Of a stretch of 64,000 bases of DNA, positions 1-64,000 are shown piece after piece (the first letter of the stretch is position 1; the number at the start of each line of letters is the position of its first letter). The position numbers were made by a program, and so were the translations under genes. The notes beneath the pieces are model-generated. The model made no database searches. It saw only the letters and a list, made by a program, of their open reading frames with translations, and was not told the DNA's origin. The DNA comes from Isoetes taiwanensis (lineage: Eukaryota > Streptophyta > Lycopodiopsida > Isoetales > Isoetaceae): NCBI GenBank assembly GCA_021234155.1, contig JAJEKV010000026.1, forward strand, positions 17,264,468 to 17,328,467, in the 5' to 3' direction.

Positions 1-1288
1 GCCTCTGATAAAAAAGTATGATAGAACAAGTGGCTTTTTTTTTGTCAACTCTAGCAAGATGTACCACGGTAGTGAGGCGCTTGTCCTTCGGACAAGCGTG
101 AGGAAAGGTACACACATACACATATCCACTTCAAAATTTAGACCATCAATATCAATCTCCGTCCGGCTTCTTTGACCAGATTTTTTTTTCTTTTACCGTC
201 GACAAGACCCAACATGGTGGTTTATCATACAAACTACAGAGGGGCCCAATATTCCAAGGTGTTGTGCTAGAGGAGTCAATAACGTCGAAGAGCCCTCTGG
301 CGAGATCAAGGCATTCAAACTCAGGAAAACGAGCATCAAGAGGTTGGACCACCAGCTCTCATGCGGCATCTTACGAGCAATTCCACGAAATCTGAGATGT
401 ACCGGGCATTTTAATACAAATGTTGGCAATGCTAACAATGGCGACTCCTAGTTAGCACCTAGAGGAGGCGATCATTAAATTATATATGTCAAATATTATG
501 CACATCCTCGGTGCAATCCTTCCGATAGGCTATGTCTATTGGTCTTAGGTGTGCAATAAAAACCCATTCAATTCAATTCTTTTTTTTCTCCCCCCCCCCC
601 CTTTTGGTATACATTATATCGGAGGAGGAATAAAGAGCGGGTGGAACATGGGCTCAAAGAAGCCACATAGGCTCAAGCATTGCCTCTAGACTAGAACATG
701 CCACCTAGGCTCCAATAGAAGCAAATATATGCCACATAAAGTAGAGAAAAAAAATACAACACATGGCGTCACAATGACATGTTGCCACAATGACATGGAG
801 GCCGACAAGCGGTTTGCACAAGCACTCAAATCTTTGGTAAGGATTTGGATTTCAACTCGTCCAAAAGAGTCTTCAATGGTATCTTAGTTACTTCCGATTT
901 TCTCTAACCTTAAACCGATTGCCACCACCAAGTTAACCTGATCATTGCTTAATTTGATGCTATCCACTAGCTTTCATTTGTGGATCTTGCTCTACCTTTC
1001 AAGCAGATAATAATAATGGTATTTTGTAAGTCCAAATACATAGAGTGAAGCATGAGGAGCCTACAGGGCGTTGAGCGTGTAGGCGTTGCATTTCCCTTAG
1101 GGTCGAACATGCCACCTAGGTTCAAACAAGCCTCTTAGGCTCAAGCATTGTCTAGGCTCAAACATGCCCGATTATCAAACATGTACACAACAAAAATAAA
1201 AATAGTTTAAGCAGCGTCGCTATAACAAAATACGCCGCATGCGGCGTATCTGACGCGTTAAAACTCATTTCTTAGTTGGGTGAACATG
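1..1288. other. No gene seen; low-complexity intergenic DNA
   Basis: No credible coding region. A 9-bp stem with a TTC loop lies at 78-98 and a C10 run near 590-600. The words 'gaacatgccacctagg' and 'aggctcaagcattg' recur at about 670-715 and 1105-1165, so part of this is an old dispersed or tandem repeat. The short minus-strand ORFs near 152-438 have no recognisable motif. Confidence 0.6.
1210..1258. repeat. Palindromic GCCGCATGCGGC motif with CGTCGCTATAACAAAATACG lead-in
   Basis: A perfect palindrome centred on GCCGCATGCGGC (about 1237-1256) follows the lead sequence CGTCGCTATAACAAAATACG. The same lead sequence recurs at about 17209-17230, on the far side of the repeat array, again followed by a CGTCGCATGCGACG palindrome. 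Related GCCGCATGCG words occur at 8476-8511 and repeatedly at 26300-26790. It may be the edge of a dispersed element; no function is assigned. Confidence 0.5.
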
Positions 1289-4200
1289 AGTGGTCTTCGG
1301 CGAGGGAAAATTGGTCCCCGAGGGCAATGTCGGCGTCCCGAGTCCATTTTCAGAGATGAATCGCGGTTCGGGGGCCGAGATCGCCCGTCGATCCCGGGGC
1401 CTTGGGGAGAGGAAATTCGGAGCAAGCAGCTTCTAGGGGGATTTTAGGGTCTCCTCTCGGCGTCAACACCCCCACTCCCGTCAAGTCCGCGGCGCCAAGT
1501 TTCGGCGAATCGACAAGGAGAGAGCCTCAAAAGCGTAAACCACAGTGGGTTGCGGGTTCTAGAAGGGTTTGCGTTTTGGGGGCGAGACTTGGTCTGTTGC
1601 ACTGGGACACGGCGAGAAGCCGCTGCAGAGAATACGGACAAGGGAAGCCCGGCGGGCGGAGTTTGGGCATGTCCTCCCGATGTGGCAAGTAGAAGTCGGG
1701 GCTTTTCTGATGGCAAGACATTCATAAATTCGCAATTAATGCATTGTGCGAAAATAAATTCTGATTTTTTGCCGGCTGGATTCCTAATCCATCTCGGCCT
1801 ACGACCCAATTTTGAAATTTTGGAGAAGGTCTAGGTCAAAGGGTTAGCTAAGGTCAAAGGAATGGAGTTTGTGGGATCGTTGTACTTGGGGTTGACCTTG
1901 GCTCATTTGGGCGTTATACTTGGTCTAAGATTGCATTGAGAATATAAGCATCATAACTATTAGAATGAAGATAAATGATTGAGAAAAGCATCATAACTAC
2001 TAGAATGAAGGTAAATGATTCTGAGAAAAGCAAAAGACTAGATGCGGGGGGGGGATTTGGTTGCTTGTGATGATGGTTGTGTTTTGAGTATCAAGGCATA
2101 TGGATAGAGAGAATGCCCTTGTTCAACTTTTGCTCCCTAAAGCTATTTGACATGGATGGCATAATTAACTTGTAATGAACTGAATTCGGGGCAAGCAACT
2201 TCCGGGGGGATTTTAGGGTCCCAGCTCTGGCGTCAACACCCCCACTCCATGTCAAGACACGACGCAAGGTCCCGACCAAATCTGACAAGGAGAGGGCCTC
2301 CGAAACGTAAACCCTGTGAGTTGTCAGGTTCTAGAAGGGTTTGCGTTTTGGGGGCCGAGTTTTGGTCTTCTGGCCACGGAACTTGGTCCCTAGGGCACGC
2401 GTCGGCGTTCGAGTCCATTGCCGAGCCAAATCGTGATTCAGGAGAGGGAGGTCGCCCAGTCCCAAGGCCTTAGGGAGAGAAATTCCGGGGCAAGCGGCTT
2501 AGGGGGATTTTAGAGTCCGTGCTGCGGCGTCAACACCTCCACTCCCGTCAAGTCCACGGCCTTAAGGTCGGCCAAATCGACAAGGAGAGGGCCTCAAAGC
2601 GTAAACCCCGTGAGTTGTCGGGTTCTAGAAGGGTTTTGCGTTTTGGGGGCGAGTTTTGGTCTTCGGCCGCGGAACTTGGTCCCGAGGGGCAATGTCGGCG
2701 TTCTGAGTCCATTGGCGAGCCAAATCGCGATTCAGGAGAGGGGAGGTGGCCCGGGATCCCAGGGCCCTTGGGAGAGGAAGTCCCGGGGCAAGCAGCCCGG
2801 GATTTTAGGGTCCGTGCTCGGCTCAACACCCCACTCCACGTCATGTCCGCGGCGCAAGGTCCCGCCGAATCGGGGGGGAGAGGGCCTCCAAAACGTAAAC
2901 CACGTGGGTTGCGGGTTCTAGAAGGGTTTGCGTTTTTGGGGGCGAGACTTGATCTGTTGCACTTGGGACTGGCGGAGAAGCCGCAGCCCAGAATACGGAG
3001 CAAGGGGAACCGGCGGGCGGAGTTTGGGTCCTGTCCTCCTCCCAATGTGGCAAGTAGAAGTCGGGGTGCTTTTGCAATGGCAAGACATTCATAAATTCGC
3101 AATTAATGCATTGTACCAAAATAAATTCTGATTTTTTGCCGGCTGGATTCCTAATCGATCTCCGGCATGACCCAATTTTCGAAATTTTAGGAGAAGGTCT
3201 AGGTCAAAGGGTTAGCATTAGAGGCCGGGGCGACCCGTTCTGGTGGCAACCGAAGTGCTGGCACCCTTCCCCAAGTCAAGCGAGGCCATGACCTTGCGGG
3301 GGATCCCTCACGGGAGGGGAGAGTGGGACCCCAAGAGGCGGGATCCAAAAAAAGTTCAGCTGACCCTTTCCCGGCGGCTCCCGTTTTGCTGCGCTAATGA
3401 CCACCCTCCCGGGCCGGTTCCCCTATCCGGCCGTTGGATCCTCCGTTCGGGGGCCCCTCTTGGGAAGGCCCAAAAGATTCAGATCGGTCCGGGAGAACTT
3501 GTCAAAGCGGGCGGCCCCGAGGTCGGCCTTGTAGAAACCGCGGTGTCTTGTCGTTCGGGCACCGGGGAGGCTCCGGAATGGCAAATCGACCCTGCCAAAT
3601 CGTCGGAATGGCGAAATTACCCTAGGGAGCAAGTTACAAGGTCGGTTTTGCAAAAGAAAGAAACACTCACGCCCTCCACGACAGTATCCCGCATCCACAT
3701 CCTAGGCCAATTGACTCTGAGTGTGATGGAAGTGAGCAGGTCGGGTGGTCTTCTGGCCACGGAACTTGGTCCCCCGGGGCAATGTCGACGTTATGGGTCC
3801 ATTGGCGAGCCAAATCGCGATTCGGAGAGGGAGGTCGCCCGTCCGCCCCCGGGGCCTTGGGGAGGGAATTCCGGGGCAAGCGACTTCCGGGGGATTTTAG
3901 GGTCCGTGCTCTGGCGTCAACACCCCCACTCCACGTCAAGTCGGCGCCAAGGTCCCGAATCGACAAGGAGAGGGCCTCCAAAAACGTAAACCCCGTGGGT
4001 TGCCGGGTTCTAGAAGGGTTTGCGTTTTGGGGGCGAGACTTGGTACATTGCACTGGGACCTGGCGAGAAGCCGCGGCCGAGAATGCGGAGCAGCAAGAGG
4101 GGGCGGGCGGAGTTTGGGCCTGTCCTCCTCCGATGTGGCAAGTAGAAGTCGGGGGGCTTTGCGATGGCAAGACATTCATAAATTCGCAATTAATGCATTG

Positions 4201-6012
4201 TCGAAAATAAATTCTGATTTTTTGTCATTTGGATTCCTAATCCATCTCCAAGACACACCCAATTTTCAAAATTTTAGGAGAAGGTCTAGGTCAAAGGGTT
4301 AGCATTAGAACGGTCGGGGCAGCCCCGCGGGGGCAACCGAAGTGGCACCCTTCCCCAAGTCAAATGAGGCCAGGACCTTGCGGGGATCCCTCACAAGAGG
4401 GGAGAGTGGGAGGACCCAAGAGGCGGGATCCAAAAAGTTCGAGGCAGCCCTTCTGGCGGCGCTCCCGGGGGCTGCGCTAATGACCACCCTCCCGGGCCGG
4501 TTCCCCTATCCGGCCGTTGGATCCTCCGTTCGGGGCCCCTCTTCGGGAAGGCCCAAAAGATTCCAGATCGGCCCGAGAACTTGTTAAACGGGCCCCCGAG
4601 GTCGGCCTTGTAGAAACCGGGTGATGTCTTGTCGTTGGGCACCGGGAGGCTCGAATGGCACCCATCTCCCTGCCAAATTGTGGAATGGCTAAATTACCCT
4701 AGGGAGCAAGTTACAAGGTCGGTTTTGCAAAAGAAAGAAACACTCACGCCCTCCACGGCAAGATCCCCATCCACATCCTAGGCCAATTGACTCACGAGTG
4801 TGATGGAAGTGAGCTACTTTGCTTCTTGGAGGTCGGGTGGTCTTCGCCACGGAACTTGGTCCCTGTGGCAATGTCGACGTTTCGAGTCCATTAAGAGCCA
4901 AATCGCGATTCCTGAGAGGGGAGGTCGCCTAAGCCTGGCCCCGGGGGCCTTGGGGAGAGGAAATCGGGGCAAGCGGCGGGGGGGGATTTTAGGTCCGTGG
5001 TTTCCGCTCAACACCCCACTCCATCGTCATGTCACGGCGCAAGGTCCCCGCCTCGACCGACAAGGAGAGGGCCTCCAAAACGTAAACCCCGTGGGTTGCA
5101 GGGTTCTAGAAGGGTTTGCGTTTTGGGGGCGAGACTTGGTCATTGCACTTGGGACTTGGCCGAGAAGCCGCAGCCAGAGAATACGGAACAAGGGGAACCG
5201 GCGGAGCGGAGTTTGGGTCTGTCCTCCTCCCGATGTGGCAAGTAGAAGTCGGGGGGCTTTTGCAAAGTGGCAAGACATTCATAAATTCGCAATTAATGCA
5301 TTGTACCAAAATAAATTCTGATTTTTGTCACTGGATTCCTAATCGATCTCCATCACCTGACCCAATTTTGAAATTTTAGGAGAAGGTCTAGGTCAAAGGG
5401 TTAGCATTAGAGCGGTCGGGGGCAGCCCGTTCTGGCAACCAGAGCTGGCACCCTTCCCCAAGTCAAGCGAGGCCGGGGACCTTGCAGGGATCCCTCACAA
5501 GAGGGGAGAGTCCAGGACCCAAGAGGCGGGATCCAAAAAGTTCGAGGCAGCCCCTTCTGCGCAGCTCGGGGGCTGCACGCTAATGACCACCCTCCGGAGC
5601 TCGGTTCCCCTATCCGGACCGTTGGATCCTCCATTCGGGGGCCCCTCTTGGGAAGGCCCAAAAAGATTCCAGATGGGTCAGGGAGAACTTGTCAAACCGT
5701 GGGCGCCCCGGGGGCGGCCTTGTAGAAACCCAGCGATGTCTTGTCGTTCGGGCACCTAGGGAGGCTCGGAATGGCAAATCGACCCTTCCAAATCGTCCGG
5801 AATGGCGAAATTACCCTAGGGAGCAAGTTACAAGGTTGGTTTTGCAAAAGAAAGAAACACTCACGCCCTCCACGACAGTATCCCGCATCCACATCCTAAG
5901 CCAATTGACTACGAGTGTGATGGAAGTGAGCTACTTTGGCGCTTCTTGGAGGTCGGGTGGTCTTCTGGCCACGGAACTTGGTCCCCAGGGCAATGTCGAC
6001 GTTCTGGGTCCA
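1289..6012 (+). repeat. Tandem array of a ~1.09-kb GC-rich repeat
   Basis: The marker 'gttctagaagggtttgcgtt' occurs near 1557, 2329, 2621, 2916, 4008 and 5102. The last three are spaced 1092 and 1094 bp apart, while 2329-2621-2916 are about 293 bp apart, showing a shorter internal duplication. A second marker ('gtggtcttctggccacgg') at about 3747, 4837 and 5957 gives the same ~1.1-kb period. Each unit has a G/C-rich half, an AT-rich stretch ('aattcgcaattaatgcattg') and a block reading 'ccggccgttggatcctccg'. A 41-43 bp direct duplication lies at about 1945-2030. No ORF is conserved between units, so the many short ORFs are incidental. The array continues at 15750 beyond an inserted CACTA element. 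It could be a satellite or tandem solo-LTR-like units; it is not 5S rDNA. Confidence 0.85.
6010..6012. repeat. Target-site duplication CCA, left copy
   Basis: CCA precedes the CACTA terminus here and follows the TAGTG terminus at 15750-15752. Removing the element and one CCA restores the repeat-unit text 'gggtccattggc' found in uninterrupted copies, which confirms a clean insertion. Confidence 0.85.
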
Positions 6013-6039
6013 CACTACCACCCCAATTCTGGGTCCACA
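6013..6039 (+). repeat. CACTA terminal inverted repeat, left
   Basis: 27 bp beginning CACTACCACCCCAA. It differs from the inverse of 15723-15749 only at positions 15-16 (TT versus AA). Confidence 0.88.
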
Positions 6040-6790
6040 CCTAAAAACAACAGTAACAAAAAGACCACATGTCGTTGTTCCAAAAAATCTACATGTGGTT
6101 ATGTGGAGGTGTGGTTTATTAAGGAGGCGGTGTAGTTTTTTTTATGGAGCTATAGTTTTTTTTTTTTGAAGGTGTGGTCTTTTTTTGAGGTGTCGTTTTT
6201 TTAAAAGAAGTGTTGCTTATTTTTTTAAGGGGGTGTTGTTTTTAAGAAGGTGTTGTTTTTTGAGGTGTAGTTTATAACTAGGTGTAGTTTTTAAGTAGTC
6301 GTTTTTTATGGAAGTATAGTTTTTTGAAGTGTGGTTTATAAGGAGGTATAGTTTTTAAGTGGTTGTTTTTTAAGGAAGTATGATTTTCTGAAGTGGTATG
6401 CTTTTTTTAATCGAGGTGTTGTTTTTTGAGATGTCGTTTATAAGTGGGTGTAGTTTTTAAATAGCTGTTTTTTAAAGAAGTATGGTTTTTTGAAGTGTGG
6501 TTTATAAGCGGGTGTAGTTTTTAAGTGGCTGTTTTTTTAATGAAGTATGGTTTTCTTAAGTGGTGTAGTTTATAACTAGGTGTAGTGTTTAAGAAGCTAT
6601 TTTTAAGGAAATATGATTTTTTTTGGTGTGGTTTATATAACTAGGTATAGTTTTTACGTAGCTATTTTTAAAGTAAGTATGGTTTTTTGAGGTGTGGTTT
6701 TTAAGTAGGTGTAGTTTTTAAGTGGCTGTTTTTTTACAGAAGTGTGGTTTTCTAAAGTGGCGTAGTTTTTACGCAGCTATTTCTTAAGGA
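6040..6790 (+). repeat. CACTA left subterminal repeat tract (~65-bp degenerate units)
   Basis: T/G-rich tandem units with the recurring words 'ggtgtagtttttaagt', 'gctgttttttaaggaagtat' and 'ttgaagtgtggtttataa', repeating about every 60-70 bp. The inverse words (for example 'aaaactatagctac', 'aaaaaacaacatg') occur near the right end at 15040-15722. Short variable subterminal repeats are typical of this superfamily. Not coding. Confidence 0.75.
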
Positions 6791-7604
6791 AGCATGGCAC
6801 GTCAGATATATCATCAGATTTTGCGTCAGACTATTCGTCAAATATTGCATCAGACTAATCGTCAGATGGTGCTTTTCTAGGCGCTATTACAATTTTAGTT
6901 ATAACATTTGATTGAACAGTATATTTTAGATGAAATTTGATGTTTCACAAAGCTCCTCGATCTGTCTAATGATGTATTATTTAATTAAGCTTGATTTAGT
7001 TCCGGGAAGGGGGGGAGGAGGGAAATTAATTTCCATCCCTAGCTAGTATTGTCTTTTATTGACCGTCAGATGGGGGCACCTTCAGAATATCTTTGGTGGC
7101 AAGATCAAAGCACCAATATTGAGTCGACATGGGGTCAAATTGACCCCATTAAATAGGAAGCCCGCCACAACACCATGGCTTCATCAAGTATACAACACGG
7201 GGAGCATGTACATACTCTGATGGTAAGCGGGCATAACTCAAACACAACATCCCCAAAGCGGATGCCCGATTGATTTCTTCAACGGGCCTCAAATAGAACA
7301 AAGCTGACGACACAAAATAAGAGTTGGCTTTATCGGATTCAAGCGTCAAGCGCTTTTTTGAATGCCACAATTTCTCTTTCTCGTTAAAGGCGGATGGGGT
7401 TAAATTTGGTGTTTAAATGGGTTATGGGAAATACTCCAATTGTTATACATACTCTAATATGCTAATGGAAGGAAGCGCTAAAAGCGGGATCAAACTCAAA
7501 AGGTCCATGTTTTGATGAAGGCAAGCTCTCATATAGATTACGCATTTTCCTTGCAAAGTTAGCATCTTCTTTCTTGAAGCCAATCGAACACAAAAAGCAT
7601 CAAG
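6791..7604. other. CACTA interior, no gene recognised
   Basis: AT-rich sequence with a TCAGAT-like short repeat near 6800-6870 ('cgtcagatatatcatcagattttgcgtcagac'). A weak minus-strand ORF at 7149-7370 has no motif I recognise. The right part may be more of the adjacent copia relic. Confidence 0.4.
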
Positions 7605-8440
7605 CATGCAGGTTTGCCAAACTTCCTTTGGGAAGAAGCGGTAAAAGATTGTTGTGCTAGTGCAAAATGCTTTGCCAACCAAAAGTCACGGAAGGTGTGT
7701 GCCCGAATTCTTATGGTCGGGAAGTATGCCTAACTTTGAAAATTATAAAGCATCTGGTGCATGGGATATACTCATGTTCCCAAGGAAAATAGATTAAAAT
7801 TAGATGACAGATGCATCATAACCTATTTGGTAGAATATGATGAGCATTCGAAAAGGTTCTGAGAATGTACAATCCGAAAAGAAGGAACATCATAGTGGCG
7901 AGAGATGTGACTTTTGTAGAAGAAAAATTATCAAGAGCCAAGGTCTATAAGCAAAGTGGAGATTAAGTAAAAAATAGTAGAGCCCTGCAATACAAATGTA
8001 AATGATATGGCAGATTTGGATGACAAGGTGGATAAGAATGCACAAAGCTTGGAAACAAATCTTAAAGATGCATGCAATGATGAGGAAATTGACAATGTTG
8101 AAGACAATAACAATAATGCAGAAAATCATGAAATGGTGGAGCATGAAATGGAAAAAAAGAAAAGATAGATAGGTAGATAGATAATATTTTTAACGTCACG
8201 CCACTGGGCATCAGACTTTATGGCAGAAAAGAAAATGGCAGGAGTTCTAGGTTGCAGTTACATGAGAAGGATCCTGAAGCACTCATAATTATGCAGACAT
8301 GTGTTCCTGAAACCTTTGATGAAGCTGTGAACATCATAGAGGCAAATAGATGGAGGGATGCCATGAATGAAGAGATTAATTCCTTTAACAGGACATCTAC
8401 CTATGAATTAGTTGACTTGCCTAAGGGATGTAGGAAACAA
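7605..8440 (+). pseudogene. Ty1/copia polyprotein relic (integrase C-terminal part to RT start)
   Basis: Frame-shifted translation recovers copia landmarks in order. From about 7625 comes the integrase stretch 'FGKKR..KIVVLVQNALPTKSH' and 'PEFLWSGSMPNFENYKASG'. At 7861-7923 follows 'MYNPKRRNIIVARDVTFVEE', which matches the usual YNPxxRKIIxSRDVxF block. At 8270-8440 is 'WRDAMNEEINSF..TYELVDLPKG', the block leading into the copia reverse transcriptase. The rest of RT, RNase H and both LTRs are absent, and stops interrupt the frames. It is an old fragment nested in the CACTA element, with no function expected. Confidence 0.75.
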
Positions 8441-8475
8441 ATCTTCTTTTTGAGATGGCATTGCGAACCGTGCCA

Positions 8476-8511
8476 GGGAACGCCGCATGTTACGCGGCAT
8501 GCGGCGTTCCC
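8476..8511. repeat. Perfect 14-bp stem hairpin (GCCGCATG family)
   Basis: Arms 8476-8489 and 8498-8511 are exact inverse complements around an 8-nt loop. The arm contains the GCCGCATG word seen at 1240, 17240-17300 and 26300-26790. It sits exactly where similarity to copia stops, so it may mark an insertion edge. Confidence 0.7.
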
Positions 8512-8659
8512 TTTCATCTTGCGGTCCCCCTTGCGGGACGCTGGCCGACTGTATTGATTGCGAAATTTGAATCCGCAGATCTCCATCCCATGCAAATCGT
8601 TTTCTTCTCACTCCCTTCTTCTACGATTTATGGCGCCCGTGTATTTTACTTTTCCTTTT

Positions 8660-8935
8660 CCATGAGTCCATCCGGTAGATCGTAAGATATTCAAAGGGAT
8701 TCCGGCAATGAAACTTCTGGAATTTGGAGATGAATCCTTGCAGAATATGACAATGGATTTGGGTTCAGGTATTCAGTTATCGAGTGTTTCTTGCTTTGCT
8801 ACAGGTAACAACAGAGCTTAAGCATTAATCCTATTTATATTGCAGGTTACACACAGGTTTTTTGCTGGGCAACTGGGCAAGATCTCTTCTGGTGATTTTA
8901 CTGATTACATAAGGTAAAATAGCATTCATAAGTTA
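8660..8935 (+). other. Exon-like captured fragments inside the CACTA element
   Basis: One open stretch (about 8680-8768) reads DRKIFKGIPAMKLLEFGDES.. and ends at a TCAG|GTATTC donor. A second follows a 'tttatattgcag' acceptor (about 8846) and reads VTHRFFAGQLGKISSGDF.. before AAG|GTAAAA at about 8912. The splice-like boundaries suggest host gene exons carried by the transposon, but the two pieces do not join in one frame under the simplest splicing. I do not recognise the family. Confidence 0.35.
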
Positions 8936-9354
8936 TCCAATCAAAATGACCATGACAGTGTATGCCTGCAAACAAAATCCCTGCAATAGCTCAGTCATGG
9001 TCTCTTCGCTTAGAATTCCCTTTTGATTTCTGTCCGCTTTGAGTTCTCTTCGCTCAGAGTTCCCTTTTCGATTATGAAACAAAAAGATGAGCCAGTTCCC
9101 TTCAGTGATTCTAATTACAGAAAAATATTTTATGTAGTTCTCTGCATGTTATTTCCAATTCAAACAATCATGTAACCACTTTGGTTCTATACATATTAGT
9201 TTTCCAGTCTTTAGGATGCAAATTTCCCTTTCACTTTGCTCACTCACGCTTTCAAGGTTGTGATATAAATTCCCAATCAACACAAACTACTACATGTCTA
9301 CCATCATTATTATCTAGAAAACATATTACCCAACATAAGAATGCTGAAACAATA

Positions 9355-9589
9355 GAAATATGGTTTGAAATAAAGCCATCTTTAATGGTCGAGGCATTGG
9401 CACATGCCTCAACATAAATCAAATGTCCATATCGCACACACCCTACGTAAATTGCATCTACAGATTGAAATAAATGGAAATATGGTTTGAAATGAAGCCA
9501 TCTTTAATGGTTGAGGCATTGACGCATGCCTCAACATAAGTCAAAAGTCCATATCACACACACTATATGTAAATCCCATCTACAGATTA
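9355..9589. repeat. Direct tandem duplication, ~120-bp unit
   Basis: Sequence beginning 'gaaatatggtttgaaat' and ending near 'catctacagatt' occurs at about 9355-9468 and 9477-9589 with scattered mismatches. It is non-coding and lies inside the CACTA element. Confidence 0.75.
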
Positions 9590-12500
9590 AGGTTGTTACT
9601 GTCTTGAACACATGCAATTTTTGACCCCTACATTATTCATCATTGACTGTCTAGCATGGACGCATGGCTTATGAATTTTAAATACCCACACACACCCATT
9701 CCATTGGATTTCTGAGTTGCAATGAATTTAATATTTCAATTGACCAATACTGCAATTGCACAGAGCATTTATTTATATGTTATAAAGGTTGACAATTCAT
9801 AGGATAATAAAGTGTCTATCATTTAAAGGCCTTGAGAATTTCTAAAGTTTTGCATGATAAAAATACTAATGTAATCAAGTTCCAACCATTTTACTTGGTC
9901 ACCATGATTCCCAATGCCTAAAGGGTGACAAAAAATTATGACGTCTCCATTGTTGCATTTGGTATGTGTGCTCTCGAGTCATGTTATAATTGGGAACAAA
10001 AATACCACTCTTATGTGCATGGGATAACAAATGTGGAAATTGAGAAGCTCAGTGCAAAGGTCGAAGAAATATCTTGCACCAACACAGTTGTCAATTTGGA
10101 GCACTTCATCCAATTATTTTGGCTTCAAGATGCCTAGAAAATGCAATCTAATGTTTGGGGTGTGCTATAGAAGTTTTTTTTTTTTTGTAATCTTGATTCA
10201 CTTGATTTTGATAGCAAGAATCCTGCTTCAATCTGCTTGGATACTCCTGTTTCAAATTTGCACAAAAAGGTTCTTACATTAGGAAAAAAATTCGCAAAAG
10301 AAGTTAGGTTTTGAAGCTACACAAGTTGTATTCAGGAAGCTTCACACCATTTTGTTTTTGGTTAATTCGTTATTATCTATTTTTGGTAAGTTGTTGTTAT
10401 TAGGAATGCCTTTTATTTTCATCTCATAGGCTATAGCCAAGTTTTCTGATCCATCATCATAAGAATATGATTTTTTTTAATTGTTTTGTTTCCAAATAGA
10501 TGCATTCACGACAGAGGCTTATCCCAGGAGGTACGATATTGTGTCAACATGGCTTAGGAATCTTTGGAAGTTAACCAGTTTAATGCAAGCATCTCTTAAG
10601 CTATGCAACATGCATCCATATTCAAATATGTTTTAGGGCAAACAAGTGTTCATACGTTGAGCATTGTTGTCGTGGTCTTTATATAGACTCAAGGTACATG
10701 AAATTGTTCTTAAATTTATGTTTTTTATTGTTGTGGGTGCATTATGCAAGTTGGTTGCAATCTCTTTGTTATTAGCATGCCTTGAAAAATTAGTTTGCAT
10801 TGGCTTCATGCTGCTCACAACTGGCATGCAGTATACAATAGAGTGGCAGTATATGGTAGAGTGGTCTCAAGCTGATAATATAAACCCAAAAACAGTATGC
10901 TGTAGGATAGGTGCAAGTAGATGCAAGTAAAACCTTTCTGAGTGATCTCGATAAATGCTTTAAGCTTCTTTGTATGTTTGAGCTACCCCTAGATTGTTCT
11001 TGCAGGTGTGGAGTTAATCCATGTATTGTTCTTGCATGTCTAGGCCCAATTCAAGGCCATACCTTGAAGGTAAGAATATTTAAGAGAATTCTGAATTTGT
11101 GCAGAAACAAAATTCAAAATGTGATGTATACAGCCTCTTTAACAGAATTGATATCTTTGCTATGGATTTGCTTTGTTTTTTTTTTTTTACTAGAAAAGAC
11201 ATACAATTTTAGGTTACAATTGTGCGTGCAATCTACTGAACAATGTTTTATTATCATCTAAACCCACTTTGCATGTCGAACATCTATACATATAGGTTTT
11301 CTCTCTTCTCTGTTAAGGGGCTAGGGCTCCATATGTTTATTAAGGAACTTTTTGCTCTAAAATATCATCTGGAAATTTAATTTGGTGATCAAATGGGCAT
11401 TAAAAAAGTTGAAAAGAACTTAAGATATCAATATATCGAATGTTTAAATAAGAATTTGAGTGAGACATGAATATTTAAACGTCAAACTTGTGTGAATAAA
11501 AAAACTCAGTCTAATTGATAATTTTGCATTTAAAATGTTATTTCAACATATTGTTTTGCCCTAAGTTATGCTTTTATTAAGAAGAAGAGGCTTGTCCAAT
11601 GAGATGAGACCGAGTTGGTTATGAACTCGGTCCAATGAACCAAAGGCAGAGAAATCTTCGGCAGATCGGTGAGGCTTAACCGCCGGAATCGATGCTGATA
11701 AAGATGTACATATTAAACACACAGGAGATTACCTAGTCGTGATCAATAAGAAACACAGGTTTGTTGCTTTGTATAAGTGAAGGAATATCATTGATTTGAG
11801 AAGTCAGAGTATTTCGATCATTGTAATATTGCTAAAGTAATATTTCATTTGTTCAATGGTATAAGATTGAATACTAATATCAATGACATTGTTTATGCAT
11901 TAGTATAATTGATAATGTTGAGTAAATCCAAAGAGTGAAGTTGCATGGTGAATTTGAAGGATAAAATCTTTCCTATGGAAATTGTATGACATGTTCTATA
12001 TGAATGATGTTTAAGCAATTGTCTCAAGGAATATGAATTAATCTGTCAACAGAGTTGCATGATATATAGTGGCAAATTATCTAGATAAATGCATGTTTTA
12101 TTCGTTTTAGATCTTGTATGAAATATAATACGAGTCTGAAAGAATCATTGGGGATGCCCTGTGGAAAAATGGGGCATTATGGAATGCGGGCATGAGGTGA
12201 CACGACGCTGGCCAATACATACAACGCTCGGTTTAGAGTGAAAAAACTGTGGAGCTTTGTCATGTGTATCGCATCCAGCGACTGAGATGAGAGGCCGAGA
12301 TTGTGATCCAAGTCTTATGATCTTATTGGCCCTAATTTAATGGCCAGGATTAACAGCCCAGATTTGATCTCGGATTGTGTTTTTTTGGGCCGCTTCTATC
12401 TCCCTCCTCTCCCGCTTCATGTCTATCTCTGTCAACCTCAAATAGAGAGTAGCATCTTTCTCAGTTGAGTGGGCCACTAAATTGAACCTTGGTTGGGGTC

Positions 12501-13619
12501 TTTAAATTTGTCCTTGGTAATGACCTATAGGCTTTAGCCAAAATTGAAGATAAATTGACTTTAAATAGATAAGAAAATAATGTTGCAACAACAAAGCATT
12601 GCCATTATTTTTGTGCAAATAGGTAAAAAATACGGTGAGGAAAAAGTATAGCATCAACGGCTGGGATGAATGGGAAATAAATGGTCGAGATTGTGATCCG
12701 GTGCTTTGACGTTATTGGCCACAGCGGAGATTCAGGAGGCAAAACCCTCTTTTGTTTCATTTTGCCGCCTCCTGTTGCGCGCCTTTTAAACCGTGGTCCT
12801 TGCAAGTTCTATCAATCCGACCGTTGCTGACCGTTGGATCAAGGTAAGGTTATTTTCCATAATCATCAGAATATTCGCTTTTAAAGAATATTCCAGTGAT
12901 TATCCTGATAATCTCGCGAATATTCTTTTCAACAATAGATACTGTCGCAGATTCTGGCATAGCTCTGTTTCAAGTCTGTTCCGGCATGGCATGGCTCTGT
13001 TCCGGCATATCTGTTCTGGCATAGCTATTGCTTCATAAGTGCCATGTTTTGAACCATATTTTTCCAGAATAGAATGGGCCTTTTGCTCTGCAGGACCTGT
13101 GAAAAAAATCGGCAAAATACCCCTTAGAAAGGGCTGTTCAATCAGTCAGGGACCAAAGCCAAAGCCATGCCCAAAAAAACTATGGTTACGGCTATGGAAT
13201 CGGAGTAGAATAAGCTCGAAGTCGTTTTCAGAGGTCGGATGTGGTTGGAAAAAGGATGCAAGGCAGATTACGCTGCAGAAATGCAAAAGCCCAGCAAAGG
13301 GAGCTCCAGTTGTTTGATTTTGTAGATCTGGAGCACTTTTCCTTTGCGACCGCTTCATACCTTCCAAAATTATCTTCTTCATTTCGTTTCAGGGAAAACT
13401 CGGACCACAGGCTTGAACCCAAACATGATGCTAAGGAGTCTAAACCCACCTGGGAGTAACGCTGTTGCAACTCCATAGCTCCAGAGATGGTGATCCATTC
13501 AGTGCAGCATTTTGGAAGTAAAAAAAGAAGCCAAATACAAAGGAATTGGCAGAAACCACAAACTGGTAACAGCGACAGAACAAGCTTTCTTAAGAACTTG
13601 CTCGGACCTCGGTTTAAGG
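9590..13619. other. CACTA interior, unassigned
   Basis: Mostly AT-rich DNA with no supported gene. Notable words are a 9-bp stem 'gaccgagtt..aactcggtc' at about 11607-11631 and two related paragraphs near 12270-12330 and 12640-12720 ('gccgagattgtgatcc', 'gtcgagattgtgatcc', each followed by '..ttattggcc'), indicating an old duplication. The ORFs at 9925-10137 and 10911-11261 show no motif. The stretch 12780-13480 is open in several frames without a recognisable product. Confidence 0.4.
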
Positions 13620-13720
13620 GAGGTCAACCCTCCCCTCTCGGGGATTATGGCAACAACCCTCTCGGCCTCCCGGCCTCGAGGGTTATTTGCCATAATCCCC
13701 TTGAGGGGAGGGTTAACCTC
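13620..13720. repeat. 101-bp foldback hairpin
   Basis: Arms 13620-13653 and 13687-13720 (34 nt each) are inverse complements at about 31 positions. The 33-nt centre also folds (AACCCTC...GAGGGTT), so nearly the whole segment forms one stem. It resembles a foldback MITE or a long-stem small-RNA precursor; nothing in the sequence decides between these. Confidence 0.75.
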
Positions 13721-13938
13721 CTCTTCTCTCCTTCGATTTCTTTTTTCTCTCTTCCTATTCTTGATCTTCCTGATGTGGGGATAGCGCAGTGGCTATGGCC
13801 TAGTTTTTTCTAGAACAGAGCAAAGGCGGTCATGGAGAGCCCGGATTTACAGCTAAATGGACGGAGTAACAGGGAATGCCGGATTTACAGCAAAAGGTAC
13901 AGTTCTGATTGAAGTACATCCGCTTTCCATTCGGAATC

Positions 13939-14208
13939 ATGGAGCATGGATTTTTCCAAATGCCTCTACATTACCCTAAATATAGTCGACCACAGTATGA
14001 GGCCATGCCGGAATGGCAGCTTGATCGGTTGATTGAGGAATATGGCTTTGCAGGAAAAGAGGGATTTCGCAATCGGTTCTTTTATTTGGAATATCTAGGC
14101 TTCTTTGCGCCTTCTTTGCCTAGAATATGGTTGTTTGATGGAGATTTCGGCAAAATATATACTCTGCTTTTCCATATCAGGGGCACTCCAGGCTTTCCAT
14201 TCGGGTAG
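13939..14208 (+). CDS. DUF7722-like small plant protein, probably captured fragment
   Basis: The ORF of 89 codons from the ATG at 13939 starts MEHGFFQMPLHYPKYSRPQY and continues EAMPEWQLDRLIEEYGF. The pattern FQMPLHYPxYxxxDYExMPEWxLDxLLxxYG is what I know from small plant proteins of the DUF7722 type, whose function is unknown. After about residue 48 the expected C-terminal block is replaced by unrelated sequence, so this is a partial copy. An in-frame ATG upstream at 13909 is possible but not needed. It lies inside the CACTA element, so it is probably cargo. A ~115-bp duplication follows at about 14277-14460 ('aggtttacatct' to 'catagcaaagctta'). Confidence 0.5.
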   Translation: MEHGFFQMPLHYPKYSRPQYEAMPEWQLDRLIEEYGFAGKEGFRNRFFYLEYLGFFAPSLPRIWLFDGDFGKIYTLLFHIRGTPGFPFG

Positions 14209-14460
14209 CATATAACCGGATTCACAAATTTCGTCTTGAGCGTCGCATCTCCATCCAGTTTTTCGGAGGCGAGGAGATATCCTTTCAGGTTTACATCTCT
14301 GCGGTTTGATTCCGCCATAGCAAAGCTTACGGTTTTGATCTTTGCAAAAAAGAAAACGGTTCGAGAGGTAAAATTCATGGCCCAAGTCATTTGAAATCCT
14401 TTCCAGGTTTACATCTTTGCATCTGTATCTCCATAGCAAAGCTTATGGTTTATTCGGGGT

Positions 14461-15039
14461 TTGATTTTGAAATATTATTCAACTTAGTGGGTGCCCTCGG
14501 GAGCAGCTTATTCTTAGCCATAGGCGTTTTGCGAGCAATCCCTCGCGAGCTTTCATCCATTTCCAAAACCCGAGATATAAGATCGCCCAAATCCAAGTTT
14601 AGCATGCACGCTTAAGATCGTCCATGTTTTTGAAAATACGCATTTAGGATTTGCAGAGGCTAGGTCGAGGAAGCATTGGTGAAACGCATGATGCTCTACA
14701 TTTACACGGGTCTACATTTGCGTGATTTGAGGTTACGCTTTCGGTTTATCTGTTAGCCATAATCGATCCTTGAGAAAATTTTGCTTAAAGCGACTATTAC
14801 CCCAATGAGATTTTTTTCTTTCTTTGCATTGTTTGTGGATTTTCCATGTTGAATAATGGCCTCAATATTTTCGACCATGGAAGCCTATGTACACCATTGA
14901 AATGTTATTTATCATTTCCATTCGAAATGATGTGAGCCACCAATCTGAAAGAATTTGTGGAATATTTTGTGGATCAGTGGTGAGGAATAAAAATTAAACA
15001 AGACGCCAGAATTTAATACTTTGAAAAAGATGTTAAAAA
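14461..15039. other. CACTA interior, no gene seen
   Basis: AT-rich sequence; one short ORF (14391-14615) has no recognisable motif. Confidence 0.4.
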
Positions 15040-15722
15040 CCTTGTAAAACCACGCCATTTAGAATTGCGTCCTTTATTATGTTTCTAAAACCACCGCATA
15101 TATTGTTTTGAAAAAATAACACCTAAAGATCTTTACTTTTATAAAGAACTACATGTATATTGTTTAGGAAAAACGACACCTAAAGATCTTTACTTTTATA
15201 AAGACTTACATGTGATTTGTATGTAAAGCTATATATCAAAATTTCTTCTTATCAGAAAAACATTGCTGGAAAACAATAGCTATTTTAAACCACATATCAT
15301 TTTTCGTGAAAATCAATACTTGGAAACAATATAGCTAAGAAAAAAACCCAGAAAACTACGTGTAGTTTCTAGCAAAATCGGACAAAATTCTCTACGTGGT
15401 TTTTTAGTGTTGTTTTTCTGCAAAACAACAGTTAAAAGCAACATGTGGACCTTTTAAGTTTATTGAGAACGACATATCTACTTTTTAGGAAAACAACACT
15501 TGAAAACTATAGCTACTTTTAAAAAACAACATGTAGAAACACATGTTAATTTCTACGCGTAGATAATTTTGACAAAATTCTACGTGTAGATTTTTTTCGA
15601 AAAAAACTACATGTATAAAAATTTTACTAAAAACTACACGTCATTTCTAGCAAATCCGGACAAAAAACAACACGTAGTTTTTTGGTGTTGTTTTTTCGCA
15701 AAAAAGACACTGAAAAACAACA
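15040..15722. repeat. CACTA right subterminal repeat tract
   Basis: Degenerate A-rich units built on 'aaaacaacatgtag', 'aaaactacatgta', 'acacctaaagatctttacttttataaaga' (twice, about 15119 and 15177) and 'gacaaaattctacgtgta'. These are mostly the inverse complements of words in the left tract at 6040-6790, as expected for opposed subterminal regions of one element. Confidence 0.7.
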
Positions 15723-15749
15723 TGTGGACCCAGTTTTGGGGTGGTAGTG
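15723..15749 (-). repeat. CACTA terminal inverted repeat, right
   Basis: 27 bp ending TTTTGGGGTGGTAGTG, followed by CCA at 15750-15752. Confidence 0.88.
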
Positions 15750-17160
15750 CCATTGGCAGAGCCAAATCGCGATTCCGGAGAGGGGAGGTCGCCCGTCCGT
15801 CCCCGGGGCCTTGGGGAGAGGAAATTCGGGGCAAGCAGCTTCCGGGGGGATTTTAGGGTCCGTGCTCTGGCGTCAACACCCCCACTCCACGTCAAGTCAC
15901 GGCGCAAGGTCCCGGCCGAATCTGACAAGGAGAGTGCCTCCAAAACGTAAACCATGTGGGTTGTCAGGTTCTAGAAGGGTTTGCGTTTTGGGGGCCGAGA
16001 CTTGGTCTGTTGCACTAGAGACGGAGCAAGGGGAACTGACGGAGCAGAGTTTGGGCCTGTCCTCCTCCCGATGTGGCAAATAGAAGTCGGGGGGCGCTTT
16101 TGCAGTGGCAAGACATTCATAAATTCACAATTAATGCATTGTACGAAAATAAATTCTGATTTTTTGCTGACGTGACATCTCACAATAAAATCCTAAAGTA
16201 CTAGGGCCTGGACTATGAAGTCGGTGTAGGCTGTGAAGAATCCGAGGAGGTCGGGTGGTCTTCTGGCCACGGAACTTGGTCCCTAGGGCAATGTCGACGT
16301 TCTGAGTCCATTGGCTTGTGATGATGGTTGTGTTTCAGTATCAAGGCATATGGATAGAGAGAATGCCCCTGTTCAACGGACTGCTCCCTAAAGCTATTTG
16401 ACATGGATGGCATAACTAACTTGTAATGAACTGGTTTTGTTTCTCAGAAACAATTGTACCTTGATGAAAGATTGCTTCATAGTTTCCAAGTGGAAATTTT
16501 TTTAATGTATCCGCACCGCCTTGTTGCCCCCCTGGTCAAAGACTCGCCTTTTTTCGATGCACACTCTTTTAGTTATGCATTTTATTGCATTTATGGTTCA
16601 TAAATTCGTAGTTAATGCATGGCATGGAATTAAATTATGGTTTTTGGTCAGCTGGCTTCCATGGTCATCACCCGGCATACGAGGAAAATTTCCAAAATTT
16701 TTTGGATAAGGTCCGGACCAAGCGTTGGGGTTAGAACGGTCGGGCAGCCCGTTGTTGGGCAAGCATGACCGGCACCCTTCCCAAGTCAAAAACAAGGCGA
16801 GGACTTTGAATGGCCACCTCGGTGGGGAGAGTCCCGTCCCAGAGGCGGACTCCAAAAGCGTTCTCGAGGCGACTGTCCTGGCGCACCCCCGGGGATCAGT
16901 ATGCTAATGAACACCCTCCCGAGGCTCAGTTCTCCTATATATCCGACCGTTGAATCCTCCGTTAAAGGATCCAGCTCCGAGCAGGACCAAAAAAATCCAA
17001 GATCGATCCGGGAGAACCTGTCAAACCGCGAAGCGTCCTGGGGCGACCGTCCCCAGGAACGGCGATTCGACTTCGCTCATACAATTTTCGCTGGTAGTAA
17101 TAGAATCCGGAATGTGATTGACTGCATGCATGCCTCAGGACTGTTCAAATAAGCCTAGGG
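15750..17160 (+). repeat. Continuation of the ~1.09-kb array, right of the CACTA insertion
   Basis: At 15750 the interrupted unit resumes with CCATTGGC.. and carries the markers 'gttctagaagggtttgcgtt' (15970) and 'gtggtcttctggccacgg' (16256). 16316-16436 repeats the paragraph seen at 2066-2180 ('cttgtgatgatggttgtg'). 16590-17150 is a strongly diverged unit; in it the block read elsewhere as 'cccctatccggccgttgg' is 'tcctatatatccgaccgttg', which contains a TATA-like word. This copy may be closer to the ancestral form. Confidence 0.75.
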
Positions 17161-17199
17161 ACAAACTTTAATGAGCATCACATTAAAAAAAGATGCAAA

Positions 17200-17320
17200 A
17201 AAAATAACGTCGCTATAACAAAATACGTCGCGGGGACGTCGCATGCGACGTAAAACCGTATTTATACGGATTTGAAATAACGTCGCATGCGTCGTATGCG
17301 ACGCTCTGTAATTTTTTGAA
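17200..17320. repeat. CGTCGCATGCGACG palindrome cluster
   Basis: Contains CGTCGCTATAACAAAATACG (also at 1214), then several CGTCGCATGCGACG-type palindromes spaced by AT-rich text. CpG density is far higher than in its neighbours. It is related in style to 26300-26790. Confidence 0.55.
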
Positions 17321-17475
17321 CCCGCGGGCGGCCGGCTTTTCCGGAACTTCTTTTTGCCCTACTTTCTTCGAGCTTTTTGGGCGATCTGCGGCGCTACTAC
17401 CCTGATCGACCTGCAAGCAACTATTCTAAGGTTAGTATATCATATTTTTTAGATTGAATAGGTTTTTTGGATTGA

Positions 17476-18270
17476 ATGGTGCATGCCCAACCTTCCTCTT
17501 TTTTTGGTTTCCTTTCCTTCCTCTTCTTCTTTGTTCTTGATTTTTTTTCTTCCCATTCTTCCATGCCTCATTCATTCTTCCTCCTTCTTTCTTCCTCATG
17601 CTTCATTTCTTCCTCATTCTTCCTCATGCTTCATTTCTTCCTCCTTCTTCCATGCTTCATTCTTTCCTCATTCTTTCTTCCCATATTTCTTCTTTCCTCA
17701 TTTCTTTCTCATCTTTCTCATTCTTTCTTCCTCATTCTTTCTCATTTCTTTCTTCCTCATGCTTTCTCATTCTTTATTCCTCACTCTTTCTCATTCTTCC
17801 TCATTCTTTCTCATTTCTTGCTTTCTCATTTCTTTCTCATGCTTTCTCATTTCTTTCTCATTTCCTCATTCCTCATTCTTTCCCCTCCCTTCCCTCATTT
17901 CTTTCTTCTCTTCCCTTCCTTATTCTTCATTTTTTTCATTTCTTATTCTTCATTCTTTTTAATTTCATTTCTTCATTCTTCATTTGTTTCTTATTCTTCA
18001 CATTTCTTCCTCACTTTCCATTCGATCCTTTTCTTTCCCTTCCCTTATTTCTTCCTTCCATTCTATTCCCTTCCCTTCTCTTATTTCCTCTTATTTTTCT
18101 TCATTCTTTCTTGTTTCTTCTCTTATTTCTTCTCTATTCTATCCTTATTTCTTCCCTTCTATTCTCTTATTTCTTTCTCTTGTTTTATTTCTATCTCTTG
18201 TTTTCTATCCCCCCCCTTTTTTTTTTCCTTTCTTTCTTCTTGATCTTTTTCTTCTTTGTTCTTATTCTTC
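17476..18270 (+). repeat. Polypyrimidine (TTCCTCAT)n-like tract
   Basis: About 800 bp of nearly pure pyrimidines built from TTTCTCAT, TTCCTCAT and TTTCTTCC words. The long Phe/Ser/Leu-rich ORFs in all three frames are a by-product of the composition and are not genes. Confidence 0.85.
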
Positions 18271-18420
18271 TAATGCTTTGTTACTTACATTTTCTTGACT
18301 TTCTATTACGATTTGGACCCGGCGGGGATCTTGTACACGCGGCGTCCTTCTTTTGATAAGTAGTTGATCGTGACTTGCATTTTATTTTTATAGTTTTAAG
18401 TAGGTTAAAACAATTGATGG

Positions 18421-18995
18421 AGTGGCTTGTTCAAGGGCACGGGTCGGCTCCACCTAGAGTGGGGAGGACCATGTACGGGGTTGAAGTCCACTTTCACTAC
18501 AATCATAAATGTTTCCTAGGTTAATGAGTGGCTTGTTCAAGGGCACGGTCGGCTCCACCTAGAATGGAGAGGACCACGTAACCGGGTTCAAGTCCACTTA
18601 CAGTTACACTTTTTATTTTTTAGGTTTAAAATAAAATTGTAGTGGCTTGTTCAAGGGCACGGTCGGCTCCACCTTGCGTGGAGAGGACTAGGTGTCCGGG
18701 TCCAAGTCCACTTTTCTTCTCATTCTTAGGTAGATGTGGCTACGGCAAGGACATGGTCGGCTCCACCGCGAGTGGGGAGGACCAGGTGTTCGGGCCTTAG
18801 TTCACGTTTATTGTCAATTTTAGCTAGAGGTAGCTAGGGCAAGGACATGGTCGGCTCCACCATGAGTGGAGGGGACCAGATGTTCGGGCCCTAGTCCCAC
18901 ATTTCTTATTTTTTTTTTAGGTAGAGGTGGCTAGGGAAAGGGCATGGTCGGCTCCACCATGAGTGGGGAGGACCACGTGTTCGGGTCCTAATCAT
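18421..18995 (+). repeat. Six-copy tandem repeat (95-114 bp), tRNA-like boxes
   Basis: Units start at about 18421, 18527, 18641, 18735, 18830 and 18926. Each has a conserved ~75-bp core ('gtggcttgttcaagggcac', 'ggtcggctccacc', 'gtgggGAGGACCA', then 'gggttcaagtccact') and a variable AT-rich spacer. The core begins AGTGG and ends CCACT, so its ends can pair. GGGTTCAAGTCC resembles a Pol III B box and TGGCTTGTTCAAGG a weak A box. Canonical tRNA T-arm pairing is not complete, so this is at best tRNA-derived (SINE-like). The last three units are more diverged. Confidence 0.75.
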
Positions 18996-19735
18996 ACTCT
19001 AGCCTAATCCAGCCGATCTAATCTAGTCTATCTAGCTTATTCCATCAGTCCAAAGCCTCCTCTATTATCTAGCCAAATCTAGCTTTTGATCCGAGTAAGG
19101 GTCTATTCGCACCCATGGTCAAGTTTAGTTAATTATTTTTATCGTTAAGTTGATTCCCTTCACACCAGTGCTAGTTAAAAAAAATAGGTTAGGCTAACTT
19201 AATGTAATACTAATTCGCACTAAAAGCTTTGGTAAAAAAATAACTTAACTAATTAACTAAAGTATTTCGAACATGTCTAGTTAAGTTAGCCAAAGGCATA
19301 AAAAATTATAAGCACAATTAACTCAACTTAAAGTGACCTCTATAGTGCTAATTTCTAATTGCGTTATTTTTTAGTTAATTTTGCTAACTAATCCGAACAA
19401 GGTCTTGAAGATAAGTTTAGGTAGTGTTTTTGGTTAAAAAAGTTAACTAAATTTCGGGACTATCTGCTAACTAATAAACTAGTAATACGAATGTAAATTG
19501 ACCGTGGGTCTGAATACCCTAATCTAACCTATTTAGTTTTTCTTGTTTCTTCTTCTTCTTTTTTTCTTGCTTTTGGGGGATCGGATAAGGTATTAGTCGC
19601 CATAGTGCGTGTTATAAGTAATGATTATATGGTCTGCATACATGTTTGATATTGTCAGACTATGTTGCATTTACTTTGTGCATGCTTGGCTTTTGTATTC
19701 ATTATTTTGTTTTGTTTGTAGGCATAAAAATGGCC
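18996..19735. other. No gene seen
   Basis: AT-rich DNA with many TTAACTAA / AGTTAACT words around 19120-19480. No coding support. Confidence 0.5.
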
Positions 19736-21251
19736 TCAGTAAGGACAGAGATGCTTAGTGAAATTAGGCGCATCCTCATCAATCAAATATGCACACTGAC
19801 CCAGGCCGGAACGACATATGGAAACCGGATGATCAATTAACCGTTTTGTAGCATCAGTTGAGAAAGAATGTCGGTCTGAATTATGTGGGAGGTGGCCAGA
19901 GCATGAGTCTGAGTTGGAAGATATGATGAGAAAGAACTTAAAGTCTTGGGTTTGCAATCCTGAGCCAGAATTGAGGATGCTACTTAAGTATAAAGTGCCA
20001 CTTATGAGCCCCTATGCTGAGGCATACGTGGGACGATGGGCTAATTCGTGGCGAAGTGCAAAAGGTCCGACGCGAAAGATCACAAGATGGCGATGCTAGT
20101 CTCAATTCTCGAGCAGTGAAGGAGTTAGATAGTCTTATCCATGGTGGGAGCTCTATTGGTGCAGGGGCTAGATTATCATTACATGCTCATGATAAATGTG
20201 CTGCATTTATTTGACATTCCCGTGGATGCTTTGTTGGAGTTGTAAAGTGCATTGGTAGTAAACAAGACTGCCAGATATACCAAATCCAGATCTTGGGAAC
20301 CCTGTACTTTAATCAAGATGATTATTATACTGGCATTGTGTGGAGAGGCCAAGATAGAGCTGCATCATGGTTGTTGGCTGACAAGTATATCCGTTTCAAG
20401 AGCCCAAGTCCAGCATTGGCCACACCCCTTGGACTTGCCCCTGAGGTCTTTTGTGGAGATGAGCCACAGGGACCAATGGTAGTCTTGCCATTCATGAATG
20501 GAGGAACCTTTGCAGAATTACTTGACCATCTTCCGAGCCAATTCTCTTCTTATAGGAGATGGTCAAATGCAATGCATAGTGCTCCAAGAAGGGAAGTGTG
20601 GAGTGGAAAGCCAAAATGAGACTCGTGTATAAGCACGTCCTTAAATAGCTCTCGCTCTTTGCGAAGGAGTCTATGCCATCCACGCTCCAAAGTTGACACA
20701 CACAAAGCTCAATTGCAAAAGGGTCAAACTCCATTTTGATGACTCCCTTACAAATGTGTGGGTGGCTATTGGTGATTGGGACACGGCCCTCCGTTTTTTT
20801 TGCAAGGAGCGAATGCCCAAATTGAAGAGCCGTTATACACTACAAGATGGAAGCAGTCGATATCCTTGGTGGGAGAAGAGAGTTTTACATCATCATCAGA
20901 TGACCAAGCATCATGGGGGCATGAGATATCGACATTATATATTCCTTGGGCTACATTTACGAGATGCTCCTTTGATTTTGTCCAGTGCAATGCGGCTTTA
21001 TGGGGTTGTGTGTTGAGATAAACCCAACCGACCGATACTCTAGCACATTGGACATCATCCAACATATGAAGGTCCAAATGATGATGGATAGAGAGCCGGT
21101 GCACGTGGATCGCCCATCTATTGCTCGCGTCGTCGATGTGTTCAAAACAGCAGGGCTTTCTTCTGATATAGTTGTGAGAGAGAGACGACATATGAAGTGT
21201 GGTGATCCACTTGAGATGGCTAAGCTACTGTTAAATGCTTGCAAGAAGTGA
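19736..21251 (+). pseudogene. Decayed protein-kinase-like gene
   Basis: Switching frames gives kinase-like blocks in the correct order. 20453-20540 reads 'GPMVVLPFMNGGTFAELLDH', resembling the hinge and alpha-D segment. About 20769-20789 reads IGDWDTA, in the place of the DFG motif. Near 20927-20975 comes 'DIIYSLGYIYEMLL', like the alpha-F segment (DIYSLGxxxxEML). From 21020, 'INPTDRYSSTLDIIQHM' is like the subdomain XI arginine region. The frame ends ..LLNACKK at 21249-21251. Several frameshifts and stops separate the blocks, and I cannot identify the ATP-binding lysine or HRD motif with certainty. The family call is an inference from motif order. Confidence 0.45.
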
Positions 21252-21414
21252 TTAATATAATTTTGTCTTCCTATTTGAGGCTTGTTGCAACCAATAAATG
21301 TTTTTTATTCAAAATTACTAATGAAAAAAGTAATTTATTAATCAAAAAAATTATTATTAATGGTAAATAAATTATTAATCATAACTTGTAGATAAAGTGT
21401 CGCTACAGACGTCA

Positions 21415-21720
21415 AACCCTAGGTTTTGTGTGCTACATCATCAAACCCTAGATTGTAAATGCCATGTGGCACAATCTAGGGTTTGATGATGTGGCACACG
21501 CAAGCTAGGGTTTGATGACATGGCACTTACTATGATGTGGCAATAGGAAGTCGCCACGCGGCGATGACACAACCTAGGGTTTGATGATGTGCCACACGCA
21601 ACGTAGGGTTTCATGATGTGGCACTAAAAATGCCACGTGGGATAATTTAGGGTTCGGTGTATGACATGATACATGGCCTGATAATATGGCAACCTAGAGT
21701 TTGATATGCACCCCATACAT
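21415..21720. repeat. Repeats and foldback of 'ctagggtttgatgatgtggcac'
   Basis: The word CTAGGGTTTGATGATGTGGC and variants occur at least five times in one orientation. An inverse copy at about 21418-21453 lets 21418-21511 fold into a stem of roughly 36 bp around 'aaatgccatgtggc'. Non-coding. Confidence 0.65.
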
Positions 21721-21849
21721 ATATAAGAGATACTTTTCTAATATAAATAAGAAGATAAGAATATAAATTTAGGTATTTATTCAAAGACACTTGTTCAAAG
21801 CTTTTCTCTCGCTAATTCTCGTTATGTTCAAATTAATATATATAGTCAT

Positions 21850-23640
21850 GGCGGAGGCTCAATTCTTACTTGATCTTCCTCATTGTGGCCCTCTTTTCTG
21901 CTGATGCAATATTCATGGCGTTATCGTCTCCCCTCCGCCCGGCCAAGGCGGTCAAGACTGCAGTAAGTCCGGGGCTCATTGGTGGCACATTTCGAACCAT
22001 GAAAATACTATTTTTCATCTGTATGGTTTGTAAGTATCATTCTATTATTGCAACCAATATCATTCATGGTTATCAAATGTTTCTCTCACAATTTCTTTTG
22101 ATCTAGGTGTGCTCTTTTTCGGCGATGAATAGAGGTAATCGCAATCGCATCGGAGAATAGCGAAGATCTAACGTAAGTATTTATATAGTTTTATTATACC
22201 CTTTACCCTCTAATTAGGTATGTGAGTTTATGCATGGAGTTTTAATTTGTTGTGTAGATGAAAGGGACGAGTTTAGAGAAAATAGGAGGAGGACTTCACG
22301 AGATAGGGGCAATCGTGCTGATGTTCGAAGAAGCCAACCTCCACCTGTCACTACCAACAGGTTTGGGTATTAAGATAGCTTTTATAAAAATAATAAATAA
22401 ATGAATTGTTTTTTGCATGATATTTGTGTTTCGCTTCCTCCTCCGCAGCCCCCCCTTCTTCGCAGAAACATGTCTCCCCACCGAGAGACCAAATTAAAGC
22501 ATATTTTGCCTCTTTGACACCAACGCCAGTTAGGCAAGGCCTCCCGCCCTATTCCCCAACGCATATAGTGTTGATTATCGGCCTCCACGTTCTCGCGAGA
22601 ATATCGAGATCGCTAGACGTAGTATGGACTCCCGTTCTAGGCAAGAGACGGGAACAGATTTTTCTAATGCAAGGAACTTGGAGGCAGATTTCAACAGGTA
22701 AATATATATCCACTACGTACCAAACATTTCTTTGGTTGCAGCATGTTAAAGATGCTCATTCTCTCATTACTTCCCAGGTCAAGAAGTAGTGGAGCAAATG
22801 CACTCACTACGTTCAAGATCGCGACGATCATCACAGGGTTCGGGATCCGAAGAACATCGTCAATCGCCTGACTTGGAGAGGGAAGGATCCCGACGACGTC
22901 CACATGTCACTGAAGAAGAGCGTCCATTTCGCTTTGTTTTAGACACGTAAGTCTGCGGGTGATTTGGCCCCGAATATACCCGACTATCATATTAATAATA
23001 ATTTTTTGATGTAAGTTATGTGAACATATTATTTAAGATATCAACCTTAAATATTAGTACTTTGTCATCTAAATTTGTTGTTTTGTTCATTCTCTTCACT
23101 TAGAATACATTGTAAAGTGCTCAAAAGGTTCTTAATCGGGACGGGATATGTATATTGACGGTAGACATAAACACGCTTTTATATACCCACCATTTATGCC
23201 GGGACGCTCTTCCTAAGAAGGATGATGAGGGAAGTGTCTTTATACTACAACGGAGGGACGCTGGATCACAAATAATATCTCTCGTTTATGGCCTCCCCGC
23301 GGTATGGGGGAGTGGCCTGGCTTTATGACCAACGCGAAATAGAGAGCGCCAAAAATAAAATGAAACAAGTTTCCGTAGATAGAAAAAGCAAAAGGCGCTT
23401 AACCGAAGAAGCTCACTTCGATGATGGGAAGCTTCTAAAAAAAGGAGGTACATGACCTAGTCATAGTCTTGTTTTTATTATTTTGATATTGGCGTTGATC
23501 TATCGATTTATGTCAAAGGCAAAGAGTGGTCAAGGAACTGGCGGACTTTAAAAAAAAGAAGGAGGCATTGGTCAAAAGTCCCTAAACCACTTAATCTCCA
23601 CAAGGAAGATATCAAGGTATCAAGCCTCAGAATGCTTTGG
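21850..23640 (+). other. Possible multi-exon gene relic, family unknown
   Basis: Several open segments bounded by GT/AG-like sites are rich in Arg, Ser, Glu and Lys. After an acceptor at about 22257: DERDEFRENRRRTSRDRGNR. At 22590-22698: ENIEIARRSMDSRSRQETGT and following. At 22780-22947: VVEQMHSLRSRSRRSSQGSG.. ending FRFVLDT before GTAAGT. At 23330-23450: DQREIESAKNKMKQVSVDRK. At 23520-23590: VVKELADFKKKKEALVKSP. The hydrophilic, RS-like composition is consistent across pieces, but I recognise no domain. A further fragment at 25904-26010 (VADMNEGLEHDMGRGVDEGS) may belong to it across the pyrimidine tract. It could be transposon cargo or a host gene remnant. Confidence 0.3.
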
Positions 23641-23654
23641 GATGCAAAGAAGAA

Positions 23655-25515
23655 AAGCCATATCCCTTTCCCTTTCCCTTTGCTCTATCCCGTGATTTCA
23701 TTTTTCTTATTTTCTACTTTTTTTCTTTTTCCTTTCTTTTTCTCGCCTTTCTCACATGTTTCCTTGTTTTCCCATCCCTTTCCTTCCCCCTTCCCTCGCT
23801 CCCGATAATTTTTTCCCTTCCCTTTTTCTCTTTTCTCCACCTTTTCCCTCTTCTCTCTTTTTCTTTGCCCTTTTCCTTCCCCCTTTCCCTTTTTTTATGC
23901 CTTCTTTTCCCCACCCTTTTTTCCATGTCTTCCTTTTTTCTCAACCTTTTACTCTTTCTCGCCCTTTTCCATGCCTATTTTCCCTTCTCTTTTCCTCCTT
24001 TTCCCACTCTTTTTTTTCCTCCCTTTTTGTGCCTTTTTCCCTTCCATTTTTCTTTTCTCCCTCCCATTTTCCATGCCCTTTTTTACCTTCCCTTTTTCCA
24101 TCTCCTCACCCTTTCCCTCTTTTCCCTTTTCCATGTTCCCTTTTTCTCTTCCCCTTTTCCATTTTCCCTCATTTCCTTTTTCCCCGTGGCCTCTCTCTTC
24201 CCCTTTTCCATTCTTTTTTTTTTTTTCTATTTCCCTCTTTTCCCATGCCCTTTTTCCCTAACTTTTTTCTTCTTTCTATTTTTCCTGCGGTTTCCTTTTT
24301 TCCCTCCTCCTTTTCCCACCCTTTTCCCTCTTCCCTGCAGGTAATTTTCCCTTCTTTCAAACCCTTCCTTTTCCTTTCTCTTTTCCTTTCCTCATGTCCT
24401 TTTTTCCCTTTCCCTCCCCTCCATCACCCCCCCTCGGCTTCCCCTTTCCCATTTCCATTTCTTTTCTTGATGCTTTGTCGATCCTTTTCCCAGGTGACAC
24501 TTTTTCCTTTTCCTTTCCTTTTCCTTTTCCCCTTTTTCCATGCCTTTTGTAATACATTTGTTTTATTCTCTTATTTTCTATACCCATTTTCCTCTTTTTC
24601 CCCACCCTTTCTCTCTTGCCCTTTTTCTTTTTTTCCCCTTTTTCTTTTTTTTCGCTTTTTCCTTTTTAATTCCCTTTTCCCATGCCTTTTTCCTTTCACC
24701 AACTGCTTCTTTTTTCTCCTTTTATTTTCCCTTTTTTTCCTTTTTTCTCTTTTCCTTTTAATCCTTTTCCCTTTTCCCCATGCCTTTTGCCCTTCACATT
24801 CTCTCTTCCACTTCCCTTTTCTTTTCCTTTTTTCCCTTTTCCTTTCCCTTTTTTCTTTTTTCCCTTTTCCTTTTACCCTTTTCCCTTTCCCCCCATGCCT
24901 TTTTTGCCCTTCACATTCTCTCTTTCCACTTCCCCTTTTCCTTTTGCCCTTTTCTTCTCCCTTTTTTTTTTCCCCCTTTTTTTCTTTTTTTACCTTTTCC
25001 TTTTTTTCCTTTTTCCTTTTCCCCATGCCTTTTACCCTTTTCCCCTTTTCCCCATGCCTTTTTTCCTTTCACCACCCTTTTATCCTTTTCCCTTTTCCTT
25101 TTACCCTTTTCTTTTTCCCCCATGCCTTTTGCCCTTCACATCTCTCTTTCCACTTCCCTTTTCCTTTTTTTCCTTTTTCTTTTCCCTTTTCCTATTTTCC
25201 TTTTCCTTTCCCCTTTTTTTCCTTTTTCCCTTTTCCTTTTACCCTTTTACCTTTTCCCCATGCCTTTTTAACCTTCACATTCTCTCTTTCCACTTCCCTT
25301 TTCTTTTTTTCCCTTTTTCTTTTTTCCCTTTTCCTTTTTGCCTTTTTCCTTTTCCCCATGCCTTTTTTCTTTTCCCCCCCCTTTCTCTTTTCCTTTTTTT
25401 TCCCTTTTTTCCCTTTTCCTTTACCCTTTTTCCCCATGCCTTTTGCCCTTCACATTCTCAGCTCTTTCCACTTCCCTTTTCCTTTTCCCCCTTTTCATTT
25501 ACTCTTTCCCCTTAA
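23655..25515 (+). repeat. 1.9-kb polypyrimidine tract with embedded minisatellite
   Basis: Nearly pure C/T on the plus strand. The right half repeats a block 'ccccatgccttttgcccttc' plus 'acattctctctttccacttc' at about 24780, 24895, 25121, 25260 and 25436, with shorter 'ccatgcctttt' units between. The 611-codon plus-strand ORF and its Lys/Glu/Arg minus-strand partners come from composition and lack any domain. A mirror-rich polypurine-polypyrimidine tract of this length could adopt triplex (H-DNA) structure. Confidence 0.85.
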
Positions 25516-26095
25516 GAGATCGAACGCGATGACCAATCACAAAGTGTTGTTAAGTCGCGTAATAAATCTAGGCCTTCGAATGCATCCGTGATGATCTCAC
25601 CATTAAATTTAGGGGCTCGATGCACTACGACACTACGGTATAACATTTTATAATATAAGAAGATAAGAACTTTTAAATGTCACTAGCTAATACTCGTTAT
25701 ATTGTCATAGGAACATCTATACGGGTTTCCCCTAACAAGCAAAGACGCATACAAGTAGCCACTTTAACGTGGAGCCGTTTATCCAGATCAGGCTATATCG
25801 ACTGAGGAACCGGCCCCACTTCGAGGAATGCGGGGCGCTTTTAGAAAATTATTATAATTCTATGAACTACATTAACGCCATATTCTTTTGGTTTTTATAG
25901 GAAGCAGTGGCGGATATGAATGAAGGTCTAGAGCATGACATGGGGCGCGGGGTCGACGAGGGATCTGCAAACATTGCTGGAGAGCCATCCAATCGCAACC
26001 GCGCGGGCTGAGGGTTCGGCGCCATCAAACTACGTGCTGGATGACTACTTAATCGGACCGATGAGATTAGCTCTAGGCTAAAAGGGTGGATACTC
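25516..26095. other. No firm gene; weak exon-like pieces
   Basis: Contains one open piece after a 'tttttatag' acceptor (about 25900-26010) with no recognised domain. Otherwise unassigned. Confidence 0.35.
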
Positions 26096-26099
26096 CTCT

Positions 26100-26300
26100 T
26101 ATCGAAGTCTTTTTTGTGATTATTTAAAAATATAAATACAATTCACTTTTTGTGATTATTTAAAAATATAAATATAAAAAATAATTTTGTGACTATTTAA
26201 AAAATATAAATATAAAAACACTTTTTGTGATTATTTAAAAATATTTTTATATTTATATTTTTTATATAAATATATTTTTTATTTATTTTTTATTTTTTTC
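26100..26300. repeat. AT-rich tandem repeat 'ctttttgtgattatttaaaaatataaata'
   Basis: Three to four units of roughly 35-45 bp, then a run of TTTATTTTT words. It directly abuts the CpG-dense segment on its right. Confidence 0.7.
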
Positions 26301-26800
26301 CCTACACGCCAGATGCGACGTATCCACGCGGTTTTTTTTGCCACGCGGGCTTTTTCTACACGCCGGATTTTTCGATTTTCCCGCGGTATATTCCACGCGT
26401 TTATTCCATCGCGGTGACGCCGCGATGGTAACGATACACGCGGCTTTTACGCGATGTATATTCCGTGGTGTATATTCCACGCGGTATATTCCACGCGGTT
26501 CCCGTTCTGACGTGACGACGCCGCATGCACGATACACGCGGGTTTTTATGGGCACGACGTGGATTTTGTTGATGTTTCACGCGGTATATTCCACGCGGTA
26601 TATTCCACGCGGTATATTTCACGCGGTCACGCCGCATGCGACGATCGCGGTCACGCCCCGCACGACGCCATACGGCGACGCCGCCGACGCGTCGAGATGC
26701 GACGCGACGCCGCATGCGACGCGGTTTGCGGGCTGACGCCGCGTGACGACGCCTGCGCGATGCCGCCAACGTCGCGATAGACGCCGCACGCACGCCGCTA
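26301..26800. repeat. CpG-dense minisatellite (CCACGCGGTATATT)n
   Basis: The words CCACGCGGTATATT, CACGCCGCATGCGACG and ACGCGGTCACGCC recur in tandem and in both orientations. CpG density is extreme compared with everything around it. The short ORFs here are incidental. It lies immediately left of the retrotransposon primer-binding site, where the 5' LTR would be expected. Confidence 0.7.
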
Positions 26801-26865
26801 AATGACCTTTTTCTTGTTAAAGCGGTGGAGTGCAACCGTGATAATGCAGTAGGGGACGCCACAAG

Positions 26866-26877
26866 TGGTATCAGAGC
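26866..26877 (+). promoter_or_regulatory. Primer-binding site (initiator Met tRNA)
   Basis: TGGTATCAGAGC is the complement of the 3' end of plant initiator tRNA-Met, the standard primer for plant LTR retrotransposons. It is preceded by ..CCACAAG, so the LTR would end at CA near 26863. Confidence 0.9.
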
Positions 26878-27068
26878 AATGTTCTTGGAGACCAAGAGCA
26901 AAGCACCGCCATGCTCCCAAGAGAGTACTAACTTGATAGGATCCTCAAACCTCGAAAAATGGGAAATTTTTTCTCATTTTTGTAGTATATGCTAAGCTAG
27001 TAAAGTTAAGTGAATTAGAACATAAAAAGACTAAAATTAGTGAGCCAAAACCTTCAAAAAGTAGGATG

Positions 27069-27453
27069 GTCTCACACGTCAAGGCCAGAGCAATAATGAA
27101 AAGTTCATTTTGAGTCGGGCTAACGCGGTGAGACATTGAGCCAAAAACACCTTGAAAAGTGATGAATTTTTTAAAAGTAACATGGTAATTCAATTTCAAG
27201 CTAAAAACTAGCTAGATTAGTATGTTACATTCCTAAAAAACATGCTTAGAAAGTATAAAATTTAGCATCAAAATTCACCATGTCTCACAATGCCGCGCCA
27301 GAGCAAAATGAAACATTCATTATTGATCCAAGCAACGTATGAGACCATGAGGTTAGAAAAGTCTAAATTAAGCCATGTAATAGGTTAATAAGTGTCTTGG
27401 CTCACCCAAAAGAGTAATTTGAAATTTGACCTAAAATTGCCCATCTATAAATA
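27069..27453 (+). promoter_or_regulatory. Promoter-like module A: two hairpins plus TATA box, before the H3-like ORF
   Basis: Hairpin A1 (27069-27134) and A2 (27282-27345) are ~65-bp imperfect palindromes, starting GTCTCAC and ending GAGAC with AATGAA..TTCATT at the centre. The starts are 213 bp apart. TATAAATA follows at 27446-27453, in the context 'catctataaataga', 108 bp before the ATG at 27554. The same layout stands before the next ORF (module B). The A copies are more decayed than the B copies. A role as internal promoter is inferred from layout. Confidence 0.65.
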
Positions 27454-27553
27454 GACCTAGGACCCCCATTTCTAACGTTCTTCCTTAGAAAAATTGCTCC
27501 CCTTGTTAAGGCGATTTTTGGGCGCCCGACGTCGGATTGACGAGCTGTCAAAC

Positions 27554-28804
27554 ATGGCCCGGACGAAACAAACTGCTAGAGTTCCTCCAGGTGATACAAC
27601 TCCCAGCTTCCTACTCCAAGAAATGCTTCAGGAGCGCCTTTTTCACCAAGGAGGCCATCCTTCATCGGGTGAAGGGACATCGTCCGAGGAGCATCCCGAC
27701 AACACCACCAACCAAGGAGGGGATGAGACAGAAGTGGAGGAGGACGCACACTCAGATGCGCGGACAGAAGTCCTCGACAATGAGGAGCCAAACGCCATGC
27801 AAAGAGGTTTTTGAAGAAATGGAGGAGGAAAGGAAGAAGAAGGAGGAACAAGATCGGGCGCCGAGGAGCATGAAGAACGAGAGAGCCGACCCTGACCCAA
27901 ATTGAAGAAGAAGAATTAGCGGCGTGGATAAAGAAGCACGGTTTAAAGAACGCCGAGAGAGGAAGAGAGAAGAGAAGAAAAGGAAGAGGGACTAAGAGGA
28001 AGCCAAAGCAAAGCAGAGGAGCTGAGAGTGAAGAAGGGAAAGTTCGTGGAGGGAGGCCAAAGAAAAACTCAAGAAGGCCCCACGCCCAAGGTCGCCATCC
28101 GTTAAGCTGCTCAGATTCAGCCCCCCACCCTCCCCTGGGATGACTCGGGAGGATGAGGACTTTAATCCCTTCAACAAAGAGGCGGGATCTTCGGCTGACC
28201 CCGCCAATGTGCAGCTCCCCGACCGAAAGCAGCCCGAAAGCAGCGGTAGGTCCCCACCATACCCGACGTGGGACAAAAACAAAGCGCCGCAGCCAGCCCG
28301 AGAGGCGTATGTGATAGACCCCGTCAAGGTCTATCAGAAGAAACTAAGGGAGCACAATGCCTTCATGGCGAAGTGGGAGGCGTACAACACATACTACCAG
28401 CAAAACAGAGTAAGAACTATCGAAGGTGGACATCCGACGAAGAACCAGACTCTAAAGCCGCCACCACAGAAGCCCAAACCTCCTAGACCACCAGGCAAAA
28501 AGAGAACCGGCAGAAAGGAGAGCGAGAGGAAAGCCGTGAGAGAGATCAGGCATTTTCAGCGTAGCTTCGGGTTCTTGATCCCCCGTGCACCGTTCGCCCA
28601 ACTAGTCCGAGAGGTAATTCAAGAATACAACACGGAGATGAGGGTGACGGATGAGATGTTGCTGGCACTGCAAGAGGCAACAGAACAAAAACTAGTGCAG
28701 CATTTTGAAGATTCGACAGCCTGCACAGTCCATGCAAAGAGAGTGACACTAATGAAGCAGAGGACATGCATCTCGCTAGCTACATCAAGGGAGAGCGACC
28801 GTAA
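27554..28804 (+). pseudogene. Histone H3-like protein with long tail, encoded between primer site and gag position
   Basis: The ORF opens MARTKQTAR, identical to the start of histone H3 (K4 context present, K9 replaced by Val). An acidic then basic linker of over 250 codons follows, with Glu/Lys-rich coiled-coil-like text. The second half (from 28140) reads through a Pro/Lys-rich stretch into an H3 histone fold at 28530-28754. There AVREIRHFQ aligns with alpha-N, FLIPRAPFAQLVRE with alpha-1, LLALQEA with alpha-2, and FEDSTACTVHAKRVTLM with the alpha-2/alpha-3 region. Alignment to canonical H3 needs no gaps. Loop 1 lacks the extension common in plant CENH3, although LIPxAPF and TLM are CENH3-like. 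After one frame shift the C-terminus reads EDMHLASYIKGERP-stop (28802-28804), matching ..DIQLARRIRGERA. Two or more frame changes (~27810, ~27905-28130, ~28755) break the copy. The start was chosen for the exact H3 tail. It could act in chromatin targeting or packaging; this is inference. Confidence 0.85.
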
Positions 28805-28948
28805 AATTTTGGAAATAATAGAAAAATTTTGTTAATATGAAGAGTTTTTGACAAGGTAACATGTGCAATCTTGCTTAATTGAGTTAAGTTACTGAGTTCT
28901 AGCTTTTGTTTTAGTTAAAACTGACATTTTGAACAAAATTGAGAGGAT

Positions 28949-29395
28949 GTCTCACACGTCGCGCCAGGAGCGAAAATGAAAAGTTCATTTTTGGTCTGGG
29001 CGCAACGTGTGAGACCATGCCCCAAAACTGCCCAAAACAGCTCCAAATCGACCAAATAAGGGGTCAATTCTGCCTAACTCGATGAGTCCAGTAGAATTAG
29101 ACCCTTACATCACCCAAATTGGACAAGTTTAACCCATTTAGAGTCAATGTCTCACACGTCGCGCCAGGAGCAAAAATGAAACTTTCATTATTGGTCTTGG
29201 CGCAACGTGTGAGACCTCTCAGCAAATTCTCCACCATCCTCCAGTTTGTTGCAATAGGTTCATGCTAATCTTAGCATGCTCAAACCCCAAAAGTATTCAA
29301 ATCCTCATTTGGACCTCCTAATAGGTCAGAATTGCCCAACCCCAATAAAATTCTAAGTCATCCAAAAATTAGGGTTTTTCCCTTGTCTATAAATA
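28949..29395 (+). promoter_or_regulatory. Promoter-like module B: two hairpins plus TATA box, before ORF2
   Basis: Hairpins B1 (28949-29015) and B2 (29149-29215) are near-perfect ~67-bp palindromes. The outer stem is GTCTCACACGT/ACGTGTGAGAC, the inner arm is GCGCC/GGCGC, and the centre is AATGAA..TTCATT. The starts are 200 bp apart. TATAAATA at 29388-29395 precedes the ATG at 29506 by 118 bp. The downstream text 'aggcccccatttcc' matches 'ctaggacccccatttct' in module A. The arms hold ACGT cores and a CTTGGCGC word one base from an E2F site, so S-phase control is conceivable but unproven. Confidence 0.7.
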
Positions 29396-29505
29396 GGCCC
29401 CCATTTCCCACTTGACACCCTACAAGTCTACTCTTGACCCTTTAGGCGATCTCCCAGTTCCCATAGGCGCTCCTTCTGTTTGCTAGTCACACTTTCCCCA
29501 GAGCA

Positions 29506-30190
29506 ATGGCAACTGCTGACTTCAGGCGATGGTACAGCGCCAGTGCCCATGCAGCTGAGACCAACGTCAACAACATCTTCCAGCTTTTCCAGAAAGAGAT
29601 TGATGTCCAAGCAACCTTGCATACAACGCCAGCATATAGGCGAGTTTTAGCTGAGTTCCAAGCTAGGGTAGGTCAGTCCCTAGTACAGTTCCCCCCTTGC
29701 ACGGTCTATTTTGTTCCCCGCCCATCCCTACAAGCAGCCTTGGGTGATGTCCAGAACATTGCCAAGTATTTGATCAACAAGGCACAGAGGTTGCCAGACT
29801 ACATGGTCCCCGACAGCTTGGATGTGACCAAGTACTTTTCCTACACCGCCACGCTTGGCCATATTCCTTTCCCACCGCGGTCGAAAACCCAATAGCATCC
29901 TTAGCAAAGCTGCAATGTGATGCTTTTGCGCATTCGCCAGGAGCAAGAAGGAAGAACAGAAGAAGAGGAATCGGAAGATGAAGAATATGTGGAGCTCGAC
30001 CCAGCAGAAGAACAGCGGTTAGCGGAAGAGGAGTTAACCAACTTCGAGCGAAGCCGCCAGACCCTCAGAGTCGCTCCCCCACTTGGGCTAGGCATCACAA
30101 GCCTAGCCCCCATCATCATTGACGGTGAGGAGTACCTGCTCCTCACCGATATCCGATATCTCCCCAATGCGTGTAGAGGGAGTTCCGCTT
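29506..30190 (+). CDS. ORF2 in gag position, unknown family, frameshifted
   Basis: ATG at 29506 opens 129 codons (MATADFRRWYSASAHAAETN..) to a stop at 29893-29895. Translation continues in another frame as a very acidic segment (RTEEEESEDEEYVELDPAEE) and ends near 30190. A single-base indel around 29880-29915 would join them. There is no Cys-rich zinc knuckle (CX2CX4HX4C) and no gag motif that I recognise. Position and the following protease suggest a structural (gag-like) protein. It has its own hairpin-TATA module. Confidence 0.45.
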
Positions 30191-30639
30191 GACGAAGTTG
30201 CCGCACCAACCAGGGCAAAGAACCGCATTTGGACGACTTCATCGCCCGTGGAGTCTCGTGACTTCCCGCTTCAGTGAGAGAAGCCGACACCCACTCTGTG
30301 GGAGTCGACTTCGACATCCAGCCTACAAAGAACATAAGGCAAATAATGGAAGCTTGAGAACTGCCATCTGAGGAGGAGTTCTACATATGCCATCCAAGAA
30401 CGGATGGGGATCCGTGTCAAGACCACGAGCATCTTGATGCCGAGTTCTTCGACACCATCTCGCACAAGAGGAGCAGGAATCGACGTCAGGCGAGTTTCAT
30501 CGACAATTAGATACTACCAAGAAATCACTGAGGTAGAGGTCGATGAATACGCTGGAAGGCATAGAGCGGGAGGCCAAGCAGGTAGAGAGTCATCAGCAAC
30601 ACACAATGACAGGTCATTGAGGTACTACCTGCTTGTCCT

Positions 30640-31070
30640 TGAAGGACACCTGCTTCCTTTCCTGCCACATCTTTGCTGCTATAGATACAAAACAGGCAGA
30701 GAATCAGTATAGAGTAATTTCCACAATAGGGAACGCCAAAACCAAGTCCTTCATAGTCCTAATAGACTCGGGAAGTAGCCACAACTTCGCTTCCCCAAGG
30801 ATGGTCGACATATTGAAGTTTAAACCCTTAAAGTCCATGCCAAGGCCCGTAATCTTGGCGAGCGGAGCAATAAGACAAACGGCAGGGAAGAGGATCAATT
30901 TCGACATTGACTTGCCAGAAATTAATATCTCGATGGGGAGCGTAAGTAATGGACATCGGCAAGTACGATTGATAATAGGAATGGAGTACCTTGGACCAAG
31001 AGGGGCCATCATTGACCCGTGGAAAGTGGAAGGTGACCCTCACAACGCCCGACGACAAAGTTATTGAGAT
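30640..31070 (+). pseudogene. Retropepsin-like aspartic protease of the chromovirus
   Basis: The ORF from 30633 contains VLIDSGSSHNFASPRMVDIL (about 30750-30810), the Ty3-type D-S-G active-site block. IIGMEYLGPRGAIID follows (about 30970-31015), matching the usual ILGMDWL block. It cleaves the polyprotein during particle maturation. The junctions to ORF2 (30190-30640) and to RT (31070-31216) are frame-disrupted. Confidence 0.8.
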
Positions 31071-31215
31071 CACGTGTAAAGAAGTTGCTCCCATCATGCA
31101 AGTTGTATGTCTATTAAGAAGCTACTCAAGTCAATCAAGAGCGAAAGCAGTAGTATAAATCTTCAAACTTGAGATTGAAGAACCCCGAAGCCTGGAGGAA
31201 AGCAAGGAAGACAAA

Positions 31216-33910
31216 GTGCTCGAAGTTGCCCAAGCAAATAGCCAACTTGATCACGGAGTTCCACGATCTCTTCCCGATGAGATCGAAAGCAACTTCCTCC
31301 TTATAGGGACTCGAAAAGTAGATAGCACTCTAACCAGAACCAAGCCAACGAAAGCAAGGCTCCGTGATAGAATGACAACGCAGAACTCGACGGAGCTAAA
31401 GAAGCAATTGCAAGAATTGCTCGACCTAGGCTTCATTAGACCTAGCTGCCTCACCATTTGGGGCACCCATCCTCTTTGTCAAGAAGAAGGATGGCAGCTT
31501 TGAGGATGTGCATAGATTACAGACAATTGAACAAGCACACCATCAAGAACAAGTACGCACTCCCCAGATCGGACGACTTGATGGATCAACTCCAAGGGGC
31601 AAAAGTCTTCTCCAAGATTGACCTAAGGTCAGGTTATCATCAGATCAGGATAAAGGAAGAAGACGTCCACAAAACGGCCTTCAGGACCAGGTATGGGCAT
31701 TACGAGTTCACAGTAATGCCATTTGGGCTATCAAATGCCCCAGCAACGTTCATGAGACTCATGAACGACATCTTCAGGGAATTCTTGGACACCTTCGTGA
31801 TAGTGTTCTTTGACGACATTCTGGTGTATAGCAAATCCATTGAAGAACATGCACAACACGTAAGAAGGGTGCTCGAGAAGTTGAGAAGGCACCAGTTGTA
31901 CGCCAAGTTGTCGAAGTGCCACTTCGCAACAGAGAAGGTGGAATACCTGGGTCATGTGATTTCAGCAGAAGGAATCTCGACGGATCCTGCCAAGATTGAA
32001 GCGGTGATTCAATGGCCGGCGCCAAAGAACGTCTATGAGGTCAGAATCCTTGGCCTAGCAGGGTACTATAGGAAGTTCGTGAAGAACTTCGCAAAGATAG
32101 CAGCCCCACTAACAGACTTGACGAAGGCGGAAAAGGTAAAGAATTGGGCAAACCATTGGCTCAAGAAAGCACAAGCAGGCTTTGAATTGTTGAAGGAAGC
32201 CTCAACAACCGCCCCCGTCTTGACCCTGCCAGACCCAGAGAAGGACAAGTTAGTGGCGACAGACGCAAGTAAGATAGCCACAGGTGCAGTGCTCATGCAA
32301 GAAGAGCGGGTAATAGCGTATGACTCTAGGAAGATGAACGACGCCGAAACGCGTTACCCGACGCACGATCAGGAATTGCTTGCAGTTGTCAGGGCGTTAA
32401 GAATTTGGAGGCACTACCTCTTAGGAAGGAATTTCCAGTTGGACACGGATCATCAGAGCCTCCAATATGTATTCATGCAAGCACACCTTAACCTGAGGCA
32501 GCGAAGGTGGATGGAGTTCCTCGAAGAGTATGACTTTGACATAGTCTACAAGCCGGGGAAGCTTAATGTGGTAGCAGATGCACTTTCAAGGCATCCGCTG
32601 ACAACTAGAGTGCATTGCAATGCAATTTCGACACTCTCCAGTGATTTCGGGAAGAAGATTAAAGAAACATTGCCAACGGATGTGGACTTCAAGGAAGTAT
32701 GGGCAAGCTTGTGCAAGGAAGGCAGAACAGACAAGGAGAGGGAAACCTTCAAAAATTTTAAGAAGGAAGGTAACCTTCTGTACCATAAGAACAAGTTGTG
32801 CGTGCCGGAATCATCAGGAGTAAGGAAGCTGATCCTCCATGACACCCACAACAGCCCAATAGCTGGCCACGCAGGATTCATGAAGACATACTTCAAAGTG
32901 CGTAGCAGCTATTATTGGCCAGGAATGAAGAAGCAGGTAGCTCTCCACATCAAGGAATGTCAGCTATGTCAGCAAACGAAGGCAGAACAGCTTCGAATTC
33001 TAGGTGCATTGGAACCATTAGCGGTGCCAAACGCTAAGTGGGTCAGCATGGACTTCATAACGGGGCTTCCAAGGACAGTAAGAGGGAAGGATGCCTTGAT
33101 GGTCATGGTCGACAAGTTGTCGAAGATGGCCCATTTTGTGCCTTGCAGGACCACGGACACAGCTATGGATACGGCAAAGCTCTTCACCAAAGAAATCTTC
33201 AGGCTCCATGGCATGCCAAGGGAAATTATCTCCACCAAGAATCGGTTCATCGTTGCCTTTGGCAGTGACCTCTTTGCAACGATTCAGACGGCTATCCATG
33301 AGCACGGCCTATCATCCCCGTGACGGATGGGCAAACGGAGCGCATCAACAAGTAATATTGGAGGATATGCTACTTAAACTATGTCCGAACAAGCAAGGTA
33401 TGTGGTAGGAATTTATTCACTTGGTGGAATTTGCATACAATAGCACCAAGCAGAATCATCCAAAATGTCGCCATTCATGATCAACTACGGCTACCAATGC
33501 CTAACTCCGCATTAATTTGGCACAACCCCGTGTCAAAAGTGGAAGTTTCGCAAAGAAATGTTGGGCGACATGCAGCAGCTCGTGGAAGAAGTTCGAGGGT
33601 ATCTTCGCAAAGAAGGAGTCGACAAAAGAGCATCGCCAACAAACATCTGGACAGTCGTGAGAGTTCCAAGTTGGAGATGATGTATGGCTCAAGATCAAGG
33701 TAAAGCAGCGAAGTCTCGCGATCGAAATTGTAAGAAGCTTGCTCCAAGGTGGGCTGGACCCTTCGTAATAATCCAAAGAGTAGGTAACCAATCCTACAAG
33801 CTAGACTTGCCAAGACACTTAAAGATCCACAAAGTCTTCCACGGAGTTTGTCAAGAAGCACACCCCAATCCGCATGAAGTCTCGACACTCCAACGATGTT
33901 GGAAATGACG
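31216..33910 (+). pseudogene. Reverse transcriptase - RNase H - integrase of the chromovirus
   Basis: Pre-RT text (31230-31450, '[12 protein letters not shown]') joins through a frameshift to the long ORF at 31458-33323. RT shows [41 protein letters not shown] and the catalytic [10 protein letters not shown] (F in place of Y in YxDD). RNase H shows VATDAS..TGAVLMQ and a TDHQSL block. Integrase has the H-H-C-C finger ([14 protein letters not shown]...C..C) and the first Asp (SMDFITGLP). The second catalytic Asp site, usually SDRDxRF, reads STKNRF, so strand transfer should be lost. The ORF breaks at 33323; the C-terminal GPFVIIQRVGNQSYKLDLP block is readable at 33745-33830. It copies the RNA genome and inserts the cDNA in intact relatives. 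Confidence 0.92.
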
Positions 33911-33944
33911 TAAGAGCAGATAGAAATAGTTCCGTAACTAATTC

Positions 33945-34070
33945 TTGATAAAGCCGCTCAAGAAAACAAGGAGATCGGAGTTTCTCCAATACTTGGTCAA
34001 GTGGAAACACTTGCCGGTGGAAGACGCAGAAAAGAGATCCGACAAAGCAAGCATCTACGCTTATGGAGCA
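33945..34070 (+). pseudogene. Integrase C-terminal chromodomain
   Basis: The segment after the integrase tail reads EFLQYLVKWKHLPVEDAE, the core of a chromodomain (LVKWKGxPxxxAxWE). Chromodomains at this position define chromoviruses and direct integration toward modified H3 in heterochromatin. The expected Trp after 'EDAE' is lost through a frame change, so the fold may be incomplete. Confidence 0.75.
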
Positions 34071-34139
34071 ATGGGACTACAAGGTCATCTCCCAAGAAAT
34101 CGGGCTCGTGCATGTCGATTTGTGTAGATTTATAGCTTG

Positions 34140-34961
34140 CATAGTTAAGTGACCTCCACGATGCAACCTATGAGGTATGGGTTGCATGCTTGTTACCGAT
34201 GATGAGATGACTATGGTGATCTCTAGGACATGGTGTAATGTCAATGTAGGCATGACCGCGGTTCCGCTTTGGAAAGTCTACTTGGTCCCACGGAAGTAGA
34301 TTTAACCTCGAGAGATAAGAGGTCATTCAGGAATGCATTGATAGGGGAAGCACCTCTAGCCAATGCCTACGGGGAGGACACTATCCTTCATGCTCCATAT
34401 ACGCGAAGGACCCTATCCTCCACGCTGGGCAACTAAAGGTGTAGGCATGAGCCATATAGGCATTATAGGGCTTATGTCTCCACGGCCACGATGGAAGAAG
34501 CATCCTCTTCCCTACGGAGATTAGCCATGCATTCATGTAGATAGTTGGGGTGGTTCCCTTATAACCAAATTTATAAATAATTAAAAAATGGTACTAACGT
34601 AGTGTTGACTCGGCAGCCAATAGAGCCCAAGGGCTAGGAGGTCGAAGATTTAAGACTTGCAACACAAATTTTGTTGTAATGTGTTGCAAGGAATGAAGAG
34701 TACCTGAGAATAATTGTATATATATTGATAAACTAAAACATTATGATAAGTAAAACTAATGGGTAATTGTTGTAATGACATACGGATTGATAAGTATTTG
34801 ATTGAATAATAGTATAATAATGTTCTAAAAAATATTACCTTTGAGGTAATCCTAATAAATGTGTAACTATGATAATTAGTATATCGTGATGCATCAAGTT
34901 GATTGCAGGTTAAGAAGATCCCAAGGTGGAGATCCACCCATGTCGCTGGACAAAGATCAAT
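34140..34961. other. Region between chromodomain and polypurine tract, no ORF
   Basis: About 800 bp with no coding support. It may be a long 3' untranslated region or a further insertion in the element. Confidence 0.4.
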
Positions 34962-34976
34962 TTGTTGTGGGGAGAA
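34962..34976 (+). promoter_or_regulatory. Polypurine tract
   Basis: GTTGTGGGGAGAA lies immediately before TGTGACGTTCC. This is the usual plus-strand primer layout of plant Ty3 elements. Confidence 0.8.
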
Positions 34977-36220
34977 TGTGACGTTCCAAAGACGATATAC
35001 CGGCCTCAAGACGATATCAGATCAAGACACACACGCCAGCATTAACCCATTCCAATTGACGGTAACGCCGACGCAGTAACCAAGCAAGGGCTCTAGGGGG
35101 CAATCTTGTAAGGGGTGCATTACACTTAGCAATGTGCACACCTTAAAATCTTTAACCCATTAAGTGCGCATCAAGAGTCATGGAAACCCTAAACCTAATC
35201 GAGAGCCTATGTAAGGTAACCAAACCCTAATTTTTCCCTTTCCGGGCCCACTTAACCTTCCGAAGCTCCAGCCAGGCTACCGAGGAGTCAAATCCAACTT
35301 ACAAGATCTGCCCAGATGCCCTAGCTCATCGATTTCTTCCGAATCGCATCCCCGCTGCAACAACGACATGGACGATTCGATCAAGAGGAGGAACCAGTGG
35401 ATCAGGTATTTAGTCGATTTAATAGTCTAAATCAGATTCCAGCCATCGAACCAATAGGTTTAGCCTATTAAATTGACCTTAGTAGCCAAGCTGCATCCCA
35501 AGATTGGCTCTAACTAAAGAACCTAACTCTATGATATAGATTAGTTCTTATTCTTTAGTTCTATGATGATGTGATGGATGGATGAATTTCGTGGACTCAT
35601 TGTATTGGGAAGGGGGTAGAGACTTAAAGCTTAGTTAGTTGATGCTTTTAGCTAGTCCCTCTTAGTGCATTACTAGATTTCGCCTGTGGTACAAGAACCA
35701 CACCGGTTGTGGGTGAAGGGGCCGACCGGCTCGTAAGGAGGTTCGTGGTCCCGACTCTTGACCGATCCCTCCGTGTGTAAAGTCTACCGGGATCAATGTA
35801 GACTAGGTCTAATGGCTTGCCACCGAAAGTGTGGGTAAGGCATGGGCTCGACACCCGTGGAGTGGTGTTCACTTTCCGGTGGGTTAAGTCGAATAAGGGC
35901 AAAGGGCCCTCTAGTCACCTTGAGTCAAGATGGAGACCCCTCGTGGGAGTGATCCCTACCCGCCCCATCTGAATCGGGAGATGCCGTGAATAGCCCCTTT
36001 GGCTATGCATCCCGGGCGGGCCAGTCCCAACACTCTTCAACCTACTCCAAAGTGCAACAAGAGGGGCGGATGGAGTGGACAACCCTATGCCATGTTCTCA
36101 TGCCGCCCAAATCCATTGTCATGATTCCGCTCGCGAATGAACTGAGACCTGCCGGGCTACCATTCCCTCGAGTCCGAGCCTTGGGTAGGAACCCACTTGT
36201 ATTGTGCTGATCTTTGTCTA
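34977..36220 (+). repeat. 3' LTR (right end uncertain)
   Basis: Starts TGTGACGTTCC directly after the polypurine tract. GC-rich text around 35690-36200 has the look of an R/U5 region. No matching 5' LTR is available in the window to fix the right end; 36.2-36.5 kb is an estimate. Confidence 0.55.
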
Positions 36221-39200
36221 TGCAGATGTTGATGTGCCATCCTTCAAGGTGGATATGTGATGATTATGTGTACTGACATGTATGTTTACGCTTCCGCAGC
36301 TAGGTAGGCCCTGGGGTAAAATGACCCCTTCACTCTTCCCACTGGGACCCAGTATGGTTACAGTGATATGTGGAGGGCCCTGTATCAACATGGAGCTGGT
36401 ATGGGGGATGAACTCCTCGCTTGTATACCTGAGTGAGTGCACCGACGCATAATGACAGTAGCCATTGATGTAGAACGATTGTTGCAACTCCCCTATACAC
36501 TGGCCATTTCTTTTGCAGGCGGGATGCCCTAACCTTGCAAAGTTCCTTCTTACGGTTACAGAATTGAAGACTCCTTTGTTTGTCGCCACCATATACGGAT
36601 TGTTACCCAACCCTTGACAGTAACCTTTGTGAATTATGGCAGGGACTAAAATTGGAAAGTATTGTCAAATCCAAATAACAAGCTAATTGCGTTCTTCTAC
36701 CATGCAAACCGATGTAAAATATACTAGGTTGTAATTGCATCGCTTTTGTGACTTGGCACTATTGTCAAGGGTGTAACTCATAATATGGACCATCATAGGG
36801 AGCATGCACTAAGACTTATTTAAATTTCTCAGAATATATGACTTGCTCACATCATCCAATCTCGATAAAACTATAGAAGCAGCCCAGTTTAGCTTGACTT
36901 AAAATGTTTAGCTTTTTTTTTTTTTTAAAGCTTGCACTATTCTCGCACACTCTTCAACTTTTTGCAGCTTTGCTCATAGACATCCTAGGCGGTGTTCCCC
37001 GATGATCCCAAATGGAATACAATTTTGCTAGACTATCGCTTCCCGCAGAATTATAAATTATGTGCTCGCTTCAATCACATTCCAACCCAAATCTTTTCTT
37101 ATGCATCGGTCCCCCGGCAGCTTTGATGATTGTTCGCCTTCATAATTTTGTGTATTCTCATCATCGTGCCTTTAAGATCTTTTATGTGGTTGAGATCATT
37201 GCATAAATGAGGCTAGATTTTTTTTCTTTTATTGCCTAATGATGATCCGAGGGAAGTAATTGAATATCCAACCTCGTATTGAGCTATTTGTAGTCAGTTA
37301 ATAGTACATTTTATTGTATTGGGAACAATGGGTCATTTTTTGTGCCGCCAAGATCCTCGAACGGATATTTTTTAGCATTGGAGATATTCAAGAAATAAAA
37401 TTCTTCAAATTAGCAGATAATCTCAAGAAATAAATTTCTCCAAATTAGCAGATAATAAATTGTAAATAAATACAAGGACACAATTTGAAAGGGGAGGATA
37501 CTATTACATTAGGTACAACAAGAAGCAACCTTAAGATACATATAGGTAGGCTTTTGCAATAAACTTGCATTTCCGATGTCTAGATACGATGGATACAATC
37601 AAATAGGAAGCTCATAGAAAATTGGAGCATTTTGTGAAGGGACACAAAAGGAATGAAGGTATATGGCAGTAGTTTTTAGTAGGAATGTCTTAACCGTAGC
37701 TTCATAAATCTTTCTTGGATTGGATAAGTCCCTTCTGAGGCAATTGGAGTTAGTAGACCCAGGTGTGGAGGCCCAAAAAAAGTAGCACATCTCCTACTGA
37801 AGGTAAAGTAGAAAGTGGAGTTTATTTAGCTAAGAAATTATCATTTAAAACTCACATCTCGTAGAGGCTCAACACAAATTCCCAAAATCTGCAAGGTTTT
37901 GTGAGCAAAGGCTTTTATTGACACGTATTTTAGATTCTCTTATTGTACTTGGTTATTATAACTTGTGAAAAACATAAGCATCAAACCTAACTGACTACTT
38001 TTTGATCTCATGTAGTTTCGGGATTGGTGTGCTTACCCTTCTGCAACGACTATGGCAGTGATAAAGAAAAAGACATCATTTACGATCGACGGCCAAAGAA
38101 GAGGGCACCTCGAAATGGAGCATGCCATATAAATGCATGGCTGATGTGTTGGGTCAACGCCGACCCAACAAGCTGAAATAATCGATAAAAAAAATGTGTC
38201 ATGTGGCCCTAGCATAAGAGTGTTTTGATAATTGGTAACCAGGGTTCGAAAAATATTTTAGATGTAACTAGAAAATTTGCCGTCTTCTATTCATATTTAT
38301 TGGATTTTATAAAATCGGACTGGAAACTGCAGTTCCAAAACAAAGTTGCTGGAAAATTTGCCTGAATTTATCACCCTTTAAAGGCTGAAACAAAAATACA
38401 TATGTTAACTGAAAAATAAGATCAAAGTAACTGAAGAATCTATAGAAAGGATCTCTTCGATTGGAAGCAGAGCACTAATTTGGAACATGCATACAAAGAA
38501 TGCCTGATAGGTTTGAAAGAGCATAGCAGTAGCCTCACATTCAATATTGCTGTCCCTAGGTAAAATGCAAGTCCTCCCGCAAAATTTCATTTGGCCTAAG
38601 GAAGAGCATTAATCCCCTAAAATTCTATGGCAGTGTTAGTGCCAGATCTATGAAGCCTAGAGCCACCCAGGCAACCATGACTCTTTAATGCACTGCAACT
38701 ATCCCATCGATCCGAGACATCGGATCGCCATTCTAGAATGAGACGAGCATGCATGTTTTGTATGCATGCGGGCGGCGCATGCCCGTTCTGGTTGGGAATT
38801 CGCTATTTTAGGCGCTAAGCCAGATCAACATCTCATCGGGCGCTTCCTCTTCTCTCGCCAGAAGCACCTCCTCTTTCTCTTTGAACCCACCCCCCTTCTT
38901 TGTTTATTATATTTGTCGCGGGCACGCTACAGAATCAGCCCCTCCACTCTGGGAGGTTTGTTTTGTTTCGTTTTTGTGGTGTTGGTGATGTGCAGGTACA
39001 GGTTGGCGTGCGACATCTGTTTCGACTTCTCCATTCGTGGGTTTTTTGGGAGCGATTTCTCTGCCTTGCGTTTGACTAAGCCCCTTGCCGAAGGTTTATC
39101 ACTAGGGTTTTTCCTCGAAAACCCGAAAGGGCGGGGTTTTTTAATCCCGGTGATAAGCTTTCAGCAGGTACACCAGCCGAACATCTGTTAGCATTGTATT

Positions 39201-39539
39201 TTGGGGTCCAAATGATAAAATTGGATTTTTCCTTTATTTTTCGTGGGTAGTTCGCATGTGTGCGGCTACCCACTATCCACCATTGTAGAAAATCTGCTGA
39301 GATGAATGAGAAGCCTAGTCTAGTCGGGCGGTTTGTTGGTTTCATGCGAGTCCCATTCTAGAATGCGACCTAGGCTATGAATTTAAGATATGCAACTGCA
39401 GATCTACTTTGCTGCCTAGCTAGGCCAGGGCATGGCATGCCCGGTATGGCCCTCTAACCTTTTCAAAAAATCCCCGCCCTCTCAATCTTTGAACAAGAAA
39501 TTTGCATGCTAGCACGAATCTTTACATGAAATTGGTCTA
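36221..39539. other. No supported gene
   Basis: The stretch after a 'tttcttttgcag' site at about 36520 (GCPNLAKFLLTVTELKTPLF..) is open but unrecognised. The ORF at 38766-39191 (141 codons) has no motif. The palindrome 'cattctagaatg' occurs at 38733 and 39354, with GCATGC-rich text beside each, and may mark the ends of a small element. Confidence 0.4.
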
Positions 39540-39903
39540 TGTCTGAAATTTCTGTTGGAACTGCCCGCAGTAGCCCTAAACCCCAACTGGACTTTAAGAG
39601 ATTCAACCGCTCCACTTCCCACTTTTTCGAAGGCAATACCAGAGTTTCTCTGTAAAAAAGCCTTCATGTTCTTGTATAATAGTCTAAGTGGTGTTTCACT
39701 TCAAAAGAACTGATTCTGAAGGGGACACAACGATGTAATTCTCTTCATATCTACTATTGGGTGCCAGGGTATTTTGGCAACTATAAAAAATACATGAATA
39801 CTGATGTTCACAAGTTCTATCTTATTGTCATCCTGCTATCTTATTGTCATATCGGACAGAATGACAGAATAACCTCTACCCTACATGAGAAGTTCAATAA
39901 GCA
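39540..39903 (+). pseudogene. Gene-end fragment, one arm of an inverted duplication
   Basis: An open frame ends ..IPEFLCKKAFMFLYNSLSGV and SLQKN-stop at about 39631-39710, followed by ~190 bp of presumed 3'UTR. The segment from 'gcaataccagag' (39633) to 'aataagcaa' (~39903) is repeated in inverse orientation at 56136-56413 with few differences. The identity covers both the C-terminal codons and the 3' flank, so a genomic segment was duplicated rather than a spliced message. Product unknown. Confidence 0.5.
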
Positions 39904-41330
39904 ACAAAAGTAGCAAATCTTCGTTGTTAGAATAAGCTGCATAACGTAAGCCACTGTTTGATGTGCCAAAAACATTCGGGTTATCTAGAGAGCTAACCCG
40001 ACAGGCTCGTCACAGAGGCTATCAAGAGTCATGGGAACACAGGCATGATGAAGCCCACAATAAAACTAGCGAACAAGATCTATAGTATATGAAATAAAAT
40101 GAAACGAAACAAAAAAATAGATCTGCCAAAAGTGGAATACCCTAGCTTGAGAAGGGCTTCTGGCTATGTCCGAACATGCAAATAGCCAGGGATTGTTTGC
40201 AGAGCAAGAAAGCCACCGTGAGAGATCTCCGAGATTGGACGGAATCGTGTCAAGCATCCAATATTTTATTTTTTAAGGTTTTAGAAATGGAGAGAAAAAT
40301 GTACGTGTCAAGCATTTAGGTTGCTCCAGCCCAAAAATATTAGACATCCATTTTTATAGAACAAAATAGACTGCTTTATATAGGTAGTGAAAATGTTGAA
40401 AATTTATGCTTATAAACCCTCAACCTAAAGTTGCATGCAAAAGCCCCTTGCCTTTCTCTTCCAATGCGAGGTGATTGGAGCATTTGATTTTTTCCACGGG
40501 GGTTTCACCTAGGCATATGGGGATACCACATCTGCGTGCAAGGGGTCCAGAAGAAAACCCCTGTATACGACTTTTTGGAGGTGGAAAACCCCTACATACG
40601 TATATAGGAAAAGGCAGTTTCCAAGCCCCTTTCCGTAGATGTACTTTCGGACTATCCTAGTTTTTACATACCCCTACCCGATCTTGTACTTGAGTTTGTG
40701 CTTGTGCACCCTACCCCTATGTACAGAATAAATAAAATTTCAAAATGTTTTTAATTGACATTTCTCGCATCTCGGTCTCGCATTTCCCTGGGGTTCTTAC
40801 ATGCATGCGACATTACAAGGGTAATTATATGCAAAGGACAATACATACATGGAATACATGCTAAGGACAATACATCATGGTAAGATCAATACCTCAAATT
40901 ATACATCTATAATATACTACACCCTAATAGATGATGGTAAGAAATGAAGTAGCACATGATCGGTCAGCCTCTATTTATTATTCTAGTCAGTCTCTGTACT
41001 TTGTACTCCAACCACGTGCATAAGCAGAGTAAGATGCCCTCATATAATATTGGGGCTTCCTATATGGTTGTAAACATGGATATTTTTAATGTGCACCTCA
41101 TTCGAATGAAGACATATTTTAAATCTATCTAGAATCTTGGTGGAGTTGAAAGCACTTTGACTATGTATATATCAAATGATGGACAAAATGAGAAAAGGGC
41201 ATTCTAAATTGAGTATTAGAGCAAAATCAACTATATTATCAACTTTGCATTAGAAGCTGCGAAAGTTTGAGGTATACAACATAGCTTTTCTAACGTTACA
41301 AAGTGGAGTTAAACCACTTAAAGCCAAATG
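39904..41330. other. No supported gene
   Basis: AT-rich, with a short repeat-like paragraph near 40490-40680 ('aaaacccct' words). No coding support. Confidence 0.4.
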
Positions 41331-41331
41331 G

Positions 41332-42094
41332 TCATTCTATGTAAGTACATAAGGAATCTTTGAATGGAAGGACCCTCAAGTCAAGGTGTGTGGCACAAGA
41401 ATTCCGACTTCCTCGTCGCGACTCGTGAGTATGGGCTAAGATGACTTTTAAAACAACGGGCTTGTCTATCTCCGCCCGCAATACATGAGTGCTCATGTCA
41501 TTTGATGGACTCTTCATTTGACAGTTCAAATCGGCTTGTACTTTTGCAAATTTTACAGTGCCTAGGCTGAAAGGGGTAGCAGGTTTTGGCTTTAACTTTC
41601 CAGGTTCTTGGTTTCCTCTCTGCAAAGATGTGCACTCTCTATCTGAACCTGCCTTTTTATCAGTATGTACTTTATTTTGATTAAGGTCCAACTTGTTCTT
41701 ACAACTGCTTGTAATCGATCACGCCATTTTGCCTGTACTTCGCAATAGTTTGCCTTCTTGTAGGAGCCATTGTGACTGACATGCCATTTTTCCTCTAGTT
41801 TGCTGCAATTCATCTTTTTGTGAAGATCTTGGTTTACCACCACCTACTACTGATCTTTTACACAGATCCTTGGAATCTACGGTGTAACGAAATGGTAAGG
41901 CCTCTGTAGATAATATAAAGAAGAACGAATCTAAGTGGGGATAACACCATACCTTGAGCACGAAGTAAGATTTCAGGTTCTTCCAATTTCCTTGGAGCTT
42001 CTGTCAAGTTGCAAGCAGCTTCGGCTCCTTGACATTGTAATGTTTTATCTACACTCTTCTCATTATCAACCGGCATACTTCGTGAAGGCATTCT
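41332..42094 (-). other. Possible exons of an unidentified minus-strand gene
   Basis: On the minus strand an acceptor (TTTATGTTTTTGCAG) at about 42095 opens an exon reading MPSRSMPVDNEKSVDKTLQC.. that reaches a GCTCAAG|GTATGG donor near 41953. A second acceptor (TTATCTACAG, near 41900) is followed by YTVDSKDLCKRSVVGGGKPR.. and, after frame changes, a stretch ending RVLPFKDSLCTYIE-stop at 41332. The text is Lys/Ser-rich and hydrophilic with no domain I recognise. The good splice signals are the main support. Confidence 0.35.
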
Positions 42095-42319
42095 GCAAAA
42101 ACATAAAGAATTGTTTTAATAACATAAAATGTACATGTGTCTTTGGTACTACATTGACAACTTACCAACTAAGAAAAAGAAAAAAAAACAAGAGCACCTA
42201 GCTGTTGGATTAATTACTCTAGAGCACATAGCTTATGATAACATCCCAGATGACCAGGCCATGGATCAAGACCGTGCTTTGGATTCCAGGAACCGCAGGC
42301 AAGAATTCAGCTAAACTTC

Positions 42320-45285
42320 CAGACTGGTCTACAAATTTTACATTCCCAAAAGAAGCTGGGGCGCTTAATTGACCATCAATTCATTGCCTATGTTATTATC
42401 AATTACGTATTGATTTGGCAACCATACATACTGAGCTTTCTTCAGCAATGATTCTACAGAGCTTATTAGCCGAGATGCTAATAGATGATCATGTATCAGT
42501 ACCACATTATAACATCAGCACATAAGGAATTAGTATTGCAAACACCTTAGCTTTAGAACTTTACCGTGGATGATAAATCATAAAGTAGCAATAGCAGTTG
42601 CTGCCCTTTCAAATGTGCTGAAGTGTTGGTGCGGCAGCCTCACTTGCACCAGTGCTTGCTCACCCTGCGCAGCAGAGTGATAATTGCTCGAGACACACAA
42701 GTCCCTTTTCTGCATTCATTTAAATAATTCCCATCAGATGATATAAATGGCCGCAGAAAGCATCATTATATTTTGTATATAGTAGTTATAGAGAAACCAT
42801 CTAGCTATCACACTTACAATATTGACATTTATGCATAGATCAAAACAGAACGCTCAAATGAATTACCCAACAATAGGAAACTTACAGCCATGGAGTCTAA
42901 TACTAGCCTACCCAAGTTCAGTTTGCCATTTTCCTTGTTCCCCAGCTACACTAGCTTGACGACCAGCTTGCCATATCTCTAGCTAGACCAAGAAGTACAC
43001 AACAAGCAAGTGCACTGCCTCACGGGCATAACAGTAGCCTTGCTATATAAATGCTGCAAGCCCAGCACCCCCGGATCCTGGCCCAAGGAAAATCCGTGCA
43101 TCCCCAACCAATGTAGATGATGGAAATGCTAACAGCTTGCATTAGCAGCTCCCCTGTACTCAACCAGATGCGATTGATAAAGCATAAGCTCTGGGAATTC
43201 TATGGAAAAAGAACAGAGTTAGCCTATTTCAATATTCATATTTAGGAAACCCCATCCAGAAGCACCGGATTTTGTACCTCAAGCTCATCAGAATGGTCGA
43301 GTCGAGCAGGCAAAGTCGGATTTCGATAGGTAAGAATCAAATGCCTTTGCTTTTTCGGAGCAGATCAGTCACAACCAGAATAGGTTCGCTCAGAAAAAAA
43401 CGACCCCTGTCATAGCAGCACCAACAAAACCTCAACCTGCAAGCTTCTAGAATAAGAGAGGAACTGCGCCATAACATACAAAAAAAAGGCAAGTGAAGAA
43501 CCCTACAAAAATATGGCCAGAGTGCCCAGCTTGTTACGGCAGCCTCGAAATGCATAGCCCAGATGGCCTTGAAACGCAGAAGGAATGCCGAAGACCCAAA
43601 CTCGGCATTAGATAAGCCGAGAAATCCGACTGCAGAGCTCTGCGGAGTTGGAGTAGGCCCTAACGTAGATGCTACGGATCGGACCTTCCCGCCCAACTCC
43701 CCCTTCTCGACCACCTGCGGGAAGAATGGTGGTCGACCGTATGAAACACAGTCCGTATACGGACGTCTCGAGTTCAAAAAAACCCCTACCCAGTCACGCA
43801 CTTGGGTCATACGTGTACAAAATGGTGAAACCCCCGGGATTTTTTCTTGCTTCCACATGCACATTTTGGTCTATCGTGACCAATCTACACATACCATAAT
43901 TGAGATATGTTGATATATAGCACAATTAACGACATCTTTGAGAACTAGAAGACATTGGAGCGTTAACCAACTTCCTTCAAAACCAAAAAGTGGTTTTAAA
44001 TAGAATGATCTAGGCACCTATAAATCACGTTTCCTCATAAGTTTGAACATCATCGCATAGCTCACATTTCCTCATAAGTTTGAACTTCATCGCATAGGTC
44101 AGAATACAGGTGTTTGCAGGTTACAGGTTTATGTATTTAAGTTCATGTGCTAACAAGATACATATGCAATCTACATATAGTAGAAACTCCATTGAAAGAC
44201 ATATTTTCATTCTATTCTATTCATTCTAACTCACTACAACAATCTCTTACTCATTTCACCCAACCCTACACGCTATAGTTGACAACTCAATTGCTAATGC
44301 TCTACATTGGATTAAGTTCAGTCGGTTAGGGGGTTAGGCTCTACAAGAGTAGAGTTAAAGGGTTTAGATTTTTTTGGGTTTTATGGGTTTATGGTTCAAG
44401 GATTTAGCATATCATAAATTTTAGCAAATCAAGAGGATGTAGCATGCAACTCTAGATTGAACAAATAATCATGTATATGAACAATGTCAACGATCACATC
44501 AAACAAATCGATTAGACTAGATTCTATAAAACCACTCACACAAACATATCAAAATACTTCTACCATCTCTTATGCCACGTGCACACAATTTTCAATTGCA
44601 ATTGTTTTGACTATGTCTAATAAAAGCCTAAACTATCATAAACATCAATCAATCCCTAGACTGTAGACATTCCATTGTTTATTCATTTCTATCCACGCTA
44701 TGACTTCCATTATTCCTATCCATTCCATGCAGCTTCACGACTAAATTTACTCATTCCACACATCCACGACTAATGCCCGGCATCGCCGGGCCCACGTTTC
44801 TAGTTACATTTACATATAACATTAGGATGCATATTAGAATGCATATGAATGTACTTTGTAAGTTTTCACTTTATATTTGTGGATGATATTTTGCCAATTA
44901 CATTTGAACTCTAATTATATGTGCTTTCTTCTTTTTAGGTATATCTGCCTTATATTTCTTGCACTTCTTAAATTTACCTACATTGCTTTTGATTGCATCT
45001 GATTTACAGTTGTTTTACATCTATTTATAGTTAATGCTATGATTATGTATGTTTTTACATCTGGAATAGGATTGATTCTATATGTTTGAACTCAAAAGCA
45101 CCTTATAATTGCAATGACCCTTGTACCACTTTGTGCAAGACCTTCTGTACTTTCTTTGTTCAAAGTTATTGTGGCTTCTTCCAATATCAACATAATCGTT
45201 ATTATTATTAACATACTCAAACTGTACACAATAATTTGATCATATAAGACCCATAATTCAGGCATGCAATCTCATCTATATAGGA
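42320..45285. other. No supported gene
   Basis: No recognised coding region. The minus ORF at 43337-43864 and the overlapping plus ORFs near 43563-43913 have no motif. A 36-bp direct repeat ('tttcctcataagtttgaac') lies at about 44031-44098. Confidence 0.4.
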
Positions 45286-45572
45286 AGAAGTAATCTTCTC
45301 CGGCAAAAACTTTCAGGGCGTAAGCTCTCATGAGCGACGATAGTCGCGAGTATGGCATGCGCCCTAAAATCTTCTGCCGAAGAAGATTCTTTGAGAAAAA
45401 AAATGAGCATCAAATTTTTGTCATAAATTTGACAGCCATTCAACAGGAAATTTCTCTTTGTAAAAACACCCTGAAAAGGGCTGAAATTTTATGATCGTTT
45501 TTTTTGGCATCTTAAGTTCTGAAAAGGGCTGAAATTTTATGGTCGTTTTTTTTGGCATCTTAAGTTCTCAAA
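45286..45572. repeat. Degenerate foldback plus 51-bp tandem duplication
   Basis: 45286-45394 forms an imperfect hairpin ('aatcttctccggc...agggcgtaagc' against 'gcatgcgccctaaaatcttctgccgaagaagatt'). 45471-45521 and 45522-45572 are direct copies of 'tgaaaagggctgaaatttta' plus following text. Both are probably non-coding debris of small elements. They lie just downstream of the methylesterase gene. Confidence 0.6.
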
Positions 45573-45720
45573 CGAACATGTTTAATTATAAACGTTTTTT
45601 CCTCGATTGATATTAGGAACATTGCAAGCTAGCAAGAAATCAGGAAATAAGTCTTCCAAACTAAAAACTAAAATGAGGAAGTCATCTGCTTATGATCTAT
45701 AACTCCCCAGCAGCGTCTTT

Positions 45721-46840
45721 TTAGGTAGAAATAATTTGGAGAATCTGGAGAAGTAATTTGTGAAGGTGCAAAGAAGCTGAGAAAAATGGGCTGTGATCAG
45801 ACTGTATACTCAGCACAAGCTGCGGCTTCAACCGACTTATAAAATAAGTCTGCAACGCATCACCTAAAACATTATCATCAAGGGTTCTAATGTAAAATCC
45901 GGGAATGCTTTCAAAGCGGTTTGCTGTAATGTTAAATTGAGCATTGGCCATTGCTTCGTAGGGAAATGGTTTCACAAGTGAAGCAGCCAATACGACATCC
46001 TGCAAATCACTATTTTTTTGTTTATAATCTTATCTTAAAAAGTGCAGGAAAAAGGGGGAAATATTTTTTACCTCAGGCGGACTGGTATTGTAGAGAGATT
46101 GGCGTATATTGTTGAATTCAGCGCTCGTTGGTCGGTCCGATGTTCGATTTGCGTAAATTGGGGTAAATAAATTTGTGACTATTCCATTTATCAGCTAAAA
46201 TGCACAGAAAATTAGAATTAAATATTGGCAAGGAGAGCTTAATCAATTAATTACGACGCACCACTGTAAGATCTTGTGGAGGAAGTCCGTTTGGAGTGCC
46301 CAATGCAAAGAACGATATACACATGCCGGGATTTTAGTTGGAAATAGCTCTACCATATATGCCAAACTTAGTCCTCCCAAACTGCGGACCCACAAGCACT
46401 ACCAGATCAAATTGACATATCCATTACGGTTTAGCACTAGATTAGAAAAAATTAGCATAAAAGGATCCGCCGTGCCTTTTTCGAGTCCGGAATGCTTTCC
46501 ATAAAATCCACAAGAGGTCGTGTGTATTCCACAAATGATTTGATGAGATTGGGATCATAGCCATTGATTCCAGCTGATTTTAAATCCAAGCTGCTCACTC
46601 TCTGCCCACTATTTATTAACAGAGTGTGAGTTTTATACCAGCACCATGCTCCATGACTAGCTCCATGAATCAATACCAAGTGGTGTCCCCTGATTATCAA
46701 TACCAAGTTAGTTTAGATTTGCATTGAAAATATTATCAGCGTGACAGAGTAGAGTTTTACGCTGAATCGGCTCCAATTGGAAGCAGGCTTTTGTAAGCAA
46801 GAAGAATACAGAGGAGAATATATGCGGAGCGTTCTCCCAT
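45721..46840 (-). pseudogene. Methylesterase (MES/SABP2-like alpha/beta hydrolase), degraded
   Basis: Minus-strand exons can be placed by splice sites. Exon 1 (46840-46761) encodes MGERSAYILLCILLAYKSLL.., a hydrophobic leader. A 71-bp GT-AG intron follows, then exon 2 (46689 to ~46452) with LVLIHGASHGAWCWYK, the family's HGxxHGAWCWYK oxyanion block. The next part (46270-46405) holds RSLGGLSLAYMVELFPTKI, the nucleophile elbow, with one extra C and His-to-Arg in VGHSLGG. Then come exon 46194-46072 (..LYNTSPPE) and the last exon 45999-45721, with TLDDNV and the catalytic-His block QSDHSPFFSA. Family members hydrolyse methyl salicylate, methyl jasmonate or methyl IAA. An in-frame stop after DSKKARRILLC and the elbow frameshift suggest a pseudogene or a sequencing error. 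A secretory leader is unusual for the family. Confidence 0.8.
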
Positions 46841-47100
46841 CTTAGAAATGGATGTGAAAAACTAGAGGCCTAGCTGTATTAGTACTTCACTTGAATGTGA
46901 AGTCCAACTTGCATTTTTATTGTTGATTCTGAAGAAATTGCGGAAACGTGATGTTGTTGATCATTCTGTTCAAAAGCCAGGCAAGAAAATGATCTTACGA
47001 CACATGTTAAATGCCTCATTTCCGGAAACTTCTTGAGAAGGAATCCCACTAATTAAGAATTACGAAACAAACCCCTAGTCTGGAGCAGGAGATTTCTGTA

Positions 47101-47217
47101 TGGGGGGATGTCCACCGGGAGCACTTTCCGGTGTGGACGGTGGGGTCCCGCGACCGGCGGCAGCCGGGAGCGGGTCACCGGCCACACCGGAAAGTGCGAC
47201 CGGTGGGCATCCCCCCA
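47101..47217. repeat. 117-bp GC-rich foldback element
   Basis: Starts TGGGGGGATG and ends CATCCCCCCA. Arms of about 40 nt pair with few mismatches ('ccaccgg..gcactttccggtgtgg' against 'ccacaccggaaagtgc..ccggtgg'). It looks like a foldback MITE. No target duplication is obvious. Confidence 0.7.
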
Positions 47218-47920
47218 CAACATGGAAATGGGGAGCATCCTTGTTTTTCGCAATTTTTTTTAGGCAGAGGTCTGGCGATGGCGATGGGCGGCTATGGCGC
47301 TTAGCATCCCCTTTCACTCGATGGCTATGGCCATCTTGTCTGCTTGTTATTCTTCAGTTCTGGCTTCATAAACGCAGCCTGCTCTCTATACAGCGAGCCT
47401 GGTATGCTATATCAGCTGGGTTAGTATTTAGACAAAGAAACAAGCTTAGAATGAGGCGCTGGACAACATGCTCATGGATAACGCTGGCTAGGAGGCAATA
47501 GCTTGCAACAGCTCGCGATTCTCGAGTTCTTGGCAGTTTATGCTTCAAATCCTCCTAATCCGCTTCTGTTTTTGTTGTTTCTAGCTTAAGATTTCGTCAT
47601 ATTTGTAATTATTTGGTTTCTGGAGGTTCTTGGCGACAAAGGAGAGTGAACACACATGGTTAGGCCATTTTCTTGAAGAAAAATATGGTCTGCTCTGTTT
47701 TATAGATCTTCCTCTTCATTCTTGTGAGTTATTACCTATTTTATTCATGTTTTTCTTAGCTTGGAGCGTCATTTTGATGGAGCTAAGGAGACGGTGAAGG
47801 AGAGGGAAGAAAGGGGATTTTATCAGGTAGCTTTGCCCCGCTTGCTTCTGAATGCGCTTTGTTTTCTTTCTCCTCGTTTTGCCTGTTTGGCCTCTTTTAT
47901 CTCATCGGCTGCTTCTGCCA
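47218..47920. other. No supported gene
   Basis: Short ORFs without motifs. Sequence left of the MULE target duplication. Confidence 0.4.
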
Positions 47921-47929
47921 CTATTGTCA
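47921..47929. repeat. 9-bp target-site duplication CTATTGTCA, left
   Basis: CTATTGTCA is repeated exactly at 55567-55575, flanking the MULE termini. A 9-bp duplication is diagnostic for Mutator-like elements. Confidence 0.92.
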
Positions 47930-48043
47930 CGAGCGCCTTATATGTCAACCACCGTCATGTTTAAACCACATGAATTATCCTGGTTCAAACACGACAGGCA
48001 TCCATCCCCATCCGATCGATCCATATGGGATCGATGCCTCCAT
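47930..48043 (+). repeat. MULE terminal inverted repeat, left
   Basis: 114 bp starting CGAGCGCCTTATATG. It contains the internal palindrome GATCGATCCATATGGGATCGAT. Confidence 0.92.
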
Positions 48044-49256
48044 CCCCCCTCTGCCATGGATCCCATAATAAATGCGTCCAGCTACGGCTGCTACAGACCA
48101 GCTAGTTGCCCGTACATTTTTGGTTGGAAGTCATGTTTGAGCCAACTCTCCTCCCGCTCATTTCATTTGCAAGAACGGTCATTTGGGGTTTGGAACGGAA
48201 TGGAAGATCGATAGAACCCCGGCCATTTGGGATTTATGGAGGCTGATTCGTCGAGCAGTTGCTTGCAGCAGGTAATTACTACATGAGAATAAGTAGCACA
48301 AATCGACTTGCCAAAGATTAATTTATTCATTAGAGCAAAAAAGATTCATAAACCAGTCTCGTCTATGCATGCACAATGTTCATAGGATTACTCAAAAAAA
48401 TCAGGTTAGACAGACTAGTAAGCTTGCAGATCTGATATATAACTACAATACAATAGGAACATTCAATTTTGCTCGATTTCAAAAAGATTGGATGTTCAAT
48501 GCAGATTCAGAATCCAAGATGCAATGATTCGTTCACCCAAAATGATATGGAGGCTGATCTGTCGAGCAGCTGCTTGCTGCAGGTAAGATTTATGATCCTG
48601 GTTTTGTTTTGCTGAAATTTTGCATGCAGAATGTTGAGTCTTGTTTCCAAAATTACTGTGGTTGATGCGGGATGTATTCCAGATCCAGAATTCAATCGCA
48701 TTCGAGAATCCAATCAAGGGTTCGTTCAGCCAAAATGATCTTGAATGGACAAGAAGAAAAGCAATAGGAGATCCGGCCGAATTACGCTACATTCTCACTA
48801 CACGGTTATCGATTTTTATCGAAGGAGAGATGAAGAATGTCCATTCCCCAACAAGCTTTTACAAGAAAGTCTCAGAAAAACCGGGAAGCTTGGTTCTTTG
48901 AGCAAGCCGGACATGAATAGCCATCTAAATTCCCACAATGTAAGCTTGAATTGAATACTTATGACACCATTTTTTTTTTGGCAAATGACACCGTTTGTTT
49001 TGCTGATCCATGTTCAATCTTGTAGGTACCGGTGCGATTACGGGCCTCGGGACCTTAGTGAGGATCAACATCCAATTGAAATGCCAAGCAAAGGAAAGGG
49101 GAAGCGCAAGATCAAATGGAGTAGAGTAGTTGATGTTATTGATGCACAAATGACCTAATGTTGTTGATGCAAATGAAACGGCGCCCCAAAGCCAATTGAG
49201 AATACAAATTCAAGCAAGAGAAGCAGGAAAAAAAAAAGCATTGGAAGGGGAGGACC
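48044..49256. other. MULE left internal region, possible 5' exons
   Basis: A pair of related segments, 'ggaggctgattcgtcgagca' (48238) and 'ggaggctgatctgtcgagca' (48549), each ends in GCAG|GTAA, a splice-donor-like duplication in the leader. A short frame at 49040-49158 (MPSKGKGKRKIKWSRVVDVI) may be a 5' exon of the transposase gene. Confidence 0.4.
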
Positions 49257-51352
49257 ATGCTCGGATGGAAATTCAAAGACTTTGTTGTTAGAAGGAAGAG
49301 AAGATTAAGAGGTGAGACATATAAAAGAGGTTGCATGTGTCATTTTTCGCCAAGCAATTGTATATTAAACCCGAGTGGACTCAAATTATCTACTATCAAA
49401 GGAAGCATGTTAACATCCATGGAGTGTTTTGCCATGGGAATGCGCGACGAAGGTAGTCTCAAGACTAGGTACCGGCTTGCACCGTGGCTTTCAAAAAGAG
49501 AAGAAGGAATGGGTTAAGTCTTTGTTGGTGGATCTGCCATTCGGTAGGGAAGTTATGAAATTGCATGAGCATGAAGTTGTTCATAAGCTACAAATGTATG
49601 GGGAGGATAGCAAAGACAGGGATGACTTTCTCGAAATGGATGACATAGGTAACATATTTGATGAGGTTTCAAGGGGTACATGGAAACGTCATAACAATGT
49701 AACTCAAAGTGTTAGGATGTGGGTAGACCAAAATCCAGGGTCAGTGTTCTTGCATCAAGAAGGGGTGCCTTTCCATCTTGGAATCATGACACCATTTCAA
49801 ATGGAAATGCTCTTGAAGTATGGAAAGGGGAATGCAATTGCAATGGATGCCACTTTCAAGACAAATGACTTGAGGTTTAGTCTCTATACATTGATGGTGT
49901 TTGATAGTCATAGGAATGGAGTGCCGGTTGCATGGATCTTGGACGCCTAGTGCCAACGAAGATCAACATTCAAACCCGGCTCGAAAGCACTTGAAAATCC
50001 ATATTCATAAGAAAGATCCTGAATGGTCTCCCTCTTGTTTTATAGTTGATGATGCGATCTTTGAGATTGGTGCATTGGAGGTCAGATGGCCAAACATTCC
50101 CATCCAGCTATGTCTTTGGCATGTGAGACGTGCATGGTGGAAGGTTTTGATGAGACATGTGCATGACCCACAAGTTCGAAACGAGATGTTCAAGGACATG
50201 GGAGATATCATGTATAACACACATGTAGAACCCATAGAGGAGGATGGAGTGTTTAAAGATGAGTACAGAGAAGCTTGTGCTAGGGCTGGGGCTGCCCGCC
50301 TTGAGGAATTCAAATCGAAGTGGCAAAATTATGTTGAGATTGTGGCTTATGTCAATAAAGAGTGGACAAAGAATGTGTGTTCATGGATTATGGTGGCAAG
50401 GATGTATCCTCATAGTAATCAAGAGACAACTGCAGCTGTAGAGTCCTATCATGCTGCCCTAAAAAGGAGATTGGGTATTTTTAAGCACGAGCTAAGAGGA
50501 AGAAGATTGGATTGGTTGATATACATGTTAGTGAGTGATCTAGGGAACCACTTTATATATGATAGATTCGTGAAGGAAAATGGTTTCAAGCTGAATTATT
50601 ATAAAGAAATGGTTGTGGAGTGCGCAATAGTTGGAGCTAGGGCTATTCCAGATGACGCTGTTACTTGGACAAATTTTGAGGAAGGAGAGGCTCAGGTCTG
50701 GAGCCAATCAAGGCATGGAATTCCTTACTTTGTTGTTGTGAGTGACAAACAGTGGAGTTGTTGTGATTGTGCTTGGGGGACAAAGGGAAACATATGCAAA
50801 CACCAAGTTAAGGTGCTTCAAATGATGACTAATGCTCAGGAGAGAGAAATTTTGGCAGCATGTGGCACTATGATGGGGACAATGAAAGGTGGTTTAGAAA
50901 ACTTAGAATTCCATCAAGATGTTGCAAATATGAATGGTTGTGAAGAAGTCATTGAAGAAGTTGGTTGTCCCCCGGAAAGGGTGAATCTTGAGGGAGAGGT
51001 TGGCAAAGACGAAGGAAAAACCTATGCTGAAAATCAAAGTTCTCTATTGGCAAGTATAGAGGGTTCAATCAGACATGTGAAATCAACAATCGAAGAATGT
51101 CCTGGACTGTTGCATCATGTTGACTTCCTTATGAAGGAAGTTTGCAACAAGATACACTTGTTGAAAATTACATCACATCAAATGGGGATTAATGACATTC
51201 CACCACCTATGGCAGAAGGCAAGGACGATGGCACGGGCAATAGTCTCACTCGATTAAGATCTTTCATAGACCTTGGCAAGAAAAGCATTGGCACCATCCA
51301 TTATGAGAGTACCTTTGAGATTGATATGCATAAGCATCTACAAGATGAATAG
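49257..51352 (+). pseudogene. MULE transposase with SWIM zinc finger (mudrA-like)
   Basis: Three overlapping frames form one protein. 49257-49500 (YKRGCMCHFSPSNCI..) is the N-terminal region. 49500-49945 carries SVFLHQEG..FHLGIMTPFQM and the first catalytic Asp block IAMDATFKTNDLRFSLYTLM..VPVAWIL. 49950-51352 carries FIVDDAIFEI (second Asp), LCLWHVRRAWWKVL (the CLWH block), AAVESYHAALKRR (candidate Glu) and the SWIM finger WSCCDCAWGTKGNICKHQVK near 50755-50815. One extra A in 'tcaaaaagag' (~49497) and one extra G in 'cttggacgcc' (~49941) break the frame; removing either restores family-like text. It is related to the plant SWIM/FAR1-type proteins domesticated from MULEs. It would cut and paste the element via its TIRs. 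Confidence 0.9.
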
Positions 51353-51362
51353 TTGTTGGCTC

Positions 51363-51960
51363 AAACTATTGGAAATTGAGTCATGATTTTGAATACTAAA
51401 TTACACTTGCTTTGCCTTTCAAAGGTTAAGGTTATATTGCAAAGTTTGAGCTTGGGTTCACAAGTCACCCTTAAAGGAAAAAGACTCCAAGATTTAACTT
51501 TATTTCATTAGCTTTTCTTCTAAGGGTGAGTTGTGATAATTTTTTTTTAATTTCGTTTAAAATGTGACTCCCTATTGGGTTTTTAGTTTTAAGAGTCATT
51601 TTCTTTTTGATCTTTGATAATGATTAAATCTTTTTAATCTTTTAACCTTAACCTTAACCTTTTAACCTTAAATTTAACCTTAACGTTAACGTTAACCTTA
51701 ACCTTAATCTTTGATAATGATTAAATCTTTTTAATTTTTTAACCTTAACCTTTGAACCTTAACCTTTTAAGCTTTAATGATTAAATATTTTTAATCTTTT
51801 AACCTTAACCTTAAACTTTGAACCTTAACCTTTTAACCTTGATCTTAACCTTTGAACCTTAACCTTGATCTTTTTAATCTTTTAACCTTAATCTTAGAAC
51901 TTTGAAATGTAAAGCAAGTGTAATTTAGTATTCCCGATCATGACTCAATTTCCAATAGTT
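51363..51960. repeat. 61-bp inverted repeat enclosing (AACCTT)n DNA, between the two MULE genes
   Basis: 51363-51423 and 51900-51960 are inverse copies with a handful of mismatches. The ~475-bp centre (from about 51640) is dominated by AACCTT / TTAACC hexamers and repeated 'gattaaatctttttaatctt'. It starts about 10 bp after the transposase stop. It may be a nested foldback element or a 3' structure of the MULE itself. Confidence 0.75.
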
Positions 51961-52208
51961 TTTTTGTGAACAATGTTCTTTTCCTGGCCAAATGAATAGT
52001 GTTTTTGGGATGTTTGATTCATCCCCGAAGAAAAAATCCTGCTCTAATGCCCGATTTTTTATTCATAAGGTTGCAGACCAAACCATACAAACATAATATG
52101 CAATAGAGAATACAAAAGTTTTACTCCTGTCATCCAAGGTTTATAGAAACATAATATGCCAGTACATCATGCCAAAATAATTGAACTTCAAACTTTTTGA
52201 GTGCCTAG

Positions 52209-54800
52209 TCAGGTCTTCTCTTTGCCACAGCAGCTCTAGTCCCTATATCTTCCGCAGGAGAGGACTCTGGTAAAGGCAAGTTTCTCTTACCAGATACGAC
52301 AAGCTCATGGAGTTTTGCTAGAAGAGTCCCAAAGGTCTTCCTAAGATCGTTTGCTTCGATCACCCAAATCCAACTCGCCAACCCGTGAACATGGCAGATA
52401 TCAAAACCTTAACATGGCATATAGTAACATGTAACATGGCAATCTAAACCCGTGAACATGGCAATCAGAACATGTAAAATGGCATCCTTTCAACCTCAGA
52501 ACATGACAACCTAAACCTTAACCAAAGATACGCCTTACCTTAACCGGTCGATTGGAAGCTCTCTTCAAGACAAAATCCATGAGAAACTGTTTTGCAAACA
52601 AGACAACCCGCACTCCACAATCGATCCGTTTGATTGAGTAGGGCAATTAACCGAGTGTACTGGGGGCATTCATGATAGCTTGATTCTCATATCCCCATCT
52701 CGAAAAAAGATCTCCAAGTAAACTAGCATAAGAATAAGTGGCGTAAAACGTGTCGACAATGGTAATGGCTGAAAAAAAGGCAATTGACTTTACATTTTCA
52801 GTTGACATGACAAATAAGTTATGAATCCCTTTCAAGCCGCCAAAGTGCGTAATCACCGGGTGTAGGTTGCTCAAATGCAAAGGCATGTTTGTTGGTCAAG
52901 AACTAAAACAAATAAACTCCAATGACCACCGATAGGGAACCGCTTAGTCCGGGCAGCAATTAACATCACCAAAAATAAGCAAATTGACATAAAAAACTTC
53001 ACTCAAATTACCTCGTGTTGGCTGGAAGCCCGAGTAGTACAAGATTGAGTCAATCTTTCCGAATCCTTAGCCCTACCGTGAGGTCTAGGGGGCAGCAACT
53101 TCACCCGAGAGGTGGAACCACTTACGAAAGCAGCCCCAAGATAGCGGGATTAAACCAAGGTGAAGGGATCTCCTAGTACATGGAATAGTGTGAGACAAGA
53201 TCCCGCAAAGAAGAACAAGTTAGAAACGTAGATAAGCAAGAAAAACCTTATTAAACTAGCTAGACCACTCACATGAGATAGCAACCGATGGCCTCATCAC
53301 CCACCCATGATTTCGGAGGCATGCATCGGGTCATCCGATGCCAAGGTTTCAAATGCCAAGATGCGCCGACATTAAGGTGGAATTCACCATAGGGAGAAGA
53401 TCCTTGCTTCCACAAGGGACTCCGAAGATACAATGGCCACCTGCAGTTATATTCACATGCAATCATAGATTGCTTCTTCTTCAGGCTCCTCATATTATAC
53501 CATTGATCAAGCAGGCTGAAGAATGACCTCTCCAATGCCCAATCCAAAGGCAATGATAAGAGAGTGAGGACATTTGTATTGCTGCTATCTGCAAACATCC
53601 TCTGCTGTTCGGGTGTCTCGTCTATTGTGACAATCTTGGAGGAATCAATATTGCAGGCTGGTTCTTGCCTTGGTCGAGTAGGAGTACAATTCTCAACCTC
53701 CATAGCTTCAATTTCCTCAAATCTGCCACATGCCAGAAGAGTGTCATTGAGGCTGCTCTCCTCCTTCTCCCAATCATTCTTGGCCTCCACTTTATCAAAA
53801 AAGCCTTCAGCAGCCTCCTCATAATGCCATCCCCTGGCAATGTTGGCCTTATAACCTGCAATTTTTGCCTCCCTCTTTGACTCCCAAGCCAGCCTTCTTG
53901 ACTCCACAAAATCTGCTACAAACTTGGCTTTTTCTTCTTCCCTAAACTCACTACTTCCACAAAGATCCATAAATGCTGCATTGGCATGTTTGGTGCAAGA
54001 AATTAGATACCTTTTAAGACCATTCAAGATACCTCCACCGATTCAAGGTATTCCTTGCATAGTACATTTCTGAATTTCTCACGGGTCGCAAAGGGCCATC
54101 CGATTCTTGTGGCCTGCCTCTTAGGACCCTCAATATTCCCTTTGAAACCATGAACCTCGTTCATGTGTTTCAATAAACGGTCCTTCCTCTGATTGATGTA
54201 ATTGCAAGGCTTTTGCAAACACAAGTACCTCTTTGTTTCATAATTGTAGGTCCACTTGGGCTGCTCCACCTCTCCTGAATCTTGCTCCATACTAGCATCT
54301 TCTCCGTCATCATCGATCTCCATTTCATCTCCGACGATCATCATCCTTTTTTGACTCGCTCGTGAGCCAATTGGTCGCTTATGTTCAATTTCCTGCGGTT
54401 ATGCTAGCAAGCACAGTGGCCACTCCATCATCTGGCTGAATGTTTCTGCTGCAAGCTCCCTCACTTCCATCTGGATCAGCCATTGAGTTATTCATTGATC
54501 CCGTGCTGCTGTGTCTATCTGACAATGCTGCCTCACTCTCAACTGATGCTGCTGCCTCACTATTAACTAATTGCAAATGCCCTTCTACAGTACTAACTGA
54601 CCAAAGTTCTTGCCTGAGCAAAAATTCGGGGTCTATTTGAGAAGGCCTTTTGGGCTCGACTGTGGCCTCACTGCTTTCGGATCTGTGGGAGAGCAGCTTC
54701 TTAGTCCTTTTACGAGTCCTTCCTGCAAAGCCCAGACAAAAGAATAAACATAAATAGAAAATAAAACATAAAGACAAGCATGACATTCTGCTGACCAACA
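52209..54800 (-). pseudogene. C2H2-finger / Ulp1-like (C48) cysteine protease gene of the MULE
   Basis: Minus-strand pieces in order: after a TTTGCAG acceptor, GRTRKRTKKLLSHRSESSE.. (54726-54390, basic then acidic); MMIVGDEMEIDDDG.. with a C2H2-like finger YLCLQKPCNYINQRKDRLLK..HMNEVH (54344-54024); a charged helical segment (MNGLKRYLISCTKHANAAFM.., 54027-53640); and the protease domain. Its N-terminal block PPKSWVGDEAIGCYL is at 53320-53272. The His block IGGHWSLFVLVLD has its His codon at 52922-52924. An Asp block FFSAITIVDTFYATYS lies near 52770, and the Cys block RIDCGVRVVLFAKQFLMDFV has its Cys codon at 52617-52619. The last exon ends ESSPAEDIGTRAAVAKRRPD-stop near 52209. Ulp1 proteases remove SUMO-like tags. 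Single-base frame changes and unplaced introns remain. Confidence 0.72.
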
Positions 54801-55452
54801 GAGCATTCTTGGCTCAAACATGACAGCAATAAAATATTTTAGTCACAAACCGACTTGCTTGGCTCAAACATGACAACAATAAATTATTATTGTGCATGCA
54901 TGCAAGCAGATCCCGAGATTTTCGCCTGAGGGCTTTACCAGGGGCCATGACAATGATCTGGATTCTCTAGCTCTGGTATGGTGTGCAGGTTGCTAAACCC
55001 TAATGCAAAACCCTGACCGGCTGGGATCCATCAATCCAAATCGATTTCCACAAAGAATAATCGATGCCACAGCCTTCAACAAAGGCGTGTCACAACAAAG
55101 TTACGAAGTTTTGGCGCTTACGTGATGTCGAAGGGTTTGAATGCGACCACAGGGAGAGAACGGAATGGAAAGAGCTGAAAAACTTCAAAAAAATGCAAGA
55201 ACTGACCTCAAATTTCTGGGCGCTCTTGAAAATCGGCCTCCATCATACACCTGCTGGCTGTTCTTCATGATTATTCAAGACCATGATTTGTTTTGGCATC
55301 GATAATGCGGGATGAATGATGGCGCCACTGAAATTCCTCTGTTTCTAAAATTCAAACGGGGTTCTTCTTCTTCTTGGTTCAAACATGACAGTCAGAAAGT
55401 ACTGTCAGAAATGTCCCACATGACATGCATGGCATGACTAAAGTTGGCATAC

Positions 55453-55566
55453 ATGGAGGCATCGATCCCATATGGATCGATCGGATGGGGATGGATGCCT
55501 GTCGTGTTTGAACCAGGATAGTTCATATGGTTTAAACATGACGGTGGTTGACATATAAGGCGCTCG
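55453..55566 (-). repeat. MULE terminal inverted repeat, right
   Basis: Inverse of 47930-48043 with two mismatches, followed by CTATTGTCA at 55567-55575. Confidence 0.92.
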
Positions 55567-55987
55567 CTATTGTCAACAAAGGGAATAAGTTAAAGATCTT
55601 GTTTGCTATAGGAATGGCTAGTTACAGGAATAAGTTAGAGATCTTGTTTGCTACTTTGAATGGCTACAGGAAGGTGAGCATTTGCATGATCCGGCAAAAA
55701 ACTAGCCTTAACATGCCTTCGGTAAATATACGCCTTGTGTTGCATCAACATTTTGCAGATTTTTGATATGATATTCTTGGATTTGTGGGTTCAAAGCCCA
55801 CAGGAGTTTTGACCGGGAGTAACCAGTTCATTTTTGATAGTCACAGAATTGGCGTCCCTCTTTCCATTCCGGAGTTTAGAGATATGCCACGTGGCAGCCC
55901 ATAGTTCATCTTCCGATAAAAAACGCGACCCATTTTCCATGTTGTGGATATGGCGGAAGCACTTACCGCATGAATCGTCACCACACA

Positions 55988-56119
55988 AAACCAGCTCAAG
56001 CTCCACCACACCTAACCTGAGGGCCAGATTTGACTTTGGAAGATTTAACGAAGTTGCAGTGACACGACATAACTGACCGCTTGCCCTCAGGTTAGGTGTG
56101 GTGGAGCTTGAGCTGGTTT
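55988..56119. repeat. Perfect 36-bp stem hairpin with 60-nt loop
   Basis: Arms 55988-56023 and 56084-56119 are exact inverse complements (AAACCAGCTCAAGCTCC...). Such perfect arms imply a recent origin. It could be a young foldback element or an inverted-duplication small-RNA locus. It directly abuts the duplicated segment starting at 56136. Confidence 0.85.
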
Positions 56120-56135
56120 CAGTTACCTTATTGCT

Positions 56136-56551
56136 TATTGAACTTCTCCTGTAGCTGTAGGGTAGAGGTTATTCTGTCATTCTGTCCGATATGACAATAA
56201 GATAGCAGGAATCATGACAATAAGATAGAACTTGTGAACATCAGTATTCATGTATTTTTGATAGTTGCCAAAAATACCATGGCACCCAATAGTAGATATG
56301 AAGAGAATTACATTGTTGTGTCCCCTTCAGAATCAATTCTTTTGAAGTGAAACACCACTTAGACTATTATACAAGAACATGAAGGCTTTTTTACAGAGAA
56401 ACTCTGGTATTGCTCCTGTGGCACGCACTTTGTTAATCTCGAAATTGCTTTTGAATGGTCTTGAAAATTGTCTATTACTTGAATAATTTAAGGAATTTAA
56501 GCCCATGTAAGCGAAGAAAGAATTGAAATGCAATTTCAACAGGGCCTTCAT
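56136..56551 (-). pseudogene. Gene-end fragment, second arm of the inverted duplication
   Basis: The minus frame 56551-56333 ends KVRATGAIPEFLCKKAFMFL.. and the same SLQKN-stop as 39540-39710. The 3' flank matches too (56136-56332). Upstream codons (MKALLKLHFNSFFAYMGLNS..) differ from the other copy, so the shared part begins near the GCAATACC boundary. Family unknown. Confidence 0.5.
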
Positions 56552-57129
56552 TGGGACATCTAAATCATCTCCATGGTAAGCCAGAATCTATCTTTGTAGT
56601 GCAAACATTACTTAGTTTGATTTCAAAAAATGCGATTTTGAGGAAAAATTTGTAACTTATTCACCTTGGTAGAATAGCAGAGATGTTGCACGTTAGGCCA
56701 TTTGTTATGGGCAACAGTCCCAATGTTATTGAATTATCTATCATTATCATATGATCCGAATAAGGTTATGAGTGTATACAAAAGGCTGAGAAAGAGAAAC
56801 GTTCGCGGTGGCCTTGGCCACCACGATAAGTTTCTTGTAATAATATAATGTTTAGCCAAATGAATATTTACTCAGCAGAATAACCTTTCAAATTCAAAAA
56901 TGTGTTGCATATATTAGTTCTTTACCAAAGTAAAAATATATTAGTCAAGGCATTCAATGTCGTGCCCATGCTTAATGCTATCCCAAAGAATACAATCTTA
57001 CTATAGATCTAAGGAAGACGGTTAAAAAAAATAAAGTGAAACACAACGCAATGCACAATTGAAGCTCACTTTTAAAGATGAGCTTTCGCTTGCAAGGTGT
57101 TCAAATAAAAAGTAAACAAAAATGACCTT
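56552..57129. other. No supported gene
   Basis: AT-rich sequence without coding motifs. Confidence 0.4.
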
Positions 57130-57143
57130 TCATTATCAATAAT

Positions 57144-57174
<31 letters not shown>

Positions 57175-59165
57175 TTAATCTTGCCTCGGATCGACCCTTA
57201 GGGCCATGAGGCATCATTTACAATGAGATGTTCTCCAATTTCAATATAAGAGCTCGATGCCTTTCAACATCTAGCATAAATTTACCCAATTGATTTGGGT
57301 CCCTTTGTAACAAATCATAAAAGGAAGTCTCAGTTATACCATGTCTCTGTCTTATGCTCCTGTATTGGCTACAAAAAAGGAATGTATGTGATTCGTCTTC
57401 CACCTGGTCTTCATCGCAGCACTTACAAATGCGCTCTTCTCTTGGAATTTGGTTCCCTACCTGTCTCCACTTTTAGTCTATGAGAGCTCATGCGATATCT
57501 AGCAATTACCCTCCTTATCCACATTGCTTTTGATTTTTGCAGATAATCCTGCTCCGTGTAAATTATCATTGGATTGATTTCAGCTCTATAAAAATCAAGA
57601 CATGTGCTATGCTTTTGGCACATCCTCTCAACAAACTTGAGCTGCACCAAATCTCGGATTCCTTCCTCAGAATCTGGCCAATCTGCTTCTGAGATCCCCC
57701 ACCTTTCCATCCATTTAACCACATCGTACATCCAACCTTTTTCTCGTGTTAGATTAGCTGCTACCTTTGGGAGCCTCACATCATCCAGTTGCCGTATTCT
57801 ACCCACATAAGACAAAGTTTGACATAATGCTTCTGCCTCTAAGGGCAACATCCCTGCCTCTGCTAACAGGATTTCATATTGTATCGATCTTTTGACCCCT
57901 AATTCCTCCTGCAAAAATAGTTTGAGCACGCTCTCCACTCTTGCCCAAAGCCTTGGAGATAAGGACGGCCCCCAAATTTGGGATCCATACAATGTCACTG
58001 TTTGTACTAAAGTCATAAACAACATTCTTTTTCATATGCCAAGACTGCAAAGATGCCTTGTGACATCGTATGAGCATGCTCTACAGTGCCGTCTTCCCTC
58101 CCCAAGTTACTGCTTTTTGACACAACGCCCAACTATAATTGGAGCACAATTCAATCCCCAGTTATTTATAGTGATCCACAATCTCAACTAGTAGATTTTT
58201 TGTATCCAAAACAAGGTCTATTTCAAATCCCAAAGACCATGCATTTGGTCTTCTTCATATTTACACTCATTTTCTTATCATCACAAAAATGCTCAAATTG
58301 TCTAAATGTTGTCAGTAAACCTTCTTGAGAATCGACAACAACACTATATCATCTGCATATAATAGTAATTGAATTATGTACCTTCCCAAAGGTGGTGCCT
58401 CGCCGCCTCGCCTCAGAGCCAATCTTCTAGCTCATCTATAAACATCCCAAATAGTGTTGGAGACAAGGGGCATCCTTGCTTGACTCCAATCGTGCTCTCA
58501 GATCTCCTCGTGCATATGAACCGATAATCCGACCAACACTTCCTCATACGCCACATAAAGACCCCTTAAAGCACTCGAACTCCAATTTTTTCCATCCTAG
58601 CTCCTAGTTCATATCTGGGAACGGTGTCAAATGCTTTGGAAAAGTCTATGTAAGCTACATATAACGCCTTCCTTGGGCCCTTAGCTTGTTCAATCAATGT
58701 CCTCATTGTCAAGATATGATCTAGTGTGCTATGCTTTCTCCTAAAACCCGCTTGGCCTTTTGCTCTTTTCCCATTAGTCTCAGCCCAGTTACTAAGCTCC
58801 CAAAAGCTTAGAGAAAACACTTCCAACCATGATTGTGCGATAGTTCTTGACATCCTGCATGCTGCCTGCCTTGTGTATCGGTACAACCCTACATGTGCGC
58901 CAATCTTTTGGGAGGCCCTCTTTAGCAGCTCTATTCATCATATCTGTAAGCTTGTACCACAATTTTTCTCCACCCCACTTCAATAATTTTGCTGTTAGCC
59001 CCTCTAAGTCTGTTGCTTTTCCATTACTCATCCTCTCAAGTTGATATTTGATCTCATTTAATTGCTATCAGAGACTGTCTTTAGAGGCACAATTTGACAT
59101 GTTTGGTGGCCTTGATTCATAAAAAAAGCTTCCATTTCAATATCATATAGCAGCTTTAAATTGAA
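57130..59165 (-). mobile_element. 5'-truncated LINE (non-LTR retrotransposon)
   Basis: Minus-strand RT blocks in order: LTAKLLKWGGEKLW and WRTCRVVPIHKAGSMQDVKN (59010-58850); GQAGFRRKHSTLDHILTMRT and VAYIDFSKAFDTVPR (58760-58610); GVKQGCPLSPTLFGMFIDEL (about 58495-58435); and the catalytic YADD in LLLYADDIVLLS (about 58370-58335). The C-terminal domain follows (58025-57423, LYGSQIWGPSLSPRLW..), then a Cys/His end 'CKCCDEDQVEDESHTFLFCS' (~57430-57370). The 3' end is a (TTA/ATT)n tail at about 57140-57175. The frame is broken between blocks and everything upstream of RT (endonuclease) is missing, typical of target-primed insertion that stopped early. Confidence 0.88.
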
Positions 59166-59639
59166 TGGTGGGTGCAAAATCGGTACTGGGTAGCAGAAAT
59201 CACCGTCCGGACGCCGCTTACAAGTGCTTAAAATCGGTGTGTTTTAAACACGACGTGCGTGATTGAAGTATTGACATGTAGGGTGCGCGCCCGTCAAATG
59301 ACAGGCTGAGAGAATCATGAACATGTTTGGTGCCGGAAACATGAATGCCTGTAGCCCGCCATATTCCTGGATGGCGGGCTAACCCATCTTGAATTCAAGC
59401 AAAATGGAGGGACTAATTGTTTCCAAGAATTGCCTGAACCGAAATTCAACAATTTGCCCTCACCAATTCAAAGAATACAACGTAAAATCGGGGATAGATG
59501 AAACCCAATTCCTCTCCCCGCTCAATTCTGAGCCATTGATGCAGCAAGGAAGAGAGATCGAGGCGTAGATTATATGCAAAGAAGGTAGCAATGAAGAAGA
59601 ATTCCCCTTCTAAAGATTAAGCCTTCAAAGACCTAATAA
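59166..59639. other. Spacer with an 11-bp hairpin
   Basis: TAGCCCGCCAT (59352-59362) pairs exactly with ATGGCGGGCTA (59371-59381). Otherwise nothing is seen; it may hold the left end of the next element. Confidence 0.4.
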
Positions 59640-62110
59640 GAAATTGAGACCGAGTGACCGCAGAATAAGAGAAATTTCAGGAGAAATTTATGAAGTATTC
59701 AACCAAATTAGTACAAATGTTGATGACAATGACAAAGGCCGCATCATTGACAGTCTTCTTTGGAGGGCAAGAGATTTACCAATTGCTTCTATAAAGAAAT
59801 CTAAGCAGGTTACTATGGCCGAGAAAATGGTGAAGAATTTGAAGGAAACAATGCAAGAACATAAGTTTGAGAGGAATTATGACATGCTTCAGCAAAGGAA
59901 GTCCACCCGATAATGGCAGCAAAGAAGAAAGTACAAATGGTGTCAAGCCATTGAATCAAGTAGAAGTGGCCGATTGCTCAAGATCCCCGAAAAAAACAAT
60001 TTCAAATGCTTTTCAAAGAAGGGTGCAAGCTAACAAAGGGGAAGGACCTTGGTCAATATTCAGGAGGAGGAAGCGGATGGATAGCATGTTAGATCACAAT
60101 AGAGAAGCTGTTATCAAGTTCTGGACAGAAAATACAAGAGTTTCTCCATACAAGAAAGACGGAGGAAGTATGTATCGAGAGATGTGAATAAAGATGGAAC
60201 ATCCAATTCACCTTCTTGAAGTCAGCCAAGTAAGTATTCATCCTATATTGTAGGGTTCATTATATGTAGCATTTATTTGGCATTCACACGATTTCCCCCG
60301 GCAGCTTGCAATTCTACCTCGTGTTTAGAGAGGAGAATCCTCATATCAAAATTGCATTGCAGACTTTTGAGAGGTTGAAACCTAGTTTTGTAAGGAGGAT
60401 GCGTGAGAGGCATACATGCTGTTGCATTTACCACTTGAAATTTGAATACATCATGCAAGGATTGAACAACCTGAGAAAATCGGGTGGAGTTCATGACAAT
60501 TGCAACCGCCATCGGAGATTTGTGGCCCTGGCCCGTAATGTGCAGCCAAGGAGCATACAATCAAGTGTACCGCTGATTTATGGAGACAAGTGGTCTGCAA
60601 AGAAAGGTGATGATGAGGAGTGGTTTGATCATAACCGCTTGATGTTGGCGTAAAAAATGTGGGTTGGATAGAATTAGAAAATGTCCACAGGTGAAATGGA
60701 TGGCACGGGTTCAAGATTAGTTACTTGGAAGACATTTGAAAAGCAACATGTGGACCAGGACAGAGAATTGTGGATCCAAGAAAGGCTTTGAGGTACAAAC
60801 CCTGCCTTGAGATTAGTACGTATGACGTAAGTCCCAAAGAATTTCAAGAGGAAGTGAAGAAGGTAATATCAGATTTTGTTCCACACAATTACATAGCACA
60901 TTGGCAGCCAATCGCTTTAAACAAAGGTGTGTCATCATTTTAAGATACAATTGTATCAAGTATTGACTTTGCAGTAAAAATTACAAAGATCAAGATCCGT
61001 AACGAGCCCCCACCAATGACCGCATACGCACTCAAGTTTCTATACTTGTTCACATAACATATAGGCATGACAAAAGTGCTGATATTCCTCGTTCGTCGCG
61101 CATTTAAGAAGACCGGCCCAAAGAAGAGAAAAAGAACGTAAGGTTGGAGCAGATCGTGAATAGACTCAACAACGGTAGGGAAGATCATAAAAGAGACTCA
61201 CTTTTACATTTCGATGATAAAGTGCATGACTCATTATTTGTGGAACATCGCCACAAAAGCATGTTGCATGGCTTAAGGAACGTGAAATAGAGTATGAGAA
61301 GCATTGGTTTTGGAGTGATGGTCGCCATCACAATTCAAGTCGAAAACCTTTTTTTCTTAGGCGTGTACTTCACAATCAATGACAAGGAAATAGTGTGGAA
61401 CTACTTTGCCAATCGCCATGGTAAAGGTGAACATGATGGTGCGTGTGTTGTTATCAAAAGGTCGCTAAGTAAGGAACAACTCAAACCCAATGGTGTGCAA
61501 CCGAGGCATGCTAAAGATATTGTAAAATTTCTCAGGTACATATTTCAAATAGCCTACCAAACCGATGAAACGATGAGATCAAAAGATATTTTTGGGAAAT
61601 TGAACCTCTTTGTTGTGGCAAACATGGAAGAATATGAAATTGAAACACTCAAAGGCACAAAGAAGATTCATCAGACGTGACTGCCGCCAGGACTAGACCA
61701 AACAAAGCTTGCTCATAGATGCCCGCCATGTTTCTCGCCGCTTTACATGGATCATAATTGGGACTCCCCGCATCAATACTGTGTAGATTAGGAAAGTGGG
61801 AGGTAACCGACTTAAAACCAGGAGTTGAGAAGAAAAAGGAGACTCTTGAACAAGCCAATGAATGGATCAGTAATTTGGTAGAGGTAGGTGACAATTTTGC
61901 GTTGAATGCCGAGGTAGACAATTCAGAGGGTGTGGACTTCTACATCCTCAAGTGCACGTAACCCAAATGCACACTTGAAGATTCATACAAAGATGGATGG
62001 GGGCAAAAATTTGGAGTGCATGAGGTTATCTTAAGTGGATTGTATTATCAATTCTTGGGTAATTTCAAGTATATGTTGCTCACTAAACAACCCAAGCCTC
62101 CGGCACGTAC
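59640..62110 (+). pseudogene. Decayed DDE-type transposon gene with HGKGEHDGA signature
   Basis: Frame-switched translation gives a consistent order. MRPSDRRIREISGEIYEVFN is at 59644. VIKFWTENTRVSPYKKDG is near 60115-60160. FERLKPSFVRRMRERHTCCC..YH, a Cys/His block, lies at 60360-60440. DFVPHNYIAHWQPIALNKG is near 60872-60925. KSKTFFFLGVYF follows (61335-61370) and then WNYFANRHGKGEHDGACVVI (61395-61455). LVEVGDNFALNAEVDNSEGV ends the readable part (61878-61940), with YYQFLGNFKYMLLTKQPK after a stop. I know this combination from unnamed transposon-derived proteins found in plants and animals, where a GxxQFKS block precedes the HGKG block. Many stops and frameshifts make it a relic. The ends of the element were not located. 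Confidence 0.6.
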
Positions 62111-62719
62111 CATGTGGTAAGATATCCTAAAATTGATATGGAAAAGTAGAAGGCAATGCATATGTATGTAATTTCACAGAGACCCATGAAAAAATTATGG
62201 CCGGCCTCCCAATAACAATGTAATTGTTTGACACTTAACTAAATTGATGTTATTCTTTTCAAGTGATTTGTTGTTCCAAAGACCTAAGCATGTAAGCACA
62301 TATTTTTATATATATTAACAATAGTGAGGATGCACAAGGGTGGTGTGCATGGACACGCACTCAAAATGAAGATTGAATTGTTGTTTATAAGAATGTAGAT
62401 TTGTGACATTGGAATAAGGTTCAATTATTTATTTTGGTACCATCACTATCCCAACATTCTTGGCAAAAATATATATTGTCAAAGGCGTTTTTCCTCGATG
62501 TGACATGTGTCAATTCGAGTAGTCATACCGAAAATATTGCAGCCTGGGTTATTTAATTAATTGTTCGGCGTGTGAGGTTTATCGCAGCGGCGACGCCTGG
62601 CATGGACTTAGCAAGTTGAAACCCACAAGCTCACGCCCGCCTACAAGCTCTCCGCCACCATCCGCCGCCAATTCCTCCTCAGACTCCGCCCAATCCGCAT
62701 TCCTCCCAATCCTCCCAAG
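62111..62719. other. No supported gene
   Basis: AT-rich spacer. Near 62630-62719 it becomes C-rich, as in a 5' leader of the next ORF. Confidence 0.4.
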
Positions 62720-63250
62720 ATGAAGCGAGCACATAGCGAGGAGCCGGAGGTCACCTCAAGCGGGCTTACTAAAAGCGTGAAGAGGTGTTCCCTCCACTCT
62801 TCCCTCTGCCACGGGTGTTTGCCGCCTCCCACTCTGCTGCCTTTTCTCCCGCCCCACTCTATCGCCTCCCGGTTTGAGGAGAGGCTGATTCGATTCCTCA
62901 TCTTCGATTCCTATGAGGAATCAGCAAAATGAGGAATCGGAAATGAATTGCTAGGAGAATATGTCACCGATAGGATGAGGGAGGAGGAGGAGGAGAGGAT
63001 GGATAGGCTTAAGAAGAAGAAGAGGAAGAGGAAGAGGAAGAGGAGGAAGAGGAAGAGGAAGACGAGGAAGCCGACTTGGAGGAGCTCAGGGCTTTCCTTA
63101 AAGGTACATGCAAATTTTCATTTGTTTTCTGTTTTCATTTTTTCGCTTGTTTAATCTTCGTTTTGTTTAATTTTTTCGTTTGTTTCATTTGTTGCGGATG
63201 GAGAATGAATGCAGGAGCGAGATGAAGATGAAGAAGACACCCCTTGAAGA
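62720..63250 (+). CDS. Possible start of a charged host protein gene, incomplete model
   Basis: ATG at 62720 follows a C-rich leader and reads MKRAHSEEPEVTSSGLTKSV to a stop at 62930. A second frame at 62978-63100 reads MREEEEERMDRLKKKKRKRK.. through a (GAGGAA)n tract, which in the alternative frame ends DEEADLEELRAFLK before a possible donor AAAG|GTACAT. After an acceptor-like 'aatgcag' (63214) ERDEDEEDTP-stop follows. A 17-21 bp repeat 'gaagaagacacccccttt' continues to 63320. Acidic/basic low complexity with no known domain; weak. Confidence 0.3.
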
Positions 63251-63330
63251 AGACACCCCCTTGAAGAAGACACCCCCTTGATGAAGAAGACAACCCCTTT
63301 GAAGAAGACACCCCCTTTGAAGAATACACT
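63230..63330. repeat. Minisatellite 'gaagaagacaccccctt'
   Basis: Four to five units of 17-24 bp in tandem after the last possible codons of the preceding ORF. Confidence 0.75.
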
Positions 63331-64000
63331 GGCCTCAGGGCCAAAATTTTGTAAAGATTTTGTAAAAATTTTGTACATTGGCCTAATGGTCTTTTTTTAT
63401 AAAAAATCTTGTTTATCATCAAACTTTGTTGTAACTTTGTTTCTTGTTTCATTGAGATCTCTTCTTCTTCATCTATGAAATGTTATTTTTGTCTATCTAT
63501 CAAATTTATGAAGTTCAATTCTCTGTGCGGTCCATTCAGATTTCGCTTGAATGTAACGTTGCTCTAGCTCTTTCATTAGTTTCAAACACTAAGCATTTTA
63601 ATCACTTTTCAGCAGCGCGGTGAGTAAGCACGGAACACACGAGCACTTATGCAATAAACGGCTATCTTTAAACAGGTTATATGGCTTAACAATAAGCACC
63701 GCGACCTTACCCCGCATGACAAGAAGCACATGATGACATTAAGCAACTACATAAAAGTATCCATCACCGCAAGACAATAAGCAAAGATTCGCCATTAAGA
63801 CTCAAACCATAGCACTTGCTGGCAATTTTTTTTTTAAGCACTTGATAAGTTTTAAGCATCCCTTTTCGGTCAAGATTGAAGTATATATAAACAATATAGC
63901 AAAAACTTATAGACAAGTCCGCATTGAACTACATAAACAATATAGCAAAAACATTCTTAAATTAAGATAAAGATGGTACATGAAAAGTGTAGGATTCCTT
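63331..64000. other. No gene seen
   Basis: AT-rich. The phrase 'aaacaatatagcaaaaac' occurs twice near 63890-63955. Confidence 0.5.

Follow-up and report, generated by a model that had tools for sequence, protein, structure and literature searches.

The window, that is, the whole stretch of 64,000 nucleotides of Isoetes taiwanensis DNA analysed here (contig JAJEKV010000026.1), carries on its forward strand an H3-like ORF (27554..28804), broken in this copy, that comprises a MARTKQTAR tail, an acidic/basic linker, a histone fold and an H3-like C-terminus. The exact H3 tail that an earlier note had read from these letters is present at 27554, and translation from this ATG (frame 2, stop at 27814) gives MARTKQTARVPPG...; in a tblastn search with canonical H3 the tail matched with 64.7% identity over 17 residues (E 0.078). 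Frame 0 is free of stops from 28032 until a stop ending at 28835, and contains the Histone domain. The claimed fold of H3 type (28533..28754) was recovered with the Pfam Histone profile (PF00125, E 6.4e-20, 72.1 bits against a curated cut-off of 26.4), with H3 as the top match among solved structures in PDB (E 4.4e-21), and with canonical H3 by tblastn (50% identity, E 1.5e-21). The C-terminus EDMHLASYIKGERP, followed by a stop (28760..28804), is also where it had been described, but it lies in frame 2, whereas the fold lies in frame 0. The window copy is therefore a broken member, from which the whole protein could not be made as it stands. The longest open run, of 267 codons, was equalled in none of 2000 dinucleotide shuffles of 27554-28835, and across the 74 columns of the fold the usual residue is kept in 14 of the 17 most conserved and 2 of the 16 most variable positions (permutation p 1e-4), indicating that the stretch is of coding origin. 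The predicted structure of the H3 piece (pLDDT 69, pTM 0.30) retrieved H3 as its best PDB match at E 1.4e-3, with none at or below 0.001.

The initiator tRNA-Met type primer-binding site TGGTATCAGAGC (26866..26877, forward strand) is the sole match in the window at up to one mismatch, and it lies upstream of the H3-like ORF, with Ty3 pol genes downstream, both as had been claimed; the claimed arrangement, with the H3 tail and fold flanked by a primer site and Ty3 pol, is thus confirmed. All features described next are on the forward strand. The ORF is preceded by a leader or promoter-like module (26863..27553) with two palindromes of ~67 bp (27068-27136 and 27281-27347), matched in 21 fetched loci (82-88% identity in the six alignments listed). 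Within it, a TATA-box-like sequence, CTATAAATAG (27445..27454), stands 109 nt upstream of the ATG; this sequence occurs at seven places in the window at up to one mismatch and is hence not rare alone. The inter-ORF module (28845..29493) is related to the leader (a local alignment scored 75, whereas 200 shuffles reached 28 at most), has palindromes at 28948-29017 and 29148-29217 and a second CTATAAATAG at 29387-29396, and is 92% identical over 543 columns to its counterpart in L029/L049. The region 26863-29493 can be described as a duplicated promoter-like module, with two TATA-like boxes and a total of four palindromes of ~67 bp (GTCTCACACGT...), preceding the H3 ORF and a second ORF, ORF2 (29506..29895). 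The latter has no known domain and a predicted structure of low confidence (pLDDT 45), and is perhaps kin to the second ORF of the family B copies described below, to which it showed weak similarity (E 0.01 in a two-sequence search).

Further downstream are an aspartic protease (30633..31067; Asp_protease_2 3.4e-4, below the curated cut-off; 88% identity in L049) and the reverse transcriptase, RNase H and zinc-binding part of the integrase (31458..33323; RVT_1 7.7e-39, RT_RNaseH 7e-34, Integrase_H2C2 1.8e-18), for which at least 70 other genome places, with 89-93% identity, were found among the matches listed. An integrase SH3 domain and a chromodomain core follow in broken frames (33681..34124; SH3_Tf2-1 1.1e-15, Chromo 9.9e-4, the latter below the curated cut-off). 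The 3' LTR (34977..36444) comes after a purine tract; its end matches the sequence before the primer site of family A copies (89.8% over 235 columns in L031), and along some 1.1 kb it shares 80-81% identity with both LTRs of the copy at C907:39.60-39.61 Mb. Self-BLAST and local alignment yielded no LTR pair for the window copy, and the GC-rich stretch at the expected position of the 5' LTR (26000..26862, no strand assigned) matches no fetched copy, so that the 5' LTR must have been lost or replaced here. The Pfam scan detected no gag domain in the pieces of the window copy scanned, and its H3-to-pol gap, about 2.7 kb by coordinates, compares with 4492-4574 bp in paired copies; on these two grounds, we infer that gag was deleted from this copy. 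An Rfam search returned no match. Elsewhere in the window there are a long pyrimidine-rich tract right upstream of the element (23637-25591, CCCTTTTCC...) with strong GC and AT skew, tandem repeats with a spacing of about 1.1 kb and 81-86% identity (1290-6012), and remnants of a MULE-type DNA transposase that score less than the Pfam cut-offs (49429-51352).

The genome searched comprised 1,658,258,908 bases in 1110 contigs. When two separate lists of matches, for the H3 piece and for pol, were combined, all seven H3-pol pairs had a gap of 4492-4574 bp, and no pair was in the wrong order or on the wrong strand within 9 kb. Among the best 12 relatives of pol, with 1.2 kb upstream examined, eight had a match to the H3 ORF (in L053 and L060 the best matches fell mostly or wholly in the linker) and four had none. 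In the copy at C907:39.60-39.61 Mb, an H3 match and a 1618-aa frame with a pol match lie between two LTRs that share 95.1% identity over 1625 columns (the 3' LTR is truncated where the fetched stretch ends), and partial LTR pairs (92-98%) were found in three of 20 loci (L011, L022 and L026), most stretches ending too early. Copies with both LTRs and the same order, for which the earlier note had proposed to search, thus exist, and the ORF is not peculiar to one copy, given at least 149 further listed matches, eight of the 12 best pol relatives and the seven fixed-gap pairs. A gag gene was found downstream of the H3 ORF in L027 (Ty3_capsid 2.7e-15 and a weak CCHC match), which carries Gag, PR, RT and INT there, and in L049 (Retrotrans_gag 1.8e-17). 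The earlier note had spoken of the gag position, which here can mean only that of the first ORF after the primer site, since gag itself lies downstream of the H3 ORF in these two relatives, and we rejected the idea that the H3 ORF replaces gag. The gag-PR-RT-RH-INT order (gag from relatives L027 and L049) and the chromodomain core after the integrase are traits of Ty3/Metaviridae chromoviruses; two LTRs and a primer site were shown for the family, the window copy having a primer site and a 3' LTR only. The lineage is therefore one of Ty3 chromoviruses in which an H3 ORF comes first, between the primer site and gag.

The H3 piece of the window matched at least 149 further places in the genome, with 66-95% identity, among the matches listed (10,528 first-look candidates, 150 scored, at least 151 matches), part of which carry internal stops. 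From this group, referred to here as family A, 20 copies picked for long open frames were fetched. The histone fold, with TATAAATAG upstream, is present in all 20, and the primer site is exact in 15. In 14 copies a frame of 398-467 aa runs without a stop from MART[K/E] across the fold, a TATA box lies 106-117 nt upstream of its ATG, and 11 of these starts are exactly MARTKQTAR; the remaining six copies lack an in-frame start of the MART[K/E] type. In 19 copies the fold continues in frame into a similar C-terminus, which is changed in L048, one of the 14. The family A tail keeps only H3 residues 1-8 or 1-9, the full conserved H3 tail of ~40 residues, with K4, K9, K14, K27 and K36, being absent. 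Position 9 is a valine in six of the 14 starts, and K9 is followed by proline (ARKP) in the other eight, and the proposal that K9 is always lost was rejected on this count. No ARKS was found in the 20 open frames. With L048 left out, R52, R72, R83, H113, R116, D123 and L126 are kept in 17-19 of 19 copies; R63, K79, F84 and R129 are lost, with P63, N79, V84, D86 and E87 instead and no R129. Because of these losses and the changed residues 86-87, family A proteins may not assemble like H3. Among 516 candidates from a linker search of public proteins (the host's own possibly not being covered), no match reached E <= 1.

A second family emerged from a Pfam histone search of the genome (8705 first-look candidates), in which 150 places were scored. 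Fifteen of these scored 164-165 bits, and the eight that were read are canonical H3; the other 135 scored 144-155 bits and had open frames of up to 494 aa. Twenty of the 135 were fetched, mostly for long frames, and 19 were used (L012 was left out). In all 19 copies of this family B, an open frame of 289-494 codons ends with the H3 fold or soon after it, and the four proteins scanned scored 141-144 bits with Pfam Histone (cut-off 26.4). The exact primer site is present in 14 of the 19; window-type pol was found within 10 kb in 14 loci (44-78% identity) and was not found within that distance in five. The N-terminus, of ~330 aa, is unlike a histone tail and matched no Pfam family, and the N-terminal part of L016 had no match in PDB. 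Most copies have a TGGK-like piece near the fold, followed by KPRKPHRFRPGTVALREIR or similar, and ARKS occurs in one of the 19 open frames (L022), outside the tail-like piece. The order in L016 and L027 is the H3 ORF, two ORFs without known domains, gag, PR and RT, and the chromodomain core YLVKWKHLP was found in seven of the 20 fetched loci. Extra ORFs between the H3 ORF and gag (L014:3075-4520, L027:3089-3730 and L027:4698-5207) gave no Pfam match at E <= 0.1. With L013 left out, R49, R52, K56, R63, R69, R72, R83, H113, R116, T118, D123, L126 and R129 are present in 17-18 of 18 copies, and the subset R52, R72, R83, H113, R116, D123 and L126 in all 18. Residue 77 is glutamate in 15 of the 18, matching host H3, which fits a capture within this plant lineage; four of the 18 combine H87 with L90, which we take to be marks of plant H3.3. 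In L024, a second, diverged H3 fold lies in the opposite orientation (7467-7682, minus strand), less than 5 kb from the first. The element copies of H3 number hundreds at least, and the first-look counts would allow thousands. Element copies can swell the number of histone H3 genes that is counted in genomes of this kind.

The folds of both families are under strong purifying selection. By the Nei-Gojobori method, the median dN/dS of the family A fold was 0.068 (20 copies, 142 of 190 pairs usable) and that of the linker 0.199 (189 of 190 pairs); for family B, the values were 0.032 for the fold (19 copies, 80 of 171 pairs) and 0.122 for the N-terminal part of eight copies (17 of 28 pairs). The unusable pairs for the folds (48 of 190 in A, 91 of 171 in B) had a saturated or tiny dS. 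All usable pairs had a dN/dS below 1, with dS values of 0.7-1.0 for the folds; the choice of copies with long open frames biases the sample against dead copies, but cannot alone create low dN/dS at a dS of 0.7-1. These comparisons, which the earlier note had suggested, show that the H3 segment is not a single recent retrocopy, since the fold values of 0.068 (A) and 0.032 (B) hold across copies.

Chromoviruses read histones through their integrase chromodomain, and host genomes silence retrotransposons by marking H3; here, an element of the chromodomain type also encodes a histone. We consider it likely that the ORF specifies an element-encoded, selected H3 variant that acts on chromatin, and the data suggest a chromatin protein made by the element to deal with the packaging of host DNA. 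A Ty3 chromovirus lineage would have acquired a host H3-type gene and retained it as its first ORF. Family A copies would make a protein of ~400-470 aa from their own TATA-type promoter, whereas the product of family B, with an N-terminal domain of another kind, would measure about 410-450 aa. The element fold may then pair with host H4 and enter nucleosomes, most easily in family B, which has lost hardly any of the examined H3 residues that contact DNA or a second H3; judged from these residues, such entry is plausible for family B and less sure for family A. The resulting nucleosomes would bear the element tail, which in family A would read ARTKQTAR and then either V in place of K9 or K9 and a proline, and neither family's tail would offer the ARKS context in which K9 and K27 stand in H3. 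The main benefit may be a weakening of silencing based on H3K9/K27 or a tethering of the integration machinery to chromatin. The near-absence of ARKS, together with V or K9-P at position 9, favours an anti-silencing H3 variant, a role that we hold tentatively, at somewhat under an even chance, and a pure K9-avoidance account is weakened by ARKP in eight of the 14 family A starts. Tethering, its main competitor, appears the more doubtful of the two. The earlier note had suggested entry into nucleosomes, steering of integration or evasion of silencing as putative uses. An H3 of its own, kept under selection, could be a direct counter-move to silencing by H3 marking, and the element H3s would offer a natural experiment on the residues of H3 that count in silencing and integration.

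The histone protein could instead act in the particle or as a partner of Gag, coating element RNA or cDNA or bridging Gag and integrase to chromatin. The ORF precedes gag, and its N-terminal parts are long, charged or perhaps folded, and do not resemble a histone tail. Both features would fit such a role, which we regard as possible though rather improbable: L027 and L049 each carry a separate capsid-type gag, so no gag replacement is involved, and family B keeps the residues relevant to nucleosomes.

The origin of the fold bears on a further alternative, that family A is a stolen CENH3 targeting the element to centromeres. In the fold tree, which has few columns, a midpoint root and long stems and from which the host's own CENH3 was left out, family B grouped with host H3 (support 99/93) and family A with CENH3 (98/94.6). 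The capture of an H3/CENH3-like gene, as had been proposed, is supported. The window fold is also closer to the nearest plant CENH3-type proteins (57-60% identity) than to canonical H3 (49-50%). However, in the alignment its loop 1 has the length of that of H3 and lacks the W of the longer loop of the plant CENH3 matches. In addition, both families have long stems, a single shared capture of A and B was not rejected (AU p 0.138), the tree lacks the host's own CENH3, and the family A copies are spread over many contigs. We therefore consider centromere targeting unlikely. When the window fold was analysed alone with out-of-frame residues removed, its placement in the tree was loose and CENH3 kinship was not rejected (AU p 0.518); a first tree, which had placed the fold outside CENH3 and close to canonical H3, at the tip of a very long branch, was discarded, as out-of-frame residues had been included. 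It is conceivable, as a minority reading, that one chromovirus lineage holds two H3 systems in the same slot, A derived from a CENH3-like gene and B from a canonical or H3.3-like gene, and provides the plant nucleus with H3 variants of element make, their tails escaping the usual K9/K27 contexts of silencing, in an arms race between transposons and plant chromatin at the level of histones.

LTR elements transduce host genes, and the ORF might thus be a host H3 mRNA carried along passively. Such transduction by LTR elements has been described (PMC6431247), but passive carriage is very improbable here, given median dN/dS values of 0.03-0.07 at dS 0.7-1.0 within the sampled copies, the constant position of the ORF, the TATA box at a fixed distance and the deep split into two families. 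A joining of an H3 block and a pol block from two elements, at the locus or in the assembly, would account for the mismatch between the 5' and 3' LTRs of the window copy, but is refuted for the family, and hardly credible overall, since the end of the window 3' LTR is matched by that of the 5' LTR in H3-bearing copies, and elsewhere H3 and pol occur jointly, a fixed gap apart, and with paired LTRs; a rearrangement at the 5' end is confined to the window copy itself.

The preferred reading, an H3 variant encoded by the element and acting on chromatin, has parallels in other mobile elements and viruses. Our literature search (with preprints outside it and subscription journals thinly covered) found no histone gene in any LTR retrotransposon, and the word "histone" does not occur in the main texts of the genome papers of I. 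taiwanensis (PMC8566536) and I. sinensis (PMC10541799). In Pyrenophora tritici-repentis, a hAT DNA transposon has transduplicated H3-like (H3L) genes, 26 in number, with tail insertions and grouping with neither H3 nor CenH3, as far as the consulted part of that report goes (PMC3538342). Both cases involve a mobile element with an H3-like gene; however, the Pyrenophora carrier is a DNA transposon with near-identical, recently expanded copies, whereas in Isoetes two families of LTR retrotransposons, with LTRs and Ty3 pol rather than hAT TIRs, show deep divergence and low dN/dS. Viral histones, such as the bracovirus H4 and single viral H3s, often have a long N-terminal tail, and bracovirus H4 joins host nucleosomes and acts via its tail, according to the consulted part of a review whose main text does not contain the word "retrotransposon" (PMC9145170); these histones are likewise encoded by parasites, but are carried by DNA viruses rather than an LTR retrotransposon. 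Plant Ty3 chromoviruses, including Selaginella elements, share the tRNA-Met primer site, gag-pol and chromodomain with the Isoetes element, but the consulted part of their description mentions no histone gene (PMC3350952). The LTR retrotransposons of bdelloid rotifers have likewise captured extra ORFs, of Env-like, esterase and exonuclease types, in a source with no occurrence of "histone" in the part consulted, but theirs is ORF3, after gag and pol, whereas the Isoetes H3 ORF is the first (PMC5408684). What appears new here, on the literature covered, is H3 in an LTR retrotransposon, host genes captured by elements, the H3-like gene of a hAT transposon and viral histones being of an already known kind.

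Searches of IMG/VR with the H3 piece, ORF2, pol and the palindrome, and of GTDB contigs with the H3 piece, gave no match. Against public proteins (the host's own possibly not being covered), the best near-full-length identity among 8000 matches to pol was 55%, and the H3 piece yielded 80 matches from 189 candidates, all with a Histone domain and covering 30-54% of the query, with one at 70%. Four metagenome proteins (P0043, P0049, P0050 and P0073), on separate contigs of 8-93 kb, share a long N-terminal extension ahead of an H3 fold, and possibly represent another repeated H3-bearing element from another organism.
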